A stretch of 64,000 bases of DNA, taken from positions 1 through 64,000 of the forward strand of contig NZ_AEWI01000020.1 of assembly GCF_000191885.1 (NCBI RefSeq). Reading direction: 5' to 3'. A program made the translations under genes and the position numbers. Numbering within the stretch: position 1 is the first letter of the stretch; each line of letters begins with the position of its first letter. The stretch is from Anaerophaga thermohalophila DSM 12881. GTDB taxonomy: Bacteria; Bacteroidota; Bacteroidia; Bacteroidales; Marinilabiliaceae. Shown here piece by piece: positions 1-64,000 of the stretch. The notes beneath the pieces are model-generated. The model saw only the letters and a list, made by a program, of their open reading frames with translations, was not told the DNA's origin and did no database searches.

Positions 1-1023
1 ATGAAGTACAAATTGTTAGGAAACACCGGATTAAAAGTTTCGGAACTTTGCCTGGGAACCATGACCTTTGGTGGTAGTGGCACGTGGACATCCGTTGGCG
101 CATTGCCTCAGGAGAAGGCCAATGAACTGGTAAAAATGGCTGTTGAAAACGGAATTAATTTCATTGATACGGCCAATATTTACAGCGAAGGAATGAGTGA
201 ACGGATAACGGGACAAGCTATCCGTGATCTGGGTCTTAAGCGGGATGAACTGGTTCTTGCAACCAAAGTCAGAGGAGCTATGGGTGAAGGGCCCAACGAT
301 GCAGGCCTCAGCCGGAAACATATTTTACAACAGGCCCACGAAAGTCTTAATCGGCTTAATACCGATTATATTGATCTTTATCAGATTCATGGCTTTGATC
401 CGCTGACACCAATGGAAGAAACACTCGAAGCGCTTGATTCACTGGTGCAAAGTGGAAAAGTGAGATACATAGGATGCAGCAATCTTGCAGCCTGGCAGAT
501 TATGAAATCACTGGGGATTTCCAGTCTAAATCACCTGAGCAAATTTGTCTCTCTTCAGGCCTACTACACCATTGCAGGGCGTGATTTGGAGCGCGAAATT
601 GTACCCATGTTGCTGGATCAGAAAATGGGACTCATGGTTTGGAGCCCGTTAGCCGGAGGTTTATTGAGCGGAAAATACAGTCGTAACGCCGAAACCAAAG
701 AAGGTCGCCGCGTAAATTACGATTTTCCACCGGTTAATAAAGAGAAGGCTTATGATATAATTGATGTGATGAAACAGATTGCAGATTCCAAAAAGGCTAC
801 TGTTGCTCAAATTGCACTTGCCTGGCTTTTGCATCAGCCGGTAGTCACATCTATAATTGTGGGCGCTAAAAAGCCTGATCAACTTGCTGACAACCTTAAA
901 TCTGTAAATGTGAAATTATCTGCCGATGAATTGGATAAACTGAATGAAGTAAGCAAACTGGAACCTGAATACCCCGTATGGATGATGGCATTATTGAAGG
1001 AAATGGATCAAAATCGAATATAA
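1..1023 (+). CDS. Aldo/keto reductase, tandem copy 1
   Basis: A 340-residue NADPH-dependent aldo/keto reductase, a cytoplasmic TIM-barrel enzyme reducing aldehydes or ketones. The AKR tetrad is visible: Asp56 (FIDTANIY), Tyr61, Lys89 (LATKV) and His130 (YQIHG), and the C-terminal phosphate-binding region (SIIVGAKKPDQL) is present. The natural substrate cannot be told. The window opens exactly on the ATG, so upstream control is unseen. A second copy starts 320 bp downstream; about the first 800 nt differ from it at only three positions, while the last 220 nt and the C-terminal tail (WMMALLKEMDQNRI) diverge strongly. Length is usual for the family. Confidence 0.93.
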   Translation: MKYKLLGNTGLKVSELCLGTMTFGGSGTWTSVGALPQEKANELVKMAVENGINFIDTANIYSEGMSERITGQAIRDLGLKRDELVLATKVRGAMGEGPNDAGLSRKHILQQAHESLNRLNTDYIDLYQIHGFDPLTPMEETLEALDSLVQSGKVRYIGCSNLAAWQIMKSLGISSLNHLSKFVSLQAYYTIAGRDLEREIVPMLLDQKMGLMVWSPLAGGLLSGKYSRNAETKEGRRVNYDFPPVNKEKAYDIIDVMKQIADSKKATVAQIALAWLLHQPVVTSIIVGAKKPDQLADNLKSVNVKLSADELDKLNEVSKLEPEYPVWMMALLKEMDQNRI

Positions 1024-1122
1024 GGAGTTGATACTTTACTGGCGGAGAGGATGACATAGTGAGTGATGTTGAATTTCTCAATGGGGAATTTTGTTACCTC
1101 TTCGCTTCAAGTTTGATCATCA

Positions 1123-1260
1123 AGTCCGGTATAAAAGCATCTTTTTGTCAAACGCAAGGCATTTTAAATTTTTGTACTGCAATAACAATGTTAATGAGCA
1201 CTCAATAATTTAAAACCACAATGAGTTTGATAATAAAGACGCTTTTTATACCGGGCTCAC
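1123..1260 (+). repeat. Family A palindromic repeat, copy A1
   Basis: About 138 bp lying between the two aldo/keto reductase genes. The left tip reads GTCCGGTATAAAAGCAT and the right tip GCTTTTTATACCGGGCTC, an inverted match. Inside, TTTTAAATTTTTG is mirrored by CAATAATTTAAAAC, so nearly the whole element can fold as one imperfect hairpin. No coding capacity: it looks like a MITE. It fills much of the 320-bp gap before the next gene; the rest of the gap has nothing recognisable. Confidence 0.8.
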
Positions 1261-1343
1261 CATTGGCAATGCTATTTAGAACCCGGCTATAAAGAATACT
1301 TCTTTACCCGAAAAAAATGTTAAACACTAAAAATAATTAAAAT

Positions 1344-2357
1344 ATGAAGTACAAATTGTTAGGAAACACCGGATTAAAAGTTTCGGAACTTTGCCTGGGA
1401 ACCATGACCTTTGGTGGTAGTGGCACGTGGACATCCGTTGGCGCATTGCCTCAGGAGAAGGCCAATGAACTGGTAAAAATGGCTGTTGAAAACGGAATTA
1501 ATTTCATTGATACGGCCAATATTTACAGCGAAGGAATGAGTGAACGGATAACGGGACAAGCTATCCGTGATCTGGGTCTTAAGCGGGATGAACTGGTTCT
1601 TGCAACCAAAGTCAGAGGAGCTATGGGTGAAGGGCCCAACGATGCAGGCCTCAGCCGGAAACATATTTTACAACAGGCCCACGAAAGTCTTAATCGGCTT
1701 AATACCGATTATATTGATCTTTATCAGATTCATGGCTTTGATCCGCTGACACCAATGGAAGAAACACTCGAAGCACTTGATTCACTGGTGCAAAGTGGAA
1801 AAGTGAGATACATAGGATGCAGCAATCTTGCAGCCTGGCAGATTATGAAAGCACTGGGGATTTCCAGTCTAAATCACCTGAGCAAATTTGTCTCTCTTCA
1901 GGCCTACTACACCATTGCAGGGCGTGATTTGGAGCGCGAACTTGTACCCATGTTGCTGGATCAGAAAATGGGACTCATGGTTTGGAGCCCGTTAGCCGGA
2001 GGTTTATTGAGCGGAAAATACAGTCGTAACGCCGAAACCAAAGAAGGTCGCCGCGTAAATTACGATTTTCCACCGGTTAATAAAGAGAAGGCTTATGATA
2101 TAATTGATGTGATGAAACAGATTGCAGATTCCAAAAAGGCTACCGTTGCCCAAATTGCACTGGCCTGGCTTTTACATCAGCCGGTGGTCACATCTGTGAT
2201 TTTGGGCGCTAAAAAGCCGGAACAACTTGCTGATAACCTTAAATCTGTAAATGTGAAATTATCTGCCGAAGAATTGAGTAAACTAAATGAAGTAAGTAAA
2301 CTCGATCCTGAATATCCCGGATGGATGATAGAAAGACAGAGCGAAGATCGCAAATAA
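1344..2357 (+). CDS. Aldo/keto reductase, tandem copy 2
   Basis: A 337-residue aldo/keto reductase with the same tetrad as copy 1 (Asp56, Tyr61, Lys89, His130) and almost the same first 265 residues; only Ser-to-Ala and Ile-to-Leu changes are seen there. The C-terminus differs (WMIERQSEDRK). The start at an ATG after an A-rich leader matches the start of copy 1. Both copies are followed at similar distance by a family A repeat in the same orientation, so the duplicated unit probably included the repeat. Cytoplasmic reductase, substrate unknown. Confidence 0.93.
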   Translation: MKYKLLGNTGLKVSELCLGTMTFGGSGTWTSVGALPQEKANELVKMAVENGINFIDTANIYSEGMSERITGQAIRDLGLKRDELVLATKVRGAMGEGPNDAGLSRKHILQQAHESLNRLNTDYIDLYQIHGFDPLTPMEETLEALDSLVQSGKVRYIGCSNLAAWQIMKALGISSLNHLSKFVSLQAYYTIAGRDLERELVPMLLDQKMGLMVWSPLAGGLLSGKYSRNAETKEGRRVNYDFPPVNKEKAYDIIDVMKQIADSKKATVAQIALAWLLHQPVVTSVILGAKKPEQLADNLKSVNVKLSAEELSKLNEVSKLDPEYPGWMIERQSEDRK

Positions 2358-2463
2358 TTCGGCACTTTACCGGCGGAGGGGATGACAAACAGATGTAGAT
2401 ACGGTGAGTAACTGTTGAAGTTATCAAGGGGAGTTTTGTTAACCCTCCGCTTCAAGTCTGATA

Positions 2464-2607
2464 AATGAGTCCGGTATAAAAGCATATTTTTGTCATAATC
2501 AAGGCGTTTTAAATTTTTGTTATGCAGTTAACCCATTGTTAATGAGCATTCAATAATTTAAAACAATAATGAGTTTGGCAACAAAGATGCTTTTATCCGG
2601 ACTCATT
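2464..2607 (+). repeat. Family A palindromic repeat, copy A2
   Basis: About 144 bp with tips GAGTCCGGTATAAAAGC and GCTTTTATCCGGACTC. The arms align over roughly 55 bp as an imperfect palindrome. It lies between the convergent aldo/keto reductase and AraC-type genes, so as RNA it could also act as a shared terminator-like hairpin. Same orientation as A1. Confidence 0.8.
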
Positions 2608-2614
2608 ACATTAT

Positions 2615-3175
2615 TCAAACATCCTCAAGAGGGGAGCGTCTTTTATTGACAAGCTTCTTAAAATGTGTAGGAGTAAGACCGGTGAATTTTTTGAATTGAT
2701 TGGAAAGATGAGCAACACTGCTATAATGCATTTTGTAGGCAATTTCTGTGATATTGAGTTCGTCATAAACGATCAACTCTTTAACTCTTTCGATCTTATG
2801 AGCCAAAAAAAATTTTTCAATGGTCATGCCTTTAACCTCTGAGAAAAGATTGGCCAAATAGGTATAATCATAATTAAGTTTTTTACTCAGGTAATCCGAA
2901 AGATTTACTTTAATCTGATCTTCCTCATAATGAACAAGTTCAATAACAGCAATCTTTATCTTTTCGACAAGAATGCTTTTTTTGTCATCCATTAATTCCA
3001 GTCCCGATACTTTTAATGCCCTGTCCAGATGTTCTCTTTGCTCAGGTGAAATATCCTCAATTATATTGACTTCACCAAGTTTAACTTCAACATAATGTAG
3101 CCCGCACTTTTCAATCTCAGCCTTTACCACCATCTGGCAGCGGGCAGAAACCATATTTCTGATAAAAAGTTTCAA
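2615..3175 (-). CDS. AraC-family regulator with HMA-like N-terminus
   Basis: About 187 residues. The C-terminal 90 or so residues are an AraC/XylS double helix-turn-helix (HKIERVKELIVYDELNITEI, then YSSVAHLSNQFKKFTGLTP). The N-terminal ~70 residues resemble a heavy-metal-associated fold (KLFIRNMVSARCQMVV). Related Bacteroidota proteins, as I remember them, carry a metal-type CxxC-like pair here; only one Cys (SARC) is left, so metal binding may be lost. I chose the TTG at 3175, which keeps the first beta strand; the frame is open up to another TTG at 3223 and the first ATG is at 3154. DNA-binding regulator, target unknown. The ~310 bp upstream to 3485 hold no other feature I recognise. Confidence 0.8.
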   Translation of the reverse strand: MKLFIRNMVSARCQMVVKAEIEKCGLHYVEVKLGEVNIIEDISPEQREHLDRALKVSGLELMDDKKSILVEKIKIAVIELVHYEEDQIKVNLSDYLSKKLNYDYTYLANLFSEVKGMTIEKFFLAHKIERVKELIVYDELNITEIAYKMHYSSVAHLSNQFKKFTGLTPTHFKKLVNKRRSPLEDV

Positions 3176-3485
3176 CGAAGGCGTTTTATTTAGGAATTCT
3201 CTAAAGTTATAAATTATTATCAACTAATCAATAAGTCTGTCTCTAAAAGAGCATTTGAGGAGTAAGCGCATCGATAATGATCAAAAAGTATTACAAAAAA
3301 CATGAAGCGGCTGCCGGTAATAGACAACAATTCTTTTAACCAAAAAAACATGAAATAACAAGGTACTTTGCTTCGAAACTATCTACCACCGAGGCCATTA
3401 ATCATTCCTTCCATTTAATACTGCATCCTATTGCCTTAGTTATTGTAACTTCCAGGGGTCTTCAGGCTTCGGGTACTTTGGCAGT

Positions 3486-3722
3486 TTACTGAGACGGGAA
3501 ATCAAGACTGACAAAAACGAATTTCACTTTTTCGTCCTCAAGATCAGATGCCGCCTTAAGAAACCCCGTTATCTCTTCGACACATGGCTTACACCAGGTG
3601 GCCCGGAATTTGAACACATAGGTAGCGTCATTGTTCATATGTAACCAGGGCTCAAAATGTTTAAAATTCATTTCGGGAATGTTTTGTCCTGCAAGTGGCA
3701 AACCCGACAATGTTTGAGGCAC
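3486..3722 (-). pseudogene. Truncated TlpA-type thioredoxin-like gene
   Basis: A 78-residue frame with a clear thioredoxin/TlpA active site (FRATWCKPCVEEI) and the following beta strand (VKFVFVSLDFPSQ), ending at a stop straight after. Family members of this type continue for about 60-70 more residues including the cis-Pro loop, and normally carry a signal peptide; both are missing. Neither other frame downstream continues the family sequence, so this is truncation, not a simple frameshift. The usual Trp in the xxWCxxC region is kept but FWATWC has become FRATWC. Most likely a gene remnant. Confidence 0.65.
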
Positions 3723-3840
3723 TGATACTCATCATCTGCCTTATCTGAGTTGTAAATTTCTCAAAATAAACACTCTGCGTCATTGCGTCTTTGCATTTAG
3801 CTTTATTTTATATATCTTTAACACACAAAGAATTACCAAT

Positions 3841-4785
3841 ATGAGAACAATTTTTTTTATTTCAGCACTGATACTTCTGACATCGTGCAAAACAGGCGTG
3901 CAGCCGGTAAAAAACACCCCAACAGCTGAACTGGGCGAGGGCGCTATATGGCATCCGCAAAAAGAAGCCTTGTTATGGGTCGACATCACCGGAGGAAAAG
4001 TCTTCATGTACAAGCCACAGGAGGGGATGCTTCACAACATATCCCTTGAAAGCATGGTAGGAACAGTTGTTCCTGCTACGGGTAAATTCATGGCTGTAGC
4101 AGCCCAGGAAACAGGTATTTACGGCATTACGGAAAATGAAGAATTAAAATTACTGGCCGGTTTTCCAAAAGATGCTGAAGCCAATGTGCGCTTTAATGAC
4201 GGAAAGTGCGACCCGGCCGGACGGTTCTGGGTAGGTACCATGTCCAAGACAGAACAGGAAAACGCTGGTAATCTTTACATGCTTAAGGGAAACAGCCTCG
4301 AAGTAAAGCAATCCAACGTCACCATTTCCAACGGCATTGTCTGGGATACCAATAAAAACCTGATGTATTACATCGATACGCCTACTCAAAGTATCTTTGC
4401 TTATGACTATGTTCCTGAAACAGGTGAAATCTCAAATCGACGTGTGGTTGTAGAAGTTCCGAAAGAAATGGGGAGTCCCGATGGCATGTCCATCGATGCC
4501 GAAGGGAAACTCTGGGTAGCCCACTGGGGTGGCTACGGAGTTTACCGATGGGACCCCAAATCGGGTGAGCTGATGGGAAAAATTGAGGTGCCGGCGCCCA
4601 ACGTTACTTCTTGTGCTTTTGGCGGAAAAGACCTGAAAACACTTTATATTACCACCGCCAGAGAAGGATTATCCAAAGAACAACTGGAAGAATATCCTTT
4701 GAGCGGTTCGTTGTTCGTAACTAAAACAAAATCAAAGGGTACGCCTGCATTTGTTTTTACAATGAATGGATCATTAAATTTTTAG
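3841..4785 (+). CDS. SMP-30/gluconolactonase-like lipoprotein
   Basis: A 314-residue protein with a lipoprotein signal (LILLTSC, Cys19) followed by an SMP-30/gluconolactonase/LRE beta-propeller. Family landmarks are visible: LGEGAIWHPQKEALLWVDI near the start, RFNDGKCDPAGRFWVGTM in the middle, SNGIVWD, and SPDGMSIDAEGKLWVAHWGG, which supply the metal ligands Glu, Asn and Asp. Likely a Ca/Zn-dependent sugar lactonase or related hydrolase anchored in the envelope. The last residues (FTMNGSLNF) depart from the usual ending, suggesting an altered C-terminus. It stands alone, followed by a GC-rich hairpin. Confidence 0.88.
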   Translation: MRTIFFISALILLTSCKTGVQPVKNTPTAELGEGAIWHPQKEALLWVDITGGKVFMYKPQEGMLHNISLESMVGTVVPATGKFMAVAAQETGIYGITENEELKLLAGFPKDAEANVRFNDGKCDPAGRFWVGTMSKTEQENAGNLYMLKGNSLEVKQSNVTISNGIVWDTNKNLMYYIDTPTQSIFAYDYVPETGEISNRRVVVEVPKEMGSPDGMSIDAEGKLWVAHWGGYGVYRWDPKSGELMGKIEVPAPNVTSCAFGGKDLKTLYITTAREGLSKEQLEEYPLSGSLFVTKTKSKGTPAFVFTMNGSLNF

Positions 4786-4796
4786 ATTTTCAGATA

Positions 4797-4825
4797 CCTG
4801 CCTGCCGGTAGGCCGGGCAGGCAGG
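4797..4825 (+). terminator. GC-rich hairpin after SMP-30-like gene
   Basis: Perfect 10-bp stem CCTGCCTGCC / GGCAGGCAGG with a 9-base loop, 12 bp after the stop. It lacks a T-run, so it may be a dispersed palindrome or a weak terminator. The remaining ~270 bp up to the next gene at 5102 show only pyrimidine-rich low-complexity sequence. Confidence 0.5.
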
Positions 4826-5101
4826 TTAGATGTGAGATGATTCATTCGTATATAATTTGATAAAAGGGCGAATTAAGCTCGGTCTGCCGCTTCGCTCTCA
4901 GCTTTCAACCCTTGCAACCTTTTACCGTTCCACCATTCTGCCTTTCTACCCTTCTACCACTTCCAGTGCCAATAACCACAGGAAGGATTCAACCCCATGC
5001 CCATGCTACGGACTAAATTGCTTATATCAAAAAATCCATCAATTTTTACAACCTTTTTTATGTAAATTCGTCTATCTTTTACAAAAACAACAAAACAAAT
5101 T

Positions 5102-5929
5102 ATGCCTAAAAGCTTTTTTTACATTCTAATTGGCTTTGTTTTGCTTTTGGCAGGTTGTAAGAAAGATGAACTGACACTGCCGGCCGAAGTGGATATGCAA
5201 TTCCTGTTGAACCCATATTATGCTGATGCGGAATTTGATGATGAGGAGAAAAAAGAGGCAGACGAAGATAATAGTGATAATAACCCATTCAGTGAAAGCG
5301 ATGGAATAGTCGCTGATGATGGCACCTCTCAAAATATTCCCGGCAACAAAATTCAAATAGAATCATTGGAAATAAACCGGGGAAAGATTGTCCTTACAGA
5401 TATAGAGATTGAAGGCATACGTGAACAGGGTGAAGATGTTTATCTTGCCATACCATTCGAACCTCCATTGCAGATTGACATGAAGGAAGGCATTGCTTCA
5501 GATCAGCACATCTCATTCGATCTTCCGCAAGGCATTTACGAAAAACTGGAGTTCAGATTTTTCCTCGGAGGTGAGAAACAGACTGCAATTCAGTTCCAGG
5601 GTAATATTAAAGCGGGAAATTCAGCAAAGGCAGGGTTTAACTTTAGGTATATCAAGCAGGAAGATTTCCAGGTCAGAGCAATGAGGAAAAATCACCGCCC
5701 GACGGAAAATATCATCATCAATAAAGACAAAACGACAAAGGCAAGCATGATAATTGATGCAGAAAATTTGTTTAGTGCCCTCCTCATCCCGCCATTTTTT
5801 TTATCTGTACCTGGTAGTTATGATGCGGGTAATGAAATAACCATTAGCAATTTAAATAAAAAAAATAAAGCAATTTTCGGCCTGATGCAGGGTAGGCTGG
5901 AAAAATCTGTTTCTGTTGTTTTTGAATAA
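5102..5929 (+). CDS. Lipoprotein heading the ECF sigma operon
   Basis: A 275-residue lipoprotein of unknown function: signal peptide and lipobox (LLLAGC, Cys19) followed by KKDE. Residues ~45-70 are very acidic (EFDDEEKKEADEDN) and likely flexible. The middle part (FDLPQGIYEKLEFRF) resembles the core of the DUF4382 protein encoded at 8094 (LGAGTYSQLRFIL), so the two may be distant relatives. The stop is 5 bp before the sigma factor start, giving an operon lipoprotein - sigma - membrane protein. It may feed an envelope signal to the sigma factor or simply be its target; this is inference. Confidence 0.75.
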   Translation: MPKSFFYILIGFVLLLAGCKKDELTLPAEVDMQFLLNPYYADAEFDDEEKKEADEDNSDNNPFSESDGIVADDGTSQNIPGNKIQIESLEINRGKIVLTDIEIEGIREQGEDVYLAIPFEPPLQIDMKEGIASDQHISFDLPQGIYEKLEFRFFLGGEKQTAIQFQGNIKAGNSAKAGFNFRYIKQEDFQVRAMRKNHRPTENIIINKDKTTKASMIIDAENLFSALLIPPFFLSVPGSYDAGNEITISNLNKKNKAIFGLMQGRLEKSVSVVFE

Positions 5930-5934
5930 GATAC

Positions 5935-6492
5935 ATGGAGAGAGAACTCTTTCCGGAAGAGGAAATCATAGAAGGATGCAAAAAAGGCAAGCGGCATTAT
6001 CAGGAGTTATTGTATCGCCGTTTTGCCCCGGTCATGTACGGGGTATGTCTGAGTTACGCCAAAGACCGGGAACAGGCCATGGATATATTGCACGACGCTT
6101 TTCTGAAAATATTCCGGAACATTGATACTTACAAAAAACAGGGGGCTTTCGAAGGATGGATACGAAGAATTGTTACCAATACAGCAATAGACCATACACG
6201 AAAAAATTCCAAAACTTTTCAGTTCATTACCAATGACATCCCGGATACTGAAGATACAGATGAAGAAAAACCCGACATCGGGCTCAATGAATTGCTGGAA
6301 CAGGTAGCCCGGCTTCCTGAAGGCGCCCGAATGATATTTAACCTCTATACCCTCGAAGGGATGAGCCATTACGAGATTGCGGAAAAACTGAATATTTCAG
6401 TGGGCACCTCCAAATCTCAGTTCAGCAGAGCCAAAAGCATGTTACGAACCTGGGTAAGAGAATTAATAAAAAAGAAAGATGGACTTTCTTAA
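5935..6492 (+). CDS. ECF RNA polymerase sigma factor
   Basis: A 185-residue sigma-70 family ECF factor. Region 2 is seen at about residues 25-90 (REQAMDILHDAFLKIFRNI, then GWIRRIVTNTAIDHTRK) and region 4 at about 135-180 (MSHYEIAEKLNISVGTSKSQ). It directs core RNA polymerase to a small regulon in the cytoplasm. It begins 5 bp after the lipoprotein gene and its end overlaps the next gene by 14 bp, indicating translational coupling with that gene, whose N-terminus looks like its anti-sigma partner. Confidence 0.93.
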   Translation: MERELFPEEEIIEGCKKGKRHYQELLYRRFAPVMYGVCLSYAKDREQAMDILHDAFLKIFRNIDTYKKQGAFEGWIRRIVTNTAIDHTRKNSKTFQFITNDIPDTEDTDEEKPDIGLNELLEQVARLPEGARMIFNLYTLEGMSHYEIAEKLNISVGTSKSQFSRAKSMLRTWVRELIKKKDGLS

Positions 6493-7735
6493 ATGGTATA
6501 AAAATACAATTGAATCGGGGCAGGAACTACCGCCCGAAGAACTTTGGGATGATATTCAGAACGATCTGGATATCGATATGGTGTACAACCGTATTGAAAA
6601 GTCCCTGAAAAAAGACAGACAAAAAATATGGCTTCGGCGTGCTTCTGCTGCAGCAGGTATTTTGCTGTTTTTATCTGCAGGGATATGGTTGCTGAATCAA
6701 TCAAAACAAGCGGTTACCCCTACTGTTGTTCAGAACAATAAGTCTGAAAAAGAGGAAGATTCTCTTCAAAAAGCAGAAATAAACATCCCTACAGACTCCC
6801 TGCAATATCGCCGTATCGCCGAATTTAAAGAAACTAAAATAGACGGAGATACTGTTAAAACAGAGAAACTGATTTCCCCTCACAATGATATTTCCCCTCA
6901 AAAAATAGTGAAGGTCACAACCCTATTCGCAACAAAAGACACTTCTGACAATAAAAACAATGCCATCGCCAAACAGGAATTTGATGTGAGGTTCAATACA
7001 ATGGCATCGACTGAATTTGTTTTACCGGAGCAGAAATACACCGACATTCAAGAAAAACTAATTACAGAGTTAAGTCTGAACGAACCGGAAAAACATCCGC
7101 ATGAAAATAAACTTTCTTTATCCGGCATATTTTCCAGATTAACATTTTCGGCCGATGGAGAATTTGCCAACACCTGGCTGATCAACAAAAAAACCATTGA
7201 GGGTCTCGATCCGCAAGAGTTGACTGCCACAAAACCGACTTTCAACAACAACTATGGCTTTAGCATTGCCGGTAGTCTGAACGATCGGTGGGAAATGGTT
7301 AGTAGTTTCACCGTGACAAGGCAAAATGGTCAGCAATATAAAGAGTATTATCACGGAAAATATGTGTCCAACAGTATTAATCTTGATTATATGGATATTG
7401 CGCTGAAAGCACGTTACAGACCTTTCAAAAATAATCTTAACCATGCCTTATCTGCAGGCATTTATTCAGGATTTCTTCAAAATGCAACCCAGACCATCAA
7501 CGGAGAAACGACAAACATTTCATCAGATTATACAAATACAGACTTTGGCCTTGTTGCAGGATATCAATACCTGGCTCCTGTTTCCGAAAATATAACAGTA
7601 GGGGCAGGGCTTTTTTACCGTATGGGATTAAAAAACGTATTCGCAGGAAATCAGATGGTTAACAGCTCACTCAACCACTCCACAAATACATCCTTCAATT
7701 TTTCTTTGTCGGTTGGATATACATTTTCATTATAA
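6479..7735 (+). CDS. Anti-sigma-like / outer-membrane beta-barrel fusion
   Basis: A 418-residue protein. Residues 1-50 form a charged helical cytoplasmic segment (MDFLKWYKNTIESG, LPPEELWDDIQNDLD) of the kind found in anti-sigma factors; one transmembrane helix follows at about 55-72 (AAAGILLFLSAGIWLL). Residues ~75-200 are a low-complexity periplasmic linker, and ~210-418 are beta-rich with alternating aromatic strands and an ending (FNFSLSVGYTFSL) typical of outer-membrane barrels. The gene overlaps the ECF sigma gene. It may span both membranes and inhibit the sigma factor in response to envelope state; only the arrangement is seen, the function is inferred. Confidence 0.75.
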   Translation: MDFLKWYKNTIESGQELPPEELWDDIQNDLDIDMVYNRIEKSLKKDRQKIWLRRASAAAGILLFLSAGIWLLNQSKQAVTPTVVQNNKSEKEEDSLQKAEINIPTDSLQYRRIAEFKETKIDGDTVKTEKLISPHNDISPQKIVKVTTLFATKDTSDNKNNAIAKQEFDVRFNTMASTEFVLPEQKYTDIQEKLITELSLNEPEKHPHENKLSLSGIFSRLTFSADGEFANTWLINKKTIEGLDPQELTATKPTFNNNYGFSIAGSLNDRWEMVSSFTVTRQNGQQYKEYYHGKYVSNSINLDYMDIALKARYRPFKNNLNHALSAGIYSGFLQNATQTINGETTNISSDYTNTDFGLVAGYQYLAPVSENITVGAGLFYRMGLKNVFAGNQMVNSSLNHSTNTSFNFSLSVGYTFSL

Positions 7736-7770
7736 ATTTTCCAACCCTTTCAACATGTCTTCGTCTTACA

Positions 7771-7886
7771 AACGAAACGAGCATGACAAGGTTTGTCACG
7801 TCACAAAAGTCACAAAAGAACATGTATAAAATCATTCATGCGAGTTCCATCAGACCAATGACTTAGATAAATTTTATACGGATAAA
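7771..7886 (+). repeat. Family R repeat, copy R1
   Basis: About 115 bp from AAACGAAACGAGCATGAC to TTTTATACGGATAAA, with the diagnostic core CATGCGAGTTCCATCAGACC. It belongs to the R family found more than ten times in the window. This copy carries a short extra direct repeat (GTCAC AAAAGTCACAAAAG). It shares the 358-bp gap before 8094 with a family C element. Confidence 0.75.
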
Positions 7887-7945
7887 AAGAACAGAAAAAT
7901 AAATAATGCCCGCCTGTAAAGTCGGGAAAAGTTGTAATAAATCAT

Positions 7946-8068
7946 GTGTCTGTTCAGAAAGTGCCGGGTGCAAGGCTTACGAAGCCGCCAAAAACGGAGT
8001 TTACTTTTTGTAAATGAGTATTTTGGCGGTAAGCGTCACACAGCAAATGATACTTTATGGTCAGACAC
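7946..8068 (+). repeat. Family C 123-bp palindromic element, copy C1
   Basis: Exactly 123 bp, tips GTGTCTGTTCAGAAAGTG and (reverse complement of the right end) GTGTCTGACCATAAAGTA. An inner stem GCCGCCAAAA / TTTTGGCGG is also visible. The only other copy is at 40152-40274, reversed and also 123 bp. No coding capacity; it ends 25 bp before the DUF4382 gene, so it may lie in that gene's leader or promoter. Confidence 0.75.
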
Positions 8069-8093
8069 TAAATAACTAAAAAACAGGGTTATT

Positions 8094-8984
8094 ATGAAGA
8101 AACTAATCTTACTGACAGCTGTATTGGCGATACCATTTTTGATCGCATCCTGCAGCGACGACGAGACAAGCGACAAAGGGACACTGAAACTTTCGATTAC
8201 CGATGCACCGCTTGACACGGACGAAATCACAGCCGTTAACATCGCGGTTAATGAAGTTCAGTATCACATTAAAGACAACGAGTGGAAAACGTTTGAAGGG
8301 TTCGAGCCCGACACCTTCAATCTGCTCGATCTGACCAATGGCACTTCGGAATTACTGGGTCGGTTTGAATTGGGAGCCGGCACTTACAGCCAACTCCGGT
8401 TTATCCTGAATGCACCGGAAAAAGGACAATCCACACCGTCAAATCCCGGTTGCTACCTGGAATTTGAAGATGGTTCCACTCAGGCATTGTTTGTTCCCAG
8501 TGGCTCGAAATCGGGATTTAAAGGTACAGGTGCTTTTACAGTACCCATAAATGGGGAAGTATCAGTAACGGCCGATTTTGATGCCCGAAAATCTGTAGTA
8601 AAAGCAGGAAATTCCGGCATGTACATTTTAAAGCCAACAATCAGACTGATAGTGGATAACCAGGCCGGTTCAATAAAAGGCATTGTTTCCAGCATCCCGG
8701 AAGGAAGTAATGTAATAATATATGCCTACGCAAACGATACCTATACAGAAGAGGAAGCTGCCGAGCCGGAAGAAGAAGCCGTGCGTTTCCCCAATGCAGT
8801 TACCAGTAGCATGGCCGGAGAAACCGCAGAGTACACACTTTCATACCTGGCTCCCGGCACTTATGATCTGGTAGTGGTTGAAACCGTTGAAGGAGAATTC
8901 AACCAAGTGCTTGGCACCGTTGAAAATGTTGAAGTTGAAAGCCTGAAAGAAAGTATTTCGGATATAAATACAGATGAACTGTAA
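8094..8984 (+). CDS. DUF4382 domain lipoprotein
   Basis: A 296-residue lipoprotein: signal and lipobox (LIASC, Cys20) followed by the acidic SDDE export signal for the cell surface. Residues ~28-195 match the DUF4382 pattern (LKLSITDAPLD, VNIAVNEVQYH, FNLLDLTNGTSELLG, GTYSQLRFIL, YILKPTIRLIVDN). The rest is a second beta-sandwich-like part rich in Glu (about 195-296). Function of DUF4382 is unknown. Placed between the sigma operon and a TonB-dependent receptor, and closed by a strong terminator; it may belong to the sigma factor's regulon (inference). Confidence 0.85.
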   Translation: MKKLILLTAVLAIPFLIASCSDDETSDKGTLKLSITDAPLDTDEITAVNIAVNEVQYHIKDNEWKTFEGFEPDTFNLLDLTNGTSELLGRFELGAGTYSQLRFILNAPEKGQSTPSNPGCYLEFEDGSTQALFVPSGSKSGFKGTGAFTVPINGEVSVTADFDARKSVVKAGNSGMYILKPTIRLIVDNQAGSIKGIVSSIPEGSNVIIYAYANDTYTEEEAAEPEEEAVRFPNAVTSSMAGETAEYTLSYLAPGTYDLVVVETVEGEFNQVLGTVENVEVESLKESISDINTDEL

Positions 8985-9021
8985 TCTTTTATTTTGAACT
9001 TTTGGGTTAGGGTTAAGTTGG

Positions 9022-9061
9022 AAGAAGCCGGTTGACAAACGTGTCGACCGGCTTCTTTTTT
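9022..9061 (+). terminator. Intrinsic terminator after DUF4382 gene
   Basis: A 15-bp near-perfect stem AAGAAGCCGGTTGAC / GTCGACCGGCTTCTT with a 6-base loop, running into a run of Ts. It is 38 bp after the stop and separates the lipoprotein from the TonB-dependent receptor gene. Confidence 0.9.
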
Positions 9062-9164
9062 CTTACTCCTACCATTAACAATACTTAACTACATGCTGTA
9101 TTAAACTATTTTAGGACAAAACCATCTAATTTACCAGTTTCCAATCAGTAAAGACAGATACAGC

Positions 9165-11654
9165 ATGATTATGAAGAAGAAATGGTTTGTTCTCTCAAGT
9201 TTGATTTTATTCTCTTATTATGGATTACAAGGGCAATCTGCTCCTTCTGCCGATAAAGGAAAAATAACCGGAAAGGTAGTAGATGCACAAGAAAATATCC
9301 CAATGGAATTTGCTACCGTTTCCATCTTTACAAGGGATTCTTCTCTGGTTGACGGCGGTATCACAAATTCCGAAGGTAAATTTTCGTTCGAATTAAAACC
9401 CGGAAATTACTACATAGAGATTCAATTCGTTGCTTATCAAAAAGAAACCATAAACAACGTAACGATTGAAAATCGCAGAAGTGAAGTGGACCTAGGCACC
9501 ATACGACTGGAGCCATCAACAAATAATCTTAATGAAGTAACCGTCAGAGGCGAAAAAAGCGAAATGGTAATCGGGGTCGACCGCAAAATATTCAATGTAG
9601 GCAAAGACCTCACCAATACCGGAAACTCAGCTTCCGAAATACTTGATAATATCCCCACTGTAGCCGTTGATGCCGAAGGAAACGTTTCGTTACGCGGTAG
9701 TGGCGGCGTGCGCATGCTGATTAACGGCAAACCATCGGGACTGGTTAACTCCGGCAGCGCGGATGCACTCAGGGCGCTTCCGGGCAACATGATAGAGCGT
9801 GTCGAAGTCATCACCAATCCCAGTGCGCGGTACGAGGCCGAAGGAATGGTGGGAATCATCAATATCGTGCTGAAAAAAGATGAACGCCGTGGCGTAAATG
9901 GTTCCTTCGAAGGTTCGGTAGCTTACCCCGAACGTTACCAGTTTGGCGCTAATGTCAATTTCCGTCGCGAAAACATCAATTACTTCTTCAACTATGGTAT
10001 TCGTTATGGCGAACGTGAAGGTGAAGGTTTTTCAAATCAATACTTCCCCGAAGCAACGAACCCTTTTCATACAAGCCTCGACCGCGACAGAAACCGTACC
10101 GGCTGGTCGAACAACCTGCGTGGCGGGGCCGATTTCTTTATAAACAATACAACAACACTCACTGCGGCCGGCATGCTTGATTACGACCGTGACAAAAACC
10201 ATTCAGATGTGATCTACAATGATTACTATGATAACAATGGTCAGCATGGTGAATTGTACAAAAAAACCGGCCGTTATGATTTTGAGAAAGCGACCGAATG
10301 GGATGTGGAATTCTCTCTGAATCTTGAAAAAATATTCGATCCCGATAACAAAGAGCATAAACTCAATGCCTTTGCCCAGTATATACTGGATGATGAAACC
10401 GAAGACTCGGAAATAGAAGAAGAGGTGCTGTTTACCGGACCAGGTATCGATCCGGACGACATCATCTATCAAACGGTGTCGAATAAAGAAAAGGAAGAAA
10501 ACTACCTCATACAGGCCGACTATGTTTACCCTTTTGGCAATGACGGCAAATTTGAAGGCGGAATGCGTGGTGAATTCAGAAGCATCACCAACCCCTATGA
10601 AGTTCAAAACCTCAACGAAAGCGGTGAATGGGAATCTGACCCTCAATATACCAACGATTTCAGCTATGATGAGAATGTCGCTGCCGTGTATCTTCAGGGC
10701 TCAAACAAATGGGGCCTTATCAGTCTGCAGTTGGGACTAAGAGGAGAATACACGGGCATTAAAACACATCTGAAACAGACTGACGAAGAAAACGAGCGTT
10801 CATATTTCGACCTCTTCCCCACCATTCATACCACTTATCATTTCAACGATTACAATTCGTGGCAAATAAGCTACAGCCGGCGTATCAACAGACCGCACTT
10901 CTGGCATCTGAACCCCTTCTACGGACTCAGCGACTCGAGGAATATCAGGCGTGGTAATCCCGACCTGGAACCGGAATATACTGATGCTTACGAAAGCGGA
11001 TATGTGTATACCCCCGGTAAAGCATCTTATTATGCAGGCATTTACTACCGATACACGACCGGGGTGGAAGAGCAAATCAATTTTGTCGACAACGACGGCA
11101 TTACTATTTCGGAACCACGCAACCTGGCAGAAAGACATGCTTACGGTGCAGAAACCAATGTGTCGGTAGAACCATTCAAGTGGTGGAACCTCTCCGGCAA
11201 CGTTAACTTTTACAGAATGAAAACCAACGGAACATTTGAACCGGAAGAGGGCGAAGTTCAGGACCTGAGCAGCGATACATGGTCGTGGGATACACGCATC
11301 AACTCACGCATGAAATGGGAAAACGACCTGAGTTTTCAAACCACTTTTTTCTATCGCGGTGAACAGAAAACAACACAGGGCATCCGAAAGCCTTTCTATA
11401 TGATGCACATGTCGCTAAGTAAAGACATCCTGAAAGGGAATGGTACCATCACCCTTAACGTTCGCGATGTTTTAAACAGCCGAAAATTCAGATACGAAAT
11501 CGATCAACCCGATCTGATATCAACCAACCAGTTCCGCTGGAGTACTCGCGAATTCAGACTCTCTTTTATCTACCGTCTTAACCAGAAAAAACGACCGGGA
11601 AATGGCAACCGGGAAAGTGGAATAGATAATGGCGGTGAAGAAATGGGATTTTAA
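9165..11654 (+). CDS. TonB-dependent outer-membrane receptor
   Basis: An 829-residue outer-membrane protein. After a signal peptide (VLSSLILFSYYGLQGQ) comes a carboxypeptidase-regulatory-like beta sandwich at ~33-115 (ITGKVVDAQENIPMEFATV), a TonB plug at ~120-240 (SASEILDNIPTVAVDAEGNV, GMVGIINIVLKK), and a beta barrel of the outer-membrane beta-barrel family 3 type to the end. It lacks the SusC signature and has no SusD partner, so it is likely a siderophore, peptide or other small-ligand transporter. Start is ATG 9165 or the in-frame ATG 9171. It stands alone between a terminator and a family R repeat. Confidence 0.9.
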   Translation: MIMKKKWFVLSSLILFSYYGLQGQSAPSADKGKITGKVVDAQENIPMEFATVSIFTRDSSLVDGGITNSEGKFSFELKPGNYYIEIQFVAYQKETINNVTIENRRSEVDLGTIRLEPSTNNLNEVTVRGEKSEMVIGVDRKIFNVGKDLTNTGNSASEILDNIPTVAVDAEGNVSLRGSGGVRMLINGKPSGLVNSGSADALRALPGNMIERVEVITNPSARYEAEGMVGIINIVLKKDERRGVNGSFEGSVAYPERYQFGANVNFRRENINYFFNYGIRYGEREGEGFSNQYFPEATNPFHTSLDRDRNRTGWSNNLRGGADFFINNTTTLTAAGMLDYDRDKNHSDVIYNDYYDNNGQHGELYKKTGRYDFEKATEWDVEFSLNLEKIFDPDNKEHKLNAFAQYILDDETEDSEIEEEVLFTGPGIDPDDIIYQTVSNKEKEENYLIQADYVYPFGNDGKFEGGMRGEFRSITNPYEVQNLNESGEWESDPQYTNDFSYDENVAAVYLQGSNKWGLISLQLGLRGEYTGIKTHLKQTDEENERSYFDLFPTIHTTYHFNDYNSWQISYSRRINRPHFWHLNPFYGLSDSRNIRRGNPDLEPEYTDAYESGYVYTPGKASYYAGIYYRYTTGVEEQINFVDNDGITISEPRNLAERHAYGAETNVSVEPFKWWNLSGNVNFYRMKTNGTFEPEEGEVQDLSSDTWSWDTRINSRMKWENDLSFQTTFFYRGEQKTTQGIRKPFYMMHMSLSKDILKGNGTITLNVRDVLNSRKFRYEIDQPDLISTNQFRWSTREFRLSFIYRLNQKKRPGNGNRESGIDNGGEEMGF

Positions 11655-11823
11655 TTAAAAAGAGAGTGTCTAAAAAGTAATTCTTTGGAAAATCTGAATT
11701 AAAACTAAGTTGGGAAAATCCGGTCATTAATCTGAATTTTTTCTGTATTTTTCATGACATCTGACAGCCCGAAAGCCACGAATGAATTCTTATATTTACA
11801 GAATAATACTTAGCCTGCCTTAT

Positions 11824-11926
11824 TCATCTGTATAAAATAGGTCTAAGTCATTGGTCGGATGGAACTCGCATGCAAGAACTTATACATATTCTTATTGTGG
11901 CAAACTTTGTCATGCTCGTTTCATTG
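11824..11926 (-). repeat. Family R repeat, copy R2
   Basis: About 103 bp, reversed: CATCTGTATAAAA at one end and CATGCTCGTTTCATTG at the other, with GGTCGGATGGAACTCGCATG inside. It sits directly in front of the aldo/keto reductase at 11960. A reading frame joining the repeat to that gene (ATG 11870) exists but is an accident of the repeat. The rest of the 305-bp gap holds nothing recognisable. Confidence 0.75.
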
Positions 11927-11959
11927 AATCCTGGACTCACTATTCAAAAAGACAGAAAC

Positions 11960-12922
11960 ATGAAATACACAAAGCTTGGCAAAAACGGACCATTGATTTC
12001 AACCATAGGCTTTGGTGCCTGGGGGATAAGCGGCCGCGACTGGGGAAAAACAGACGACGCAAAATCGAAGGCTGCTCTACACCAGGCTCTGGACAGCGGG
12101 GTAACATTTATTGATACTGCAGACGTCTACGGTTCAGGTCATTCCGAAGAACTTATTCATGACGTATTAAAGGAAAGAGGAAACAAGGATAATGTAATTA
12201 TCGCAACAAAAGCAGGGAACAATTTCTATCCATTCCTGGGGGAAAAACACAAGACAACCCCGGGAAATCCCGACTATTCAAAAAAGCATTTAATTTTTGC
12301 TGCGGAGCAAAGCATTCGACGGCTGGGGGTAGATGCTCTTGATATTCTGCAGCTTCATAGTCCCGATTCCTCAATTCTCGAAAAGGATGAACCTTGGGAA
12401 GCCATGGAAACGCTCAAACAGCAGGGAAAAATTAAACATGCCGGATGGAGTGTGCAGTCTTTCATGGAAACCGAACAAGCTCATTTTTTGGAAGAACATC
12501 ATGACCTGCTTGATGTCATTCAGGTTCGATATAACCTGCTTGAGAGAGAAGCTGAAAAAAAACTCTTTCCAATGGCAGTGAAATATGGCACGGGTGTTAT
12601 TGTTCGTATTCCTATTCTTTTTGGTTTTCTAACCGGAAAATTTTCCCGCCACTCAAAATTTGGAGAAGACGATCATCGACGATTTAATTTATCACCCGAA
12701 AAACTGGAAAAATACCTTGCCCAGCTGGAAAATTTTAAACCTTTCTTCAATAAACATGACCAATTTTCAATGGCTCAACTGAGCCTAAGATTCTGCATTT
12801 CCCACCCGGCCTGCCATACAGCGATACCCGGAGGGAAAACACCACAACAGGTTATTGAGAATGTTGCAGCCTCGGATATTGAAATAAAATATGAAGATTT
12901 TCCCCGGTTACGACCTGATTAA
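11960..12922 (+). CDS. Aldo/keto reductase (third, distinct)
   Basis: A 320-residue aldo/keto reductase, only distantly related to the pair at the left edge. Tetrad residues appear in FIDTADVYGSGHSEEL (Asp, Tyr), IIATKAG (Lys) and ILQLHSPD (His). A long insertion (NNFYPFLGEKHKTTPGNP) follows the Lys strand. The frame is open upstream to an ATG at 11870, but those 30 residues are translated repeat R2, so I use the ATG at 11960 where similarity to the family starts (MKYTKLGKNGPLISTIGFGA). Cytoplasmic oxidoreductase of unknown substrate. Confidence 0.9.
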   Translation: MKYTKLGKNGPLISTIGFGAWGISGRDWGKTDDAKSKAALHQALDSGVTFIDTADVYGSGHSEELIHDVLKERGNKDNVIIATKAGNNFYPFLGEKHKTTPGNPDYSKKHLIFAAEQSIRRLGVDALDILQLHSPDSSILEKDEPWEAMETLKQQGKIKHAGWSVQSFMETEQAHFLEEHHDLLDVIQVRYNLLEREAEKKLFPMAVKYGTGVIVRIPILFGFLTGKFSRHSKFGEDDHRRFNLSPEKLEKYLAQLENFKPFFNKHDQFSMAQLSLRFCISHPACHTAIPGGKTPQQVIENVAASDIEIKYEDFPRLRPD

Positions 12923-12954
12923 TTATTTAAACTGATCTATTCATAAATTTTCTA

Positions 12955-13179
12955 TTGCAATGTCCGGGAATCAAGCTGAGAACGGAAACAGCATTTTTGA
13001 ACCGGCAGAATGCTTCCGGGGTCTTTATCCAGAAGGATATTTCGGACTTTGCAGCTATTTCGACGGAAAGTACCATCAAATTTCTGAAGGAGTTTGAAAA
13101 AGAAAGAATCATTGGTCTAAAGAAGAAAGACATCGAAATAAAAGACTGGAAGAAATCAGCAGGAATAGTTAAAAAATAA
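12955..13179 (+). pseudogene. Remnant of a Crp/Fnr-family regulator
   Basis: A 74-residue frame that matches only the C-terminal winged-helix part of Crp/Fnr regulators as seen in Bacteroidota (KLRTETAFLNRQNASG, DISDFAAISTESTIKFLKEF, RIIGLKKKDIEIKDWKK). The cyclic-nucleotide-type sensor domain of about 120 residues is absent and no good start is present (TTG at 12955). Best read as a decayed gene fragment rather than a working small protein. It ends right before a hairpin. Confidence 0.6.
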
Positions 13180-13180
13180 T

Positions 13181-13210
13181 AGGACCCCGGAAAAAAATTC
13201 CGGAGGTCCT
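13181..13210. terminator. Hairpin between convergent genes
   Basis: Stem AGGACC-CCGGA / TCCGG-A-GGTCCT with an A-rich loop, lying between the Crp/Fnr remnant on the plus strand and the flavoprotein gene on the minus strand (its stop is at 13243). One base bulges. It could end transcription from either side. Confidence 0.6.
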
Positions 13211-13242
13211 CATTCACTCATTCTCAAAAGTTGCTCTCCATA

Positions 13243-14934
13243 TTATTTTTCTCTTTCAAAGGGCCAGGCTGCAATGCCGCCTTCGAGAATTTTCACATTT
13301 TTATAGCCGTGATGTTTCAGCAAAACGGCAGCCTCGTACCCACGCAGAGATATTTTACACAGCGTGACAATCTCTTTGTTTTTATCCTGCGGCAGTTCGT
13401 GAAGTCGTTCCCTTAATTTCCCGATGGGGATCAATGTTTCTCCAATGCCCAGTCGCATTTGTTCGTACTCATCGGCACCGCGGGCATCAAGGATGAAGAC
13501 ATCATCACCACGGTCTACTTTTTCTTTCAACTCAACAGAAGAGATACCGTTAAAAATACCTCTGAGTTTGTTTTCCATAATATGGGCTGTTGCGATACTG
13601 TGATCGATGGCCAACGAAAATGGCGGAGCATAAGGAAGGTCAGCATTTACCATATCGTCGACAGTGAGATTTCCTTTAATAGCTGTAGCCCAAATAGCAA
13701 GCTGTTTGCTGACATCGCCCGGGCCGAAACACTGTGCCCCGAGAATTTTGCGGTTTTTTTTGTCAACCACCAGCTTGGTAATGAGCAACTGCCCATTCAT
13801 AAATCCAGGTTTATCCGGGCTGGCACTCAACACACGCTCATAATCAAAGCCGGCTTCTTTGGCTTTTTCTTCAGAGAGCCCGGTAATGCCTACAGCATAA
13901 TCGAAAAACTTGCAGATTCCTGTTTGGATAGTGCCTGGAAATTTGGCAATATTCCCTTCGATAATGTTTTCTCCGACGACACGTCCCTGCAGGTTCGCCA
14001 GGTCACCATAAGGAGCCAGAACATTCTTTCCTGTAATAATATTCTTAATTTCGCAACAATCGCCCGCAGCATAAATGTCAGGATCGTTGGTTTGCATAAA
14101 TTCGTTAGTGGTAATGCCTCCGAGGCTGCCAATATTCAATCCCGCTTCTTTAGCCAACTTGACATTGGGGCGTACCCCTATAGCAACCACCGCCAACTGG
14201 CAGGGAATTTCAGTGCCATTTTGAAGCTTCACAGCAGTGAGTTTTCCATTCTCTCCAATAAATTCTGCCACTCCGTTTTTGGTAATCACATTGGCCTTAG
14301 TTTTAAGATAATTCTCCACCAGCTTAGCCATATTCCAATCGAGGAATGTCAACAGCTGAGGCAATAATTCCACCAAAGTCAGCTCAATTCCCGCGAGATG
14401 CAAGGCCTCAAGTGTCTCAATTCCGATTAGTCCGCCACCGATTACCACCGCCTTCTTTATGTGGCCGTCGTCACGGACTTTTCTAAGGTAGTCGGCATCC
14501 TGCATCGACTGCAAGGTTGTAATACCTTCAAGCTCAACACCGGGAATGGGAGGCATGTTGGGAGTTGCCCCGGTTGTAATAACCAGTTTATCGTATTCCT
14601 GAGTGCCTTTTTCACCGGTTGCAAGATTGGTGTATTCCACCACTTTTTTCTTGTGGTCGATACGTGTTACTTCGGTATTTACTTTTGCCACAATTCCCTT
14701 GGCGTTCCAGAAAAATTCAGGGTCCCTGACAACGCCGGTTGGCGTGCATAGTAACTTATTGCGATCATCAAAAAAACCGCCTACATAATATGGAAATCCG
14801 CACGATGCCATCGAAAGGTCAGGTTCTTTCTGGAACATAGTGATCTCTGCAAATTCGTCCATCCGGCGTGCCTTTGCCGCAGCTTTTGGACCTGCTGCAG
14901 AACCACCAATTACAATAATTCTTTTGTTTGCCAT
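13243..14934 (-). CDS. CoA-disulfide-reductase-like flavoprotein with rhodanese domain
   Basis: A 563-residue pyridine nucleotide-disulfide oxidoreductase. FAD Rossmann motif at ~6-20 (IIVIGGSAAGPKAA), single redox Cys45 in MASCGFPYY as in CoA-disulfide reductase and persulfide reductases, a second NAD-binding motif at ~160 (VVIGGGLIGIE), FAD contact YAAGDCCE, a dimerisation domain, and a C-terminal rhodanese domain from ~465 with Cys526 in the loop CKISLRG. The family reduces CoA disulfide, CoA persulfide or polysulfide with NAD(P)H. Its neighbours (FeS ATPases, NifX-like protein) fit sulfur or metal-sulfur handling. Single-gene transcript; low-complexity DNA lies upstream. Confidence 0.9.
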   Translation of the reverse strand: MANKRIIVIGGSAAGPKAAAKARRMDEFAEITMFQKEPDLSMASCGFPYYVGGFFDDRNKLLCTPTGVVRDPEFFWNAKGIVAKVNTEVTRIDHKKKVVEYTNLATGEKGTQEYDKLVITTGATPNMPPIPGVELEGITTLQSMQDADYLRKVRDDGHIKKAVVIGGGLIGIETLEALHLAGIELTLVELLPQLLTFLDWNMAKLVENYLKTKANVITKNGVAEFIGENGKLTAVKLQNGTEIPCQLAVVAIGVRPNVKLAKEAGLNIGSLGGITTNEFMQTNDPDIYAAGDCCEIKNIITGKNVLAPYGDLANLQGRVVGENIIEGNIAKFPGTIQTGICKFFDYAVGITGLSEEKAKEAGFDYERVLSASPDKPGFMNGQLLITKLVVDKKNRKILGAQCFGPGDVSKQLAIWATAIKGNLTVDDMVNADLPYAPPFSLAIDHSIATAHIMENKLRGIFNGISSVELKEKVDRGDDVFILDARGADEYEQMRLGIGETLIPIGKLRERLHELPQDKNKEIVTLCKISLRGYEAAVLLKHHGYKNVKILEGGIAAWPFEREK

Positions 14935-14941
14935 AATTGAT

Positions 14942-15068
14942 TAGTTTTTGTGTTTTGTGTTTTGTGTTCTGGGTTCTGGGTTCTGGGTTTTGTGTTCTGG
15001 GTTGCTCAACCTTATCCTTAACCTTAACCTCAATCTGAGCCTTAACCTCAACCTCAACCTTAGCCTGC
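14942..15068. repeat. Low-complexity tandem DNA
   Basis: Tandem GTTCTGGG and TTTTGTGTTC units run first, then about 60 bp of CCTTAACCTCAA-like units. No coding content. It separates the 5' end of the flavoprotein gene from the 3' end of the ATPase gene, both on the minus strand. Confidence 0.7.
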
Positions 15069-15216
15069 TTAAATGCCGCGTATTGGTTGCTTACAATAAT
15101 CTAGGTTTTAATAAGCTTGAACTGCATCACCAATAAGAAATTCTTTCAGTGCCTGCCAGATGTCTTTTATTGTCCCGGCAGTTTTACTTTCCGGGGCATA
15201 CTCAACTATGCTTTTT

Positions 15217-16005
15217 TTATTCGATCATCGATTTAATAATGTTTTCATCAAAGGACCACCCGCCAAGTAAGGCAATATCATTTTGTTGAAGATATTTTTT
15301 TATATCCCGTGAGACATCAGGATTAATATCATCTTTATTAATAAATGCAAAAAAAGGAATATTAAAAGACCGAACCAGATTGACGAGTCGTTCTGCATCA
15401 TGAAGACCCGAACGGGTAGGCTCTATCACCAACAATACTGCATCCACTCCGGTAACCGATGATATTGCAGAACACCCGATTCCGGGAGGGCCATCATTAA
15501 TGATAAATCCGGCTTTCATATCCGTGGCTATTTCTTTGGCTTTCTGGCGCACCCTGGTCACCAGCTTCCCGGAATTTTCTTCTCCGGGGCCCATTCTGGC
15601 ATGAACAAACGGACCAAAACGGGTTTCGGAAACATACCAGAAGTTGTTTTCACTTCTTTGGGATGTAATTGCGCCAACCGGACAAACCCTCTCGCACAAT
15701 CGACATCCTTCACACTGAAAAGGATTTATATAAAGTCCGCCCCCATCTTTGTAATGGATGGCGACAAACCGGCAATAGGATTCACAAATTCCGCAATTTG
15801 TACATTTGTCTTCATCGATTGAAGCCACCCAGGCACCGTAAAAAGTGTGCGTCTCCTTTACGTCAGGTTCAAATATCAGATGCAAATCGGCTGCGTCAAC
15901 ATCGCAATCACAAAACACAGAATTCTTTGCAACCGAGGCAATAGCTGCCGTCACACTGGTTTTTCCGGCCCCACCTTTACCACTTAAAATAGTTATTTCC
16001 TTCAT
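15217..16005 (-). CDS. MinD-type ATPase with inserted ferredoxin domain (2), C-terminus frameshifted
   Basis: A 262-residue P-loop ATPase of the MinD/Mrp superfamily with two 4Fe-4S clusters. Deviant Walker A GKGGAGKTS at ~9-17; ferredoxin insert with CTNCGICESYC and CEGCRLCERVC at ~68-110; switch region NDGPPGIGC at ~172. The frame stops at MIE, but removing one T (minus-strand GAATAAAAAAAGC) lets reading continue as KKSIVEYAPES... to a stop at 15108, adding ~36 residues typical of the family C-terminus. So the natural gene probably spans 15108-16005. It overlaps the preceding ATPase gene by 29 bp. Proteins of this kind are found in the orange-protein complex of Desulfovibrio. Confidence 0.88.
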   Translation of the reverse strand: MKEITILSGKGGAGKTSVTAAIASVAKNSVFCDCDVDAADLHLIFEPDVKETHTFYGAWVASIDEDKCTNCGICESYCRFVAIHYKDGGGLYINPFQCEGCRLCERVCPVGAITSQRSENNFWYVSETRFGPFVHARMGPGEENSGKLVTRVRQKAKEIATDMKAGFIINDGPPGIGCSAISSVTGVDAVLLVIEPTRSGLHDAERLVNLVRSFNIPFFAFINKDDINPDVSRDIKKYLQQNDIALLGGWSFDENIIKSMIE

Positions 16006-16876
16006 ATTGCAGAAAGCGCCTTTCTAAAGATTGTACAATAATTAAGTACCGACTTGCTGTATCATTATCTATATTACGAAGCAAGTCACCTGATGCATAA
16101 AGACTTGCATAATCTTTGTTGAACGGAATTTCTTCTAAAATGTCAATATCCTGTTCTTCTAAAAAAGAGTATATATCTCCATTGCCAATACCAGCTTTAT
16201 TAATAATCACTCCAAATGGCTTACCAATATCAATCAACAATTCAACCATCAGCAACAGATCGTTCAGCCCGAATGGTGTTGGTTCGGCAACCAATATTAC
16301 AAAATCAACATCCGCTACTGTTTCCACTACAGGGCAACTGGTACCTGGAGGTGCATCATAAAGCACCACCTCATATCCGGCTGAAATTGATTTCTTCAAC
16401 TCCTTAATCATCATGGTTTGCATGGCCGAGCCTATATTAAGGCTCCCCTCTGCCAACCCCCTGCCTATCCCGGTATCAAAGACATTAATTTCTCCAACGG
16501 GAACGGACTTTTCGGTGATTGCACCGTCACGACACGCAACGGTACAGGCTCCGCATGAATGACATAATGAAGGATTTACTTCAGCATACTTTACAGGCGG
16601 TATGACCACTATTGCATTAAACTCGCAGTATTCAACACATCTTCGGCAAAAGGTACATTTACCGGTATCGATATCCGGCACCATCTGCGATACGTCAGAC
16701 GAAGAAATCATTTGTGCATCAGGGAAAAAAATACGATCGTTCGGCTCTTCCACATCGCAATCAACCAACAACACATTAGTTGTCAGGTATTTTGATATAA
16801 AATATTGAAGATTGACAGATACTGTGGTTTTACCGGTACCACCTTTCCCACTTGCTATAGCAATAGTAAAGGGCAT
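15977..16876 (-). CDS. MinD-type ATPase with inserted ferredoxin domain (1)
   Basis: A 299-residue MinD/Mrp-type ATPase: deviant Walker A GKGGTGKTT at ~10-18, VDCDVEEPN, two 4Fe-4S motifs CTFCRRCVEYC and CHSCGACTVAC at ~73-120, and YDAPPGTSC. Its stop overlaps the start of the second ATPase by 29 bp, so the two are translationally coupled and may form a heterodimer, as proposed for the paired FeS-MinD proteins encoded beside orange protein in sulfate reducers. Likely role: ATP-dependent assembly or placement of a metal-sulfur cluster. Neighbouring NifX-like, DUF5320 and DUF134 genes support that. Confidence 0.9.
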   Translation of the reverse strand: MPFTIAIASGKGGTGKTTVSVNLQYFISKYLTTNVLLVDCDVEEPNDRIFFPDAQMISSSDVSQMVPDIDTGKCTFCRRCVEYCEFNAIVVIPPVKYAEVNPSLCHSCGACTVACRDGAITEKSVPVGEINVFDTGIGRGLAEGSLNIGSAMQTMMIKELKKSISAGYEVVLYDAPPGTSCPVVETVADVDFVILVAEPTPFGLNDLLLMVELLIDIGKPFGVIINKAGIGNGDIYSFLEEQDIDILEEIPFNKDYASLYASGDLLRNIDNDTASRYLIIVQSLERRFLQYEGNNYFKW

Positions 16877-17333
16877 AAAATGAATTTTTGAGTCGGCTTT
16901 TAAAATTAGCTTGTTAAACTGTCAGGGTGTTAGATATGTTATTGTTGTCAGACGTGTTAAGGCCGCTATTGTTTGATCTGAATGACCAGTTATAGTCAAG
17001 ATCGAAGCGTTTAGAGTGTGTAATAAACTTGTTTAGAACTTCTCGCTTTCGAATCGTCAGGAATTAAACACACCGGGTTTTTGAACCGCAGTTAAGTAAT
17101 TATTAATGAGTATTAAAATTACCTGCAACAATAAAAATCGTCAAAAGAAACTTTCAGGAATGAACTAAATCTTTTGAATGCAGCTTTGTTTCTCAATACT
17201 CCGGTAAACTTTTACAAATGACTGATAATTAGTTGTTTAAACAATTAATGACACAAAACACAACTCTCTCATAATAAAAACTTTGCGTATTAGCATCACT
17301 GCGTTTAAGTTTTTTAACTGACTATTGTTTCTG
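16877..17333. other. Intergenic region with degenerate repeat
   Basis: No gene seen. The part at about 17190-17330 (GTAAACTTTTACAAATGAC, then CTTTGCGTATTAGC and TTTTAACTGACTATTG) is matched by 20238-20362, so it is a degenerate dispersed repeat. Promoter for the paired ATPases must lie here but no clear TAnnTTTG element was identified. Confidence 0.5.
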
Positions 17334-17519
17334 CTACAATGGCAAATTACTGCGCAATCGTTTCCCTCTGCCTTCGCCACCACCTTCTTTTCTTCGTTTG
17401 CCCATTCCTTCTCCTAATTTTCCTGAGGAAGCACTTTCACCGTCTTTGGCACACCGGCCTAATTTTCGTCCTGTTTTTGGGCCTTTCCCTTCCGGTCCCG
17501 TATGATCCATTTTTGGCAT
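17334..17519 (-). CDS. Small DUF5320-like protein
   Basis: A 61-residue Gly/Lys/Arg-rich protein beginning MPKMDHTGPEGKGPKTGRKL and followed by GRC, the hallmark of the DUF5320 family that is regularly encoded beside NifX-like and MinD/FeS ATPase genes in anaerobes. Start at the ATG 17519; an in-frame start at 17546 would overlap the upstream gene's end and adds residues absent from the family. The gene follows the NifX-like gene by 4 bp. Function unknown; the rest (GGGEGRGKR) is probably disordered. Confidence 0.75.
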   Translation of the reverse strand: MPKMDHTGPEGKGPKTGRKLGRCAKDGESASSGKLGEGMGKRRKEGGGEGRGKRLRSNLPL

Positions 17520-17523
17520 AATA

Positions 17524-17841
17524 TTATCCTTTAATGCGTTCAACAATATCTTTCACTTTCAGGTCTTCTTCTTCAATGATGACCATCTGAATATTAAATT
17601 TTTCCAGCAGTTCTTTGGCTTTTGGTCCAAAATCTCCGGATATAACTTTCTGAGCACCTAATTCAACTGTTTTTTCGGCGGCTTTTGTCCCGGCTCCTCC
17701 CTGTGCTTCAGCATTTTCATTCTTGTGAAACGTTGTCTCTCCAGTCTCTTCGTTAAGGATACAGAACCAGGCAGCACGTCCATATCGCTTATCAAATGGT
17801 GCATCGACTGTATCGGCGGTTGATGTTATTAATGTTTTCAT
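17524..17841 (-). CDS. NifX/NifB-type (orange-protein-like) cluster-binding protein
   Basis: A 105-residue protein of the dinitrogenase iron-molybdenum cofactor family (PF02579): VDAPFDKRYGRAAWFCI at the start, GAGTKAAEKTVELGAQKVISG in the middle, and a terminal helix. Members bind FeMo-co precursors in nitrogen fixers or a Mo-Cu cluster in Desulfovibrio orange protein. No nif genes are present, so the orange-protein-like role is the better fit. It is first in a short minus-strand set with the DUF5320 gene and upstream of the two FeS-MinD ATPases. Confidence 0.88.
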   Translation of the reverse strand: MKTLITSTADTVDAPFDKRYGRAAWFCILNEETGETTFHKNENAEAQGGAGTKAAEKTVELGAQKVISGDFGPKAKELLEKFNIQMVIIEEEDLKVKDIVERIKG

Positions 17842-17858
17842 ATTTTTTGTTTGTGTTC

Positions 17859-17951
17859 TTTAGGCGCTTAGCGCATAAAACTAACCAACATGTTGTTTAA
17901 GTTGTAAATCCCGCATAGGACTTTTTTCAGGCTTGTTCTGAAAAAACGTAG
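17859..17951 (+). repeat. Family F repeat, copy F1
   Basis: About 93 bp starting TTTAGGCGCTTAGCGC and ending CCTGAAAAAACGTAG-like sequence (here TTCTGAAAAAACGTAG). A second copy is at 48744-48839 in the same orientation. It contains two hairpins: GCGC-TTA-GCGC, and a T-rich one TTTTTTCAGG / CCTGAAAAAA (one mismatch in this copy). Confidence 0.7.
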
Positions 17952-17997
17952 TACCTTAACTCTGATTTTGTTGTATTTTTTGGCAAAATATTTATAA

Positions 17998-18075
17998 AAA
18001 TGGCTGCGCCATTTGTTGTTTGGATCACCGAATTTACGCGAATTAACGCGAAATTAGTCGCATCTTTGATGCGAC
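17998..18075. repeat. Two short hairpins in a gene-free region
   Basis: AAATGGC-TGC-GCCATTT near 17999 and the perfect GTCGCATC-TTT-GATGCGAC at 18057-18075. They lie in the 820-bp gene-free stretch 17842-18661, together with repeats F1 and R3; the remainder (18255-18661) is AT-rich with nothing I recognise. Confidence 0.6.
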
Positions 18076-18151
18076 AGTAATTCGGTGTCATTCGTGCCAT
18101 TGACAACATCATAATTGATTTTCTAAAGTGTTCTCGAACTCCTTCCAGTCG

Positions 18152-18252
18152 TTTCATCCGTATAAAATTTATTTATTAAGGTCGGATGGAACTCGCATGA
18201 TTGAGTTTTATACATGTTCTTTTGAGACAATCTTTGTCATGCTCGTTTCGTT
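18152..18252 (-). repeat. Family R repeat, copy R3
   Basis: About 101 bp, reversed: TTTCATCCGTATAAAATTT to CATGCTCGTTTCGTTG, with GGATGGAACTCGCATG inside. A complete copy, not next to a gene start. Confidence 0.75.
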
Positions 18253-18661
18253 GACGACAAAAAATAATTGCGTAGCAATTGCTAATCCGACAAATATATG
18301 ACTTTAGCTTTTTAGTTATTTTTGGCTCTGACTTATCCAGGTTAGGGTTATTAAAATCCTGTTTGTCTTTATTTTTCAATAATTGGGCAGGTTAATAGAA
18401 ATAAGAATTGATCATTATTGACTGATTTTAAGCAATACCTCCTTGAAAATTTGCAATACATGGCAAACCAATTGTTTATGCCTAAAGAGGTTTATTTGTT
18501 AAAATACAGTATATCAAAGTTGTATAAATCATCTTACATCTTATATCTAAAAATCTAACGATCTATTGTTGAGCCTAATCCTAAAAGTCTCTATTTGCCA
18601 ATCTCATTGTTTAAGAATATCCTGTAATTAATTTTTTAACCTACTGTTTCTTGTCCGTTAA

Positions 18662-19063
18662 CTACTTCACCGTCTCAACATTATATGATTTACAAACAGG
18701 ACAATTCCTTTCCTTTATCGTTTCGGGTACAGTAAACCGGGCAAAACATCTGTTGCAGACAAGCCAGCTTTTATCAAGTAAAGCGTGACCATAGACCGCT
18801 TTAATTTCCCTTACTTCAACAAAGGCACGGGCTATTTTTTGTCGCGCCCCTTCATAAATACGCGCAAAAGTGGCTCTCGAAATACCCATAATCTCTGACG
18901 CTTCCTGATGCGTCATCAAATCGTAATCGGCCAGCTTTAGCGCCTCGTATTCTTCGTAGAGCAAATCTACCGGTTTTTGTCTTCTCTGTTGATGACCGTA
19001 AGGCTTATACCCTTTAAAACCAGGCGGCTTTACAACCTTTCTCAATGATTTTGGTCGTGCCAT
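18662..19063 (-). CDS. DUF134 family DNA-binding regulator
   Basis: A 133-residue DUF134 protein: MARPKSLRKV and PPGFKGYKPYG at the start, a sigma-region-4-like helix-turn-helix at ~45-80 (LADYDLMTHQEASEIMGISR, TFARIYEGARQKIA), and a C-terminal zinc-ribbon-like part with CNRC and CPVC. Genes of this family usually accompany NifX-like and DUF5320 genes and are thought to regulate them. A TACTTTTG promoter-like element and a perfect palindrome lie just upstream, fitting autoregulation. Confidence 0.88.
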   Translation of the reverse strand: MARPKSLRKVVKPPGFKGYKPYGHQQRRQKPVDLLYEEYEALKLADYDLMTHQEASEIMGISRATFARIYEGARQKIARAFVEVREIKAVYGHALLDKSWLVCNRCFARFTVPETIKERNCPVCKSYNVETVK

Positions 19064-19081
19064 AATGAACTATAACTCATA

Positions 19082-19089
19082 CAAAAGTA
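19082..19089 (-). promoter_or_regulatory. TAnnTTTG-type -7 element of the DUF134 gene
   Basis: On the minus strand TACTTTTG, matching the Bacteroidota -7 consensus TAnnTTTG, 19 bp before the ATG. Leader would be short (about 12 nt). Confidence 0.5.
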
Positions 19090-19090
19090 A

Positions 19091-19104
19091 TGAGAATATT
19101 CTCA
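19091..19104. promoter_or_regulatory. Perfect 14-bp palindrome, candidate operator
   Basis: TGAGAATATTCTCA, a perfect dyad directly upstream of the putative -7 element of the DUF134 gene, i.e. inside the promoter. Good candidate binding site for the DUF134 protein itself or another dimeric repressor. No second exact copy was noticed in front of the NifX-like or ATPase genes. Confidence 0.5.
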
Positions 19105-19161
19105 AAATAAAAATATAAAAAAAAATTTAATCCAAAAGCCATTTCCATGCCGGCTGAACAG

Positions 19162-20049
19162 CTATCCTTCCCTTACGAGTTCGGTAATAGCATGTACAGT
19201 GGCATCAGTCCCCAACTTAATCATTTCATCTGCACGGTGGAAATCGAATGTATTGGCAGAATCGGCAGGAATATTAATGAGAATATCCGGCCGGTAACGC
19301 TCAATATTCATTTTTGCGAGTTTGTGGATCATCGCTCCGGAGCTGGTTGTAAGAAGCGATATATATCCCAGGCTCTGTTTATCTCCGGTAGCTATTAAAT
19401 TAGTGAAAGCATTGATCAAACCGTTATGGCCATTTTTCTCTTTTCCGTTTTTCCCGTTTTTGCTCTGGCTGACACTCTCTACTCTGGGTTGCTTTTCTCC
19501 GTATAAATTGACAACCACCAGCAAATCATCTTTATCGCGTTGGACATGCTCAATAGGGACAGGATTTAATATTCCACCATCTACTAAAAATGTATTTTTA
19601 TATTTTACGGGAGTAAACATTGCCGGAATGGCAATAGAGGCTCTGACAGCTTTGTAATAGCTCCCCTTATCAAAGACAATTTCTTTTTCGTCAAGAATAT
19701 CTGAGGCCACGGCTGTAAAAGGGATGGGCATATCTTCGATATTCATATCAGGGATAAAAGTTTTCATTTTATCAAAGACTCTCTCCCCTTTAAGAAGGCC
19801 GCTGTTGATAAAAGAAAAATCCATCAAATCCCAAACAGCACGACGGTCAAACGTTTTTATCCACTCGCTGTAGACATCCAGTTTCCCCATAGCATAAAGT
19901 CCGCCTATAACAGCACCAATAGACGAACCCGATACCGAAGTTATATTGAACCCCTGTCTTTCCAGCTCTTCAATGGCACCAATGTGTGCAATCCCCTTAG
20001 CTCCACCACTTGATAAAACCAGAGCAACATTTTTCTTTAATTTACTCAT
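19162..20049 (-). CDS. Patatin-like phospholipase
   Basis: A 295-residue patatin-family acyl hydrolase of the RssA-like type. Oxyanion loop SSGGAKG at 13-19, nucleophile Ser43 in GSSIG, and catalytic Asp in VDGGIL at ~165 (DG dyad). No signal peptide, so probably cytoplasmic or peripheral. A Lys/Asn-rich low-complexity insert (SQSKNGKNGKEKNG) sits at ~200-215. Expected to hydrolyse acyl esters of phospholipids; the physiological role is unknown. A family A repeat lies just upstream of the start. Confidence 0.9.
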   Translation of the reverse strand: MSKLKKNVALVLSSGGAKGIAHIGAIEELERQGFNITSVSGSSIGAVIGGLYAMGKLDVYSEWIKTFDRRAVWDLMDFSFINSGLLKGERVFDKMKTFIPDMNIEDMPIPFTAVASDILDEKEIVFDKGSYYKAVRASIAIPAMFTPVKYKNTFLVDGGILNPVPIEHVQRDKDDLLVVVNLYGEKQPRVESVSQSKNGKNGKEKNGHNGLINAFTNLIATGDKQSLGYISLLTTSSGAMIHKLAKMNIERYRPDILINIPADSANTFDFHRADEMIKLGTDATVHAITELVREG

Positions 20050-20084
20050 ATCTACTATTCAAAAAAATAACCTGATATTATTGA

Positions 20085-20231
20085 TGAGTGCGGACTAAAG
20101 AGCATTTTTATTACCGAACTCTATGTTGTTTTAAATTCTTGAATCCTCATTAATAATAAGTTAACTCCGGTACATAAATTTAAAACGCCTCTATTTTGAC
20201 AAAAATATGCCTTTTTATACCACTCTCATTG
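20085..20231 (-). repeat. Family A palindromic repeat, copy A3
   Basis: About 147 bp in reverse orientation: GATGAGTGCGGACTAAAGAG at one end, ATGCCTTTTTATACCACTCTC at the other, with TTTAAAACGCC and TTGTTTTAAATTC cores. Lies 36 bp upstream of the patatin start, so it could affect its promoter. Confidence 0.75.
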
Positions 20232-20457
20232 ATATTTCAATACTTCGTTAAACTTTTACAAATGTCAGTTAAGGTAAAGACGATCAAATCGGGTGTCTCC
20301 ACTCATATAAAAAATTTGCGTCATTGCGTCTCTGCGTTTAGGCGCTTTTAAACTGACTATTGGATATTTCATTCGGTACCTGATAATTCTCTTCCAGAAG
20401 CAAACTCTTTGGTTCAAATTTAAAAAATCTTGTTCCAAACGCCCTTTTTTGAAAACA

Positions 20458-20592
20458 AAAACTTAAACGCAAAGAAGTATGTTGTGTTTATAATTCACAC
20501 TACTGGCTACTGACTAAAAACTAATGACTAAATTACTTATCTCTAAAAATCTGATAATCTATTAAAACAATCTTTGCCATGCTCGTTTCATC
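20458..20592 (-). repeat. Family D / R composite repeat, copy D3
   Basis: Reverse copy of the D block: TATGTTGTGTTTATAATTCA, CACTACTGGCTACTGACTAAAA and a terminal piece of R (TTTGCCATGCTCGTTTCATC). Counterparts are at 36640-36795 and 39586-39829. With A3 and a degenerate repeat at 20238-20362 it fills the 612-bp gap 20050-20661; no gene is seen. Confidence 0.6.
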
Positions 20593-20661
20593 CTTGCTAT
20601 CGAAATATCTGTAATATAGGACGGCCCTCATAACAGTCATCCCCGGGCTAAAGTTCCTCCG

Positions 20662-23600
20662 CTAACTCTTCGCCCATTCACCAGGCGTTTTTCCAAACTC
20701 TTCCTTGAAGGATTTGCGAAATTGAGCCACGCTCCGGAATCCAATTTGTTCGGCAACCTGTGAAACCTGAATCCCGTCGTTCTTTAGAAGAGTTGCTGCC
20801 TTATGAAGACGAATTTTCCGCATGTAATCGGCAGCTGTAATGCCGGTAACGTTTTTAAACTTTCTGTAAAACGATGAACGGCTCATAAAAAGTTCTTTGC
20901 CAAGAACTTCAACGTTAAATGCGGGATCGGCATATCTTCTGTCAATCAGAGCATTCACAGTTTCCAGAAAATCTTTGTCAGACTTGGAAAGACCGGCGTT
21001 CACGATACCCAACTCTTTCTGCTCTTCCAGATGCCTGGTTAACTTGCTGCGGTTTTCCAGGATGGCCTTGAGCCGGGCAAGGAAAATTCTGCTGTTAAAC
21101 GGCTTTTCAATATATCCGTCAATTCCAAGCTCAAATCCCTCAATATGCGTCTCTTCATCTGTTCGTGCCGTGAGAAAAACAAATGGAATATTGGCGGTAT
21201 GAACATCTGATTTGATTTTCCTGCAAAATTCAATTCCATTCATAACCGGCATCATAACATCAGAAACAATGAGATCGGGCTTAAAATCATAAACCTTCCC
21301 GACAGCATCACTCCCGTTATGGGCGATGCAAACTTCAAACCACCTGCCGAGCAATTCCTTTAAAAACCGGGACAGTTCGATATTATCTTCAGCAATCAAA
21401 ACTTTTTGCCTTCCAAAGCGGGAAAAATTCTCAGGCGCTTCATCCAGGAAAATCTTATCATCATAGAGGTAAGTAACGGTAGAATTTTTTTCGAAATCGT
21501 TTTCACCAAAATGCTCCCTTCCCTTGAGAAAACTCAGCCGAAACCGGGTTCCACGCCCCTCACTGCTCTCTAATTCAACAGTACCCTTTTGAAGTTCGGT
21601 TAGTCCCCTGACGATCGTCAGCCCAATGCCATGCCCCTCAACATGACCGGCAACCTTCCCGGAACGATAAAACCGGTCGAAAATGCTATGCAATTCATTT
21701 TTTGATATACCTATTCCCTGGTCTTCAACATCAATATAGAATTGGTCATCTGATTCGCCGATACTGACCATCACAGCTTTCCCTTGAGGCGAATATTTTA
21801 TGGCATTCGACAATAAATTATAAAGAATATTTTCTAATTTATCGGCATCGAGCCACACGGACAATCGTTCAGGGAAGCTGTAAAAAGCCAGTTCAATATC
21901 ATTTTGAGCCGCTACCGGCCGAAACGATTGAACAATTTCCGAGACAAAAGCCACAAGCTCAAAATTCGTGACAGACAATTTTAGTTGTCCCTGGTCTAAT
22001 TTACGTAAATCGATAAGCTGATTGATCATGTTCAACAGTCGATAAGCATTTCTTCGAATGGCATGAATCGCTTTGTTCTTTGGCCCGTCAAGACTGTCGA
22101 GATGAGCCAGAATAAGTGTCAGTGGTGTACGGAAATCGTGGGAAATATTTGTATAAAAACGTAATTTTGACTGATCCGCTTCATGCAGCTTTTCCGACAT
22201 TTCAAGTATCTGCTTATTTCTTGTCCTCAATTCTTTCGTTTGCTCATCAACCGTGCTTTTCAGGAGCAAGTTTCTTTTTCTGATATGCCTGAGTCTGATT
22301 TGATATCCGCCGAAAACACCTCCCAGCAACCCGACAATCAGTACACCTTTAAACCAGACTGTTTGCCAAAAAGGAGGAATAATAACGATTCTCAGCCGTT
22401 GGGTAGCATCAAACGATTGGCGACTGGGTGCAGCCTGCAGCTCAAATGTATACTCACCCGGAGGCACAGCCGTATAGGAAGCCAATCGGTTAGCGCCATC
22501 CGAATACGTCCACTCTTCCTGCAGGCCCCTCAACCTGAACCGGAAAACATTGTGATTGGGATAATCGAAAGGATAGGCATTAAATTCAACAGAAAATGAA
22601 TTCTCATCATGTTTCAATCGTATCAGGCTATTCTCCTTCAGGCTTTTATTTATTAAGACGCGATCGCCAATGCTGTCTCCGGGCAATATTTCGCGGTTAA
22701 ACAACCGAAAACTTTCAAAATGGATTTTCATTCCGGGATGTAAGGTCGTGATGCTGTCGGGATGAAAGCCAACCACCCCGGTATAGCCACCGTAATAAAT
22801 AAACCCGTCGTCAGAAAAGTCATGAGCATCATCCATAAAGAAATCATTCGTCAGAAAAGTCACGAATTGTTCGTTTTTTACATCAAAACGGGTAATCCCC
22901 CGATTGGTGCTCATCCACAAAATATCTTCAGCATCCCCATACAAACTATAAACAATGTTGTTTGACAAACCATCGCTTTCGAAGTACTTATCAATAATGC
23001 TGTCGCCCGATATCGAAAAAAGATTCAAGCCTGCATTGGTCCCAATCCACAAACTGTCACCATCGACCCACAAGCAGTAAGCTTTATTGTCCGACAAACC
23101 ATGAGTAGAGCTCCTGATACTTCTTATCGGCTCATCAGGGCCACCATATTTCAGAAGCCCGTTTTCGTCTTTAGCGATCCATAAACTACCATATTTGTCT
23201 TTAACAATATCACGAACACTGCCGGAGACACTTTCATCAAGAGAAAAAACAGACAGTTCACCGGTTTTTAAATTAACTTTCCCGGTTCTTTGTGAAGACG
23301 TCAAAGTAACAATTCCGGGTTCCAATTCCTTTACCGAATAACACTGATAGGGCCAGTCCCACGAAAACCTGCAGTTAACCGCTTCAATACGTTGATTTGC
23401 CTGATTATAAATGCACAATTGACCGCCTTCTCCTATCCATATATTGCCCGATGAATCTTCAAAAATATTCCGCACATTATTGATATTTCGTTTTGTACCC
23501 TCGCGGGTGAAGTAATGGCTAAAATAACGTTGTTCACCGTCTTTATCAATGATACCAACACCCTCTCTGTCGAAACCCAGCCAGATACCTCCATCGTCCC

Positions 23601-24676
23601 TTTTGCATATTGCCCTGACCGGATCGGTGTCGGGGCTGTTCAATTTTTGCCTGCGCCAGTTGTAATGAATAAACTGGTTCTTATTGTAACTGAAATAATT
23701 TAATCCGTTTTTAAGTGTACCTATCCACAAATTTCCCAACGCATCAAAACGCAGATGTGTAACGTGATATCCTTTAAACGACGAGTCATTCTCAGGATCA
23801 TAACTAAAGATCGTTGTCGAAAATCCACTGTCACTTCTCTGAACCCGGGCCAACAGATTATTGTCGCCAAACCAGAAATTCCCTCTGTGAACGGCAAAAC
23901 TATTAAGCAAAGAAGGTTCCAAAAAAGAGAGTCCAAGTTCACGGAAAGTTGCAACAATTTTACGCGACGCAAACTGATTCGATATTCTTTCAATTCCCGA
24001 ATCTGAAACACCATACCAGACAGAACCGTCCTGTTGAAGATGAAAACAGGGAGACCCACTGATATCCACGGGAACAATGCTTAAAGTTGAACCCATTTTT
24101 ATTCAGGCTTAAATATTGAATACCAAAACCTCCATAAATTATTGTGCTGTCTCCTTTCAAAGCGATTCCATGTACCCAACCCCGTGCCTGGAATTTTTTA
24201 CACGTATTTTTCCTGATATTCAAAAGGCCAAGCTGATCGTTGTCACTGAACCAGAGTAAAGAATCGTTCAACTGAACCAGATTATTTACAGGTGCAATAC
24301 CTACAGAATCGAAAACAGAGTCGGGAAAATGTCGGAACCGTTGCACGTCAGCCCGATAATGATTCAGAACCCTGTCCCGTGTGGTAACCCAGATATCGCC
24401 ATTCATCCCCCGTCCCATCGAAATAATATGATTCCCGGAAATACCCTCTGAATCATCAGACAATGGTTTGAAGACTTCAAACCCGTAGCCATTATATTTA
24501 TTCAGTCCGTCAAGTGTACCAACCCAGATATTTCCAATGTCGTCAATAACCAACCCGTTGATGTTGTTTTGTGACAAACCGCTGGAAATATCAAAACGGT
24601 CGAAACGTGGTGCCTGTCCGAAAGCACTCACCACAACAGAAAAACACAGTACAATTATATTAACAACAAGCTTCAT
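20662..24676 (-). pseudogene. Hybrid two-component system regulator (HTCS), frameshifted
   Basis: Together about 1340 residues, the usual length of Bacteroidota one-protein hybrid systems. The first ~194 residues (24676 to ~24094) carry the signal peptide (LCFSVVVSAFGQ) and first propeller blades; the rest is in another frame (20662-24096). In order: periplasmic two-component propeller repeats, Y_Y_Y domain, transmembrane helix (WFKGVLIVGLLGGVFGGY), HisKA with NISHDFRTPLTLI, HATPase (NAIKYSP, DQGIGIS), receiver (IVSDVMMPVMNG) and AraC helix-turn-helix. Dropping one G of GGG at 24092-24094 (or one A beside it) restores LNKNGSTLSIVP. Divergent from the DUF1080-Gfo/Idh operon, which it probably senses for and activates. 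Confidence 0.88.
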
Positions 24677-24712
24677 TTCTTCTCACCTTCCGGCTGCTGA
24701 ATTAAAAACGTC

Positions 24713-24720
24713 TATATTTG
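24713..24720 (+). promoter_or_regulatory. TAnnTTTG-type -7 element before the DUF1080 operon
   Basis: TATATTTG fits the Bacteroidota -7 consensus and points at the operon starting at 24798. The spacing leaves a leader of about 70 nt. No convincing -33 TTTG was seen, as often with activator-dependent promoters. Confidence 0.45.
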
Positions 24721-24797
24721 ACACAAAAACATCTCAGGCTGCAAGTTAACAAACCTTAAATTGCCAACACCAATTAAATTTGAAAAAAACGAGAGTC

Positions 24798-26186
24798 ATG
24801 CGAAAAAATCTATTTCTTTTATCGGTTATATTTATAACCTCATGGGCAGTTTTAAACGGACAAAATTCCGAAAAAGAACTGTTCAACGGAAAAAACCTCA
24901 ATGGCTGGAAAGTCCTTAACGGTAATGCTCCCTACGAAGTAACTGACGGAATGATCGTTGGCACTTCGGTAACCAATTCTCCAAACACCTTCCTGGCTAC
25001 AAAAAAGAAGTTCACAAATTTTGTTTTGGAGTACGATATGAAAATGGACGAAGGATTGAACTCCGGAGTTCAAATAAGAAGTCACAGCAACCAGGATTAT
25101 ATGAACGGCAGGGTGCACGGCTTGCAGGTAGAATGCGAAGACACACAGCGCGGATGGTCGGGTGGTATTTACGATGAAGCCCGAAGAGGATGGAGGTATC
25201 CCCTTGAATACAACGAACCTGCAAAAAAAGCTTACAAAAAGGGTGAGTGGAATCACTTCAAAGTTGTTGCATTCAACAATAATATCATGACCTGGGTCAA
25301 CGATATTCCTGCAGCAAACCTTGTGGAGGAAGAGACAGAGAACGGATTCATTGCACTACAGGTACATGGCATAGGGAATAACGAATCGCTTGCCGGCAAA
25401 AAGATTCGCTGGAAAAATATCACGATAAGGGAAATTGGGGCTGAAGATTTTTCAAAGTACAAGAATAATACAGCACCCGAAGTCAGTTATTTAAAAAATC
25501 AACTGACAGAAAGAGAAAAGTCAGACGGCTGGAAGTTGCTTTGGGACGGTGCAACCACGAACGGATGGAGAGGTGCGAGATTAGACCATTTCCCCGAAAA
25601 AGGCTGGAGTATCAACAATGGTATCCTGAAAGTGCATGCATCGGGAGGAGGCGAAGCAACCAATGGCGGAGACATAGTAACCACAAAAAAATATAAAGAT
25701 TTCATTCTGGAAGTTGACTTCAGTTTAACCAAAGGAGCCAACAGCGGAATTAAGTATTTTGTTGACACAGAACTCAACAAAGGACCTGGCTCATCCATCG
25801 GCTGCGAGTTTCAGATTCTTGACGACCGTTATCATCCTGATGCAAAAAAAGGAGTCAAAGGCAATCGCACACTTGCTTCTCTTTATGACCTGATACCTGC
25901 CAACGGACTGGAATTTAACCCTCACCTGCCCACGACAAAATATGTCAACGGATATGATCATTGGAACAGGGCACGAATTGTTGTTAAAGGCAAAAAGGTT
26001 GCGCATTATCTCAACGGCATCAAAGTAGTAGAATACGAGCGTGATACCCAAATGTGGAGAGCTCTTGTAGCATATAGCAAGTACAAAGACTGGCCGAATT
26101 TCGGAGAGTATGAGAAAGGTAACATTCTCTTACAGGACCATGGTAACGAAGTTGAATTCAAAAATATAAAAATCAAAGAATTATAG
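24798..26186 (+). CDS. Double DUF1080 (3-keto-glycoside hydrolase-like) protein
   Basis: About 462 residues with a signal peptide ([16 protein letters not shown]) and two DUF1080 (concanavalin-like, 3-keto-disaccharide hydrolase) domains at ~25-215 ([24 protein letters not shown]) and ~240-460 ([21 protein letters not shown]). DUF1080 proteins cleave glycosides whose sugar has first been oxidised at C3, and usually hold one such domain. Periplasmic. An in-frame TTG at 24780 is an alternative start. First gene of an operon with two Gfo/Idh oxidoreductases that could make the 3-keto substrate. Confidence 0.9.
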
Positions 26187-26206
26187 ACCTCTCAACCAAT
26201 ATCAAT

Positions 26207-27556
26207 ATGAGTGACAACAAAAATACACGAAGGGAATTCCTGAAAAAAACAGCAATAGGGGCAGCGGGACTGACTTTTGCAGGTATGGGTATGACAGCAC
26301 GAAGCTATGCCTCGATAATGGGGGCCAATGACCGGCTGAATGTTGCAATAATCGGACTTGGACGCCGACTGGGTGCATATATTCCGCCAATCGCAGCTGC
26401 CGAAAGTAATGTAAGGCTGCTCTATTTATGCGACGTTATGCAAAGCCAGATGGTAAATGCTGGCAAACGATTTGCACAAGTGCTTGATTACACCCCAAAA
26501 CAGCAAGAAAACTTCTTCAAAGTCATCGATGATCCAAATGTAGATGCTGTGTTACTTGCCACTCCCGATCACTGGCATGCTCCGGGCACCTGGCTCGCCA
26601 ACGCCGCCGGAAAACACGTCTATGTTGAAAAACCCTGTACGCATAATCCGTATGAAGGAGAACTGCTCGTGAAATCGCGCGACCGGTACGGTAAAATAAT
26701 CCAGATGGGAAATCAGCAACGCTCATCAGCAGAGACCATCGAAATTATCCATGAAATCCATAACGGGGCGATTGGAACACCATACATGGCCAAAGCGTTC
26801 TATTCCAACGCCCGTGGACGAGTGGTGAATCCCACAGAAGCTCCGGTACCGGACGGACTGAACTGGGAACTATGGCAAGGACCTGCCCCGCGCAAGACTT
26901 ACAAACACAACACGTGGGATTACAACTGGCACTGGTATGGATGGGATTACGGAACAGCCGAGACCGGTAATAATGCAATTCACGAGCTGGATGTTGCGCG
27001 GTGGGCATTACAGGTTACTTTTCCGGAAGAAGTAATTGTTGATTCCGGGAAATATCATTGGCCCGATGACGGCTGGACCATGTATGACACTATGGATGCA
27101 ACTTTTCGTTTTCCCGGGAAAAAGGTGATTAAATGGGATGGCAAAAGCCGCAACGGACACAAAACTTATGACGCCGGCCGCGGAACCATCATCTATGGAA
27201 CAGAGGGTAGCGTTTGGGTTGACCGTGGTGGGTACAAACTTTTCGATCGCAGCGGCAACCTCATCCGCGAAAGGCAATCGGGAAGCAGCGAAGGAGGTAC
27301 ACAACTCGGAGGCGGCGGCGACATGTCAACGCTGCATGTCCGGAATTTCTTCGAGGCCATACGCGGTAAAGAAAAACAACGTTCTCCCATCGATGAAGGC
27401 GCAATAAGTACATTGTTAGGACATCTGGCAAACATATCTTCCCGTACCGGGGAAATGCTTAAATGCAATCCGGAAAACGGGCATATTATAAACAGCTATA
27501 AAGCAATGACATTGTGGGAACGCGAATATGAAAAAGGATGGGAACCAAAACTTTAA
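26207..27556 (+). CDS. Tat-exported Gfo/Idh/MocA oxidoreductase (1)
   Basis: A 449-residue NAD-dependent sugar oxidoreductase. Twin-arginine signal TRREFLKKTAIG at ~7-18, Rossmann motif VAIIGLGRRLGAY at ~45, EKP motif (VYVEKPCTHNP) and the catalytic-type GNNAIHELD. Export through Tat means it folds with its cofactor in the cytoplasm first. Members of such loci in Bacteroides oxidise glycosides at C3 or act on the released keto-sugar. It follows the DUF1080 gene by 20 bp and its end overlaps the ApbE-like gene by 29 bp. Confidence 0.92.
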   Translation: MSDNKNTRREFLKKTAIGAAGLTFAGMGMTARSYASIMGANDRLNVAIIGLGRRLGAYIPPIAAAESNVRLLYLCDVMQSQMVNAGKRFAQVLDYTPKQQENFFKVIDDPNVDAVLLATPDHWHAPGTWLANAAGKHVYVEKPCTHNPYEGELLVKSRDRYGKIIQMGNQQRSSAETIEIIHEIHNGAIGTPYMAKAFYSNARGRVVNPTEAPVPDGLNWELWQGPAPRKTYKHNTWDYNWHWYGWDYGTAETGNNAIHELDVARWALQVTFPEEVIVDSGKYHWPDDGWTMYDTMDATFRFPGKKVIKWDGKSRNGHKTYDAGRGTIIYGTEGSVWVDRGGYKLFDRSGNLIRERQSGSSEGGTQLGGGGDMSTLHVRNFFEAIRGKEKQRSPIDEGAISTLLGHLANISSRTGEMLKCNPENGHIINSYKAMTLWEREYEKGWEPKL

Positions 27557-28415
27557 GCATCCATATCATAAATCCGCCTTCCTGATGAATACTGTCCTGG
27601 ACATGGTTTTCTGGGGCATCGGAAAGGAATGTGCCGAAATTGCGTCATCAGCCATTATCGCAAAGATAAAGAGGCTTCAGGAAGTGCTTGACAGATATGA
27701 CAGCAAAGCTGAAACTTACCTTATAAACCAGGAAGCATCACAAGGGTCTGTCCCGGCCAGTCCCTTGCTGATACATTTTATCCGGCAGGGTATCAACTTT
27801 TTTAATCTGACTGATGGCTATTTCAATATTTTCGGTGGCAAGATTTACTCATGGCTAAAAGAAAACAATCGTGTAAATACACTTTACCCGCCATCATTCA
27901 CCCATCCTGAAGAAATAATACAGATAAATGGAAAACACAACACAGTGCATTTTCTGACAGATGATATATCACTTGATTTTGGAGGAATGGGGAAAGGAAT
28001 CGCATTGGACGCTGCTGTCAACATAATTGAAAAGCATGGAATATTCAACGCATTTATAAGCTTTGGAGGAAGCTCTTTTCTGACGAGGGGGCATCATCCG
28101 CACGGAGATTTCTGGCCTTTTGCTTTAAAGTCGGGCGACAAGCAGGGTGAGATATGGAAACTAACAGATAGCGCCGTTTCGGTAAGCGAAACAAAAACAG
28201 GCCAAAATAAACGCCCTCACATTTGGAATGTAAAAGAAAAGATACCGGTATCATCAGACCGGATTTCATGCGTTCAGGCGCAAAGCGCCGCCGATGCCGA
28301 GGCTTTATCAACGGCACTTATTGCAGCACCCGCAGGAAAGCGAAAAAGTATCATTCAAAATTTTAAAGTAATACAATGGAGAGTATTCAATACCACTCAC
28401 GAAGAGAGTTCCTGA
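27528..28415 (+). CDS. Divergent ApbE-like (FAD:protein FMN transferase family) protein
   Basis: A 295-residue ApbE-fold protein. The family start is visible as FLMNTVLDMVFWG, with LDFGGMGKGIALD for the lDlGgiaKG motif and AADAEALSTAL for the metal-binding end. Two usual features are altered: the GGD motif reads GGSSF, and the HIIDPxTG stretch reads HIWNVKEKIPV. It has no signal peptide or lipobox, unlike most ApbE proteins, so it should act in the cytoplasm. It overlaps the upstream Gfo/Idh gene by 29 bp and the downstream one by 40 bp. No flavinylation target motif was recognised in its neighbours, so activity and partner are open. Confidence 0.82.
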   Translation: MKKDGNQNFKHPYHKSAFLMNTVLDMVFWGIGKECAEIASSAIIAKIKRLQEVLDRYDSKAETYLINQEASQGSVPASPLLIHFIRQGINFFNLTDGYFNIFGGKIYSWLKENNRVNTLYPPSFTHPEEIIQINGKHNTVHFLTDDISLDFGGMGKGIALDAAVNIIEKHGIFNAFISFGGSSFLTRGHHPHGDFWPFALKSGDKQGEIWKLTDSAVSVSETKTGQNKRPHIWNVKEKIPVSSDRISCVQAQSAADAEALSTALIAAPAGKRKSIIQNFKVIQWRVFNTTHEESS

Positions 28416-29665
28416 AAAAACTGGCCATCACCGGATCGGCAGCAACATTGGCTGCCATGCCCTGGCTTAATGCATTTGCCGAAAATAATCAAACGCGTAA
28501 AAATCCTTCGGACAGGGTACGACTTGCAGTAATTGGTACGGGCAGCAGAGGTAAACAATTGATGCGCTTCTTGTTGGATATGACAGAAACAAAAAACATG
28601 GAAATTGTTGCTCTCTGCGATATTTACAGGCCACATCTTAGTGAGGCGGGAAAAATGTGCGACGAAAAAGGCATAAAGGTAAAGCTATATTTACATTATG
28701 AGGATTTACTTTCAAGTGAAAAACCGGATGGAGTAATCATCGCCACTCCGCTCCATCAGCACGCACATATAACCATAGATTGTTTAAAAGCGGGTATTCA
28801 TGTTTTTTGTGAGAAGGCTATGGCCCGAACCATGGATGATACCAAAGCAATGTACGACACTCATATCGAAACCGAAAAGATACTTCAAATTGGGCATCAG
28901 CGTCTTTTCAATCCCGTCTATCTCGAAGGAATAAAACGCATTCACGACGGAGAACCCGGCCAATTAGGTCAAATTCGTGCTTACTGGCACCGCAATAACG
29001 ACTGGCGACGTCCGGTTCCTGACAAAACCGAAAAAATGGAACGCTTCATCAACTGGCGATTATATAAAGAATACTCAGCCGGCCTGCTCACAGAACTGAT
29101 GTCGCATCAGATACAGGTAGCCAACTGGGCGCTGGACAAAACGCCTGTTTCGGTTACCGGAACCGGGAGTATTGTATTCTGGAAAGACGGACGTGAAGTT
29201 GATGATAATGTGGCTCTGATCTATTCTTACGATAACGGGGTTCAGTTCATTTATGACTCCATGACGAGCAATAAAAAGTACGGTCTTGAAGAACAGATCA
29301 TGGGCCATAAGGGCACCATAGAATTTGAGACCAACCGGTATTATACCGAAACACCTCCCCCTGCCCCGGGCATCCTTCAATTACTGAACGATATTGAATC
29401 GGGACTGTTTGAAAAGGTAAATATAGGCGGTGCAAGCTGGATTCCTGAAACAGCTGTAAAATATAACGGAGAACCCATCATCGAAAGTACAGATTTTTAC
29501 GATACAGGGTTACAGCTTGAAGGATTTATCAGCCACATCCGAAACGGAAAAGCGCCGGAAAAACTAATCAGGGAAGGCTATAATGCAAGCATCTGGACCT
29601 TGCTGGGAGAAAAAGCCATAGAGACAGGGAAAAAAATAACATTACCGGAAAAATATCAGATATAA
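28376..29665 (+). CDS. Tat-exported Gfo/Idh/MocA oxidoreductase (2)
   Basis: A 429-residue Gfo/Idh/MocA protein with a Tat signal (SRREFLKKLAITGSAATLAA), Rossmann motif LAVIGTGSRGKQL and the dinucleotide-fold motif FCEKAMARTMDD, where the usual Pro of EKP is Ala. The active-site helix reads LLTELMSHQIQVANW. It overlaps the ApbE-like gene by 40 bp, the strongest coupling in the operon. Together with the first Gfo/Idh it may form the oxidising and re-reducing steps of a 3-keto-glycoside route in the periplasm. Confidence 0.92.
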   Translation: MESIQYHSRREFLKKLAITGSAATLAAMPWLNAFAENNQTRKNPSDRVRLAVIGTGSRGKQLMRFLLDMTETKNMEIVALCDIYRPHLSEAGKMCDEKGIKVKLYLHYEDLLSSEKPDGVIIATPLHQHAHITIDCLKAGIHVFCEKAMARTMDDTKAMYDTHIETEKILQIGHQRLFNPVYLEGIKRIHDGEPGQLGQIRAYWHRNNDWRRPVPDKTEKMERFINWRLYKEYSAGLLTELMSHQIQVANWALDKTPVSVTGTGSIVFWKDGREVDDNVALIYSYDNGVQFIYDSMTSNKKYGLEEQIMGHKGTIEFETNRYYTETPPPAPGILQLLNDIESGLFEKVNIGGASWIPETAVKYNGEPIIESTDFYDTGLQLEGFISHIRNGKAPEKLIREGYNASIWTLLGEKAIETGKKITLPEKYQI

Positions 29666-29666
29666 G

Positions 29667-29903
29667 ATGAAGAACATAATCATAACACCGGCACAGATTA
29701 AAAGAGAACTGTTCATCTGGCTCCTTTGTCTGATCACCGGAACCGGACTTAACATTTATGCAATTATTTATTACGAAACCATGTGGAGCGAACTTTATAG
29801 CCAAGCCGGATACGTCATCATTTTGAGCTTTGTTCTCTACCTTATTTTATGGTTATTCAGAGGGTTATTCAGGTTGATTCGATATCTGGTTAAAAAATTG
29901 TAG
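29667..29903 (+). CDS. Small membrane protein at the end of the glycoside operon
   Basis: A 78-residue protein with two predicted membrane helices (FIWLLCLITGTGLNIYAIIY and VIILSFVLYLILWLF) and a basic C-terminus (RLIRYLVKKL). It begins 1 bp after the Gfo/Idh stop, so it belongs to the operon. Not recognised as any named family. It might anchor or scaffold the exported oxidoreductases or pass electrons, but no cofactor ligands are visible. Confidence 0.75.
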   Translation: MKNIIITPAQIKRELFIWLLCLITGTGLNIYAIIYYETMWSELYSQAGYVIILSFVLYLILWLFRGLFRLIRYLVKKL

Positions 29904-29993
29904 AATAGCCCGCTCTGTCCAAAAAGTCCTTAGCGATTAACTGACAGGCGAGAAGTAAAAGACCGGTGTTGGGTAGCTCTGGTTGAATAATCC

Positions 29994-32498
29994 TTAGCGG
30001 TTAGCCGGTTTCAAAACATCTTCATTTCTTGTAAACGCAACATGATTGACAATAAGTCTGAGCTCGTCCCATGAAACTTCATCACCGAAATGTTGTTTGA
30101 TCTGAGTCAGAGTCTCTGCATGGTTCTCTTTAAGCCAGGCCTCTACTGCCTTTACTTTTTCAGAAGAAACAAATTGAAAGACATTTACCTCCCCCTTGCG
30201 CACAAAATGGCTGACATGATTATATATAGTACTTTTGGTCAATTGTCGCTCTTTGGCAATCTCATCAATATTTTTTCCTTTTTTAAAAAGGTTAAACGTC
30301 ACCTGTTTGGTATCAACCTTTTCTTTTTTCGGGGGAGACGGCGGAATCTCATATATTTCTTTATCGTCAACAGGTAAATCAAGATTTTTCTCCTTACAGT
30401 AGTCAAGAACAATATCAAGTACTTCCCGCCCGTATTGTTCCAGTTTGCTTTTCCCAAAACCGTGAATCTTCTTCAACGCCTTGAGTGAAGCGGGAAGTGC
30501 ATCGGCAATATGACGCATCGATTTCACCTGAAGAATCATATAAACCGGGCGATCTGACTCAGCCGCCCGCTCATCCCGCCAGTTTTTCAGGCGTGCATAT
30601 AATTCGGGGTGAGCAACTGACGCACTTACTGATTTTTGCCTTTCGGCTGAACTTTTGGGTATTTCCCCATTCTCCAATAAACCTTTGGCTTTTGCTTCGA
30701 GGTATTTCTTTACCGCAAATCCGTCTCTGCATGCGTCGAACGTATACCGGCGAACCATTATCTCATTGCCCAGGCGCTCGAAAGCCTGATTTAAAGTTTT
30801 TCGGACCGCTTTATTATCCGTTTCAATACTGAATTTTTCAAAAGGGATACCAAGACCTTTATCAGTCCTTTGATAAAACCACTCACAAGCCTTCTTCAGC
30901 CTGTCCTGTAAAAGATTTTCATTGCCCTGATCTGCGGTTTCATTAATCATTCGCTCCACCTGAGCCATGAACTTCTCGGCCACCGGTTTTAATTCCGATG
31001 TTACAAGTGTTTTCATTTTCCCAAGTTCAACGGGAAGTTCCATCCCTACGGAACCTTTGTTTTCGTAAACGACTCTCAGAGTATACGCCAGTTGCCTTTC
31101 CATGGAAGTAAAATCAAACATTTCCTTCAAAAGGGAGAACCTGTAGTTTCGTTTTGACTGTTCCAGTGAATCATCATCAGCAGGGTTTTCTTCCACGTTG
31201 CGGATAAAATTTTTCACTTCAGGATCGGTTTTTAGTGCTCTGACATCAAGGGGATTGGTCAAAACAAGTCCTTCGAGTGTTTTGCACCGGCTCAGCGCAA
31301 CATAAACCTGGCCGTGAGCAAAAGCGGCATTGGCATCTATTATAGCTTTTTCGAAGGTGAGTCCCTGGCTTTTATGAATAGTAATCGCCCAGGCAGTCTT
31401 CAGCGGATATTGCGTAAAAGTCCCTTCTACCTCTTCCCGAATTTCCCTGGTCTCTTCATCAATCTTATATTTTGTGTTATCCCAGCGGTCGGGTTTTACG
31501 GCAATTGCTTCGGGATCCTCCGGACATTTTACGAAGATGGTTTCTTTTGAAAAACCAGTTACCTTCCCGATTTTACCATTGTAATACAGTTTTTCCGGTG
31601 ACGAATCATTTTTTACAAACATAACCTGAGCGCCTGTTTTTAGGACAAGTTCATAATCTGTCGGGAAATTGCTTTCCGGGAAATTCCCTTCAACCCTTGC
31701 CGAAAATTTCCGTGGATTGCCGGCAAGCGCTTCAAGCCGGGCATTATTGATTCTTCGGGATTGGTAATTGTGAGTGGTTAGAGTAATGTACCCTTCCAAA
31801 TTGCCTTTCAACACTTCAGGCCGGTAACATCTATTGAGTAAGTCCAAACCTTCTGTATCGAGCCGGTTGTCTCTTATCTTATTCAGCAGTTCAATAAATT
31901 GTTCGTCCTGTTGACGAAAAATGTGTTTCAGCTCAATGCTCACATAATCTGTTTTCTGCAGAGCATGACTCCCAAAGAAAAAAGCCGACTGATAGTAGGG
32001 CCGCAGCAATTGCCATTCGTCGTCTTTCACAACCGGAGCAAGCTGCTGAAGATCACCAATCATCAGAAGCTGTACACCACCAAATGGTTTATCACTTTTT
32101 CGGAAACGGCGCAAAACCTCATCGATACCGTCAAGGAGGTCAGCCCTGACCATACTCACTTCATCAATAATCAGTAAATCAAGTGTTCTGAGTATATCAA
32201 TCTTTTGGCGACTGTAGCGGTGAGGATGGCGTGCATCCTGACCATTCACACCGGTTGATCCGGGCAATATTGGCCCAAAAGGAAGCTGGAAGAAAGAATG
32301 AATGGTCACACCCCTTGCATTGATGGCAGCCACTCCGGTTGGAGCAACAACAACCATGCGTTTAGGAAGTTCTTTCTGCAGATTGTGAAGAAAAGTAGTT
32401 TTTCCGGTTCCGGCTTTGCCTGTCAGAAAAACATTACGATTAGTAAATTCCACAAATTCGCGGGCAAGTCGGAGTTCAGGGTTAGTTTGGAAAGCCAT
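29994..32498 (-). CDS. Pif1/RecD-like helicase with HRDC and helix-turn-helix tail
   Basis: An 834-residue SF1B helicase. Walker A LTGKAGTGKTT at ~25-35, VVAPTGVAAINARG, Walker B LLIIDEVSMV, MIGDLQQLAPV, and motif VI-type KTAWAITIHKSQG. After the helicase core (about 450 residues) come an HRDC domain (~640-715, LKALKKIHGFGKSKLEQYG) and a RecQ-type helix-turn-helix (~745-790, GKNIDEIAKERQLTKSTIYN). This Pif1+HRDC+HTH architecture is common in Bacteroidota. Likely role: ATP-driven unwinding of DNA or G-quadruplexes during repair or replication. Monocistronic, convergent with the glycoside operon. Confidence 0.9.
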   Translation of the reverse strand: MAFQTNPELRLAREFVEFTNRNVFLTGKAGTGKTTFLHNLQKELPKRMVVVAPTGVAAINARGVTIHSFFQLPFGPILPGSTGVNGQDARHPHRYSRQKIDILRTLDLLIIDEVSMVRADLLDGIDEVLRRFRKSDKPFGGVQLLMIGDLQQLAPVVKDDEWQLLRPYYQSAFFFGSHALQKTDYVSIELKHIFRQQDEQFIELLNKIRDNRLDTEGLDLLNRCYRPEVLKGNLEGYITLTTHNYQSRRINNARLEALAGNPRKFSARVEGNFPESNFPTDYELVLKTGAQVMFVKNDSSPEKLYYNGKIGKVTGFSKETIFVKCPEDPEAIAVKPDRWDNTKYKIDEETREIREEVEGTFTQYPLKTAWAITIHKSQGLTFEKAIIDANAAFAHGQVYVALSRCKTLEGLVLTNPLDVRALKTDPEVKNFIRNVEENPADDDSLEQSKRNYRFSLLKEMFDFTSMERQLAYTLRVVYENKGSVGMELPVELGKMKTLVTSELKPVAEKFMAQVERMINETADQGNENLLQDRLKKACEWFYQRTDKGLGIPFEKFSIETDNKAVRKTLNQAFERLGNEIMVRRYTFDACRDGFAVKKYLEAKAKGLLENGEIPKSSAERQKSVSASVAHPELYARLKNWRDERAAESDRPVYMILQVKSMRHIADALPASLKALKKIHGFGKSKLEQYGREVLDIVLDYCKEKNLDLPVDDKEIYEIPPSPPKKEKVDTKQVTFNLFKKGKNIDEIAKERQLTKSTIYNHVSHFVRKGEVNVFQFVSSEKVKAVEAWLKENHAETLTQIKQHFGDEVSWDELRLIVNHVAFTRNEDVLKPANR

Positions 32499-32588
32499 AA
32501 CTGAGGTATTTAGATTTTTTAAAAGACGGACACCACTTCGATTTTTTTGGCGGAGCAGTTTTAATTCAATAGATCATCAGATATTTTA

Positions 32589-32731
32589 ATGAGTGTGGTA
32601 TAAAAAGCATATTTTTGTCAAAATCCAGGCATTTTAAATTTTTGTAACGAAATTAACTCGTTATTAATGAGGACACTAAATTTAAAACAACAACGAATTT
32701 AGCAACAAAAATGCTTTTTAGACCGGGCTCT
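32589..32731 (+). repeat. Family A palindromic repeat, copy A4
   Basis: About 143 bp: left tip ATGAGTGTGGTATAAAAAGC, core GGCATTTTAAATTTTTG and TAAAACAACAACG, right tip ATGCTTTTTAGACCGGGCTC. First of a cluster of repeats filling the 1.3-kb gene-free stretch 32499-33821. Apart from the repeats (A4, B1, A5 with B2, R4-R6) only AT-rich sequence is seen there (32940-33230). Confidence 0.8.
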
Positions 32732-32787
32732 TAAATTTAAGATACAATATAAATATTAAAACATTGATAATTTGCAATTTAAGTCAT

Positions 32788-32928
32788 AAGTGCAGTATAA
32801 AAAGCCTTCAAACTGCTGATTTTTACCATTTTTACCCTGACCCCTAAAGGGGAACTGCTAAAAATCAGCAGTTTAAAAAAGTCCCCTTTAGGGGATTTAG
32901 GGGTCAAAAGGCTTTTTAGACTGCACTC
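32788..32928. mobile_element. Family B hairpin element (MITE-like), copy B1
   Basis: 141 bp with tips AAGTGCAGTATAAAAAGCC and GGCTTTTTAGACTGCACTC, the same tips as family A. Inside, AACTGCTGATTTTTA is mirrored by TAAAAATCAGCAGTT, and GACCCCTAAAGGGG by CCCCTTTAGGGG. Flanked by the direct repeat AGTCAT (32782-32787 and 32929-32934), which looks like a 6-bp target duplication. No gene inside. Confidence 0.8.
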
Positions 32929-33232
32929 AGTCATAAAAACTTTTAAATATAAACAATTGATTTAAAATCGCCTGTAAAAGTTTAACGGACTATTGTTAAT
33001 GACACAATCATCAAAATTAAAGGATCGGAATTAATTTTTCAAAAATTAAAAGAAAATACAGCAATATTATCTTGTAAATATTTCATAATAAATTGATTAT
33101 ATTTAAAATTAATTCATCACAATACAACGCGCCTGTTTTTGCTTCTATCTTTATGTGATAATTGATCAGGCAAAAGAAAAAAACTCCCTATTTTTGTATA
33201 TCTCGTAAATCAAACTTATCCCTTTTAAATAC

Positions 33233-33511
33233 ATGAGTGCAGTATAAAAAGCATATTTTTGTCAAAATCCAGGCGTTTTAAATTTTGCACCGGAGTCAAC
33301 TTACTGTTACTGAGGATGCACAAATTTAAAACAACAATAAGATGAGTGCAGTATAAAAAGCCTTCAAACTGCTGATTTTTACCATCTTTACCCCTGACCC
33401 CTAAAGGGTAACTGCTAAAAATCAGCAGTTTGAAAAAGTCCCCTTTAGGGGATTTAGGGGTCAAAAGGCTTTTTAGACTGCACTCAAAGATGCTTTTTAG
33501 ACGGGACCCAT
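33233..33511 (+). repeat. Family A repeat A5, interrupted by B2
   Basis: The left half (ATGAGTGCAGTATAAAAAGC, GGCGTTTTAAATTTTG) and the right tip (AAAGATGCTTTTTAGACGGG) belong to family A; between them sits hairpin element B2. A dozen or so bases of A (around GAGTTTGGCAAC) are missing at the junction. Confidence 0.8.
33344..33485. mobile_element. Family B hairpin element, copy B2, nested in A5
   Basis: 142 bp, tips GAGTGCAGTATAAAAAGCC and GGCTTTTTAGACTGCACTC, almost identical to B1. Flanks TAAGAT (33338-33343) and AAAGAT (33486-33491) look like a 6-bp target duplication with one change. The insertion is in the right arm of a family A copy. Confidence 0.8.
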
Positions 33512-33570
33512 ACATTTTTCAATAATTTAACCAATGATAAATCCCGGTTTCGATCGGGAATTTAGAAAAG

Positions 33571-33821
33571 TATAAATTATTGCGTGCGAGTTCCATTAGG
33601 TCAATAACTTAGATTAATTTTATACGGATGAAACGAGCATGGCAAAGTTTTCCACAAAAGAACATGTATAAAACTCTTACATGCGAGTTCCATCAGACCA
33701 ATAACTTAGACTAATTTTATACTGATGAAACGAGCATGACAAAGATTGTCACAAAAGAACATGTATAAAACTCTTACATGCGAGTTCCATCAGACCAATA
33801 ACTTAGACTAAATTTATACTG
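33571..33821 (+). repeat. Tandem family R array (R4-R6), 97-bp period
   Basis: A partial unit (33571-33627) and two full units, with unit starts ATGAAACGAGCATG at 33628 and 33725 and a third ATGAAA at 33822, exactly 97 bp apart each time. Each unit contains hairpins TGACAA-AGA-TTGTCA (damaged in the first full unit), CATGTA...TACATG and CCATCAG...CTGATG. The array ends on the start codon of the peptidase gene, so the last bases of the repeat (TTTATACTG) form its leader and give its ATG. Confidence 0.85.
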
Positions 33822-35984
33822 ATGAAAAAACAATTTGCCCTCATAGCAGCCGGCCTGGCAATAATATCAGGCTGTGCAGACAAAAACAAAACAGATATGC
33901 GTCCTGCTTTCAATGCCGAAAAAGTTAAAGTAGAAAATGGTGTACTTACCCCGGAAATATTGTGGTCATTTGGCAGAATTGGTAATATTAAAGTATCACC
34001 CGATCACAAAAAAATTCTCTACACCGTAACCTGGCCTGATATCGAAAAAAACTCCTTCAATACCGATCTTTTCATGTCGAATATAGATGGGACGGACAAA
34101 AAGCGAATTGTTCCGTCCTTCAAAAAATCATGGACACTCAGCCTTTCGTTTGGTATAAAAAAGAAAGCAACGGACGACGGGGAAAATGAAAACTTCAGCA
34201 TCTCAGATGTCAACTGGCGCCCCGATGGAAAGAAAATTACTTTTATCAGCAACAAACCAGGAAGCAAACAATTGTTTGAAATGCTGCCCGACGGGAAAGA
34301 AGTCGTTCAGATAACAGACATCCCAGACGGTATTAAAGGATACAAATATGCCCCAAATATGGAACATCTGCTTATCGTCAGGGATATAAAACTGGATGAA
34401 ACACCTGCCGAAAAGTACTCAGACTTACCAAAAATAAATGCTCGCATAGAGGACGATCTGATGTACAGGCATTGGGATCACTGGCACGATTACAAATACA
34501 GTCACATTTATGTTACCTCTTATAAACCCGACAAATTGATTACGGATGCAACCGACATAATGGAAGGTGAACGTTACGACACCCCGCTTCAACCATTTGG
34601 AGGAATGGAACAAATAACCTGGACACCCGACAGCCGGGGAATAGCCTATACCTGCAAAAAAATGACCGGAAAGAATTATGCGCTTTCTACCAACTCCGAC
34701 ATATATCTTTACAACATAGATACAAAAATCACAAAGAACCTCACGGAAGGAATGCCAGGGTACGACAAAAACCCTGTATTCTCACCCGACGGACTGCGAA
34801 TGGCATGGGAAAGTATGCCACGTGACGGGTATGAAGCCGACAAAAACCGGCTGATGATAAAAGACCTGGAAACAGGGAAAGTCATTGATTACACGGCAAA
34901 TCTGGATCAGGACATACACAACCCCGTCTGGAACCTGATGGGAGATGCGCTCTTCTTTATCAGTAATCACCATGCCACAGAAGACATCTACCGCATTAAT
35001 CTGCCGGGTGGTGACATTCACAAAATCACCGAAGGTGTGCATAATTACACATCAGTCATTCCGGCCGGTGGTCAACTTATCGCTACCAGGATGAGCATGA
35101 ACATGCCTGCAGAAATTTTTGCTGTCAATCCCATAGATGGCACAGCTGCAAATATTTCAAAAGTCAACCTGCCAATTCTCAATAAACTCACTATGGGTGA
35201 AGTGGAAAAACGCTGGATTACAACCACCGACAATAAAAAAATGCTCACATGGGTCATCTATCCACCCAATTTTGATCCCCGTAAAAAATATCCGGCACTG
35301 TTGTATTGCCAGGGAGGGCCACAAAATAGTGTCAGCCAGTTTTGGAGTTATCGGTGGAACTTTCAGATGATGGCGGCCAACGATTACATAGTAGTTGCCC
35401 CAAACCGCCGCGGCCTGCCAGGCTTTGGCCGTGAATGGACAGAGCAGATCAGCGGAGATTACGGCGGACAAAACATGCAGGATTACCTCACTGCCATTGA
35501 CACACTTGCCAAAGAGCCTTTTGTTGATGAAGAAAACCTTGGGGCTGTTGGTGCAAGTTACGGCGGCTTCTCTGTTTATTGGCTCGCAGGAAATCATGAC
35601 AATCGCTTCAGCGCCTTTATATCTCATTGTGGTGTATTTAACCAGGATATGATGTATACAACCACGGAAGAAATGTTTTTCGTTAACTGGGATTTAGGCG
35701 GCCCTTACTGGGAAAAACCCGATAAAAGATATGATTTCTCTCCACACCTTTTTGTTGATAAATGGGACACCCCCATATTGGTCATTCACGGTGGAAAAGA
35801 TTTCAGAATCCCTTACACACAAGGGATGGCTGCCTTCAATGCGGCACAATTGCGAGGCATACCCTCCAAATTCCTGTTTTTCCCCGAAGAAAACCATTGG
35901 GTGCTTTCCCCCCAAAACGGAATTCTTTGGCAACGCGAATTCTTTGCATGGCTTAACAAATGGCTGAAGGAAGGAGAAAACTGA
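33822..35984 (+). CDS. S9-family (DPP-IV-like) peptidase lipoprotein
   Basis: A 720-residue serine peptidase. Lipoprotein signal with lipobox IISGC (Cys18), a seven-bladed propeller at ~50-430, and an alpha/beta hydrolase domain at ~450-720. Catalytic residues: Ser in GASYGGFS (~585), Asp in HGGKDFRIP (~665) and His in EENHWVL (~695). It would trim dipeptides or short peptides in the periplasm or at the cell surface. The start ATG is the last part of a tandem repeat array; no other start gives the signal peptide. Confidence 0.93.
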   Translation: MKKQFALIAAGLAIISGCADKNKTDMRPAFNAEKVKVENGVLTPEILWSFGRIGNIKVSPDHKKILYTVTWPDIEKNSFNTDLFMSNIDGTDKKRIVPSFKKSWTLSLSFGIKKKATDDGENENFSISDVNWRPDGKKITFISNKPGSKQLFEMLPDGKEVVQITDIPDGIKGYKYAPNMEHLLIVRDIKLDETPAEKYSDLPKINARIEDDLMYRHWDHWHDYKYSHIYVTSYKPDKLITDATDIMEGERYDTPLQPFGGMEQITWTPDSRGIAYTCKKMTGKNYALSTNSDIYLYNIDTKITKNLTEGMPGYDKNPVFSPDGLRMAWESMPRDGYEADKNRLMIKDLETGKVIDYTANLDQDIHNPVWNLMGDALFFISNHHATEDIYRINLPGGDIHKITEGVHNYTSVIPAGGQLIATRMSMNMPAEIFAVNPIDGTAANISKVNLPILNKLTMGEVEKRWITTTDNKKMLTWVIYPPNFDPRKKYPALLYCQGGPQNSVSQFWSYRWNFQMMAANDYIVVAPNRRGLPGFGREWTEQISGDYGGQNMQDYLTAIDTLAKEPFVDEENLGAVGASYGGFSVYWLAGNHDNRFSAFISHCGVFNQDMMYTTTEEMFFVNWDLGGPYWEKPDKRYDFSPHLFVDKWDTPILVIHGGKDFRIPYTQGMAAFNAAQLRGIPSKFLFFPEENHWVLSPQNGILWQREFFAWLNKWLKEGEN

Positions 35985-36044
35985 GTGAAATGATGAACCG
36001 GCGAAACCTTGTCATGCCCGTTTCATTTGCAAACGGCAAAATAA

Positions 36045-36431
36045 CTAAGGCTTTGTTGTTAGTTCTCGTTCTGCCCGCATGCGACGCCGACCTACAACAA
36101 CCATAAAAACAATGGAAACAGCTTTCAGAAGAAATCCACTCATTATAAGCCAGTGACCCAGGTCGATTCCGGGCATAGCACGCTTCAGATATCCTCCGCC
36201 TCCTACCATCGCTATTCCGCCAAATAACATAGCAAGGTAACGTCCGGCAGCCAGTGTGCCATTCAACAACCCGATAACCAGATAAGCCACTTTTAAACCA
36301 ATTCCGGGAATAAGAATATAATGATACCACTCAAAGCCTGTCAACAGAAGTCCTATCCCCAGAAGTACCAAAGCCAGACCTGTAAATAAAAGATATTTGT
36401 AATTCAACACGAGACCATTAAATTTTAACAA
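36045..36431 (-). CDS. Conserved membrane protein, unknown
   Basis: A 128-residue protein with four predicted membrane helices (LLFTGLALVLLGIGLLL, YILIPGIGLKVAYLVIGLL, YLAMLFGGIAMVGGGGYL, WLIMSGFLLKAVSIVFMVV) and a basic tail (GRRRMRAERE). I do not recognise the family. Gly-rich helices suggest tight packing. Convergent with the peptidase gene and not in an operon. Confidence 0.7.
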   Translation of the reverse strand: MLKFNGLVLNYKYLLFTGLALVLLGIGLLLTGFEWYHYILIPGIGLKVAYLVIGLLNGTLAAGRYLAMLFGGIAMVGGGGYLKRAMPGIDLGHWLIMSGFLLKAVSIVFMVVVGRRRMRAERELTTKP

Positions 36432-36596
36432 CCAAAAATTCTGTTTCGTCAGTTTTTATTCAACAGAAAATTAAGATTATTGTTCTAATTGTAAATATTT
36501 GAAGCATCGTGGCCTGATTAATTCATGAGTTTTAGTAATGAGATGTTCAAATATCAAGAAATAAAAGCCACGTCGGATAAAACCAGGAAAAAGAAT

Positions 36597-36902
36597 AATG
36601 AAACGAGCATGACAAAGATTGCCTTAATAGATTATCAGATTTTTAGATATCAGAAATTTAGTCAGTAGTTTTTAGTCAGTAGCCAGTAGCCAGTAGTGTG
36701 AATTATAAACACAATATACGTCTTTGCGTTTTAGCTTTTTTTACCAACCCCTGCAACACTGCAGTTTGCCCGTATAAAGAAAAAATATTTATAGTGATGA
36801 AACGAGCATGACAAAGATTGTCACAAAAGAACATGTATAAATAAACTCAATCATGCGAGTTCCATCAGACCAATAACTTAGATTAATTATATGCTGATGA
36901 AA
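36597..36902 (+). repeat. R7 fragment, D1 block and R8 copy
   Basis: 36597-36623 is a piece of R (ATGAAACGAGCATGACAAAG). 36640-36795 is the D block (GTCAGTAGTTTTTAGTCAG, then GTGAATTATAAACACAA and GCAACACTGCAGTTTGCCCG). 36796-36902 is a full R copy ending ATGCTGATGAAA. This composite recurs at 39586-39829. Confidence 0.7.
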
Positions 36903-37048
36903 AACAAATATTGTCCTATTAATTATTATTTTCGAGCCGGTTTTATTGAGTACCATTGTATTTCGCCGATAGTTGGACATTGTAATAGAAAATTTATGAA
37001 TAGATCAGGCCCGCTGTAATTCATTACATAGGAAAAATATAACAGTCA

Positions 37049-37304
37049 GAGTACGGTATAAAACGCATATTTTTGTCAAAATCAAGACGTTTTAAAATTT
37101 TGTACACGAGTTGATGAGGATTCATCAGCACAAAATTTGTCTAAATTATTGGTCTGATGAAACTCACGATGAATCGTAAGATCGGCGTTGGCCAATTTTG
37201 TTCATCCCTTTTTGAAAATTTGGCCCTCTCAAATTCATGTTCGTTTCAAAAATTTAAAATAATAACGAGTTTGGCAACAAAGATGCTTTTTAGACCTGGC
37301 TCAT
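37049..37304 (+). repeat. Family A repeat A6, interrupted by an R copy
   Basis: Family A tips GAGTACGGTATAAAACGC and GATGCTTTTTAGACCTGGCTC enclose, at about 37138-37250, a diverged reversed R copy (TTGGTCTGATGAAACTC ... TTCATGTTCGTTTC). With the preceding block it fills most of the 987-bp gap 36432-37418; no gene is seen. Confidence 0.7.
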
Positions 37305-37418
37305 AATAGTTTGCTTATCTTTATCACAACCTGAAATTCCCTCCCAAATAAAAACCATCCACAGAGATTTTTGTGGAGAAGGTGATTATTTACAAACAAC
37401 ATATCACACAGAAACTAT

Positions 37419-38237
37419 ATGGAAAGCAGCACAATGCTAATAACCGGTGCTTCTTCGGGGATTGGAATGGAAACGGTTCGTTATTTTGCAAGGCGAGGAT
37501 GGAAAGTAGCCGCCACAATGAGAAATACATCTAAGGCGGGAAAACTGGTTAATATCCCCGGTGTTGCTATATACAGGCTGGATGTAACACAACCGCACAA
37601 CGTTGAAGAAACGATAAACAAAGCCTGGAATGACATGAAGGGGATAGACGTTATTGTCAATAATGCCGGATACGGCGCCATCGGTATTCTCGAAGGGGCA
37701 AATGACGAACAAATCATCAGGCAGATGGACACCAACTTTTTTGGAACATTAAGAGTCATCAGAAACGTTCTACCCTTAATGCGAAAACGCGGACGGGGCA
37801 CAATCATAAACCTGTCATCCATTGCAGGCCGGATGGGGCTTCCTCTTTACTCGTTGTATCACTCAAGCAAATATGCTGTAGAAGGTTTTACCGAAAGCCT
37901 CTATTACGAAGCCCGCCCATTCAATATAAAAGTTCGCCTGATTGAACCCGGACCCATTCGTACCGAATTTAACGGCCGCTCGAAAGATGAAATTATTCCT
38001 CCCGACGATGAAAGATACATCGCCATTTCACAAAAAGTCTCCCATTTCTATAATGCAACCTTTAAATATGCTGCAGAGCCCAAAGTTGTGGCAAGTACAA
38101 TTTTCAGAGCAGCCAACTCAAAAGGAAACAGACTTCGCTATCCGGCAGGATTTCAATCACACATGCTTCTTTTTTTCTACCGGATTACGCCACTGCCTGT
38201 TTTTCGACTTATTACAAGATGGTTGATCAATATTTGA
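37419..38237 (+). CDS. SDR-family oxidoreductase
   Basis: A 272-residue classical short-chain dehydrogenase: TGASSGIG cofactor motif at ~10-17, NNAGYG at ~85, LSSIAG and the catalytic pair Tyr/Lys in LYHSSKYAVEGF (~150). The C-terminus is hydrophobic (HMLLFFYRITPLPVFRLITR), as in membrane-associated ketoreductases of this group. Cytoplasmic NAD(P)-dependent oxidoreductase, substrate unknown. Stands alone after a repeat-rich region. Confidence 0.92.
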   Translation: MESSTMLITGASSGIGMETVRYFARRGWKVAATMRNTSKAGKLVNIPGVAIYRLDVTQPHNVEETINKAWNDMKGIDVIVNNAGYGAIGILEGANDEQIIRQMDTNFFGTLRVIRNVLPLMRKRGRGTIINLSSIAGRMGLPLYSLYHSSKYAVEGFTESLYYEARPFNIKVRLIEPGPIRTEFNGRSKDEIIPPDDERYIAISQKVSHFYNATFKYAAEPKVVASTIFRAANSKGNRLRYPAGFQSHMLLFFYRITPLPVFRLITRWLINI

Positions 38238-38403
38238 AAAGAAAGGCATGATGTTAGATGATTAGATTTAAGATGATTAGATTTAAGATAATACTTATTC
38301 CAAATAAAGAGTTTTTGATTTCTTCCCATCTCCTGATCTAAATATCTAACATCAAATTATTTATTTTTGAACAACTTTACCCTTTATCAGTTAAACTTTT
38401 TTC

Positions 38404-39570
38404 ATGAAAACTCGTCAATTTATTATGTTTTTTGCAATAGTTCTTACAGTTCAGATACTGGTCAATTTATACCTGACCGTAAGGGGATATCAGGCTCTGG
38501 AAGCACATCCCAAAATCAGACCATGGTTTATTGTTTTCATGGTGGTAGCCACATTTTCGTATATGCTTGGCCGAACTCTGGGAAAAAGCATGTACAACGC
38601 GCTTACCGTTTCGCTTGACTGGTTAGGTGCTTTCTGGTTTGCGGTGATGCTTTATGCCACGATCCAGGTTTTTGCCATCGATCTGGCCCGATTGGTTAAT
38701 CTTGGCATTCCTTTTATTAAAAAAATTTCGGGAACGGATTACACAAAATTCAAATTCATTACCGGGATTGTCGTAGCAGGAATTACGTTTCTTATTGTTA
38801 CAGCCGGACATATTAATGCCTGGTATCCACGCATCGTCAATATCCCGCTAACCATCAATAAAAGTGGCGGAAACATGGACAGTCTGCGCATTGTGGCTGT
38901 CAGCGATATTCACCTGGGAACCATCATCGGACCGCGAAAAACGGGCAAACTGGTAAATACGATCAACAGCCTTAAGCCGGATATTATACTGATGGCGGGG
39001 GATGTACTCGATGAAGATGTAGGCCCGGTAATTCGTCAAAACCTCGGCGATTCATTGTGTAAACTGGAAGCACCCATGGGGGTCTATGCTTGCACCGGCA
39101 ATCACGAATACATTGGAGGTGTCGAACCTTCTGTCCGATATCTCGAACAACATGGAATAAAGGTATTGCGTGATACAAGTATCCTTATTAAAAATTCTTT
39201 TTATTTGATTGGAAGAGAAGATCGTTATGCCAATTTCAGATCAGACAAAAAACGAAAATCAATAGATGAATTATTGGCAGGAATTAACACTCAAAAACCT
39301 GTAATTCTTTTAGACCATCAGCCATATCAACTCGAAGAGGTGGCCAATACCGGTGTCGATCTTCAAATATCAGGACACACTCATCATGGACAGGTATGGC
39401 CCTTCGGATACATCACAGAACGAATGTTCGAAGTAAGCAGGGGCTACAAACAAAAAGGAAACACCCATTTTTATGTAAGTACGGGATTTGGCACCTGGGG
39501 CCCGCCGGTTCGCACCGGGAACAGACCCGAAGTAATGGTTTTTACCCTGAATTTTAACCCGGCTGAATAA
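38404..39570 (+). CDS. Membrane-bound metallophosphoesterase (YkuE/YaeI-like)
   Basis: A 388-residue protein with about four N-terminal membrane helices (residues ~1-145) followed by a calcineurin-like phosphoesterase domain. Metal-binding motifs: AVSDIHLG (DxH), LMAGDVLDE (GD), CTGNHEY (GNHE) and SGHTHHGQVWP (GHTHHGQ). Related enzymes act on lipid or UDP-sugar phosphates at the inner membrane. A composite repeat follows downstream. Confidence 0.92.
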   Translation: MKTRQFIMFFAIVLTVQILVNLYLTVRGYQALEAHPKIRPWFIVFMVVATFSYMLGRTLGKSMYNALTVSLDWLGAFWFAVMLYATIQVFAIDLARLVNLGIPFIKKISGTDYTKFKFITGIVVAGITFLIVTAGHINAWYPRIVNIPLTINKSGGNMDSLRIVAVSDIHLGTIIGPRKTGKLVNTINSLKPDIILMAGDVLDEDVGPVIRQNLGDSLCKLEAPMGVYACTGNHEYIGGVEPSVRYLEQHGIKVLRDTSILIKNSFYLIGREDRYANFRSDKKRKSIDELLAGINTQKPVILLDHQPYQLEEVANTGVDLQISGHTHHGQVWPFGYITERMFEVSRGYKQKGNTHFYVSTGFGTWGPPVRTGNRPEVMVFTLNFNPAE

Positions 39571-39585
39571 AGCTCAACAGATCGT

Positions 39586-39829
39586 TAGATTTTTAGATAT
39601 AAGTGATTTAGTTAGTAGTTTTTAGTCAGTAGTTTTTAGTCAGTAGTTTTTAGTTAGTAGTTTTTAGTTAGTAGCCGGTAATGTGAATTATAAACACAAC
39701 ATACGTCTTTGCATTTAAGCTTTTTTCCCCAACCCCGTGCAACACTACAGTTTGCCCGTATAAAGAAAGAATATTTGCAGTGATGAAACGAGCATGTCAA
39801 GGTTTGTCTCAAAAGAACATGTATAATTA
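39586..39829 (+). repeat. Family D block D2 with 14-bp tandem units and R10 fragment
   Basis: 39611-39680 is five tandem 14-bp units (GTTAGTAGTTTTTA / GTCAGTAGTTTTTA). Then come GTGAATTATAAACACAAC and CACTACAGTTTGCCCG as in D1, and at 39783-39829 a half R copy (ATGAAACGAGCATGTCAAGG). Same order as at 36640-36902 but with more 14-bp units. Confidence 0.75.
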
Positions 39830-39864
39830 ACCTCTAATCATCTAAGAAACCAAAAACAGGTAAC

Positions 39865-39933
39865 AGATTCTTCGTCGTTACCTCCTCAGAACGACAGGTG
39901 GCCCTTTGTCATTCTGAACGAAGTGAAGAATCT
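39865..39933 (-). repeat. Family E 69-bp palindromic repeat, copy E1
   Basis: AGATTCTTCGTCGTTACC to GAAGTGAAGAATCT, containing CAGAACGACAGGTGGCCC. The same 69 bp occurs inverted at 48838-48906, and a piece at 48608-48640. Tips AGATTCTTCG / CGAAGAATCT-like are inverted. Confidence 0.75.
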
Positions 39934-39973
39934 AAAAAAAGCAAACAGACTAAAATATGTGATTTTTATTGAT

Positions 39974-40114
39974 GAACTCAGTCTAAAAAGCATCTTTGTT
40001 GCCCAACTCGTTGTTGTTTTAATTTTTTGCATCCTCATTAACAACAAGTTAACTCCGATACAAAAATTTAAAACGCCTGGATTTTGACAAAAATATGCTT
40101 TTTATACTGCACTC
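39974..40114 (-). repeat. Family A palindromic repeat, copy A7
   Basis: 141 bp reversed: CTCAGTCTAAAAAGCATC to ATGCTTTTTATACTGCACTC, with TTTAAAACGCC inside. Part of the 901-bp gene-free stretch 39571-40471, which holds D2, R10, E1, A7, C2 and a short palindrome. Confidence 0.8.
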
Positions 40115-40151
40115 AATCATTAAACAACAATTTGAGAAAGATGATTAATTC

Positions 40152-40274
40152 GTGTCTGTCCTCAAAGTGCCAGTTACTGTGTTACGCTCGTCCGAAAATT
40201 ACTCATTTACGATGAGTAAACTTCGTATTTTCGGACTTCGCAAGCCTTATAAATGACACTTTCTGAACAGACGC
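40152..40274 (-). repeat. Family C 123-bp palindromic element, copy C2
   Basis: 123 bp, reverse of C1: GTGTCTGTCCTCAAAGTG at one end, CACTTTCTGAACAGACGC at the other; inner arms CCGAAAATTACTC and GTATTTTCGG. The length is identical to C1 and alignment is ungapped or nearly so. Confidence 0.75.
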
Positions 40275-40299
40275 ATGATAAGTAGGAAACTTTTCCTAC

Positions 40300-40345
40300 T
40301 TTATAGACAGGTACTAATTTGTGTCTGTCTATAAAGCAGGAAAAA
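40300..40345. repeat. Inverted repeat upstream of the ClC gene
   Basis: CCTACTTTATAGACAG and CTGTCTATAAAGCAGG form an inverted pair with a loop of about 14 bases, some 130 bp before the chosen start of the chloride channel gene. It may be part of its leader. Confidence 0.5.
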
Positions 40346-40471
40346 TATGTTCTTACTTTATTGACGGGAGCTAATGGCTTTTCTTGTGGAGAAGATTTTA
40401 TTAACTTAAACCCCAAATTAAGCAAACGGAAACAGGAAAACCGAATACATGGTGTTATACAAGGAACAATC

Positions 40472-42268
40472 ATGCAGATAAAAGAAAAATTAGCACCAGA
40501 TAAAATCTTAGGAACTCTTCTAAAATGGCGCATAAGACATGTCAGCAATCGCCAATTCATAATGTTTTTGAGCATCATCGTCGGCATTGCTTCCGGACTG
40601 GGGGCAGTAGCCATCAAAAACAGCGTTCATTATATCAGTGTATTGGTACAAAATGTCATTCATTCCGAAGGACCTGCCTATGTGTTCTTTATTTCTCCTT
40701 TTATCGGGATACTTTTAACGGTAATATTCATAAAATACATACTCAAACGACCTGTCCGCCACGGAATTCCAAATGTGCTCTACGCCCTTTCGAAAAGAAA
40801 GGGCCGAATCCGTCGACATAATATGTTCTCAAGCATCGTCGCAAGTGCATTGACTGTAGGTTTTGGGGGAAGTGTAGGACTTGAAGGCCCCGCTGTTGCG
40901 ACCGGTGCAGCCATAGGTTCCAATGTTGGCCGCTTATTTCGACTCAATTTCAGGCAAATCACTCTGCTAGTGGGATGTGCCTCAGCAGCAGCCATGTCGG
41001 CCATTTTTAAAGCACCTATTGCAGGCATTGTTTTTGCCCTTGAAGTGATCATGCTTGATCTCACCCTCTCGGCAATTGTTCCTTTACTTATGGCTTCAGC
41101 ATCGGCAGTGCTTACCTCCTATCTATTTATGGGACAACAGGTGCTTTATCCGGTAAATATTACCGAAACCTTTGTAATGGAAGATTTATTGTTCTACATC
41201 GTTCTGGGAATCATTACCGGATTTGTAGCTGTCTATTTTACAAAAGTATACCTATACATTGAACGGATATTTCTACGTATGAAGAAAGCATCCACCCGGC
41301 TGATTGCTGGCGGGGCAATGTTAGGTGTTTTACTTTTCTTTTTTCCGTCATTATACGGCGAGGGGTATGACATCATCAACACAGCCCTGAGCGGGGATGC
41401 TTCTTTTATTTATGACCAGGAGTTATTCTCCAACCTTCAGTATTTCTGGCCGGTTACCGTTGTTTTAATGTTGATGGTGATAGGACTCAAAGTTGTGGCA
41501 ACATCCATCACATTTGGTAGTGGTGGTGTGGGCGGAATTTTTGCTCCAACCCTGTTTATGGGCGCCAATACCGGACTTCTCTTTGCCTTTGTAGCTAACC
41601 AGATAGGATTTCACGGCCTGTCGGAACAGAATTTTGCGCTGGTGGGTATGGGAGGACTCATTGCAGGTGTTTTACAGGCTCCATTGACCGGCTTATTCCT
41701 CATCGCTGACGTAACAGGAGGTTACAAACTTTTTCTCCCGCTCATGATAACCGCTACCATCTCTTTTGCCACCGCCAAATCGTTTGTCAAAAACTCGGTC
41801 TACACACACCAGCTTGCCCGCCGGAAAGAGCTTCTCACCCACGATAAGGACCAGGTGGCATTAACTTTAATGGATGTTACGAAGCTTATAGAAACCGATT
41901 TCTCAAAAATATCGCCCGAAGCCACACTGGGAGACCTTGTCAAAGTAGTTTCAAAAGCTCACCGTAACCTGTTTCCGGTTGTCGATGATAAAGGAATGCT
42001 TCATGGCATGATAAAGATGGACGATATAAGAGATATACTATTCAAACCCGAACTTTATGATACTGTAAAGGTGAAAGACATCATGTATATGCCTGAATAT
42101 TATATCAGTCCTGACGACAGCATGGAAGACCTGGTAGAAATGTTCAGGAAATCGGGACGATTCAATATCGCGGTCATCGACAAGGGCAAATATCTTGGCT
42201 TCATATCACGAGCCCAGGCATTTACAGCTTATCGGAATTTTGTAAAACGATTTTCGGGAGAGTATTAG
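40472..42268 (+). CDS. ClC-type chloride channel with CBS pair
   Basis: A 598-residue inner-membrane ClC protein. Selectivity motifs: RHGIP (for GSGIP), GSVGLEGPAV with the gating Glu of GxEGP, and GVGGIFAPTLFMG. About ten or more membrane helices cover residues ~35-450; two CBS domains follow at ~475-590 (LFPVVDDKGMLHGMIKMDD, RFNIAVIDKGKYLGFISR), probably sensing nucleotides. I use ATG 40472 (MQIKEKLAPDK); the frame is open to a TTG at 40319 but those 51 residues look non-coding. Cl-/H+ exchanger or channel. Confidence 0.93.
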   Translation: MQIKEKLAPDKILGTLLKWRIRHVSNRQFIMFLSIIVGIASGLGAVAIKNSVHYISVLVQNVIHSEGPAYVFFISPFIGILLTVIFIKYILKRPVRHGIPNVLYALSKRKGRIRRHNMFSSIVASALTVGFGGSVGLEGPAVATGAAIGSNVGRLFRLNFRQITLLVGCASAAAMSAIFKAPIAGIVFALEVIMLDLTLSAIVPLLMASASAVLTSYLFMGQQVLYPVNITETFVMEDLLFYIVLGIITGFVAVYFTKVYLYIERIFLRMKKASTRLIAGGAMLGVLLFFFPSLYGEGYDIINTALSGDASFIYDQELFSNLQYFWPVTVVLMLMVIGLKVVATSITFGSGGVGGIFAPTLFMGANTGLLFAFVANQIGFHGLSEQNFALVGMGGLIAGVLQAPLTGLFLIADVTGGYKLFLPLMITATISFATAKSFVKNSVYTHQLARRKELLTHDKDQVALTLMDVTKLIETDFSKISPEATLGDLVKVVSKAHRNLFPVVDDKGMLHGMIKMDDIRDILFKPELYDTVKVKDIMYMPEYYISPDDSMEDLVEMFRKSGRFNIAVIDKGKYLGFISRAQAFTAYRNFVKRFSGEY

Positions 42269-42314
42269 GGGCGGGAGTTCCGGGCCCCTAAATCCCCAAA
42301 GAGGACTTTGGGAT
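42264..42314. terminator. Hairpins between convergent ClC and GroES-like genes
   Basis: TTAGGGGC / GGCCCCTAA overlaps the ClC stop, followed at 42291-42313 by AATCCCCAAAG / CTTTGGGATT. Likely a two-way terminator region. Confidence 0.6.
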
Positions 42315-42338
42315 TTGAGTTCCGGATTGGGGGTCAAT

Positions 42339-42722
42339 TTACTCAAATAATCCCTCATCCCTGATAAGCATTAAAATAGCAGATTGGGATACAATAACAT
42401 ACTGCTGATTATTGAATTCTATTTCGAAACCACTATTTTGTAGATAAATGGCCAAATCGCCTTCTTTGGGTTGAAGTGGCACGTAACGAACATTTTCATT
42501 TTTCGATTTCCAGGGTTCATCTTCCTCTGCAATAGCAGGGATAGGATAACCCGGACCAACTTTGATCACATACCCCGAATGAACTTTCTCTTTTTCCTGC
42601 ACATTGGGTGGAAGGAAAAGCCCCGACTTGGTTCGTTTTTCTGGCGTTTTGGGCTGAATAAGAACACGATCGCCAACCATGATAAATTTATTCAGGTCTT
42701 TTTCGTCAATTCCAAAAATCAT
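42339..42722 (-). CDS. GroES-like co-chaperonin protein
   Basis: A 127-residue protein with the Cpn10/GroES beta-barrel pattern (IMVGDRVLIQPKTPEKRTKS, GLFLPPNVQEKEKV, YVIKVGPG, EGDLAIYLQNSGFEIEFNNQ, YVIVSQSAIL). It is longer than ordinary GroES (~95 residues), with an acidic insert (AIAEEDEPWKSKNE) and no groEL beside it, so it is a paralogue typical of Bacteroidota. Start at ATG 42722; a longer frame to 42752 is AT-rich and unlikely. May mediate client-specific chaperonin contact. Confidence 0.85.
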   Translation of the reverse strand: MIFGIDEKDLNKFIMVGDRVLIQPKTPEKRTKSGLFLPPNVQEKEKVHSGYVIKVGPGYPIPAIAEEDEPWKSKNENVRYVPLQPKEGDLAIYLQNSGFEIEFNNQQYVIVSQSAILMLIRDEGLFE

Positions 42723-42763
42723 TTTTTTTGCTGCAAATATAAAAATAATCACAGTTAAAACTC

Positions 42764-42771
42764 TATTTTTG
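42764..42771 (+). promoter_or_regulatory. TAnnTTTG-type -7 element before the YfcC gene
   Basis: TATTTTTG matches the Bacteroidota -7 consensus 29 bp before the ATG at 42801, giving a leader of about 20 nt. Confidence 0.5.
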
Positions 42772-42800
42772 GAGTTGCCTAATCAGAAAGACCATTGCCA

Positions 42801-44390
42801 ATGTTTAAAAAAGTTCCCCATACTTACGTTATTGTTTTTTCTTTAATTGTTATCGCAGCTATTGCCACGTGGTTTGTGCCTGGAGGTGAGTATGTCCCGG
42901 CAGGAGAAGTTCCTGAAGATGGTTCTGCACCGGGGGTTGTTTTTGAACGAGTTGAGAGCCAGCCACAAACCTGGCAGGTTTTTTCGGCTCTTTTCGAAGG
43001 CTTTGAAAAGCAATCGGGTATTATTGTTTTTATTCTGATGATTGGTGGCGCATTCTGGATTTTGAATGACAGTAAGGCCATTGACATCGGCATTTTATCT
43101 TTCCTTAATTTCACCCGCAAGCTGGATAAATACAAAGCCATCAGGGTAATTGGCGCTAACAATTTGATCATCGTGATGATTATGCTCATGTTTTCGGTTT
43201 TTGGCGCAGTATTTGGCATGAGCGAAGAAACCATCGCTTTTGTGGTGATACTCGTTCCGCTGGCTATTTCGATGGGCTATGACAGTATTATGGGCGTAGC
43301 CATGGTGTTTGTAGCCGCCGGACTGGGATTTGCCGGCGCCGTGTTGAATCCGTTCACCATCGGAATAGCCCAGGGATTAGCCGGACTTCCTCTTTTCAGC
43401 GGTTTTGAATACCGTTTGTTTTGCTGGGTTGTTATTAATATTGTGGGTATATCATTCGTATTGTGGTATGGGACCCGTATAAAAAAAGATCCTGCAAGAT
43501 CGCCGGTTTATGAAGAAGACCACCATTGGCGGCATGAAATAAGTGAAAACAGTACAGCTATAAATCATCCAACATACAAAGCATCGTGGGTGGTATACTT
43601 TTTAATACTAACCGCACTCATACTCTTTTCGGTACAGTGGCCTTCAACAACCCTGAAAATAGGAGGAGGCGAAGGCATTACCGGCTGGTTTCTTCCCGCA
43701 CTTACAGGACTTTTTGCTATTGTGGGATTCAGCGCTTTAAGAAAATCGTCACCAGCCTTTGTCCTTGTCATTTTAGGTTTCACCATATTGTTTCTAATCA
43801 TCGGCGTTATGGGATTTGGCTGGTACATCATGGAAATTGCCACCCTGTTTTTCGCTATGGGCATTTTATCGGGGATAGCAATGAACAATAGTGCCGACCG
43901 CATCACTCACCTGTTTCTGGAAGGCGCAAAAGACATCATGTCGGCCGCTTTGATCGTTGGTCTTGCGGGCGGCATTATCGTAATACTTGAAAACGGAAAA
44001 ATTGTACATACCATTCTCCATGCAATGGCAGGAGGCATGAAAGACCTGGGAAATATTGCTTCGGTTAATGTTATGTACGTCATTCAAACATTAATAAATA
44101 TCATTATTCCCAGTGGTTCGGCCAAGGCTGCACTTACCATGCCTATCATGGCCCCGTTCAGTGATCTTATTGGTCTGTCACGACAAGCCACTGTTATGGC
44201 CTTTCAGTTTGGCGACGGCTTCACCAACCTTATTACCCCCACATCCGGAGTACTTATTGGTGTACTGGGAGTAGCCCGAATTCCCTACGTGAAATGGGCG
44301 AAGTGGATAGGACCACTCATTACGATATTGATTATTCTTGGATTCTTACTTCTTATCCCTACCGTAACAATGAATTTAAATGGTTTTTAA
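42801..44390 (+). CDS. YfcC-family transporter (basic amino acid / C4-dicarboxylate carrier superfamily)
   Basis: About 529 residues, a 12-helix or so inner-membrane carrier. Family features: HTYVIVFSLIVIAAIATWFVPGGEY with the first helix and PGGEY loop, GMSEETIAF, GAVLNPFTIGIAQGLAGLPLFSG, and PSGSAKAALTMPIMAPFSDL near the end. Members are annotated as arginine/ornithine or basic amino-acid exchangers, but substrate is not certain. Start ATG 42801; a TTG two codons earlier is possible. Divergent from the GroES-like gene. Confidence 0.88.
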   Translation: MFKKVPHTYVIVFSLIVIAAIATWFVPGGEYVPAGEVPEDGSAPGVVFERVESQPQTWQVFSALFEGFEKQSGIIVFILMIGGAFWILNDSKAIDIGILSFLNFTRKLDKYKAIRVIGANNLIIVMIMLMFSVFGAVFGMSEETIAFVVILVPLAISMGYDSIMGVAMVFVAAGLGFAGAVLNPFTIGIAQGLAGLPLFSGFEYRLFCWVVINIVGISFVLWYGTRIKKDPARSPVYEEDHHWRHEISENSTAINHPTYKASWVVYFLILTALILFSVQWPSTTLKIGGGEGITGWFLPALTGLFAIVGFSALRKSSPAFVLVILGFTILFLIIGVMGFGWYIMEIATLFFAMGILSGIAMNNSADRITHLFLEGAKDIMSAALIVGLAGGIIVILENGKIVHTILHAMAGGMKDLGNIASVNVMYVIQTLINIIIPSGSAKAALTMPIMAPFSDLIGLSRQATVMAFQFGDGFTNLITPTSGVLIGVLGVARIPYVKWAKWIGPLITILIILGFLLLIPTVTMNLNGF

Positions 44391-44630
44391 TGTTGATAAA
44401 TGTTTAGATGTCAGATTTGACAGGCGTATATGATGATTCGTATTAAACTTCAAAAAGACTTTCGAAAACAAACAATTAGAAAGAGTCAGCTATTGGCCGT
44501 TAATGGCTTAACAGACTATTGCAATGTGGTATTATTTATAAAATTCACGATACTGAATGATTAAAATTTCTTTCCCTGATCCTGTTGTTTTTGTTACAGG
44601 TTTGTTAATATTGCAAAAAGACAATTCTTT

Positions 44631-45152
44631 ATGGCACGTCCCGAAAAAGTTCTCAAATATTGCCCCAGCTGCGGTTCAGGGCTTTTCAAGCCCGATTCGC
44701 CAAAATCATTTCATTGTAGCAGTTGCGGTTTTAAATTTTTCATTAACAGTGCTGCTGCAGTTGCTGCCATTATTGAAAATGATACCGGAGAAATATTACT
44801 AACAGTGAGAGGTGTAGAACCGGCTGTTGGCGCACTTGACCTGCCGGGTGGCTTCGTTGACCCAATGGAAAGCGGTGAAGAAGCATTAAAACGAGAAGTA
44901 AAAGAAGAACTGAATCTGGATATATCAGAAATGCATTATCTGATTAGCTATCCAAATGAATACATCTATAATGGTTACTCGGTTTTTACGACCGATTACG
45001 GATATGCCTGCAAAGTAAAGCACTTTGACAGCATAAAAGTAGCCGATGACATAGCCGATTTTCAGTTTTTCAATCCAAAGGAAATTGATTTTAATAAAAT
45101 CAGCAGCAATTCAATTAAGAAAATATTGAAATTCTACATTGGCGGCAAATAA
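44631..45152 (+). CDS. Nudix hydrolase with N-terminal zinc ribbon
   Basis: A 173-residue protein: zinc ribbon CPSC...CSSC at ~10-32 and a Nudix domain with a complete box, GGFVDPMESGEEALKREVKE then EL (GX5EX7REUXEE). Similar to NudC-like proteins without the NADH-specific SQPWPFPxS tail, so a nucleotide-sugar or (d)NTP pyrophosphatase is likelier. Its stop overlaps the next gene's start by 1 bp (ATGA-like junction), indicating an operon. Confidence 0.92.
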   Translation: MARPEKVLKYCPSCGSGLFKPDSPKSFHCSSCGFKFFINSAAAVAAIIENDTGEILLTVRGVEPAVGALDLPGGFVDPMESGEEALKREVKEELNLDISEMHYLISYPNEYIYNGYSVFTTDYGYACKVKHFDSIKVADDIADFQFFNPKEIDFNKISSNSIKKILKFYIGGK

Positions 45153-45802
45153 TGACAAACGAATTAACAATACTCACCTGGAGCGCAGCAAGCATTGGTT
45201 TCGTACATACCATTCTGGGACCCGACCATTACCTGCCGTTTATTATGATAGGACAGGCGCGTAAATGGAATCTCTCTAAAACTTTGATTTTAACAGCCGT
45301 GTGTGGTATTGCCCACGTTTTGAGCAGCGTATTAATCGGGATTGCCGGTATTATCATAGGCATGCAGGTTCAGAAACTAACGTGGATTGAAGAAATAAGA
45401 GGAAATCTTGCTGCATGGGGACTTATTGCTTTCGGTCTCGCTTATGCTGTATGGGGGCTGAGACATTACTTCAAGCATAAAAACCTAAAAGCAAAAAATG
45501 ATAATTCAGTCAATTCTACCAGGACTACTCCCTGGATGCTTTTTATCATATTCATACTTGGCCCCTGCGAACCATTAATCCCAATATTGATGTATCCGGC
45601 TGCTCATTATAGCGTACAAGCTCTAATAATGGTTACAACAGTTTTTGCCGTAGTTACTATTGGAACGATGCTAATAACCGTATGGGCTGCCTTTTCAGGG
45701 CTGTCTCAATTAAACATGCATAAATTACAACCCTATTCACATTTTCTTGCCGGCATCATTATCTTTGCGTCTGGAATATCCATACAATTTTTAGGACTCT
45801 AA
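45152..45802 (+). CDS. NiCoT/RcnA-like membrane transporter
   Basis: A 216-residue inner-membrane protein with about six helices. The first helix carries SIGFVHTILGPDHYLPFIM, like the His/Asp-rich signature of nickel/cobalt transporters and UreH/RcnA-like proteins; a second conserved helix has GIAHVLSSVLIG, and the fourth starts ILGPCEPLIPI. Probably metal transport; whether Ni, Co or something else cannot be told. Coupled to the Nudix gene upstream and 10 bp from the small gene downstream. Confidence 0.8.
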   Translation: MTNELTILTWSAASIGFVHTILGPDHYLPFIMIGQARKWNLSKTLILTAVCGIAHVLSSVLIGIAGIIIGMQVQKLTWIEEIRGNLAAWGLIAFGLAYAVWGLRHYFKHKNLKAKNDNSVNSTRTTPWMLFIIFILGPCEPLIPILMYPAAHYSVQALIMVTTVFAVVTIGTMLITVWAAFSGLSQLNMHKLQPYSHFLAGIIIFASGISIQFLGL

Positions 45803-45812
45803 AGCAGCTCTT

Positions 45813-46169
45813 ATGCCACAGAAAACCGATCTGACCGGATTCTGGCGTTTCCGTGAAGAATTTGACACGGGCGAAGATGTTGGTGAAGCCAGACTGTTTC
45901 AAAAAGGCAAAAATCTGTCGGGTCATTTAGTATTCAAAGAGATAATTCCTGGCGACCCTGCCATGTTTGTCAGAACCAAACTAACAGGAAAAATTGAAAA
46001 CAGGAAGGTTTATCTCAACGAAACTTCAGTTATTGTTTTATCTGAGGGCAAAGAAGATTATGTGCCCGAAGAAAGGAAAGGTCTGCTCAATGCCTTGGGA
46101 CAGATTGTCGGTTCCGGTGAAGACCAACAAGGCGTTCACGGGGTGTTTGTGCTGGAACGTATTTTTTAA
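45813..46169 (+). CDS. Small conserved protein, unknown
   Basis: A 118-residue soluble protein without signal or membrane helix, beta-rich (LTGFWRFREEFDTGEDVGEA, LSGHLVFKEIIPGDPAMFVR), resembling lipocalin-like or single-domain enzymatic inhibitors only in general pattern. Not recognised. It is the third gene of a tight set with the Nudix and NiCoT-like genes. A truncated family A repeat starts just after its stop. Confidence 0.7.
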   Translation: MPQKTDLTGFWRFREEFDTGEDVGEARLFQKGKNLSGHLVFKEIIPGDPAMFVRTKLTGKIENRKVYLNETSVIVLSEGKEDYVPEERKGLLNALGQIVGSGEDQQGVHGVFVLERIF

Positions 46170-46178
46170 TTCAAGTTT

Positions 46179-46263
46179 TGAGTGCAGTCTAAAAAGCATC
46201 TTTGTCGCCAAACTCGTTGTTGTTTTAAATTTTTAAATCCTCATTAACAATAAGTTAACTCCC
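46179..46263 (-). repeat. Family A repeat, truncated copy A8
   Basis: Right-arm half only: GAGTGCAGTCTAAAAAGCATC through GTTGTTTTAAATTTTTAAATC to TTAACTCCC, ending abruptly before the left arm. Confidence 0.7.
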
Positions 46264-46380
46264 ACTGGTGCGGATTACCAGAATTACTGCCTTCGATACT
46301 CTCAAGAAATGTTTGAAGACCAAAACGTTCATTATCAACTCATGAATAATTTTGATGTTGAATTTTAAAAGGGAGAAATA

Positions 46381-47229
46381 TTAACTTTTCAGTATTTCTT
46401 TAAAAGCTTTGTTAAATATATCTTCCAGCGTTTCAGACAGTATTTCTTCTTCCTCTTCCGATTCTTCAACCGAGTCATCTTTTTGTGAATCCCAGTATTT
46501 CAGGTGCCAGTCGCCGTTCTCAAATTCAAGTGCAGTCATATTATCCACCCAGTCGCCCGAGTTAAGATAAGTGATCGCACCTGCCGGTGATTTGATACGC
46601 TTCTTTGCCGGCCTGTGAATATGACCGCAAATCACATAATGATACCCTTTTCTAATTCCAAGTCGTGAGACCATACTTTCGAAGTTGGAAACAGTATCTT
46701 TCTTTCCTCCTTTCACCTTGTCTTTTATCTTTCCCGCCAATGAGATCGGACTTCCGCCAAAAAAGACCAAAAAGGAATTAACCAGCTTGTTTATTCCGGC
46801 CAGGATGCCATATCCGGCCGAGCCCATCTTGGCAAGCCATTTAGAATGATGCATCACCACATCAAAAACATCGCCGTGAAATATCCATGTCAACGTTCCT
46901 TCAATATTCAGGACTATCTTATTGTCTATCTGGAAATGTCCAAAATCAATTCCGGTAAAGCGTCGACCTACCTCATCATGATTGCCGGGAATAAAAATGA
47001 TCTTTGTTCCTTTCTCAGCCATCTTAAAAAAATAACGAATAACTCTAATGTGAGAGGTAGGGAAATAGCGCCGGGAGAACCGCCACACATCGATGATATC
47101 ACCATTTAGAACTAAAATTTCGGGCTGTATGGTTTTTAAATAGGAATAAAGTTCATTGGCTTTACTATTGAAAGTTCCGAGGTGGACATCGGAAACGACT
47201 ACAGCTTTTAGTGGTCTTTTTGCATTCAT
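46381..47229 (-). CDS. LpxH-like metallophosphoesterase
   Basis: A 282-residue calcineurin-type phosphoesterase without signal peptide. Motifs: VVSDVHLGTF (DxH), LVLNGDIIDVW (GD), FIPGNHDEV (GNHD), and VICGHIHRPAKK (GHxH). Closest in pattern to UDP-2,3-diacylglucosamine pyrophosphatase, the lipid A enzyme, though Bacteroidota have several paralogues. An acidic tail (DSVEESEEEEEILSE) is unusual. Stands alone. Confidence 0.9.
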   Translation of the reverse strand: MNAKRPLKAVVVSDVHLGTFNSKANELYSYLKTIQPEILVLNGDIIDVWRFSRRYFPTSHIRVIRYFFKMAEKGTKIIFIPGNHDEVGRRFTGIDFGHFQIDNKIVLNIEGTLTWIFHGDVFDVVMHHSKWLAKMGSAGYGILAGINKLVNSFLVFFGGSPISLAGKIKDKVKGGKKDTVSNFESMVSRLGIRKGYHYVICGHIHRPAKKRIKSPAGAITYLNSGDWVDNMTALEFENGDWHLKYWDSQKDDSVEESEEEEEILSETLEDIFNKAFKEILKS

Positions 47230-47565
47230 ACATCTGACTTATACTAACAAATATATAAAACTTTAGGCATGAAAAGACCATTAGGCATTAACGATTTCTA
47301 TATCGCTAAATAAGTGTTGTTTATGAATTCTTTAGTTTAAACAAGCAATCTGTAAGATTCTCCTGTTTGACTTATTTCTTTTTCTTCAGTTCACCACCAC
47401 TTTTTGGGAAACAGTTCCCGCAGTTGTATCAAAAATTATAAAATTTCTAAAAAATCACTGGAAAGAGTTAATAATTCGTTATTCGTTCTCTCAACAGTTG
47501 AGCACTCAAAAGGAAAGGTAAAAAAACACCAAGAACCAGTATGAAAAGGAAAATGAACTCATCTG
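47230..47565. other. Gene-free stretch
   Basis: About 336 bp of AT-rich DNA between the phosphoesterase start and the end of the epimerase gene. No repeat family, hairpin or frame that I can support. Confidence 0.5.
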
Positions 47566-48553
47566 CTACAATGACTTATAAGCACCAAGAATCCTATCCA
47601 CCAAATCTCCTTTGGCAGGATCAATTTGTATGCGTCCCGGTTCTGCTTCAAACCATCGGATCGTTCGCTTAATGCCTTCGCTAAAGGGTATGGTCGCCTG
47701 AAAACCGGGAACAAACCGCTTGATTTTTGAATTGTCAAAAAATGACACTTTGTGCCTTGTCACCAATCAAGCTTCCATACGAATGTTCATCAAACCGGGC
47801 AATAAAATCAGAGGGGATATGAACGGCCTTTAAGGGAGCACCTGCTGCTTCAGCCACCATTTCATAAATCTGATTCCAGTTCATAATCTCGTCTGAAGTA
47901 ATATGAAAACTGTGGCCAATAGACTGCCTGTGTCCCAAAAGTCCGTTAAATCCTTTTGCAAAATCCTCTGAATGGGTAATGGTCCACAATGAAGTCCCGT
48001 CTCCATGAATAATTACCTCTTTCCCTTGTCTGATCCTGTCTATAATGGTAAAATCTTTCCAGCCACATAAGGGAACCGGTATAACGGTATCATAAGTAAG
48101 CGACGGCCGGACAATTGTTATGGGAAAACCATCGTTCCGGAATCGCTGGGTAAGATAATCTTCACATGCAATCTTGTCGCGCGAATACTGCCAGTAAGGA
48201 TTATACAGAGGTGTAGATTCTGTAATAACAGGATGCCCTCCCGGCTTCTGGTAAGCAGAAGCTGAACTGATAAAGATGTATTGCCTGGTGCGTCCGTTAA
48301 ATATCCCGAAATCACGTTCAACGTCTTCAGGAGTAAAAGCAATCCAGTTGACAACCACGTCCCACTCATGTCCTTTAACGGCTTCGGCAACAGCATTCTT
48401 ATCGGAATGATCCGCCACAAGATTTGTGGCTCCCTCGATCCTGACAGCACCGGTTCCCCTGTTAAGAAGATACAGATCAATTCCGCTTTTTACCGCCAGA
48501 CGACTCGACGCTGTGCTTATATTTCCGGTTCCTCCTATGTAAAGTACTTTCAT
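47566..48553 (-). pseudogene. NAD-dependent epimerase/dehydratase, frameshifted
   Basis: An extended SDR of about 330 residues split in two frames: 47735-48553 (first ~270 residues) and 47566-47766 (the rest). Rossmann motif YIGGTGNIST at ~5, active-site YSRDK, and after the shift FDNSKIKRFVPGFQATIPFS. The shift is in a run of six T (minus strand) at 47737-47742; with five T the sequence reads SVIFDNSKIKRF without a break. NAD-dependent sugar epimerase, dehydratase or reductase. Either a sequencing slip or a recent knock-out. Confidence 0.85.
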
Positions 48554-48640
48554 CAGTATAAAATTGGTCTAAGTTATTGGTCTGATGGAACTTATTATGC
48601 TTTAACTGATATAAGATTCTTCGCTCCGCTCAGAATGACA
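48553..48640 (-). repeat. R11 half copy and E fragment
   Basis: AGTATAAAATTGGTCTAAG and TTGGTCTGATGGAACT match one half of family R; 48608-48640 (GATTCTTCGCTCCGCTCAG) is a piece of E. They open the 593-bp gap 48554-49146. Confidence 0.6.
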
Positions 48641-48743
48641 AACAGCTAAGGTTGAGGTTGAGAGTTCACCACAGATGACGCAGATGAACACAGATTATTT
48701 TTATTAACATCAATTAAAATCACATTTTAGGCTGTTTGCTTTT

Positions 48744-48839
48744 TTTAGGCGCTTAGCGCATAAAACTAACCAACAAGTTGTTTAAGTTGATTAAATCCCG
48801 CACAGGGGCTTTTTTCAGGCTTGTCCTGAAAAAACGTAG
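48744..48839 (+). repeat. Family F repeat, copy F2
   Basis: Direct-orientation match of F1 at 17859: TTTAGGCGCTTAGCGC, AACAAGTTGTTTAAG and the perfect hairpin TTTTTTCAGG-CTTG-TCCTGAAAAAA. It abuts E2 without a gap. Confidence 0.7.
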
Positions 48840-48906
48840 ATTCTTCGCTCCGCTCAGAATGACAAAGGGCCACCTGTCGTTCTGAGGAGGTGACGACGAA
48901 AAATCT
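48838..48906 (+). repeat. Family E 69-bp repeat, copy E2
   Basis: AGATTCTTCGCTCCGCTC to GACGAAAAATCT, the inverse of E1 at 39865. It follows F2 directly. A further hairpin (GGATTTCTTTGC / GCAAAGAAATTC) lies at 48921-48956; the rest of the gap to 49146 is low-complexity CTAACCTC-like DNA. Confidence 0.75.
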
Positions 48907-49146
48907 GTTCCCCGCGGTTGCGGATTTCTTTGCCGCTTTGCTCTGCAAAGAAATTCGCGTTAGCTGGGTCATCTTATTTCTTAAACTCGAACGTTCTATT
49001 ATACCAAGTTCCAACCTCTACCCTATCTAACCTCGTTAACCTCGAACTTAACCCTTCTGACTGTCAAACTTCTACCTGTTGGTCACTTTTATCTGACTAA
49101 AACCATAAGCTGCTCAAAAGATGCTTAAACTTAAGGAAACCCTATT

Positions 49147-51744
49147 CTACAGATCATTCAAGGTATTGACAATCAAATCGTTTTCCACATCCAATTCTTT
49201 ATCTGTTTTCAGGTCAACTACCACCGACTCTCCCGGAAGAATATCAAAATAATTATCGGAAAAATGCCCTGAACCGTCAGGAGTATCGAGAAAAACGTTC
49301 TTCGCAAGTTTTTCGGAAGATACCGTCACACTGTACCCGTCAGGGGTTTTTACTGAAGATATTTCTATCTTTGTTTCAGGAAGCTCAAGGGCTTTGGAAC
49401 GCTCAAAATAGAGCAGGTTATCAGCAATAATCTGTCCTCCGGACTGAAACTCGACGGAGAAAAGCAGAGAATTTAATTCCTGACCGTCTGCTATTACTGC
49501 CAAACCATTTTCAAAAACGACCTTTGAAGAATTGGCCGGAACTTCCGCTTCAATCTTTTCAGAGTATAATACTTTCCCCTCAAAATCAATCAATTTCACA
49601 AATAATTCTCCCGAAATAGACTGAAGGTAATCATTGACAGCATAAACCCTGACCTTACCATCTTCATTGACAGGCGAAACCATAATTGGCTCATTGGCTT
49701 CACGCACAAAATAGTGTGCAGCTTTCCAGCGACCGTAATAATCGACCGTTGACCATGAAATGGCAGGCCAGCAGTCGTTCAACTGCCAGTAAAGCGACCC
49801 CATACAATGTGGTTTGTTTCTCCTGTGTGCCTCAATGGCTGTTTTGTAGGCTTTTGCCTGAAGCAATTGACTAACGTAAACAAAATTCTCAAACGAATCC
49901 GGAACATCATAATATTGTTCCATATACCATTTTATCATATCATTACCATCAAAGCCGGGACGGATGTAAGGCATTCTTCCGCGCTGACGGTGCCGCATCA
50001 CTTCAGAATCATAGCTCCAATCCTGCTTTTCGGAGAACCGGCGGATGGTATGCATAGAGGGGAAAGATTGCAACCCGTATTCACTGACAAAACGTGGAAC
50101 ATCTTCTTCGAAAGCGGAAAAAGGTTTTCGCCCGAACCAGATGGTCCAATCGTGTTCATCACCGGATTTCCGGTCGGCTTTCGTCCCTCCATAACTCATT
50201 GGTGTTGATGGCCAGTAAGCCCGCTGAGGATCATATTTTTCAACGGCGTTGGGCAATATCTCGTGGAATATCTTTTCGTAGGTATTCCAAACAAAATCTC
50301 TTACATCGGGCTCATACATATCCTTCCAACCCCATTCATGCCAACCATGGAAATTTTCATTGTTCCCACACCATAATGCTAATGAAGGATGGTTACGTAA
50401 GCGCTTAACGTTATATTCGGCTTCCTTCCTGATATTTTCCAAATGATCTTCATCGCCAGGTTGAAGGGCACAGGCAAACATAAAGTCCTGCCAAACCAAA
50501 ATGCCGTTTTCATCGCAGAGCTCGTACAAATAGTTATCACCATATATGGCACCACCCCAGACTCTGATCATATTCATATTGGCCTCAACCGCATTATTGA
50601 TAAGTTGCTGATACCTTTGCTCTGTAATCAAAGGAGTAAGCGTTTCGGGTGGTATAACATTGGCCCCCTTCATAAAAACAGGAACCCCGTTTAATTCGAA
50701 ATAAAACGTATGTCCCGTCTCATCGGGTTCCTGCACCAGTTTAAGTGTGCGGATACCATAATTTAGTTGATATGTATCCAGCAAGCAAATTTCGTCTTTC
50801 AGAGAAAAGTTGAAACTATAAAGATGCGGTTCCCCGAGTCGGTTGGTCCACCACAATTTAGGATTATTCACTTCCAACTTGAAAGGTATTTTATTCGTAC
50901 CCTGTTTAAGTTCAACATTTTTACTAAATCCTTCGGGAACGCCGTCCAATTCCATCTCAACACCGTATTTGCCGGATTTTGTGGCGTTTATGGTCATAAA
51001 ACCGGAAACTGTTGCAGTTTGCTCATCGGCTTGATCGGTTTGAACATAAACATCTTCGATAACAGCTTTGCTCCATGCTTTCAGCTCCACAGGCTTCCAA
51101 ATACCTGAAGTAACAAGCCGTGGGCCCCAGTCCCATCCGTAATGGAAAGGTGCCTTGCGGGTAAAAACGTTTGTTCGCTCCCCTTCAGGCGCTTGTTCAT
51201 TAACCGCTGGAAGAGTATAGTCCAACTGTTTCAATTTTTTCATTCCCTCTTTGACTGGAGAATGAAAATAGATACGCAGTTCATTTTCACCCTCAACCAG
51301 ATGCTCCCTGACATCGACATTCCAACCAACAAACATGTTGTCAGCTTCCAGAATTTTGGTATCGTTCAGAAAAACATCGGCATAAGTATCCAACCCTTTA
51401 AAAACAAGCTCTATAACATCGGGACCCGACAAAAGAGATTCATCCACATTAAAAGTTGTGCGATAGATCCAGTCTTCATCCTCAATCCATTGCACATCGT
51501 CCTCATTCATTCTGTAATAAGGATCTTCAATAACACCGTTTGCCATAAGATCGGAATGAACAGTCCCCGGGACTTTTGCAGGCATCCATTCATCGGTTCC
51601 CGCTTGCGAAAACTCCCAATTATCATTAATTTCAAGAGTCACGGGAGCCCCTTCAAATTGCTCTTTACACGAGCCCGAAAACATTAAAATTCCGGAGAAG
51701 AAAAAAAGCATACCTAACAAAGATTTCTTTTGAAACATAGTCAT
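49147..51744 (-). CDS. GH2 beta-mannosidase-like lipoprotein
   Basis: An 865-residue glycoside hydrolase family 2 enzyme, the length of known Bacteroides beta-mannosidases. Lipobox FSGSC near residue 26. Sugar-binding domain WEFSQAGTDEWMPAKVPGTV at ~42, then beta-sandwich, TIM barrel with RVWGGAIYGDN, acid/base Glu in WCGNNENFHGW (~465) and nucleophile Glu in FVSEYGLQSFPS (~550), and C-terminal sandwiches. Acts on terminal beta-mannosides in the periplasm or at the surface. Divergent from the PUL regulator, at the edge of the glycan locus. Confidence 0.92.
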   Translation of the reverse strand: MTMFQKKSLLGMLFFFSGILMFSGSCKEQFEGAPVTLEINDNWEFSQAGTDEWMPAKVPGTVHSDLMANGVIEDPYYRMNEDDVQWIEDEDWIYRTTFNVDESLLSGPDVIELVFKGLDTYADVFLNDTKILEADNMFVGWNVDVREHLVEGENELRIYFHSPVKEGMKKLKQLDYTLPAVNEQAPEGERTNVFTRKAPFHYGWDWGPRLVTSGIWKPVELKAWSKAVIEDVYVQTDQADEQTATVSGFMTINATKSGKYGVEMELDGVPEGFSKNVELKQGTNKIPFKLEVNNPKLWWTNRLGEPHLYSFNFSLKDEICLLDTYQLNYGIRTLKLVQEPDETGHTFYFELNGVPVFMKGANVIPPETLTPLITEQRYQQLINNAVEANMNMIRVWGGAIYGDNYLYELCDENGILVWQDFMFACALQPGDEDHLENIRKEAEYNVKRLRNHPSLALWCGNNENFHGWHEWGWKDMYEPDVRDFVWNTYEKIFHEILPNAVEKYDPQRAYWPSTPMSYGGTKADRKSGDEHDWTIWFGRKPFSAFEEDVPRFVSEYGLQSFPSMHTIRRFSEKQDWSYDSEVMRHRQRGRMPYIRPGFDGNDMIKWYMEQYYDVPDSFENFVYVSQLLQAKAYKTAIEAHRRNKPHCMGSLYWQLNDCWPAISWSTVDYYGRWKAAHYFVREANEPIMVSPVNEDGKVRVYAVNDYLQSISGELFVKLIDFEGKVLYSEKIEAEVPANSSKVVFENGLAVIADGQELNSLLFSVEFQSGGQIIADNLLYFERSKALELPETKIEISSVKTPDGYSVTVSSEKLAKNVFLDTPDGSGHFSDNYFDILPGESVVVDLKTDKELDVENDLIVNTLNDL

Positions 51745-52181
51745 TTAGATTTTATCCGAAAAACTTAACTTCTTTTAGTTGCCAGAAGAACATAAAAGTA
51801 ATCATCATTACAACATCTGGCAAGTGGTAGGCGCTTTTATTTTTTATCTGTTCAAAAATAGCTTTTTGTCGATTTATACAAGAACTCAAAAGGTTGAATA
51901 CATACTTGTTTTGCGGGAAATCGAAACAAATTGCGAAAATCTTTGAGAGGCTGGTTTCATTGATACTGACCTATAGTTTAGCATGCACGCTTTTGCTATC
52001 CTCTCAATTATACTTATTTTTGGATGTTAAGAAAATAAGTCCACACCTGATAAGGAGTGCACTGTTTAATAAGCCTAACCACAGAAGACTCAAAGTAAAT
52101 CCTTAGCCAAAGCTACAATTTCCTGAAAATGCAAAATTTTTATGATAAAGAATTGTAAACTAAGTTATTGCAAACAATCGG

Positions 52182-52215
52182 TCGCCTGGTTTTCTTAGCA
52201 AAGAAAACCAGGCGA
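52182..52215. promoter_or_regulatory. Perfect 15-bp hairpin upstream of the PUL regulator
   Basis: TCGCCTGGTTTTCTT / AAGAAAACCAGGCGA with a 4-base loop, 75 bp before the regulator's ATG in the 546-bp divergent region 51745-52290. A weaker inverted pair (GATACGAATTATGCGAAGTATC region, arms GATAC/GTATC) follows. No T-run, so an operator or leader structure is as likely as a terminator. No gene seen in the rest of the region. Confidence 0.55.
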
Positions 52216-52290
52216 AATGATACGAATTATGCGAAGTATCGCTTTACTTAGCGTTAACTCCGATTTAGATATTGAGGAGATCATTCTCTT

Positions 52291-55195
52291 ATGCCTGAAT
52301 ATTTGAAAAAGAAAAAAAACAGCCGGTACATTTCCAGAACCAGTGCTTTAAAAGCGGTTATTTTATTGTCACTTCTCACTGGAACTCAATCAAGCGCAAG
52401 AAGCACTATAATTGGGAACCCGCCGGTATATCATTTTTCGCACACCGATTACAATAGTGATTCTCAATTCTGGGCAGCTTGCCAGGATTCTTCCGGAGTG
52501 ATGTATTTTGGCAATAATTACGGGGTACTGCGATTTGACGGAGAACGATGGGACAAAACAACAATGCCCAACAACAGTTCGGTCAGGAGCTTGTACTGTG
52601 CAACCAACGGCACAGTTTATGCCGGAGGTTTTAATGAATTCGGGATAATAAAAAACAATGCAGACGGAAGCTTTTCTTACCACTCACTAATCGGTAATCT
52701 TCCATCCAGATACAGGGATTTCGGGAATGTCTGGAATATCATGGAAAAAAACGGAACCATCATTTTTCAGAGTTTTGATTATTTATGTCTTCTGAATAAT
52801 AATAATTACGAAATAATTGAGCCATCAGATTATTTCGGTTTTGCCGGGGAATGCAAGAATCATATATTTGTTTTGGATAACATGTTGCTTACGTTGGATG
52901 TAAGTACATCTCAATTCACTCCTTTTATTTCAAATGATCTGCTGAACAATGAAGAGATTCTGAATATTATACCTGGTAACGAAACATCCAATGTACTTAT
53001 CTTTACAAAAGAAGGAAGCCTGTATGTAGTTGATATTAACACCAAGGCCATTCTGAAACGAGATAATCTTAGTTTGAGAAGCTCAGGCCAGGTTTTTACG
53101 TCGGTTCTTCGTTCATCCTCGGGGACTATTTATACAGGAACATTAAGCAAAAAATTGTCGTCGTGGCAATACAAAGACAGCCAGCTAAGGTACATCCGCA
53201 CCTTCTCCGATTTACAAGACCACACTGTACTCAATATTTTTGAAGCACGTGAAGGCATTATCTGGACATTACTGAATAAAGGTCTTGATTTTTTCGACCC
53301 CAATGCACACCTTACTTCTGTCTTTCAGGGATCGTCCATCTATGATGTTGTTTTGTATAAAAATCGTCTTTACATAGCCACAAACCAGGGCGTATTCAGA
53401 ACAAACCAACCGATATCCGACAACATCATTCATCTAAGTGAATTTGAAAAGCTACCCAGACTGGAAGGCCAGGCCTGGTCTCTAAAAATAATAGAAGGCG
53501 AGCTTTTTTGCTCTCACGACAGAGGGTTGTTTCATATTTCCGGCAATCAGGTGAAAAAGGTAGGAGACTTCTCCGGAGTATGGAAACTATATCCGGCGTC
53601 ACAAGCAGAAAATCAATATTTTGTATGCACATACACCGGATTGGGTCTAATTTCGGTTACTACCCCGAATGTCATGGTATTACAGGAAAAAATCAAAGGA
53701 TTCGATGAATCTACACGTGATTTGATGGCGATTCCCGGCGACCGACATTCTTACTGGGTATGTCACGGATATAAAGGAGTATTCAGGATAAAAATCAATG
53801 ATTCCAACTCGCGGGTGATCTCAACCGAACATTTTAATGAGCAAAACGGATTGCCGTCTTCTTTCAATATAAACGTGCATCGATGGAGAGGCAAGAATAT
53901 TTTTTCGACTAATCATGGCCTTTATACGTTCGACTCAATCACGGAACAATTTGTTGTTCATAAGGAATTGACCAATATTCTGGGAGATGAAAAAAACATT
54001 CGCCAGCTTGTTGAACACGGAGATACTACATGGTGCGTCATTGATGATCAGATAGCCTTTATTGACCACAAACAGGAAGACAAGGTGATAACAGATCCCT
54101 TTCTGTCGCTGAAAGGAACTCTCAATCGTGGAATGGAGTGTATTGTTCCACTGAAAGGAAGTAATGAGGTTCTTATTGGTACCACCAACGGTTTGTTTGC
54201 ATACAACCCTGTATCAACAAAAAAATGGAAGTCCGGATAATCTTCCCAAAACGCAAATTCAAATCGTCACATTCAGCATGAAAGATTCGACTGCTACTCG
54301 CCGTCCCGATGCTTTCGAATCCCCAATAGTAATTCCCAACGATGCCTACAATATAAGTTTCAGATTTTCAGCACCATTTATCAGAGACAAGGCCAATATT
54401 CGTTATGCCTATTTACTGGAAGAGCGAATGGATAACTGGTCGCAATGGCAGGTGAAACCGGAAGTCAGCTTTTCTTTTTTGAAGAGTGGCGATTATACAT
54501 TGAAAGTGAAAGCTAAAAGTCTTTCGGGAGAATATGCTTTGCCTGCGCAAATCAGTTTCACTGTTGAACCGGTATGGTATGCTACCATGCCATGGGTCAT
54601 TTTTTGGTCGGCTTTGGCATTTGCACTGGCTTTCAGTATTTTCAAACGAATACAAAAAATCATTCTGAAAGAAAAAGAAAAAACCCGTCAGGAAGAAAAA
54701 GAACTGCAAAAAGCAAGAGAAATTGAACGGGAAAATCAAATAATCATGCATGAAAAAGAACGCATCGAAGCCGAAAACATTGAAAAAAGTAAAGACCTGG
54801 CTAACAATGCCATGCTAATTGCAAAGAAGAGAGAATTGCTGATTGACATTCAATCAAAACTCAATAACATCCGGAAAAATGCAAAGAATGACATAGTTCG
54901 CAAAAACATTCTGGACATTGTGCGAAATATCCAGATAAGTTTGAACGATGAAAAACAATATCAACTCTTCGACATTAATCTTGAGCGGGTACATCAGGAA
55001 CTCTTTGACGAATTAAAAAAACGATATCCTTCTATCACAATAAAAGAACTTAGAATGTGTGCGTTCATAAAAATGGAACTGACCAACAAAGAGATGGCCA
55101 GTATCTTTAACATTTCGGTAAGAGGAGTAGAAACAGCCCGATACCGGTTGAAAAAGAAATACCCCAACATTCATGAGTTGATTGGTCAGCCGTAA
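52291..55195 (+). pseudogene. PUL regulator with propeller, Y_Y_Y and LuxR-type helix-turn-helix, frameshifted
   Basis: About 965 residues split over two frames: 52291-54240 and 54164-55195. Signal (VILLSLLTGTQSSARS), propeller blades from ~35 (VMYFGNNYGVLRFDGERW), then after the shift a Y_Y_Y-type domain (YLLEERMDNWSQWQ), a transmembrane helix (MPWVIFWSALAFALAFSIF), a long coiled coil and a LuxR-type helix-turn-helix (LTNKEMASIFNISVRGVETA). One A too many in the A run 54219-54225 causes the shift; six As restore STKNGSPDNLP. Such proteins sense periplasmic glycans and activate neighbouring SusC/D operons. Confidence 0.87.
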
Positions 55196-55223
55196 TTAGA
55201 AAATCAAGCGAATAGCAAATAAA

Positions 55224-55260
55224 GAGCAATAGCCCTGTACAACGTTCCGGGCTATTGCTC
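55224..55260. terminator. Two-way terminator between regulator and glycan-binding protein
   Basis: Perfect 12-bp stem GAGCAATAGCCC / GGGCTATTGCTC with a 13-base loop between convergent genes. On the minus strand it is followed by TTTATTT, favouring termination of the PUL operon. Confidence 0.8.
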
Positions 55261-55313
55261 AAAACCTCCGTTATTAATTCAAAGGGATTATTAAACTGTC
55301 AAATTAAATTCAG

Positions 55314-56639
55314 CTATTGTTCCAAAACAGACAGAACAGCATTAGCTTTCCCGGCTGTTATGTCAACTTCAAAAACATAAGTTGCGCCCTCAGCCAGTGT
55401 TACTCCTTCAACCAATCCGAGATTTCCGGGATCTCTGCCATTTGTTCCGTCGCCAACAAACACAATATCACTGTTGGTTGTCAGGTTATCGTTTTTGTAT
55501 TCACCTCCCCACCCTTTCTGATGGAAAAACTTAAAGTTAATGGCGACAGCATTGACAGATTCACCGGCAATTACTGTTACCTGATACTTCTTCGGTGTTA
55601 TTTGAGACATACAAAGTGCTTTATCAGGATTCCAACCTACTTCATTGATTAACGAAGGTTTTCCAATATCTGTTCCGATTATCCAGAGAGCACCGCTTCC
55701 GTCATCCTGAAGAGTTGCCAGACCATCACCCTGCATGGCTTCCACAATAAAATAGCTAAACTCGAAATTAGCTGTAACCCTGTACTTTCCGGTAACAGGA
55801 AGGAAAGTAAAGGTGCCGTCTCCATTAACATCAAAAAAGTCGGGGTCGATCCACCATTGTTCAATATCCGGGATTCCGTCCACTTCAATTGTTTGGTTTT
55901 GTTCCAGTTCCAGTTCAACTTTATAGTTGTCGTCATCCACCATTGTCATTTCTTTGCCTGCAAATTCAAGTGTTATAAACGGAGTCCCCTCATAAGAAAA
56001 CGTATTAAAAGTAATATCGTACTCTCCTGCTGCATAATTTGAGAATGTTATCGGAGCATCTGTACCTTGTGTTATACCACCATTTTTCCACCCAAAAGTA
56101 ATTACATTCCCATAGTCATCAACTACCGGTGTTTTGATATATCCTTTTACTTTCTGAGGGAAATTGTCGGTAACCTGGTAATGATACAAATCAATCCGGT
56201 TCATTTGGTACTCTTCCTGTTCTGTCACAAAAGTAAGATACGGATAATCGGGACGTGAGATATCCACATTATAGCTCTGTTCCTCAATGGCGAACTTAAT
56301 GTTTTGAAGGACAAACTTCAGAGTTGCTGTCCCGTCGGGAATATCCTTAAGAAACGGCACATAAATTTTCCCATTGTATTCGCCTTCTGTTTTAGTACGA
56401 ATTACAGTTTCCTCTACCATTTCATCGCCAAAAAACAATTGTACTTTAAGGGTAGATAATGGTACCTCTTCAGCATCCCTTACATTAGCAGAAAAAGGGA
56501 TACTGTCACCAAAATGAGCCTGAGTGACTTCATTGTTTAATGTCAATTCCGGTTGTCCGGTTACCTCTTCGTCTTCTTCACACGAAACAAGAAATAAAAC
56601 CGGAAGTAATAAGCTGAGATAAAATATTGTCTTTTTCAT
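55314..56639 (-). CDS. Surface glycan-binding lipoprotein (SusE/F-like position)
   Basis: A 441-residue lipoprotein: signal and lipobox FLVSC (Cys20) followed by EEDEE, an acidic surface-export signal. Ig-like domain at ~33-130 (LTLNNEVTQAHFGDSIPFSA), then further beta domains; the last ~130 residues (ALWIIGTDIGKPSLINEVGW, FKFFHQKGWGGEY) resemble the glycan-binding modules of SusE/SusF and mixed-linkage-glucan binding proteins (DUF5125-like, recalled not searched). Last gene of the SusC-SusD-GH30 operon, so it probably binds the same glycan at the cell surface. Confidence 0.82.
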   Translation of the reverse strand: MKKTIFYLSLLLPVLFLVSCEEDEEVTGQPELTLNNEVTQAHFGDSIPFSANVRDAEEVPLSTLKVQLFFGDEMVEETVIRTKTEGEYNGKIYVPFLKDIPDGTATLKFVLQNIKFAIEEQSYNVDISRPDYPYLTFVTEQEEYQMNRIDLYHYQVTDNFPQKVKGYIKTPVVDDYGNVITFGWKNGGITQGTDAPITFSNYAAGEYDITFNTFSYEGTPFITLEFAGKEMTMVDDDNYKVELELEQNQTIEVDGIPDIEQWWIDPDFFDVNGDGTFTFLPVTGKYRVTANFEFSYFIVEAMQGDGLATLQDDGSGALWIIGTDIGKPSLINEVGWNPDKALCMSQITPKKYQVTVIAGESVNAVAINFKFFHQKGWGGEYKNDNLTTNSDIVFVGDGTNGRDPGNLGLVEGVTLAEGATYVFEVDITAGKANAVLSVLEQ

Positions 56640-56697
56640 ACTTAATCTGTTAATTTGAAAATTTTAAAGCATAATAAAACGAGTATGTAAGATTTAA

Positions 56698-56744
56698 ACG
56701 TATCCTTATTGTGGAAAACCTTGCCATATTCATTTCATCTTTTC
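56698..56744 (-). repeat. Degenerate half R copy (R12)
   Basis: CGTATCCTTATTGTGGAAA and TTGCCATATTCATTTCATC match one half of family R (compare R2). Between the GH30 and the glycan-binding gene. Confidence 0.5.
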
Positions 56745-56758
56745 TGTTTTTCAAAGGG

Positions 56759-58249
56759 TTATTGATTCCATCGATACGATACAACCGACTGTGCCGGAAC
56801 ATCATAAGAAAAATGGTTATTCCGGTCGCTTATGGTTATTAGTTTTTTTTCATCCGTATCGTTCATCAGAACAAATGCAAAGGAACCGTCCTTGTTTTCA
56901 AAAGCGCTGTAAATGATGCCATCGGCTTCATATCCTGACGTACCGATGCGAACAGCTCCGGGTTTTACTACAGCTGCAAGATGCCCTATAATGTAATAAT
57001 GCGAATTGCGGGTAATCGTTTTATAATCATCTGCACTAATGTCAACCGCTCCAAAGCAGGTTTGGCACCCTCCTTCTCTGTTGGGGCCACGATTTGAATC
57101 AAGCATCAGATTCCAGACAATGACTGCTCTACACCATTTGTTCACGGTCTCCAGAGCAACGTGCTGCATATCGTCCATCAACCTTTTTGACAAATTTCTG
57201 CCGTCATTCCATGTGCCGATAGAAGTTTCAGTAAAAATGAGCTCCTTATGGGATGCCTTTTCATGAATATCGAGTAATTCATCGCTCACACCACCGTAAT
57301 TATGGTAGGCTGCACCTGTAATATACTGTTCTGCTTCTTCATCCTGATATATCTTAACAGGATAATCCTGTTGATCACTCATGTTGTCATAATTGTAGTT
57401 GTGATCAAAAATATAAAGTTTTGTGTCCAGACCAGCTTCTTCAAGTGTCGGGCCCAACACTTTTACAAACTCACGCTGTTCTTTCCATCCCATAAACAGA
57501 GAAGCCGAATTACCCCTGTTCAACGGCTCATTCTGAGGGGTAATGGCATCAATGTGGATGCCGTGTTGTGCAAAAGCCTGTATCCATTTCACAAAATAGG
57601 TCGCATACTCGTCGTAATATTCGGGGTTCAGATGCCCGCTGGTCCATGAGTTGTAGGGTTGCAAATCGGTCAGGTTATTCACCTTCATCCATCGCGGACT
57701 GGTCCATGGAGAGCCCAAAATTTTAAGATCGGGGTTAATCTCCAATACCTCTTGCAGGACAGGAATAACATAATCGAGTTCTTCGGATTGCAAACCAAAG
57801 TTTTCAATACCTGGAGTGTCACAGCATGTATATTCGCTGAGGGAAAAATCGGAACAACCAACAGATATGCGAACATAACTGTATCCCATTCCTGTATTAT
57901 GCGAAAAGGTTTCCTTCAGGAACGTTTCACGGTCAGCTGCATCCATTTGCATCAGGTTATAGCATGATGATCCGGTAAGAGCTGCACCAAACCCGTCCAT
58001 TTCCTGATATCTGACAGCAGGATCGATGGTAATAGTAGTCGGTGACATATTGGAAGTTTCACTGAAATCCACAGCTCTTTGGGCAAAATCGTAAGCCCGG
58101 TCAGAGGTAGTGATGAATAATTTCACATCCCCGGTTTCCTTTACTTCGGGAATCGTTTCGCCCGCATCATTGTCCTTATCTTCCGAACATGCACTACACG
58201 ACATAAGCACCAATCCCATTATTAAAACATATAATATTTCCTTGATCAT
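56759..58249 (-). CDS. GH30 glycoside hydrolase (beta-1,6-glucanase-like)
   Basis: A 496-residue GH30 lipoprotein (signal, then Cys18 or Cys21 in LMSCSACSEDKD). TIM barrel with side beta domain: YQEMDGFGAALTGSSCYNL at ~85, acid/base Glu in ITPQNEPLN (~240), nucleophile Glu in LIFTETSIGTW (~345), and a C-terminal beta domain ending DVPAQSVVSYRWN. The pattern is close to GH30 subfamily 3 endo-beta-1,6-glucanases such as the one in the Bacteroides yeast-glucan locus, so fungal or algal beta-1,6-linked glucan is the favoured substrate (inference). Between SusD and the binding protein. Confidence 0.9.
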   Translation of the reverse strand: MIKEILYVLIMGLVLMSCSACSEDKDNDAGETIPEVKETGDVKLFITTSDRAYDFAQRAVDFSETSNMSPTTITIDPAVRYQEMDGFGAALTGSSCYNLMQMDAADRETFLKETFSHNTGMGYSYVRISVGCSDFSLSEYTCCDTPGIENFGLQSEELDYVIPVLQEVLEINPDLKILGSPWTSPRWMKVNNLTDLQPYNSWTSGHLNPEYYDEYATYFVKWIQAFAQHGIHIDAITPQNEPLNRGNSASLFMGWKEQREFVKVLGPTLEEAGLDTKLYIFDHNYNYDNMSDQQDYPVKIYQDEEAEQYITGAAYHNYGGVSDELLDIHEKASHKELIFTETSIGTWNDGRNLSKRLMDDMQHVALETVNKWCRAVIVWNLMLDSNRGPNREGGCQTCFGAVDISADDYKTITRNSHYYIIGHLAAVVKPGAVRIGTSGYEADGIIYSAFENKDGSFAFVLMNDTDEKKLITISDRNNHFSYDVPAQSVVSYRWNQ

Positions 58250-58350
58250 TATCGAATTATTTTAAGGTTCTGTACAAAAAACTCATTGATCTTTTCATGC
58301 AGACATCAGGTCATAAGTATCAAAACCATTACAAATACCTGAACATGTTT

Positions 58351-59865
58351 TTAATAGCCCGGATTCTGATCAAGATTAGTATTAGCATCCAAAACTGTCT
58401 GTGGAATTGGAAGCAGTTCAGAATTTTCTGTATAGGGTCTTGCCTGCGGTAACCTTCCGCTATCGCGATCGTTGATTGAATTCATCACAATTTGCAGTTT
58501 ACCGTTTCGGATGAGATCGAACAATCGTTGTCCTTCAAAAGCAAGCTCTAACCGGCGTTCATTCAATACAGCATCCACCATTTGATCTTTGGATGATTTA
58601 ACAGATTCCGGCAATCCTGGAAGATTAACTCTTGCCCTGATTTGATCTACAATAGATGCAGCTGCATCAAGTTCGCCGTTCCAGACCAGCGCTTCCGCCT
58701 TAAGCAGCATAATATCAGCCAGTCTCAATTTAATGATACTATTGTTGCTGGAACGGATTTTGTACATAAAAGGATAATGATCAGACGGATAGTACAAACT
58801 CCATCCGGCCTCGTAATAAACTATCGACTGATTCATCCGGATGTCATCTCCTTCCTCTTCAAAAGCAGATATGAGGTCTCTTGAAGGTGTTACCCATTTT
58901 GCCCATGAAAAATTCTGGTCCCAGTCGAGCAAATTGCGACCAAACATCCATGTCACCCAGTTTCCACTACCAGTAAAAAACTGAACCTCAAAAATAGATT
59001 CGGATGTATTGCGCGCGGCAATATCGGTGCCTGCCTCATTCATTCTAAAAAGAAGGGAATAATCATCAACCAGAGAGAATCCGTCATCAATAACAGAGTC
59101 GCAATAAGCAATCACCTTATCATAATCACGAATAGGTTCTTCAATATAGGCTTTGGCCAGAAGAGAACGGGCAACCGCTTTGGAAAGTATTGTTTTATCC
59201 TGACTTACTTCCGGCGCATCAGGTATGGCTGAAGTAAGGTCCTGTATAATTTGCTGGTATGCTTCCTGCGGTGTGTTTTGAGAGGGAAAATACGTCGGAT
59301 AAACTTCTTCGATATTATCTGCTGTAATATCTTCGGCCTCTTTGGTGATTACCGGAATGTTTCCCCAAAACCGTACCATATCGAGCATAACCATCGCCCT
59401 GAATATTTTCGCCTCGGCCTTCCATTGAGCTCTTTCTGCATCGGAAAAAGAGGGATCGGGAACCAAATCTATATTTTCTATAATGGAATTGACATAAGCA
59501 ATATCCTCCAGATAGCGGTTCCAGTCGCGTGTTATCACACTGTTACCCCCGTCCAGCGAATTATTTTCGAAAGGCATAACTTCGGCGCCTACAGTACCAG
59601 CATAAGCATTATCAGAACGTACCTCTGTAATCATTAAATAATCGAGATACCAGTGTTCCTGCCGTCCTCTGAAAAGTTCGTACATACCTTCATATTGAGA
59701 AAGCATTTCACTGCGGGTTTCAAACTTAATGCGGTCTCCCGAATCATTGGAACGTCCCAGAGTCACTTCCGAGAATTCCGAAACGGGGTCTTTGTCCAGA
59801 GAGCAGGAACCCAATACCAAAAGCATCAGAATACCTATTACTTTTGTTAATATATTAATTCTCAT
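58351..59865 (-). CDS. SusD/RagB-family glycan-binding lipoprotein
   Basis: A 504-residue SusD homologue: lipobox VLGSC (Cys22) then SLDKDP, an alpha-helical TPR scaffold (ARSLLAKAYIEE), the RagB/SusD C-terminal domain with LRLADIMLLKAEAL and ERRLELAFEGQRLFDLIRNG, and the typical ending TNLDQNPGY. It forms the hinged lid of the SusC transporter and delivers oligosaccharide. It follows SusC by 12 bp. Confidence 0.95.
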   Translation of the reverse strand: MRINILTKVIGILMLLVLGSCSLDKDPVSEFSEVTLGRSNDSGDRIKFETRSEMLSQYEGMYELFRGRQEHWYLDYLMITEVRSDNAYAGTVGAEVMPFENNSLDGGNSVITRDWNRYLEDIAYVNSIIENIDLVPDPSFSDAERAQWKAEAKIFRAMVMLDMVRFWGNIPVITKEAEDITADNIEEVYPTYFPSQNTPQEAYQQIIQDLTSAIPDAPEVSQDKTILSKAVARSLLAKAYIEEPIRDYDKVIAYCDSVIDDGFSLVDDYSLLFRMNEAGTDIAARNTSESIFEVQFFTGSGNWVTWMFGRNLLDWDQNFSWAKWVTPSRDLISAFEEEGDDIRMNQSIVYYEAGWSLYYPSDHYPFMYKIRSSNNSIIKLRLADIMLLKAEALVWNGELDAAASIVDQIRARVNLPGLPESVKSSKDQMVDAVLNERRLELAFEGQRLFDLIRNGKLQIVMNSINDRDSGRLPQARPYTENSELLPIPQTVLDANTNLDQNPGY

Positions 59866-59877
59866 AACATTAATCGA

Positions 59878-62865
59878 TTAAAATTCAACATTAACACCAA
59901 AAACAAACGATTTTGTCTGGGGATAAGTCCCCCAGTCGATGCCCTGAACGGCACCACTATTTCCCCATTGGTTAACTTCGGGATCCATACCCGAATAGTT
60001 GGTAAGAGTAAGCAGGTTGGTAGCTGTTACATAAGGCTGCAACCTGGCTATTCCCAGCCGGCTTAGGAAAGCTTTTTTAAACTCATAGGCAAGGGTAATG
60101 TCTTTTACTCTTAAATAGCTGCCATCTTCAACAAAATAAGAAGATGTTTTGATATCAAATCCGGCTTTAGGCGTATCGGTGATCTGGCCGGGAATTCTCC
60201 AACGGTCGAGAACCTCTTTCGACTGATTCTTGCCGTCATACATACCTTCAGTTTCGATACGCGAAGCATTGTAAATGTCGTTGCCATAACTTCCCTGGAG
60301 CAATAGGTTCAGAGAAAAGCCCTTGTAGGAAACAGTATTGGTCATCCCAAAAGTAAAATCAGGATTGGGGTCACCAATATAAGTCCGGTCAGTAGTAGAA
60401 ATAATACCATCTTTGTTGACATCGCGATACATTAACTCCCCTGTTTCGGGATCAACGCCATCGCTGATGTATCCGTAAAAGCCGCCCAATGGTCTCCCGG
60501 GTTCAATGCGAACTGCATATTCATTGACAAATTCACTTGTGACAGCATAGTTGTAAACTTTGGTCAGCTCAAGAGCAGTCAGTTCATTGCGATTGAATGA
60601 GATGTTAAAATCGGTATCCCATCTGAAGTTTGGGTGTGTTATGTTGTGAGAATTCAACATGAACTCAAAGCCGGTATTTTTCATTTCACCCTCATTTCGA
60701 CTTATTGTATTTGCAGCCGCTGATCCTGCAGGAAGATCTACATTCATCAGCATATCTGTGGTCTTCTTATAGTACCAGTCCATGTTAAATGTCAGGCGAT
60801 TTCTTAAAATAGTAAAATCAACGCCCACATTTGTCTGGGTAGTGGTTTCCCAGGTAAGATCGGTGTTACGCAAATTGGCCTGTCTAAGAATGACCGTGGC
60901 ATTCTGGTTACCTTCCTCCCACCAGTTTTGGCGAATAATATTGTAACGTTCCAAATAGGCATAGTCGCCAAGTCCCGACTGATTACCGGTTTGTCCCCAT
61001 CCACCTCGAATCTTCAGATCATCGATCCAGTCAATACCGGACATAAAAGGTTCGGATGATAAACGCCATGCTGCTGAAGCAGATGGGAACCAGCCCCATC
61101 GGTGATCGGGATGAAGCTTGGAAGAACCATCGGCACGCATATTTAAAGTCAACAAATATTTGTCGCTGAAGTTGTAAGCCAGACGACCAAACCAGGACAT
61201 AATAGTCCACTCGGAGGCAACTGTACCATTGTCTGGCGATATTTTATTGGCGGCATTCAATGTTTTTATGCTTCCATCACGATAATGAGAAGCACTTTGA
61301 TAACTCTGCGACCATTCAGAGGTGGTTCCGGAGCTGCCCGCCATTAAATCAAAACTATGATTGCCAAAAGATTTGCTATAGTTCAGTACATTATCATAGA
61401 CCATTACCGTACTAAGCGAGCGGGTGTCGCCGCCCAGTCCGTAATTTGATCTGCCCCAGGATGTTTTAACCGGGTCAAGGAAGGAGACAGAGTGATTATA
61501 GCTCCTGTCAAGAGTGATAGAAGATTTCAAATTCAGACTGGGAGCAAATTTTATCTCAACATGTCCTGTAGCAAGTAAACGTTGAGTATTGGATTCATTG
61601 TCCTCACTTCTTGACATGTTTTCAACAGGATGTGTAATGTTTACCCCGTAAAAATTGTTGTAATACTGGTCAGGATTTTCGGGATCCCATATTGGCGCAT
61701 AGGGTGGTGTATTAATTACCGACAAGACGACGCCTGCCCGGTTTGCTCCTGTTCCTGAAATAATACCATTCCCTGTATAATCTGAATAGGAAATGTTTGC
61801 ACCAACATTCAGCCACGGACGTATTTCATTCTCAAGGTTAGCTTTGAAATTGTACCGTTCAAAGAACGATACCTCAATAATACCTTCTTCACGGGTATAA
61901 CCGCCGGTTATATAATAATTCATTTTTTCATCACCATTGGAAGCAGAAATCTGATAATTCTGTGTCAGTGCTGTTTGGTAAGTTTCATCGTACCAGTCAG
62001 TCTGATCAGTGAGATTATCGGGCAAAGTAATGTTCAGCTCCATATCGCTCAGCAATTCACGATATTGTTCAAGATTCAAAGGTTCTATTTTATTGGTTAA
62101 GTCTGTAATGCCAATATGACCGTTGAAAGTAATTTTTGCTTCGCCAGAATCTCCGCTTTTGGTTGTAATTATCACGACTCCGTTGGCAGCACGCGATCCA
62201 TAAATAGCTGCTGAGGATGCATCCTTCAATATCTGCATGCTTTCAATATCATTCGGAGAGAGATAAGAAATATCGGTCATTGGAACCCCGTCTACAACAT
62301 ACAAAGGATCGTTATTACCATTTAAAGAAGTTGTACCACGAACCCGCACAACCATGCCTGCATCCGGAGACCCGTTGGGTTTAATGACAGAAACTCCAGC
62401 AGCACGTCCCTGAATGGCTTGTGCTACATTTGTGATAGGTTTCTTTTCCAGTTCCCTGGTAGAAACAGTTGATATGGACGTGGTGACATCCTTTTTCTTT
62501 ACGGAACCATAACCGATCACTACCAGTTCATCAAGGGTAGCCAGCTCTTCCTCCATTTGAAGATTGATGACGGTACGGCCGTCAACCGGAATTTCAGTTG
62601 TTTTCATCCCGATGAACGAAAATACAAGCGTTGCTTCAGGATCAGCAGAAATGCTGTATTCACCATTCATGTCGGTGATTGTCCCCGTAGTAGTTCCTTT
62701 TATAATGACCGAGGCTCCTGGTAAAGGCATATTCTGCTCATCCGTAACAGTCCCGCTAACTGTCAGTTCCTGAGCCACCCCCTGCTGAGTAAACATGAAA
62801 AGCCCAATCAAAAGGAGTAAACTGCATAAGATTTTTCGTTTCAAAATTCTCGTTTTTTTCTTCAT
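59878..62865 (-). CDS. SusC/RagA-family TonB-dependent transporter
   Basis: A 995-residue SusC homologue: signal peptide (LLLLIGLFMFTQQGVAQ), carboxypeptidase-like domain at ~33-110 (VSGTVTDEQNMPLPGASVII), the SusC signature DELVVIGYGSVKKKDVT at ~112, plug with RGAAGVSV-type motif and VVDGVPMTDISYL, and a 22-strand barrel with the outer-membrane ending KSFVFGVNVEF. Imports glycan fragments with SusD using TonB energy. First gene of the operon SusC-SusD-GH30-binding protein. Confidence 0.96.
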   Translation of the reverse strand: MKKKTRILKRKILCSLLLLIGLFMFTQQGVAQELTVSGTVTDEQNMPLPGASVIIKGTTTGTITDMNGEYSISADPEATLVFSFIGMKTTEIPVDGRTVINLQMEEELATLDELVVIGYGSVKKKDVTTSISTVSTRELEKKPITNVAQAIQGRAAGVSVIKPNGSPDAGMVVRVRGTTSLNGNNDPLYVVDGVPMTDISYLSPNDIESMQILKDASSAAIYGSRAANGVVIITTKSGDSGEAKITFNGHIGITDLTNKIEPLNLEQYRELLSDMELNITLPDNLTDQTDWYDETYQTALTQNYQISASNGDEKMNYYITGGYTREEGIIEVSFFERYNFKANLENEIRPWLNVGANISYSDYTGNGIISGTGANRAGVVLSVINTPPYAPIWDPENPDQYYNNFYGVNITHPVENMSRSEDNESNTQRLLATGHVEIKFAPSLNLKSSITLDRSYNHSVSFLDPVKTSWGRSNYGLGGDTRSLSTVMVYDNVLNYSKSFGNHSFDLMAGSSGTTSEWSQSYQSASHYRDGSIKTLNAANKISPDNGTVASEWTIMSWFGRLAYNFSDKYLLTLNMRADGSSKLHPDHRWGWFPSASAAWRLSSEPFMSGIDWIDDLKIRGGWGQTGNQSGLGDYAYLERYNIIRQNWWEEGNQNATVILRQANLRNTDLTWETTTQTNVGVDFTILRNRLTFNMDWYYKKTTDMLMNVDLPAGSAAANTISRNEGEMKNTGFEFMLNSHNITHPNFRWDTDFNISFNRNELTALELTKVYNYAVTSEFVNEYAVRIEPGRPLGGFYGYISDGVDPETGELMYRDVNKDGIISTTDRTYIGDPNPDFTFGMTNTVSYKGFSLNLLLQGSYGNDIYNASRIETEGMYDGKNQSKEVLDRWRIPGQITDTPKAGFDIKTSSYFVEDGSYLRVKDITLAYEFKKAFLSRLGIARLQPYVTATNLLTLTNYSGMDPEVNQWGNSGAVQGIDWGTYPQTKSFVFGVNVEF

Positions 62866-63716
62866 TGCATTTTGTTTTAGTTAACATTGCTATTTTCTCT
62901 GACGGTATGTGAAGAACTATTAAAAATTCAAAAGCGAAGTAAATTTTTCGACAACAAGAAAAGAAAAAACAGCTTACATCTTAGTTACACCATGCCGAAG
63001 AAAAGCACATTCTTTTCTACTTCATTCCAGTATATATTACTGATTTATTGATGATAAAAGAAATAAAACAGGATTACTGATGGAGGAAAATGTTGCTTGT
63101 ATATTTTTCTACATTGGTATAAAAAATAGTCGAAGGTATTTATCGAAAAACCTGCCCGGAGTTATCAGAAGAACTCGCATATTTGGTTTTATCCATCTTC
63201 TTTAACGAAACGAGTATGACAAAGTTTATACAACAAGGATATGTATAAGTTCTTGCATGCGAGTTCCATCCGGCCTTAATAAATAAATTTTATACGGATA
63301 AAAATGCTTGCTATGCAAGTTTCAATTCGAAAGTGAAATGAATTTCATCACGAACCTCAAATAGCTTTTTTCGTACAAGAGCCTGTAAACTTACTCATTG
63401 CTTTTACAAACAATGACAATCATTGATCTTTCGCAACAAATTATTAAGACAAAAATAAGCTTGCTTAGGTGCACGGTATTTGGAGGCTTTTGCCATATTT
63501 ATTTACACTTTATCCAACTAATATCTCTATATTTTATTTATTTTTAGCATTTAGGAAGTTATTCAGCATATCCTAACATAGACAAGTCAAAATCAAACAG
63601 GCTTTTAAAAATTAATTAAAATATTCCCTTCTGTAATCTTTATTAATAAAGAGATGCAGAAGGACTTTAAAAATATTATGCAAAAAAACGAATATAAAAA
63701 CAAAAATCTCACCAAC
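62866..63716. other. Divergent region between SusC and GH43
   Basis: 851 bp with no gene. It contains an R repeat (63206-63303) and AT-rich DNA. The PUL promoters must lie here, but no TAnnTTTG element convinced me. Confidence 0.5.
63206..63303 (+). repeat. Family R repeat, copy R13
   Basis: 98 bp: AACGAAACGAGTATGACAAAG to TTTTATACGGATAAA, with CATGCGAGTTCCATCCGGCC. Full copy near the standard 97-bp length. Confidence 0.75.
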
Positions 63717-64000
63717 ATGAAATTACATTTTTCAATACTCATTATTCTTATTTCCGGCTTCTTATGGAGTTCATGCTCAGAAGCCGAAAAGAAACAATTC
63801 GCTCAAAATCCGGTAATTTTTGCCGATGTACCCGATATTTCCATCATTCGCGTGGACGACACCTACTACATGAGCAGCACCACCATGCACATGAGCCCGG
63901 GCGTGCCCATCATGAAATCCAAAGACCTGGTCAACTGGAAGATTGTCAACTATGCTTACGACACTTTGGCCAACAACGAAGCGCTGCGTCTTGAAAATGG
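63717..64000 (+). CDS. GH43 glycoside hydrolase, 5' part only
   Basis: The first ~94 residues of a lipoprotein cut by the window edge. Signal and lipobox LWSSC (Cys20), then NPVIFADVPDISIIRVDDTY with the conserved catalytic-base Asp of GH43, YYMSSTTMHMSPGVPIMKS and SKDLVNWKIVNYA, all typical of the first blade of GH43 beta-xylosidase/arabinofuranosidase-type enzymes. In-frame ATGs also exist at 63654 and 63678; 63717 gives the best signal peptide. It diverges from SusC and probably extends the glycan locus. Confidence 0.85.
   Translation, partial: MKLHFSILIILISGFLWSSCSEAEKKQFAQNPVIFADVPDISIIRVDDTYYMSSTTMHMSPGVPIMKSKDLVNWKIVNYAYDTLANNEALRLEN

Follow-up and report, generated by a model that had tools for sequence, protein, structure and literature searches.

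Tip-sharing palindromic elements with unrelated interiors and 6-bp target duplications in Anaerophaga thermohalophila

Four palindromic elements in the interval from the end of one gene at 32498 to the start of the next at 33822 raise the question of whether two families of short repeats, alike at their tips and unrelated inside, are both mobile and are moved by the same enzyme. They are part of a 64,000-nucleotide stretch (the window) of Anaerophaga thermohalophila DSM 12881 (NZ_AEWI01000020.1), which belongs to contig C192 of genome G000 (4,324,239 bases in 211 contigs, 98.65% complete and 5.39% contaminated). A sequence-only reading had described the two families, A and B, and suggested searching the genome for their tips, for further copies and empty sites, and for a transposase gene between the same tips. 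Here, G000 was compared with a second genome of the genus, A. thermohalophila Valhall (G001), and with genomes from outside the genus. In our view, A and B are very probably non-autonomous DNA transposons (MITEs), forming one tip-sharing group that would be served by a transposase acting in trans.

Element copies and their tips

The copies found in the window are listed in Table 1. The sizes proposed earlier (about 140 bp for A and 141 bp for B) hold, as does the lack of relationship between the interiors, with an A versus B identity of 0.517 that falls inside the shuffle range (maximum 0.529). Within 1.58 Mb of G000, the length was 138-144 bp in 151 of the 193 A and B pairs. The elements are thus short, with tips at both ends, and at 141 bp would not be expected to hold a gene. 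Strong hairpins were predicted for all three folded copies (z of -4.4 for A1, -7.7 for B1 and -10.6 for B2), and an Rfam search of window 32000-34000 gave nine weak matches, none at the gathering level.

Table 1. Family A and B copies and adjoining target duplications in the window, annotated according to the MITE reading
Feature	Position	Strand	Basis
A1, family A MITE	32591-32730	+	Tips and flanks TTTAAT (32585-32590) / TTAAAT (32731-32736), 5/6 match; hairpin z -4.37
B1, family B MITE	32788-32928	+	Tips and flanks; hairpin z -7.73
B1 left target duplication AGTCAT	32782-32787	.	Sequence read
B1 right target duplication AGTCAT	32929-32934	.	Sequence read
A2, family A MITE split by B2	33235-33509	+	Tips and flanks; missing from orthologous G001 site
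A2 left target duplication ATACAT	33229-33234	.	One ATACAT only in G001
A2 right target duplication ATACAT	33510-33515	.	Sequence read and G001 comparison
B2, family B MITE within A2	33344-33485	+	Flanks TAAGAT (33338-33343) / AAAGAT (33486-33491), 5/6 match; hairpin z -10.57
Further A copy	20086-20227	-	Flanks ATTGAT/ATTGAT
A copy containing family C repeat	37049-37302	+	Flanks agree at 1/6
Further A copy	39974-40114	-	Flanks agree at 4/6
Older A copy	1122-1258	+	Flanks agree at 4/6

Ten matches to GAGTGCAGTATAAAAAGC (up to three mismatches) occur in the window against 0.05 expected, and the suggested genome-wide tip search returned 388 matches to GAGTGCAGTMTAAAAAGC (at most one mismatch) in G000, with none for the reversed control. 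Tip consensus sequences were derived from 37 A and 24 B copies of the first G000 sample. The two families match at the left tip (GAGTGC(A/G)GTATAAAAAGC in A, GAGTGCAGTATAAAAAGC in B), and a core, GAG....GTMTAAAAAGC, is common to the tips of both families. On the right, the commonest A tip is GAGCCCGGTCTAAAAAGC and the B consensus is GAGTGCAGTCTAAAAAGC; A is usually unlike B at positions 4-7, with CCCGG the commonest core in A (18/37) and TGCAG in B (21/24). The claim that the two families have the same ends thus stands for the left tip and the core but not for most A right tips, and the right tip given for both, GACTGCACTC, is that of B, whereas the right end is GACCGGGCTC in A1 and GACGGGACCC in A2. 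Moreover, most copies of both families show the same asymmetry at tip position 10, which is A on the left (36/37 A and 21/24 B copies) and C on the right (34/37 and 16/24).

Apart from the central cluster, window 1-2605 is a tandem duplication of about 1.3 kb (1-1259 versus 1344-2605, 92% identical) with an A copy in each unit, and G001 has a similar tandem (89.6%) at L390 9120-11756.

Target duplications, empty sites and nesting

A census of tip pairs was carried out on 1,583,395 bases of G000 (37% of the genome), which were partly chosen for holding tips and whose element density is not representative. After dropping five duplicates, 209 pairs were left, comprising 144 A, 49 B, three A with a B inside and 13 unclassified. 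Identical 6-bp flanks were observed in 88 of them, whereas over 2000 shuffles of the right flanks the mean was 2.5 and the maximum 10, so the consistent duplication looked for across genome copies is present and has a fixed length: identity at other lengths was seen in 13 pairs at 3 bp, one at 5 bp, 11 at 7 bp and none at 4, 8 or 9 bp. The remaining 121 pairs have no perfect duplication; these include all 13 unclassified ones, which are probably false pairs. The earlier view of B as a non-autonomous transposon with 6-bp target duplications agrees with 24 perfect cases among its 49 pairs, and the flanks reported for B1 and B2 were both confirmed (Table 1). It had credited such duplications to B only, but they surround 62 of the 144 A pairs and two of the three composites as well, and since A2 carries a perfect duplication of its own, A is also a transposon. 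The duplicated hexamers follow the pattern A....T in 80 of 88 cases (10% in the background) and AWNNWT in 65 of 88 (5.6% in the background).

Filled and empty versions of the same site, the collection of which had also been suggested, were obtained at three sites between G000 and G001; many other rows of this comparison were chance matches of repeats in the flanks. The clearest concerns A2: the orthologous site of G001 reads uninterrupted, ATACATTTTTCAATAA, where the window has A2, with B2 in it, between two ATACAT copies, and A2 is thus precisely absent there. Conversely, an element of G001 (L384 13070-13210), whose own flanks AAGTAT/AAGGAT match at 5/6 only, is absent from window 56612-56909 (93% identity over 300 bases), and another (L375 13958-14099), with ATGATT on both sides, is absent in G000 (L372). 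For B1, no clean empty site was found in G001, where the region differs more widely.

As first read, B2 is inserted in A2. To its right follow AAAGAT and the final 18 bp of A, and the host copy is about 13 bp shorter there than other A copies, which is why the duplication around B2 is imperfect. The same hexamer of a host A copy is also occupied by a further B element at L014 of G000 and by an A element at L380 of G001, a repeated location that fits the A....T rule.

An earlier sample (741,508 bases of G000 and G001, 97 tip pairs) was used for the overlap with open reading frames. Only one of the 54 elements whose flanks match at 5 or 6 of 6 positions lies inside a reading frame of at least 150 aa, although such frames make up 75% of the sampled DNA. 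This intergenic location, together with the strong folding and the T runs in the tips, would also be expected of immobile hairpins, e.g., transcription terminators, that only resemble transposons. Yet the sister genomes differ in the presence of elements with 6-bp duplications, the empty sites contradict immobility and the elements are nested in one another, which makes that explanation barely tenable; a terminator effect is possible as a by-product.

It is also conceivable that A gained or kept B-like tips through recombination between elements and that only one family has recently been mobile. The best-scoring B copies are 95-98% alike versus an average of 79% for A, and B is the rarer family in G001 (2 B versus 17 A pairs), so B looks like a younger burst in G000. 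Nevertheless, the perfect duplications of A and its precise empty site imply that both families have moved, and we regard an exchange of tips as improbable.

As for the enzyme, the two families may instead depend on related but separate transposases, the likeness of their tips stemming from common descent of the parent transposons. Positions 4-7 distinguish the right tips of A and B and vary among genomes too, as this would predict, but the left tips agree and the pooled A and B copies show one duplication length and one A....T preference; two enzymes thus seem unlikely to us, though less so than tip exchange. Given the shared core, a common enzyme for A and B is likely, and it fits the position-10 asymmetry, the 6-bp duplication and the A....T target. 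Such a transposase, supplied in trans, would recognize tips of 17-18 bp, GAG....GTMTAAAAAG(C), and cut AT-rich A....T sites (mostly AWNNWT) with a 6-bp stagger. Any short DNA between two tips would then be inserted, the interiors being passengers, and repair would leave the 6-bp duplication.

Interiors and spread beyond the genus

The interior of B offers a hint of how such a passenger might be acquired. In 1.28 Mb of G000, all 34 occurrences of its AAGTCCCCTTTAGGGGATTTAGGGG unit (up to three mismatches) lie inside tip pairs. The same unit is found without tips on a Spirosoma plasmid, where it forms an inverted pair, and in nine viral stretches. This points, without proof, to an older palindromic repeat that became family B once it was flanked by tips. 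Against plasmids, B1 matched one record over 30 bases, in the interior only, and A1 had no match; B1 had no match among phages. A viral contig (IMGVR_UViG_3300020048_000311, L440 3140-3390) has a small CRISPR-like array of four 36-bp repeats, one 30-base spacer of which holds the CCCCTAAATCCCCTAAAGGGGACTT unit of family B.

Other repeats were observed in and around tip pairs. A third family, C (GATGAAACGAGCATGAC / CATGCGAGTTCCATCAGACC), has a 97-bp unit and is arranged in tandem in the window (33574-33834, 36843-36909 and 37049-37302). Over 1.28 Mb of G000, 190 occurrences of its head motif fell outside tip pairs and five inside, and C lies inside 10 of 152 tip pairs, in several of them at one and the same position of A. 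Contig C7 of G000 (L391) is 99.88% identical to window 33460-47691 over 14 kb and seems one C unit shorter in the tandem; it may represent either a second strain or a duplicate of the contig. In addition, two loci (L254 and L181) have tip-bounded elements with CACTAAGACACAAAG or CGCTAAGACGCAAAG palindromes in the interior, and a related sequence, CTTTGCGTCTTTGCGT, was counted 14 times in the 1.28 Mb taken from G000, never inside tip pairs.

The tips extend beyond G000. Among 393 genomes of the order, 20 have a related tip pattern, GAGTNNNGTCTAAAAAGC, some single matches possibly due to chance. A scan of the class with GAGTYNRGTMTAAAAAG gave matches in nine of 395 genomes including G000, besides which only G770 had more than one. 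Loci of 19 genomes outside the genus were sampled and 66 tip pairs were recovered from 18 of them. Identical 6-bp flanks were found in 42 of these pairs (shuffle mean 1.3, maximum 6), the first letter of the duplication being A in 37 and the last T in 39. Since single-linkage clustering of the interiors merged unrelated ones, only the flank counts were used from it, and relatedness was judged from identities. An A-like interior is present in G179 (0.70, shuffle maximum 0.53) and B-like ones in G049 (0.64), G075 (0.80), G416 (0.85) and G368 (0.77). A 154-bp type shared by G046 and G101 (0.63) is unlike A or B, and the interiors of G770 and G118 are unlike B. One tip type therefore carries several unrelated interiors. 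In viral contigs, a looser tip, GAGTNNNGTMTAAAAAGC, was matched in 67 stretches, no more than expected by chance according to a rough estimate with an assumed collection size; none of them showed a complete element whose flanks match, and one stretch (L316) has a single right end resembling the 154-bp type.

Transposase candidates and related systems

The search for a tip-flanked transposase gene gave none in 37% of G000 or in the fetched loci. Of the 272 exact tips in the 1.58 Mb of G000, 267 are matched by a second tip (up to four mismatches) no more than 480 bp away. The remaining five open with A or B sequence, and four of these are at most 108 bp from where the stretch ends. Of 40 places where a tip is followed by sequence other than A or B, 31 were read, and these were A/B variants or isolated tips. 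Identical flanks were present in 18 rows of tip pairs spaced 346-8000 bp, all with at least three tip mismatches in total and none accepted, and pairs 400-4500 bp apart gave four, none convincing, only one having 150-codon reading frames but a tip with four departures. A search for units of 700-3500 bp with an initial G, inverted ends, identical 6-bp flanks and a reading frame over more than half their length, run with no positive control, returned zero.

Searches by domain (PF01609, PF13751 and PF14294) likewise yielded no transposase bounded by A or B tips. PF01609 had eight matches in G000, two in G001 and one in G049, none of them within a tip pair, the single tip seen (L133) standing apart from the element, and PF13751 had none; tips around a transposase of either model, as an IS4/IS5-type (DDE_Tnp_1) relationship of A and B would entail, were thus not found. 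Separately, these searches revealed a 1857-bp insertion sequence, carrying a DDE_Tnp_1 gene and having inverted ends CGGAACTTCCT, in three identical copies (L132, L133 and L134, on G000 contigs C192 near 95 kb, C205 and C208). Multi-copy DNA was also considered as the parent element and discarded, its ends carrying other repeats. A tip in G364 (L179) near a short reading frame, which we take to be DUF4372-like, was considered as a deleted parent and dropped, the eight loci with a DUF4372 match having no recognizable tip. A multi-copy transposon may have been lost from the 211-contig draft of G000, and we know of no common insertion-sequence family that combines such GAG ends with a fixed 6-bp duplication.

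REP and REPIN palindromes are abundant and intergenic, are moved by RAYT proteins, and REPINs are not known to produce a target duplication. A and B resemble them as abundant intergenic palindromes, the B interior unit forming an inverted pair elsewhere, but differ in their long terminal repeats and in the 6-bp duplications. A crude RAYT motif, run against a portion of the G000 and G001 sequences, gave four reading frames, none recognizable as RAYT by eye.

Closer parallels are found among the MITEs of Bacteroidota. In the same order, the BrickBuilt, MITEPgRS and MITE464 elements of Porphyromonas gingivalis combine near-identical terminal repeats with unrelated interiors (PMC4596501), so this arrangement is already described; BrickBuilt is likewise intergenic. 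The terminal repeats of those MITEs are close to those of full-length insertion sequences that might move them, IS5-family partners being known, but their tips (GAGACCTTCGCA, GAGACTGTTGCA) are unlike those of A and B, the duplication length was inconsistent in the copies examined, in contrast to the fixed 6 bp seen here, and the BrickBuilt copy number, 19, is far below that of A and B (PMC4596501). MITECca01 of Cardinium is also a short, gene-less Bacteroidota element with insertion-sequence terminal repeats at its ends; it has one deletion-derived interior and a known, present parent, the IS982-family ISCca4 (PMC9769881), whereas A and B have unrelated interiors and no parent was found for them. 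Literature searches, which included GGTCTAAAAAG (in one unrelated paper) and AGTCTAAAAAG (absent from the 8 papers listed of 1,439) as text, returned no account of the tips. As far as these searches go, the group of tips is new, as are its spread and target rule.

A further-reaching possibility, which we put forward tentatively and consider more doubtful than probable, is that these tips are those of an undescribed transposase family with 6-bp duplications at AWNNWT and serve in Bacteroidales as a general carrier, in which tip pairs capture palindromic repeats of other origin, such as the REP-like units in B, and multiply them as new MITE families. The elements described here constitute a high-copy MITE group in several families of Bacteroidales, whose 6-bp, A....T footprint can be used for tracing its transposase. 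They are also a good example of one tip set with several unrelated interiors, from which it follows that MITE families may form by acquiring new interiors and not just by deletion within a parent transposon.
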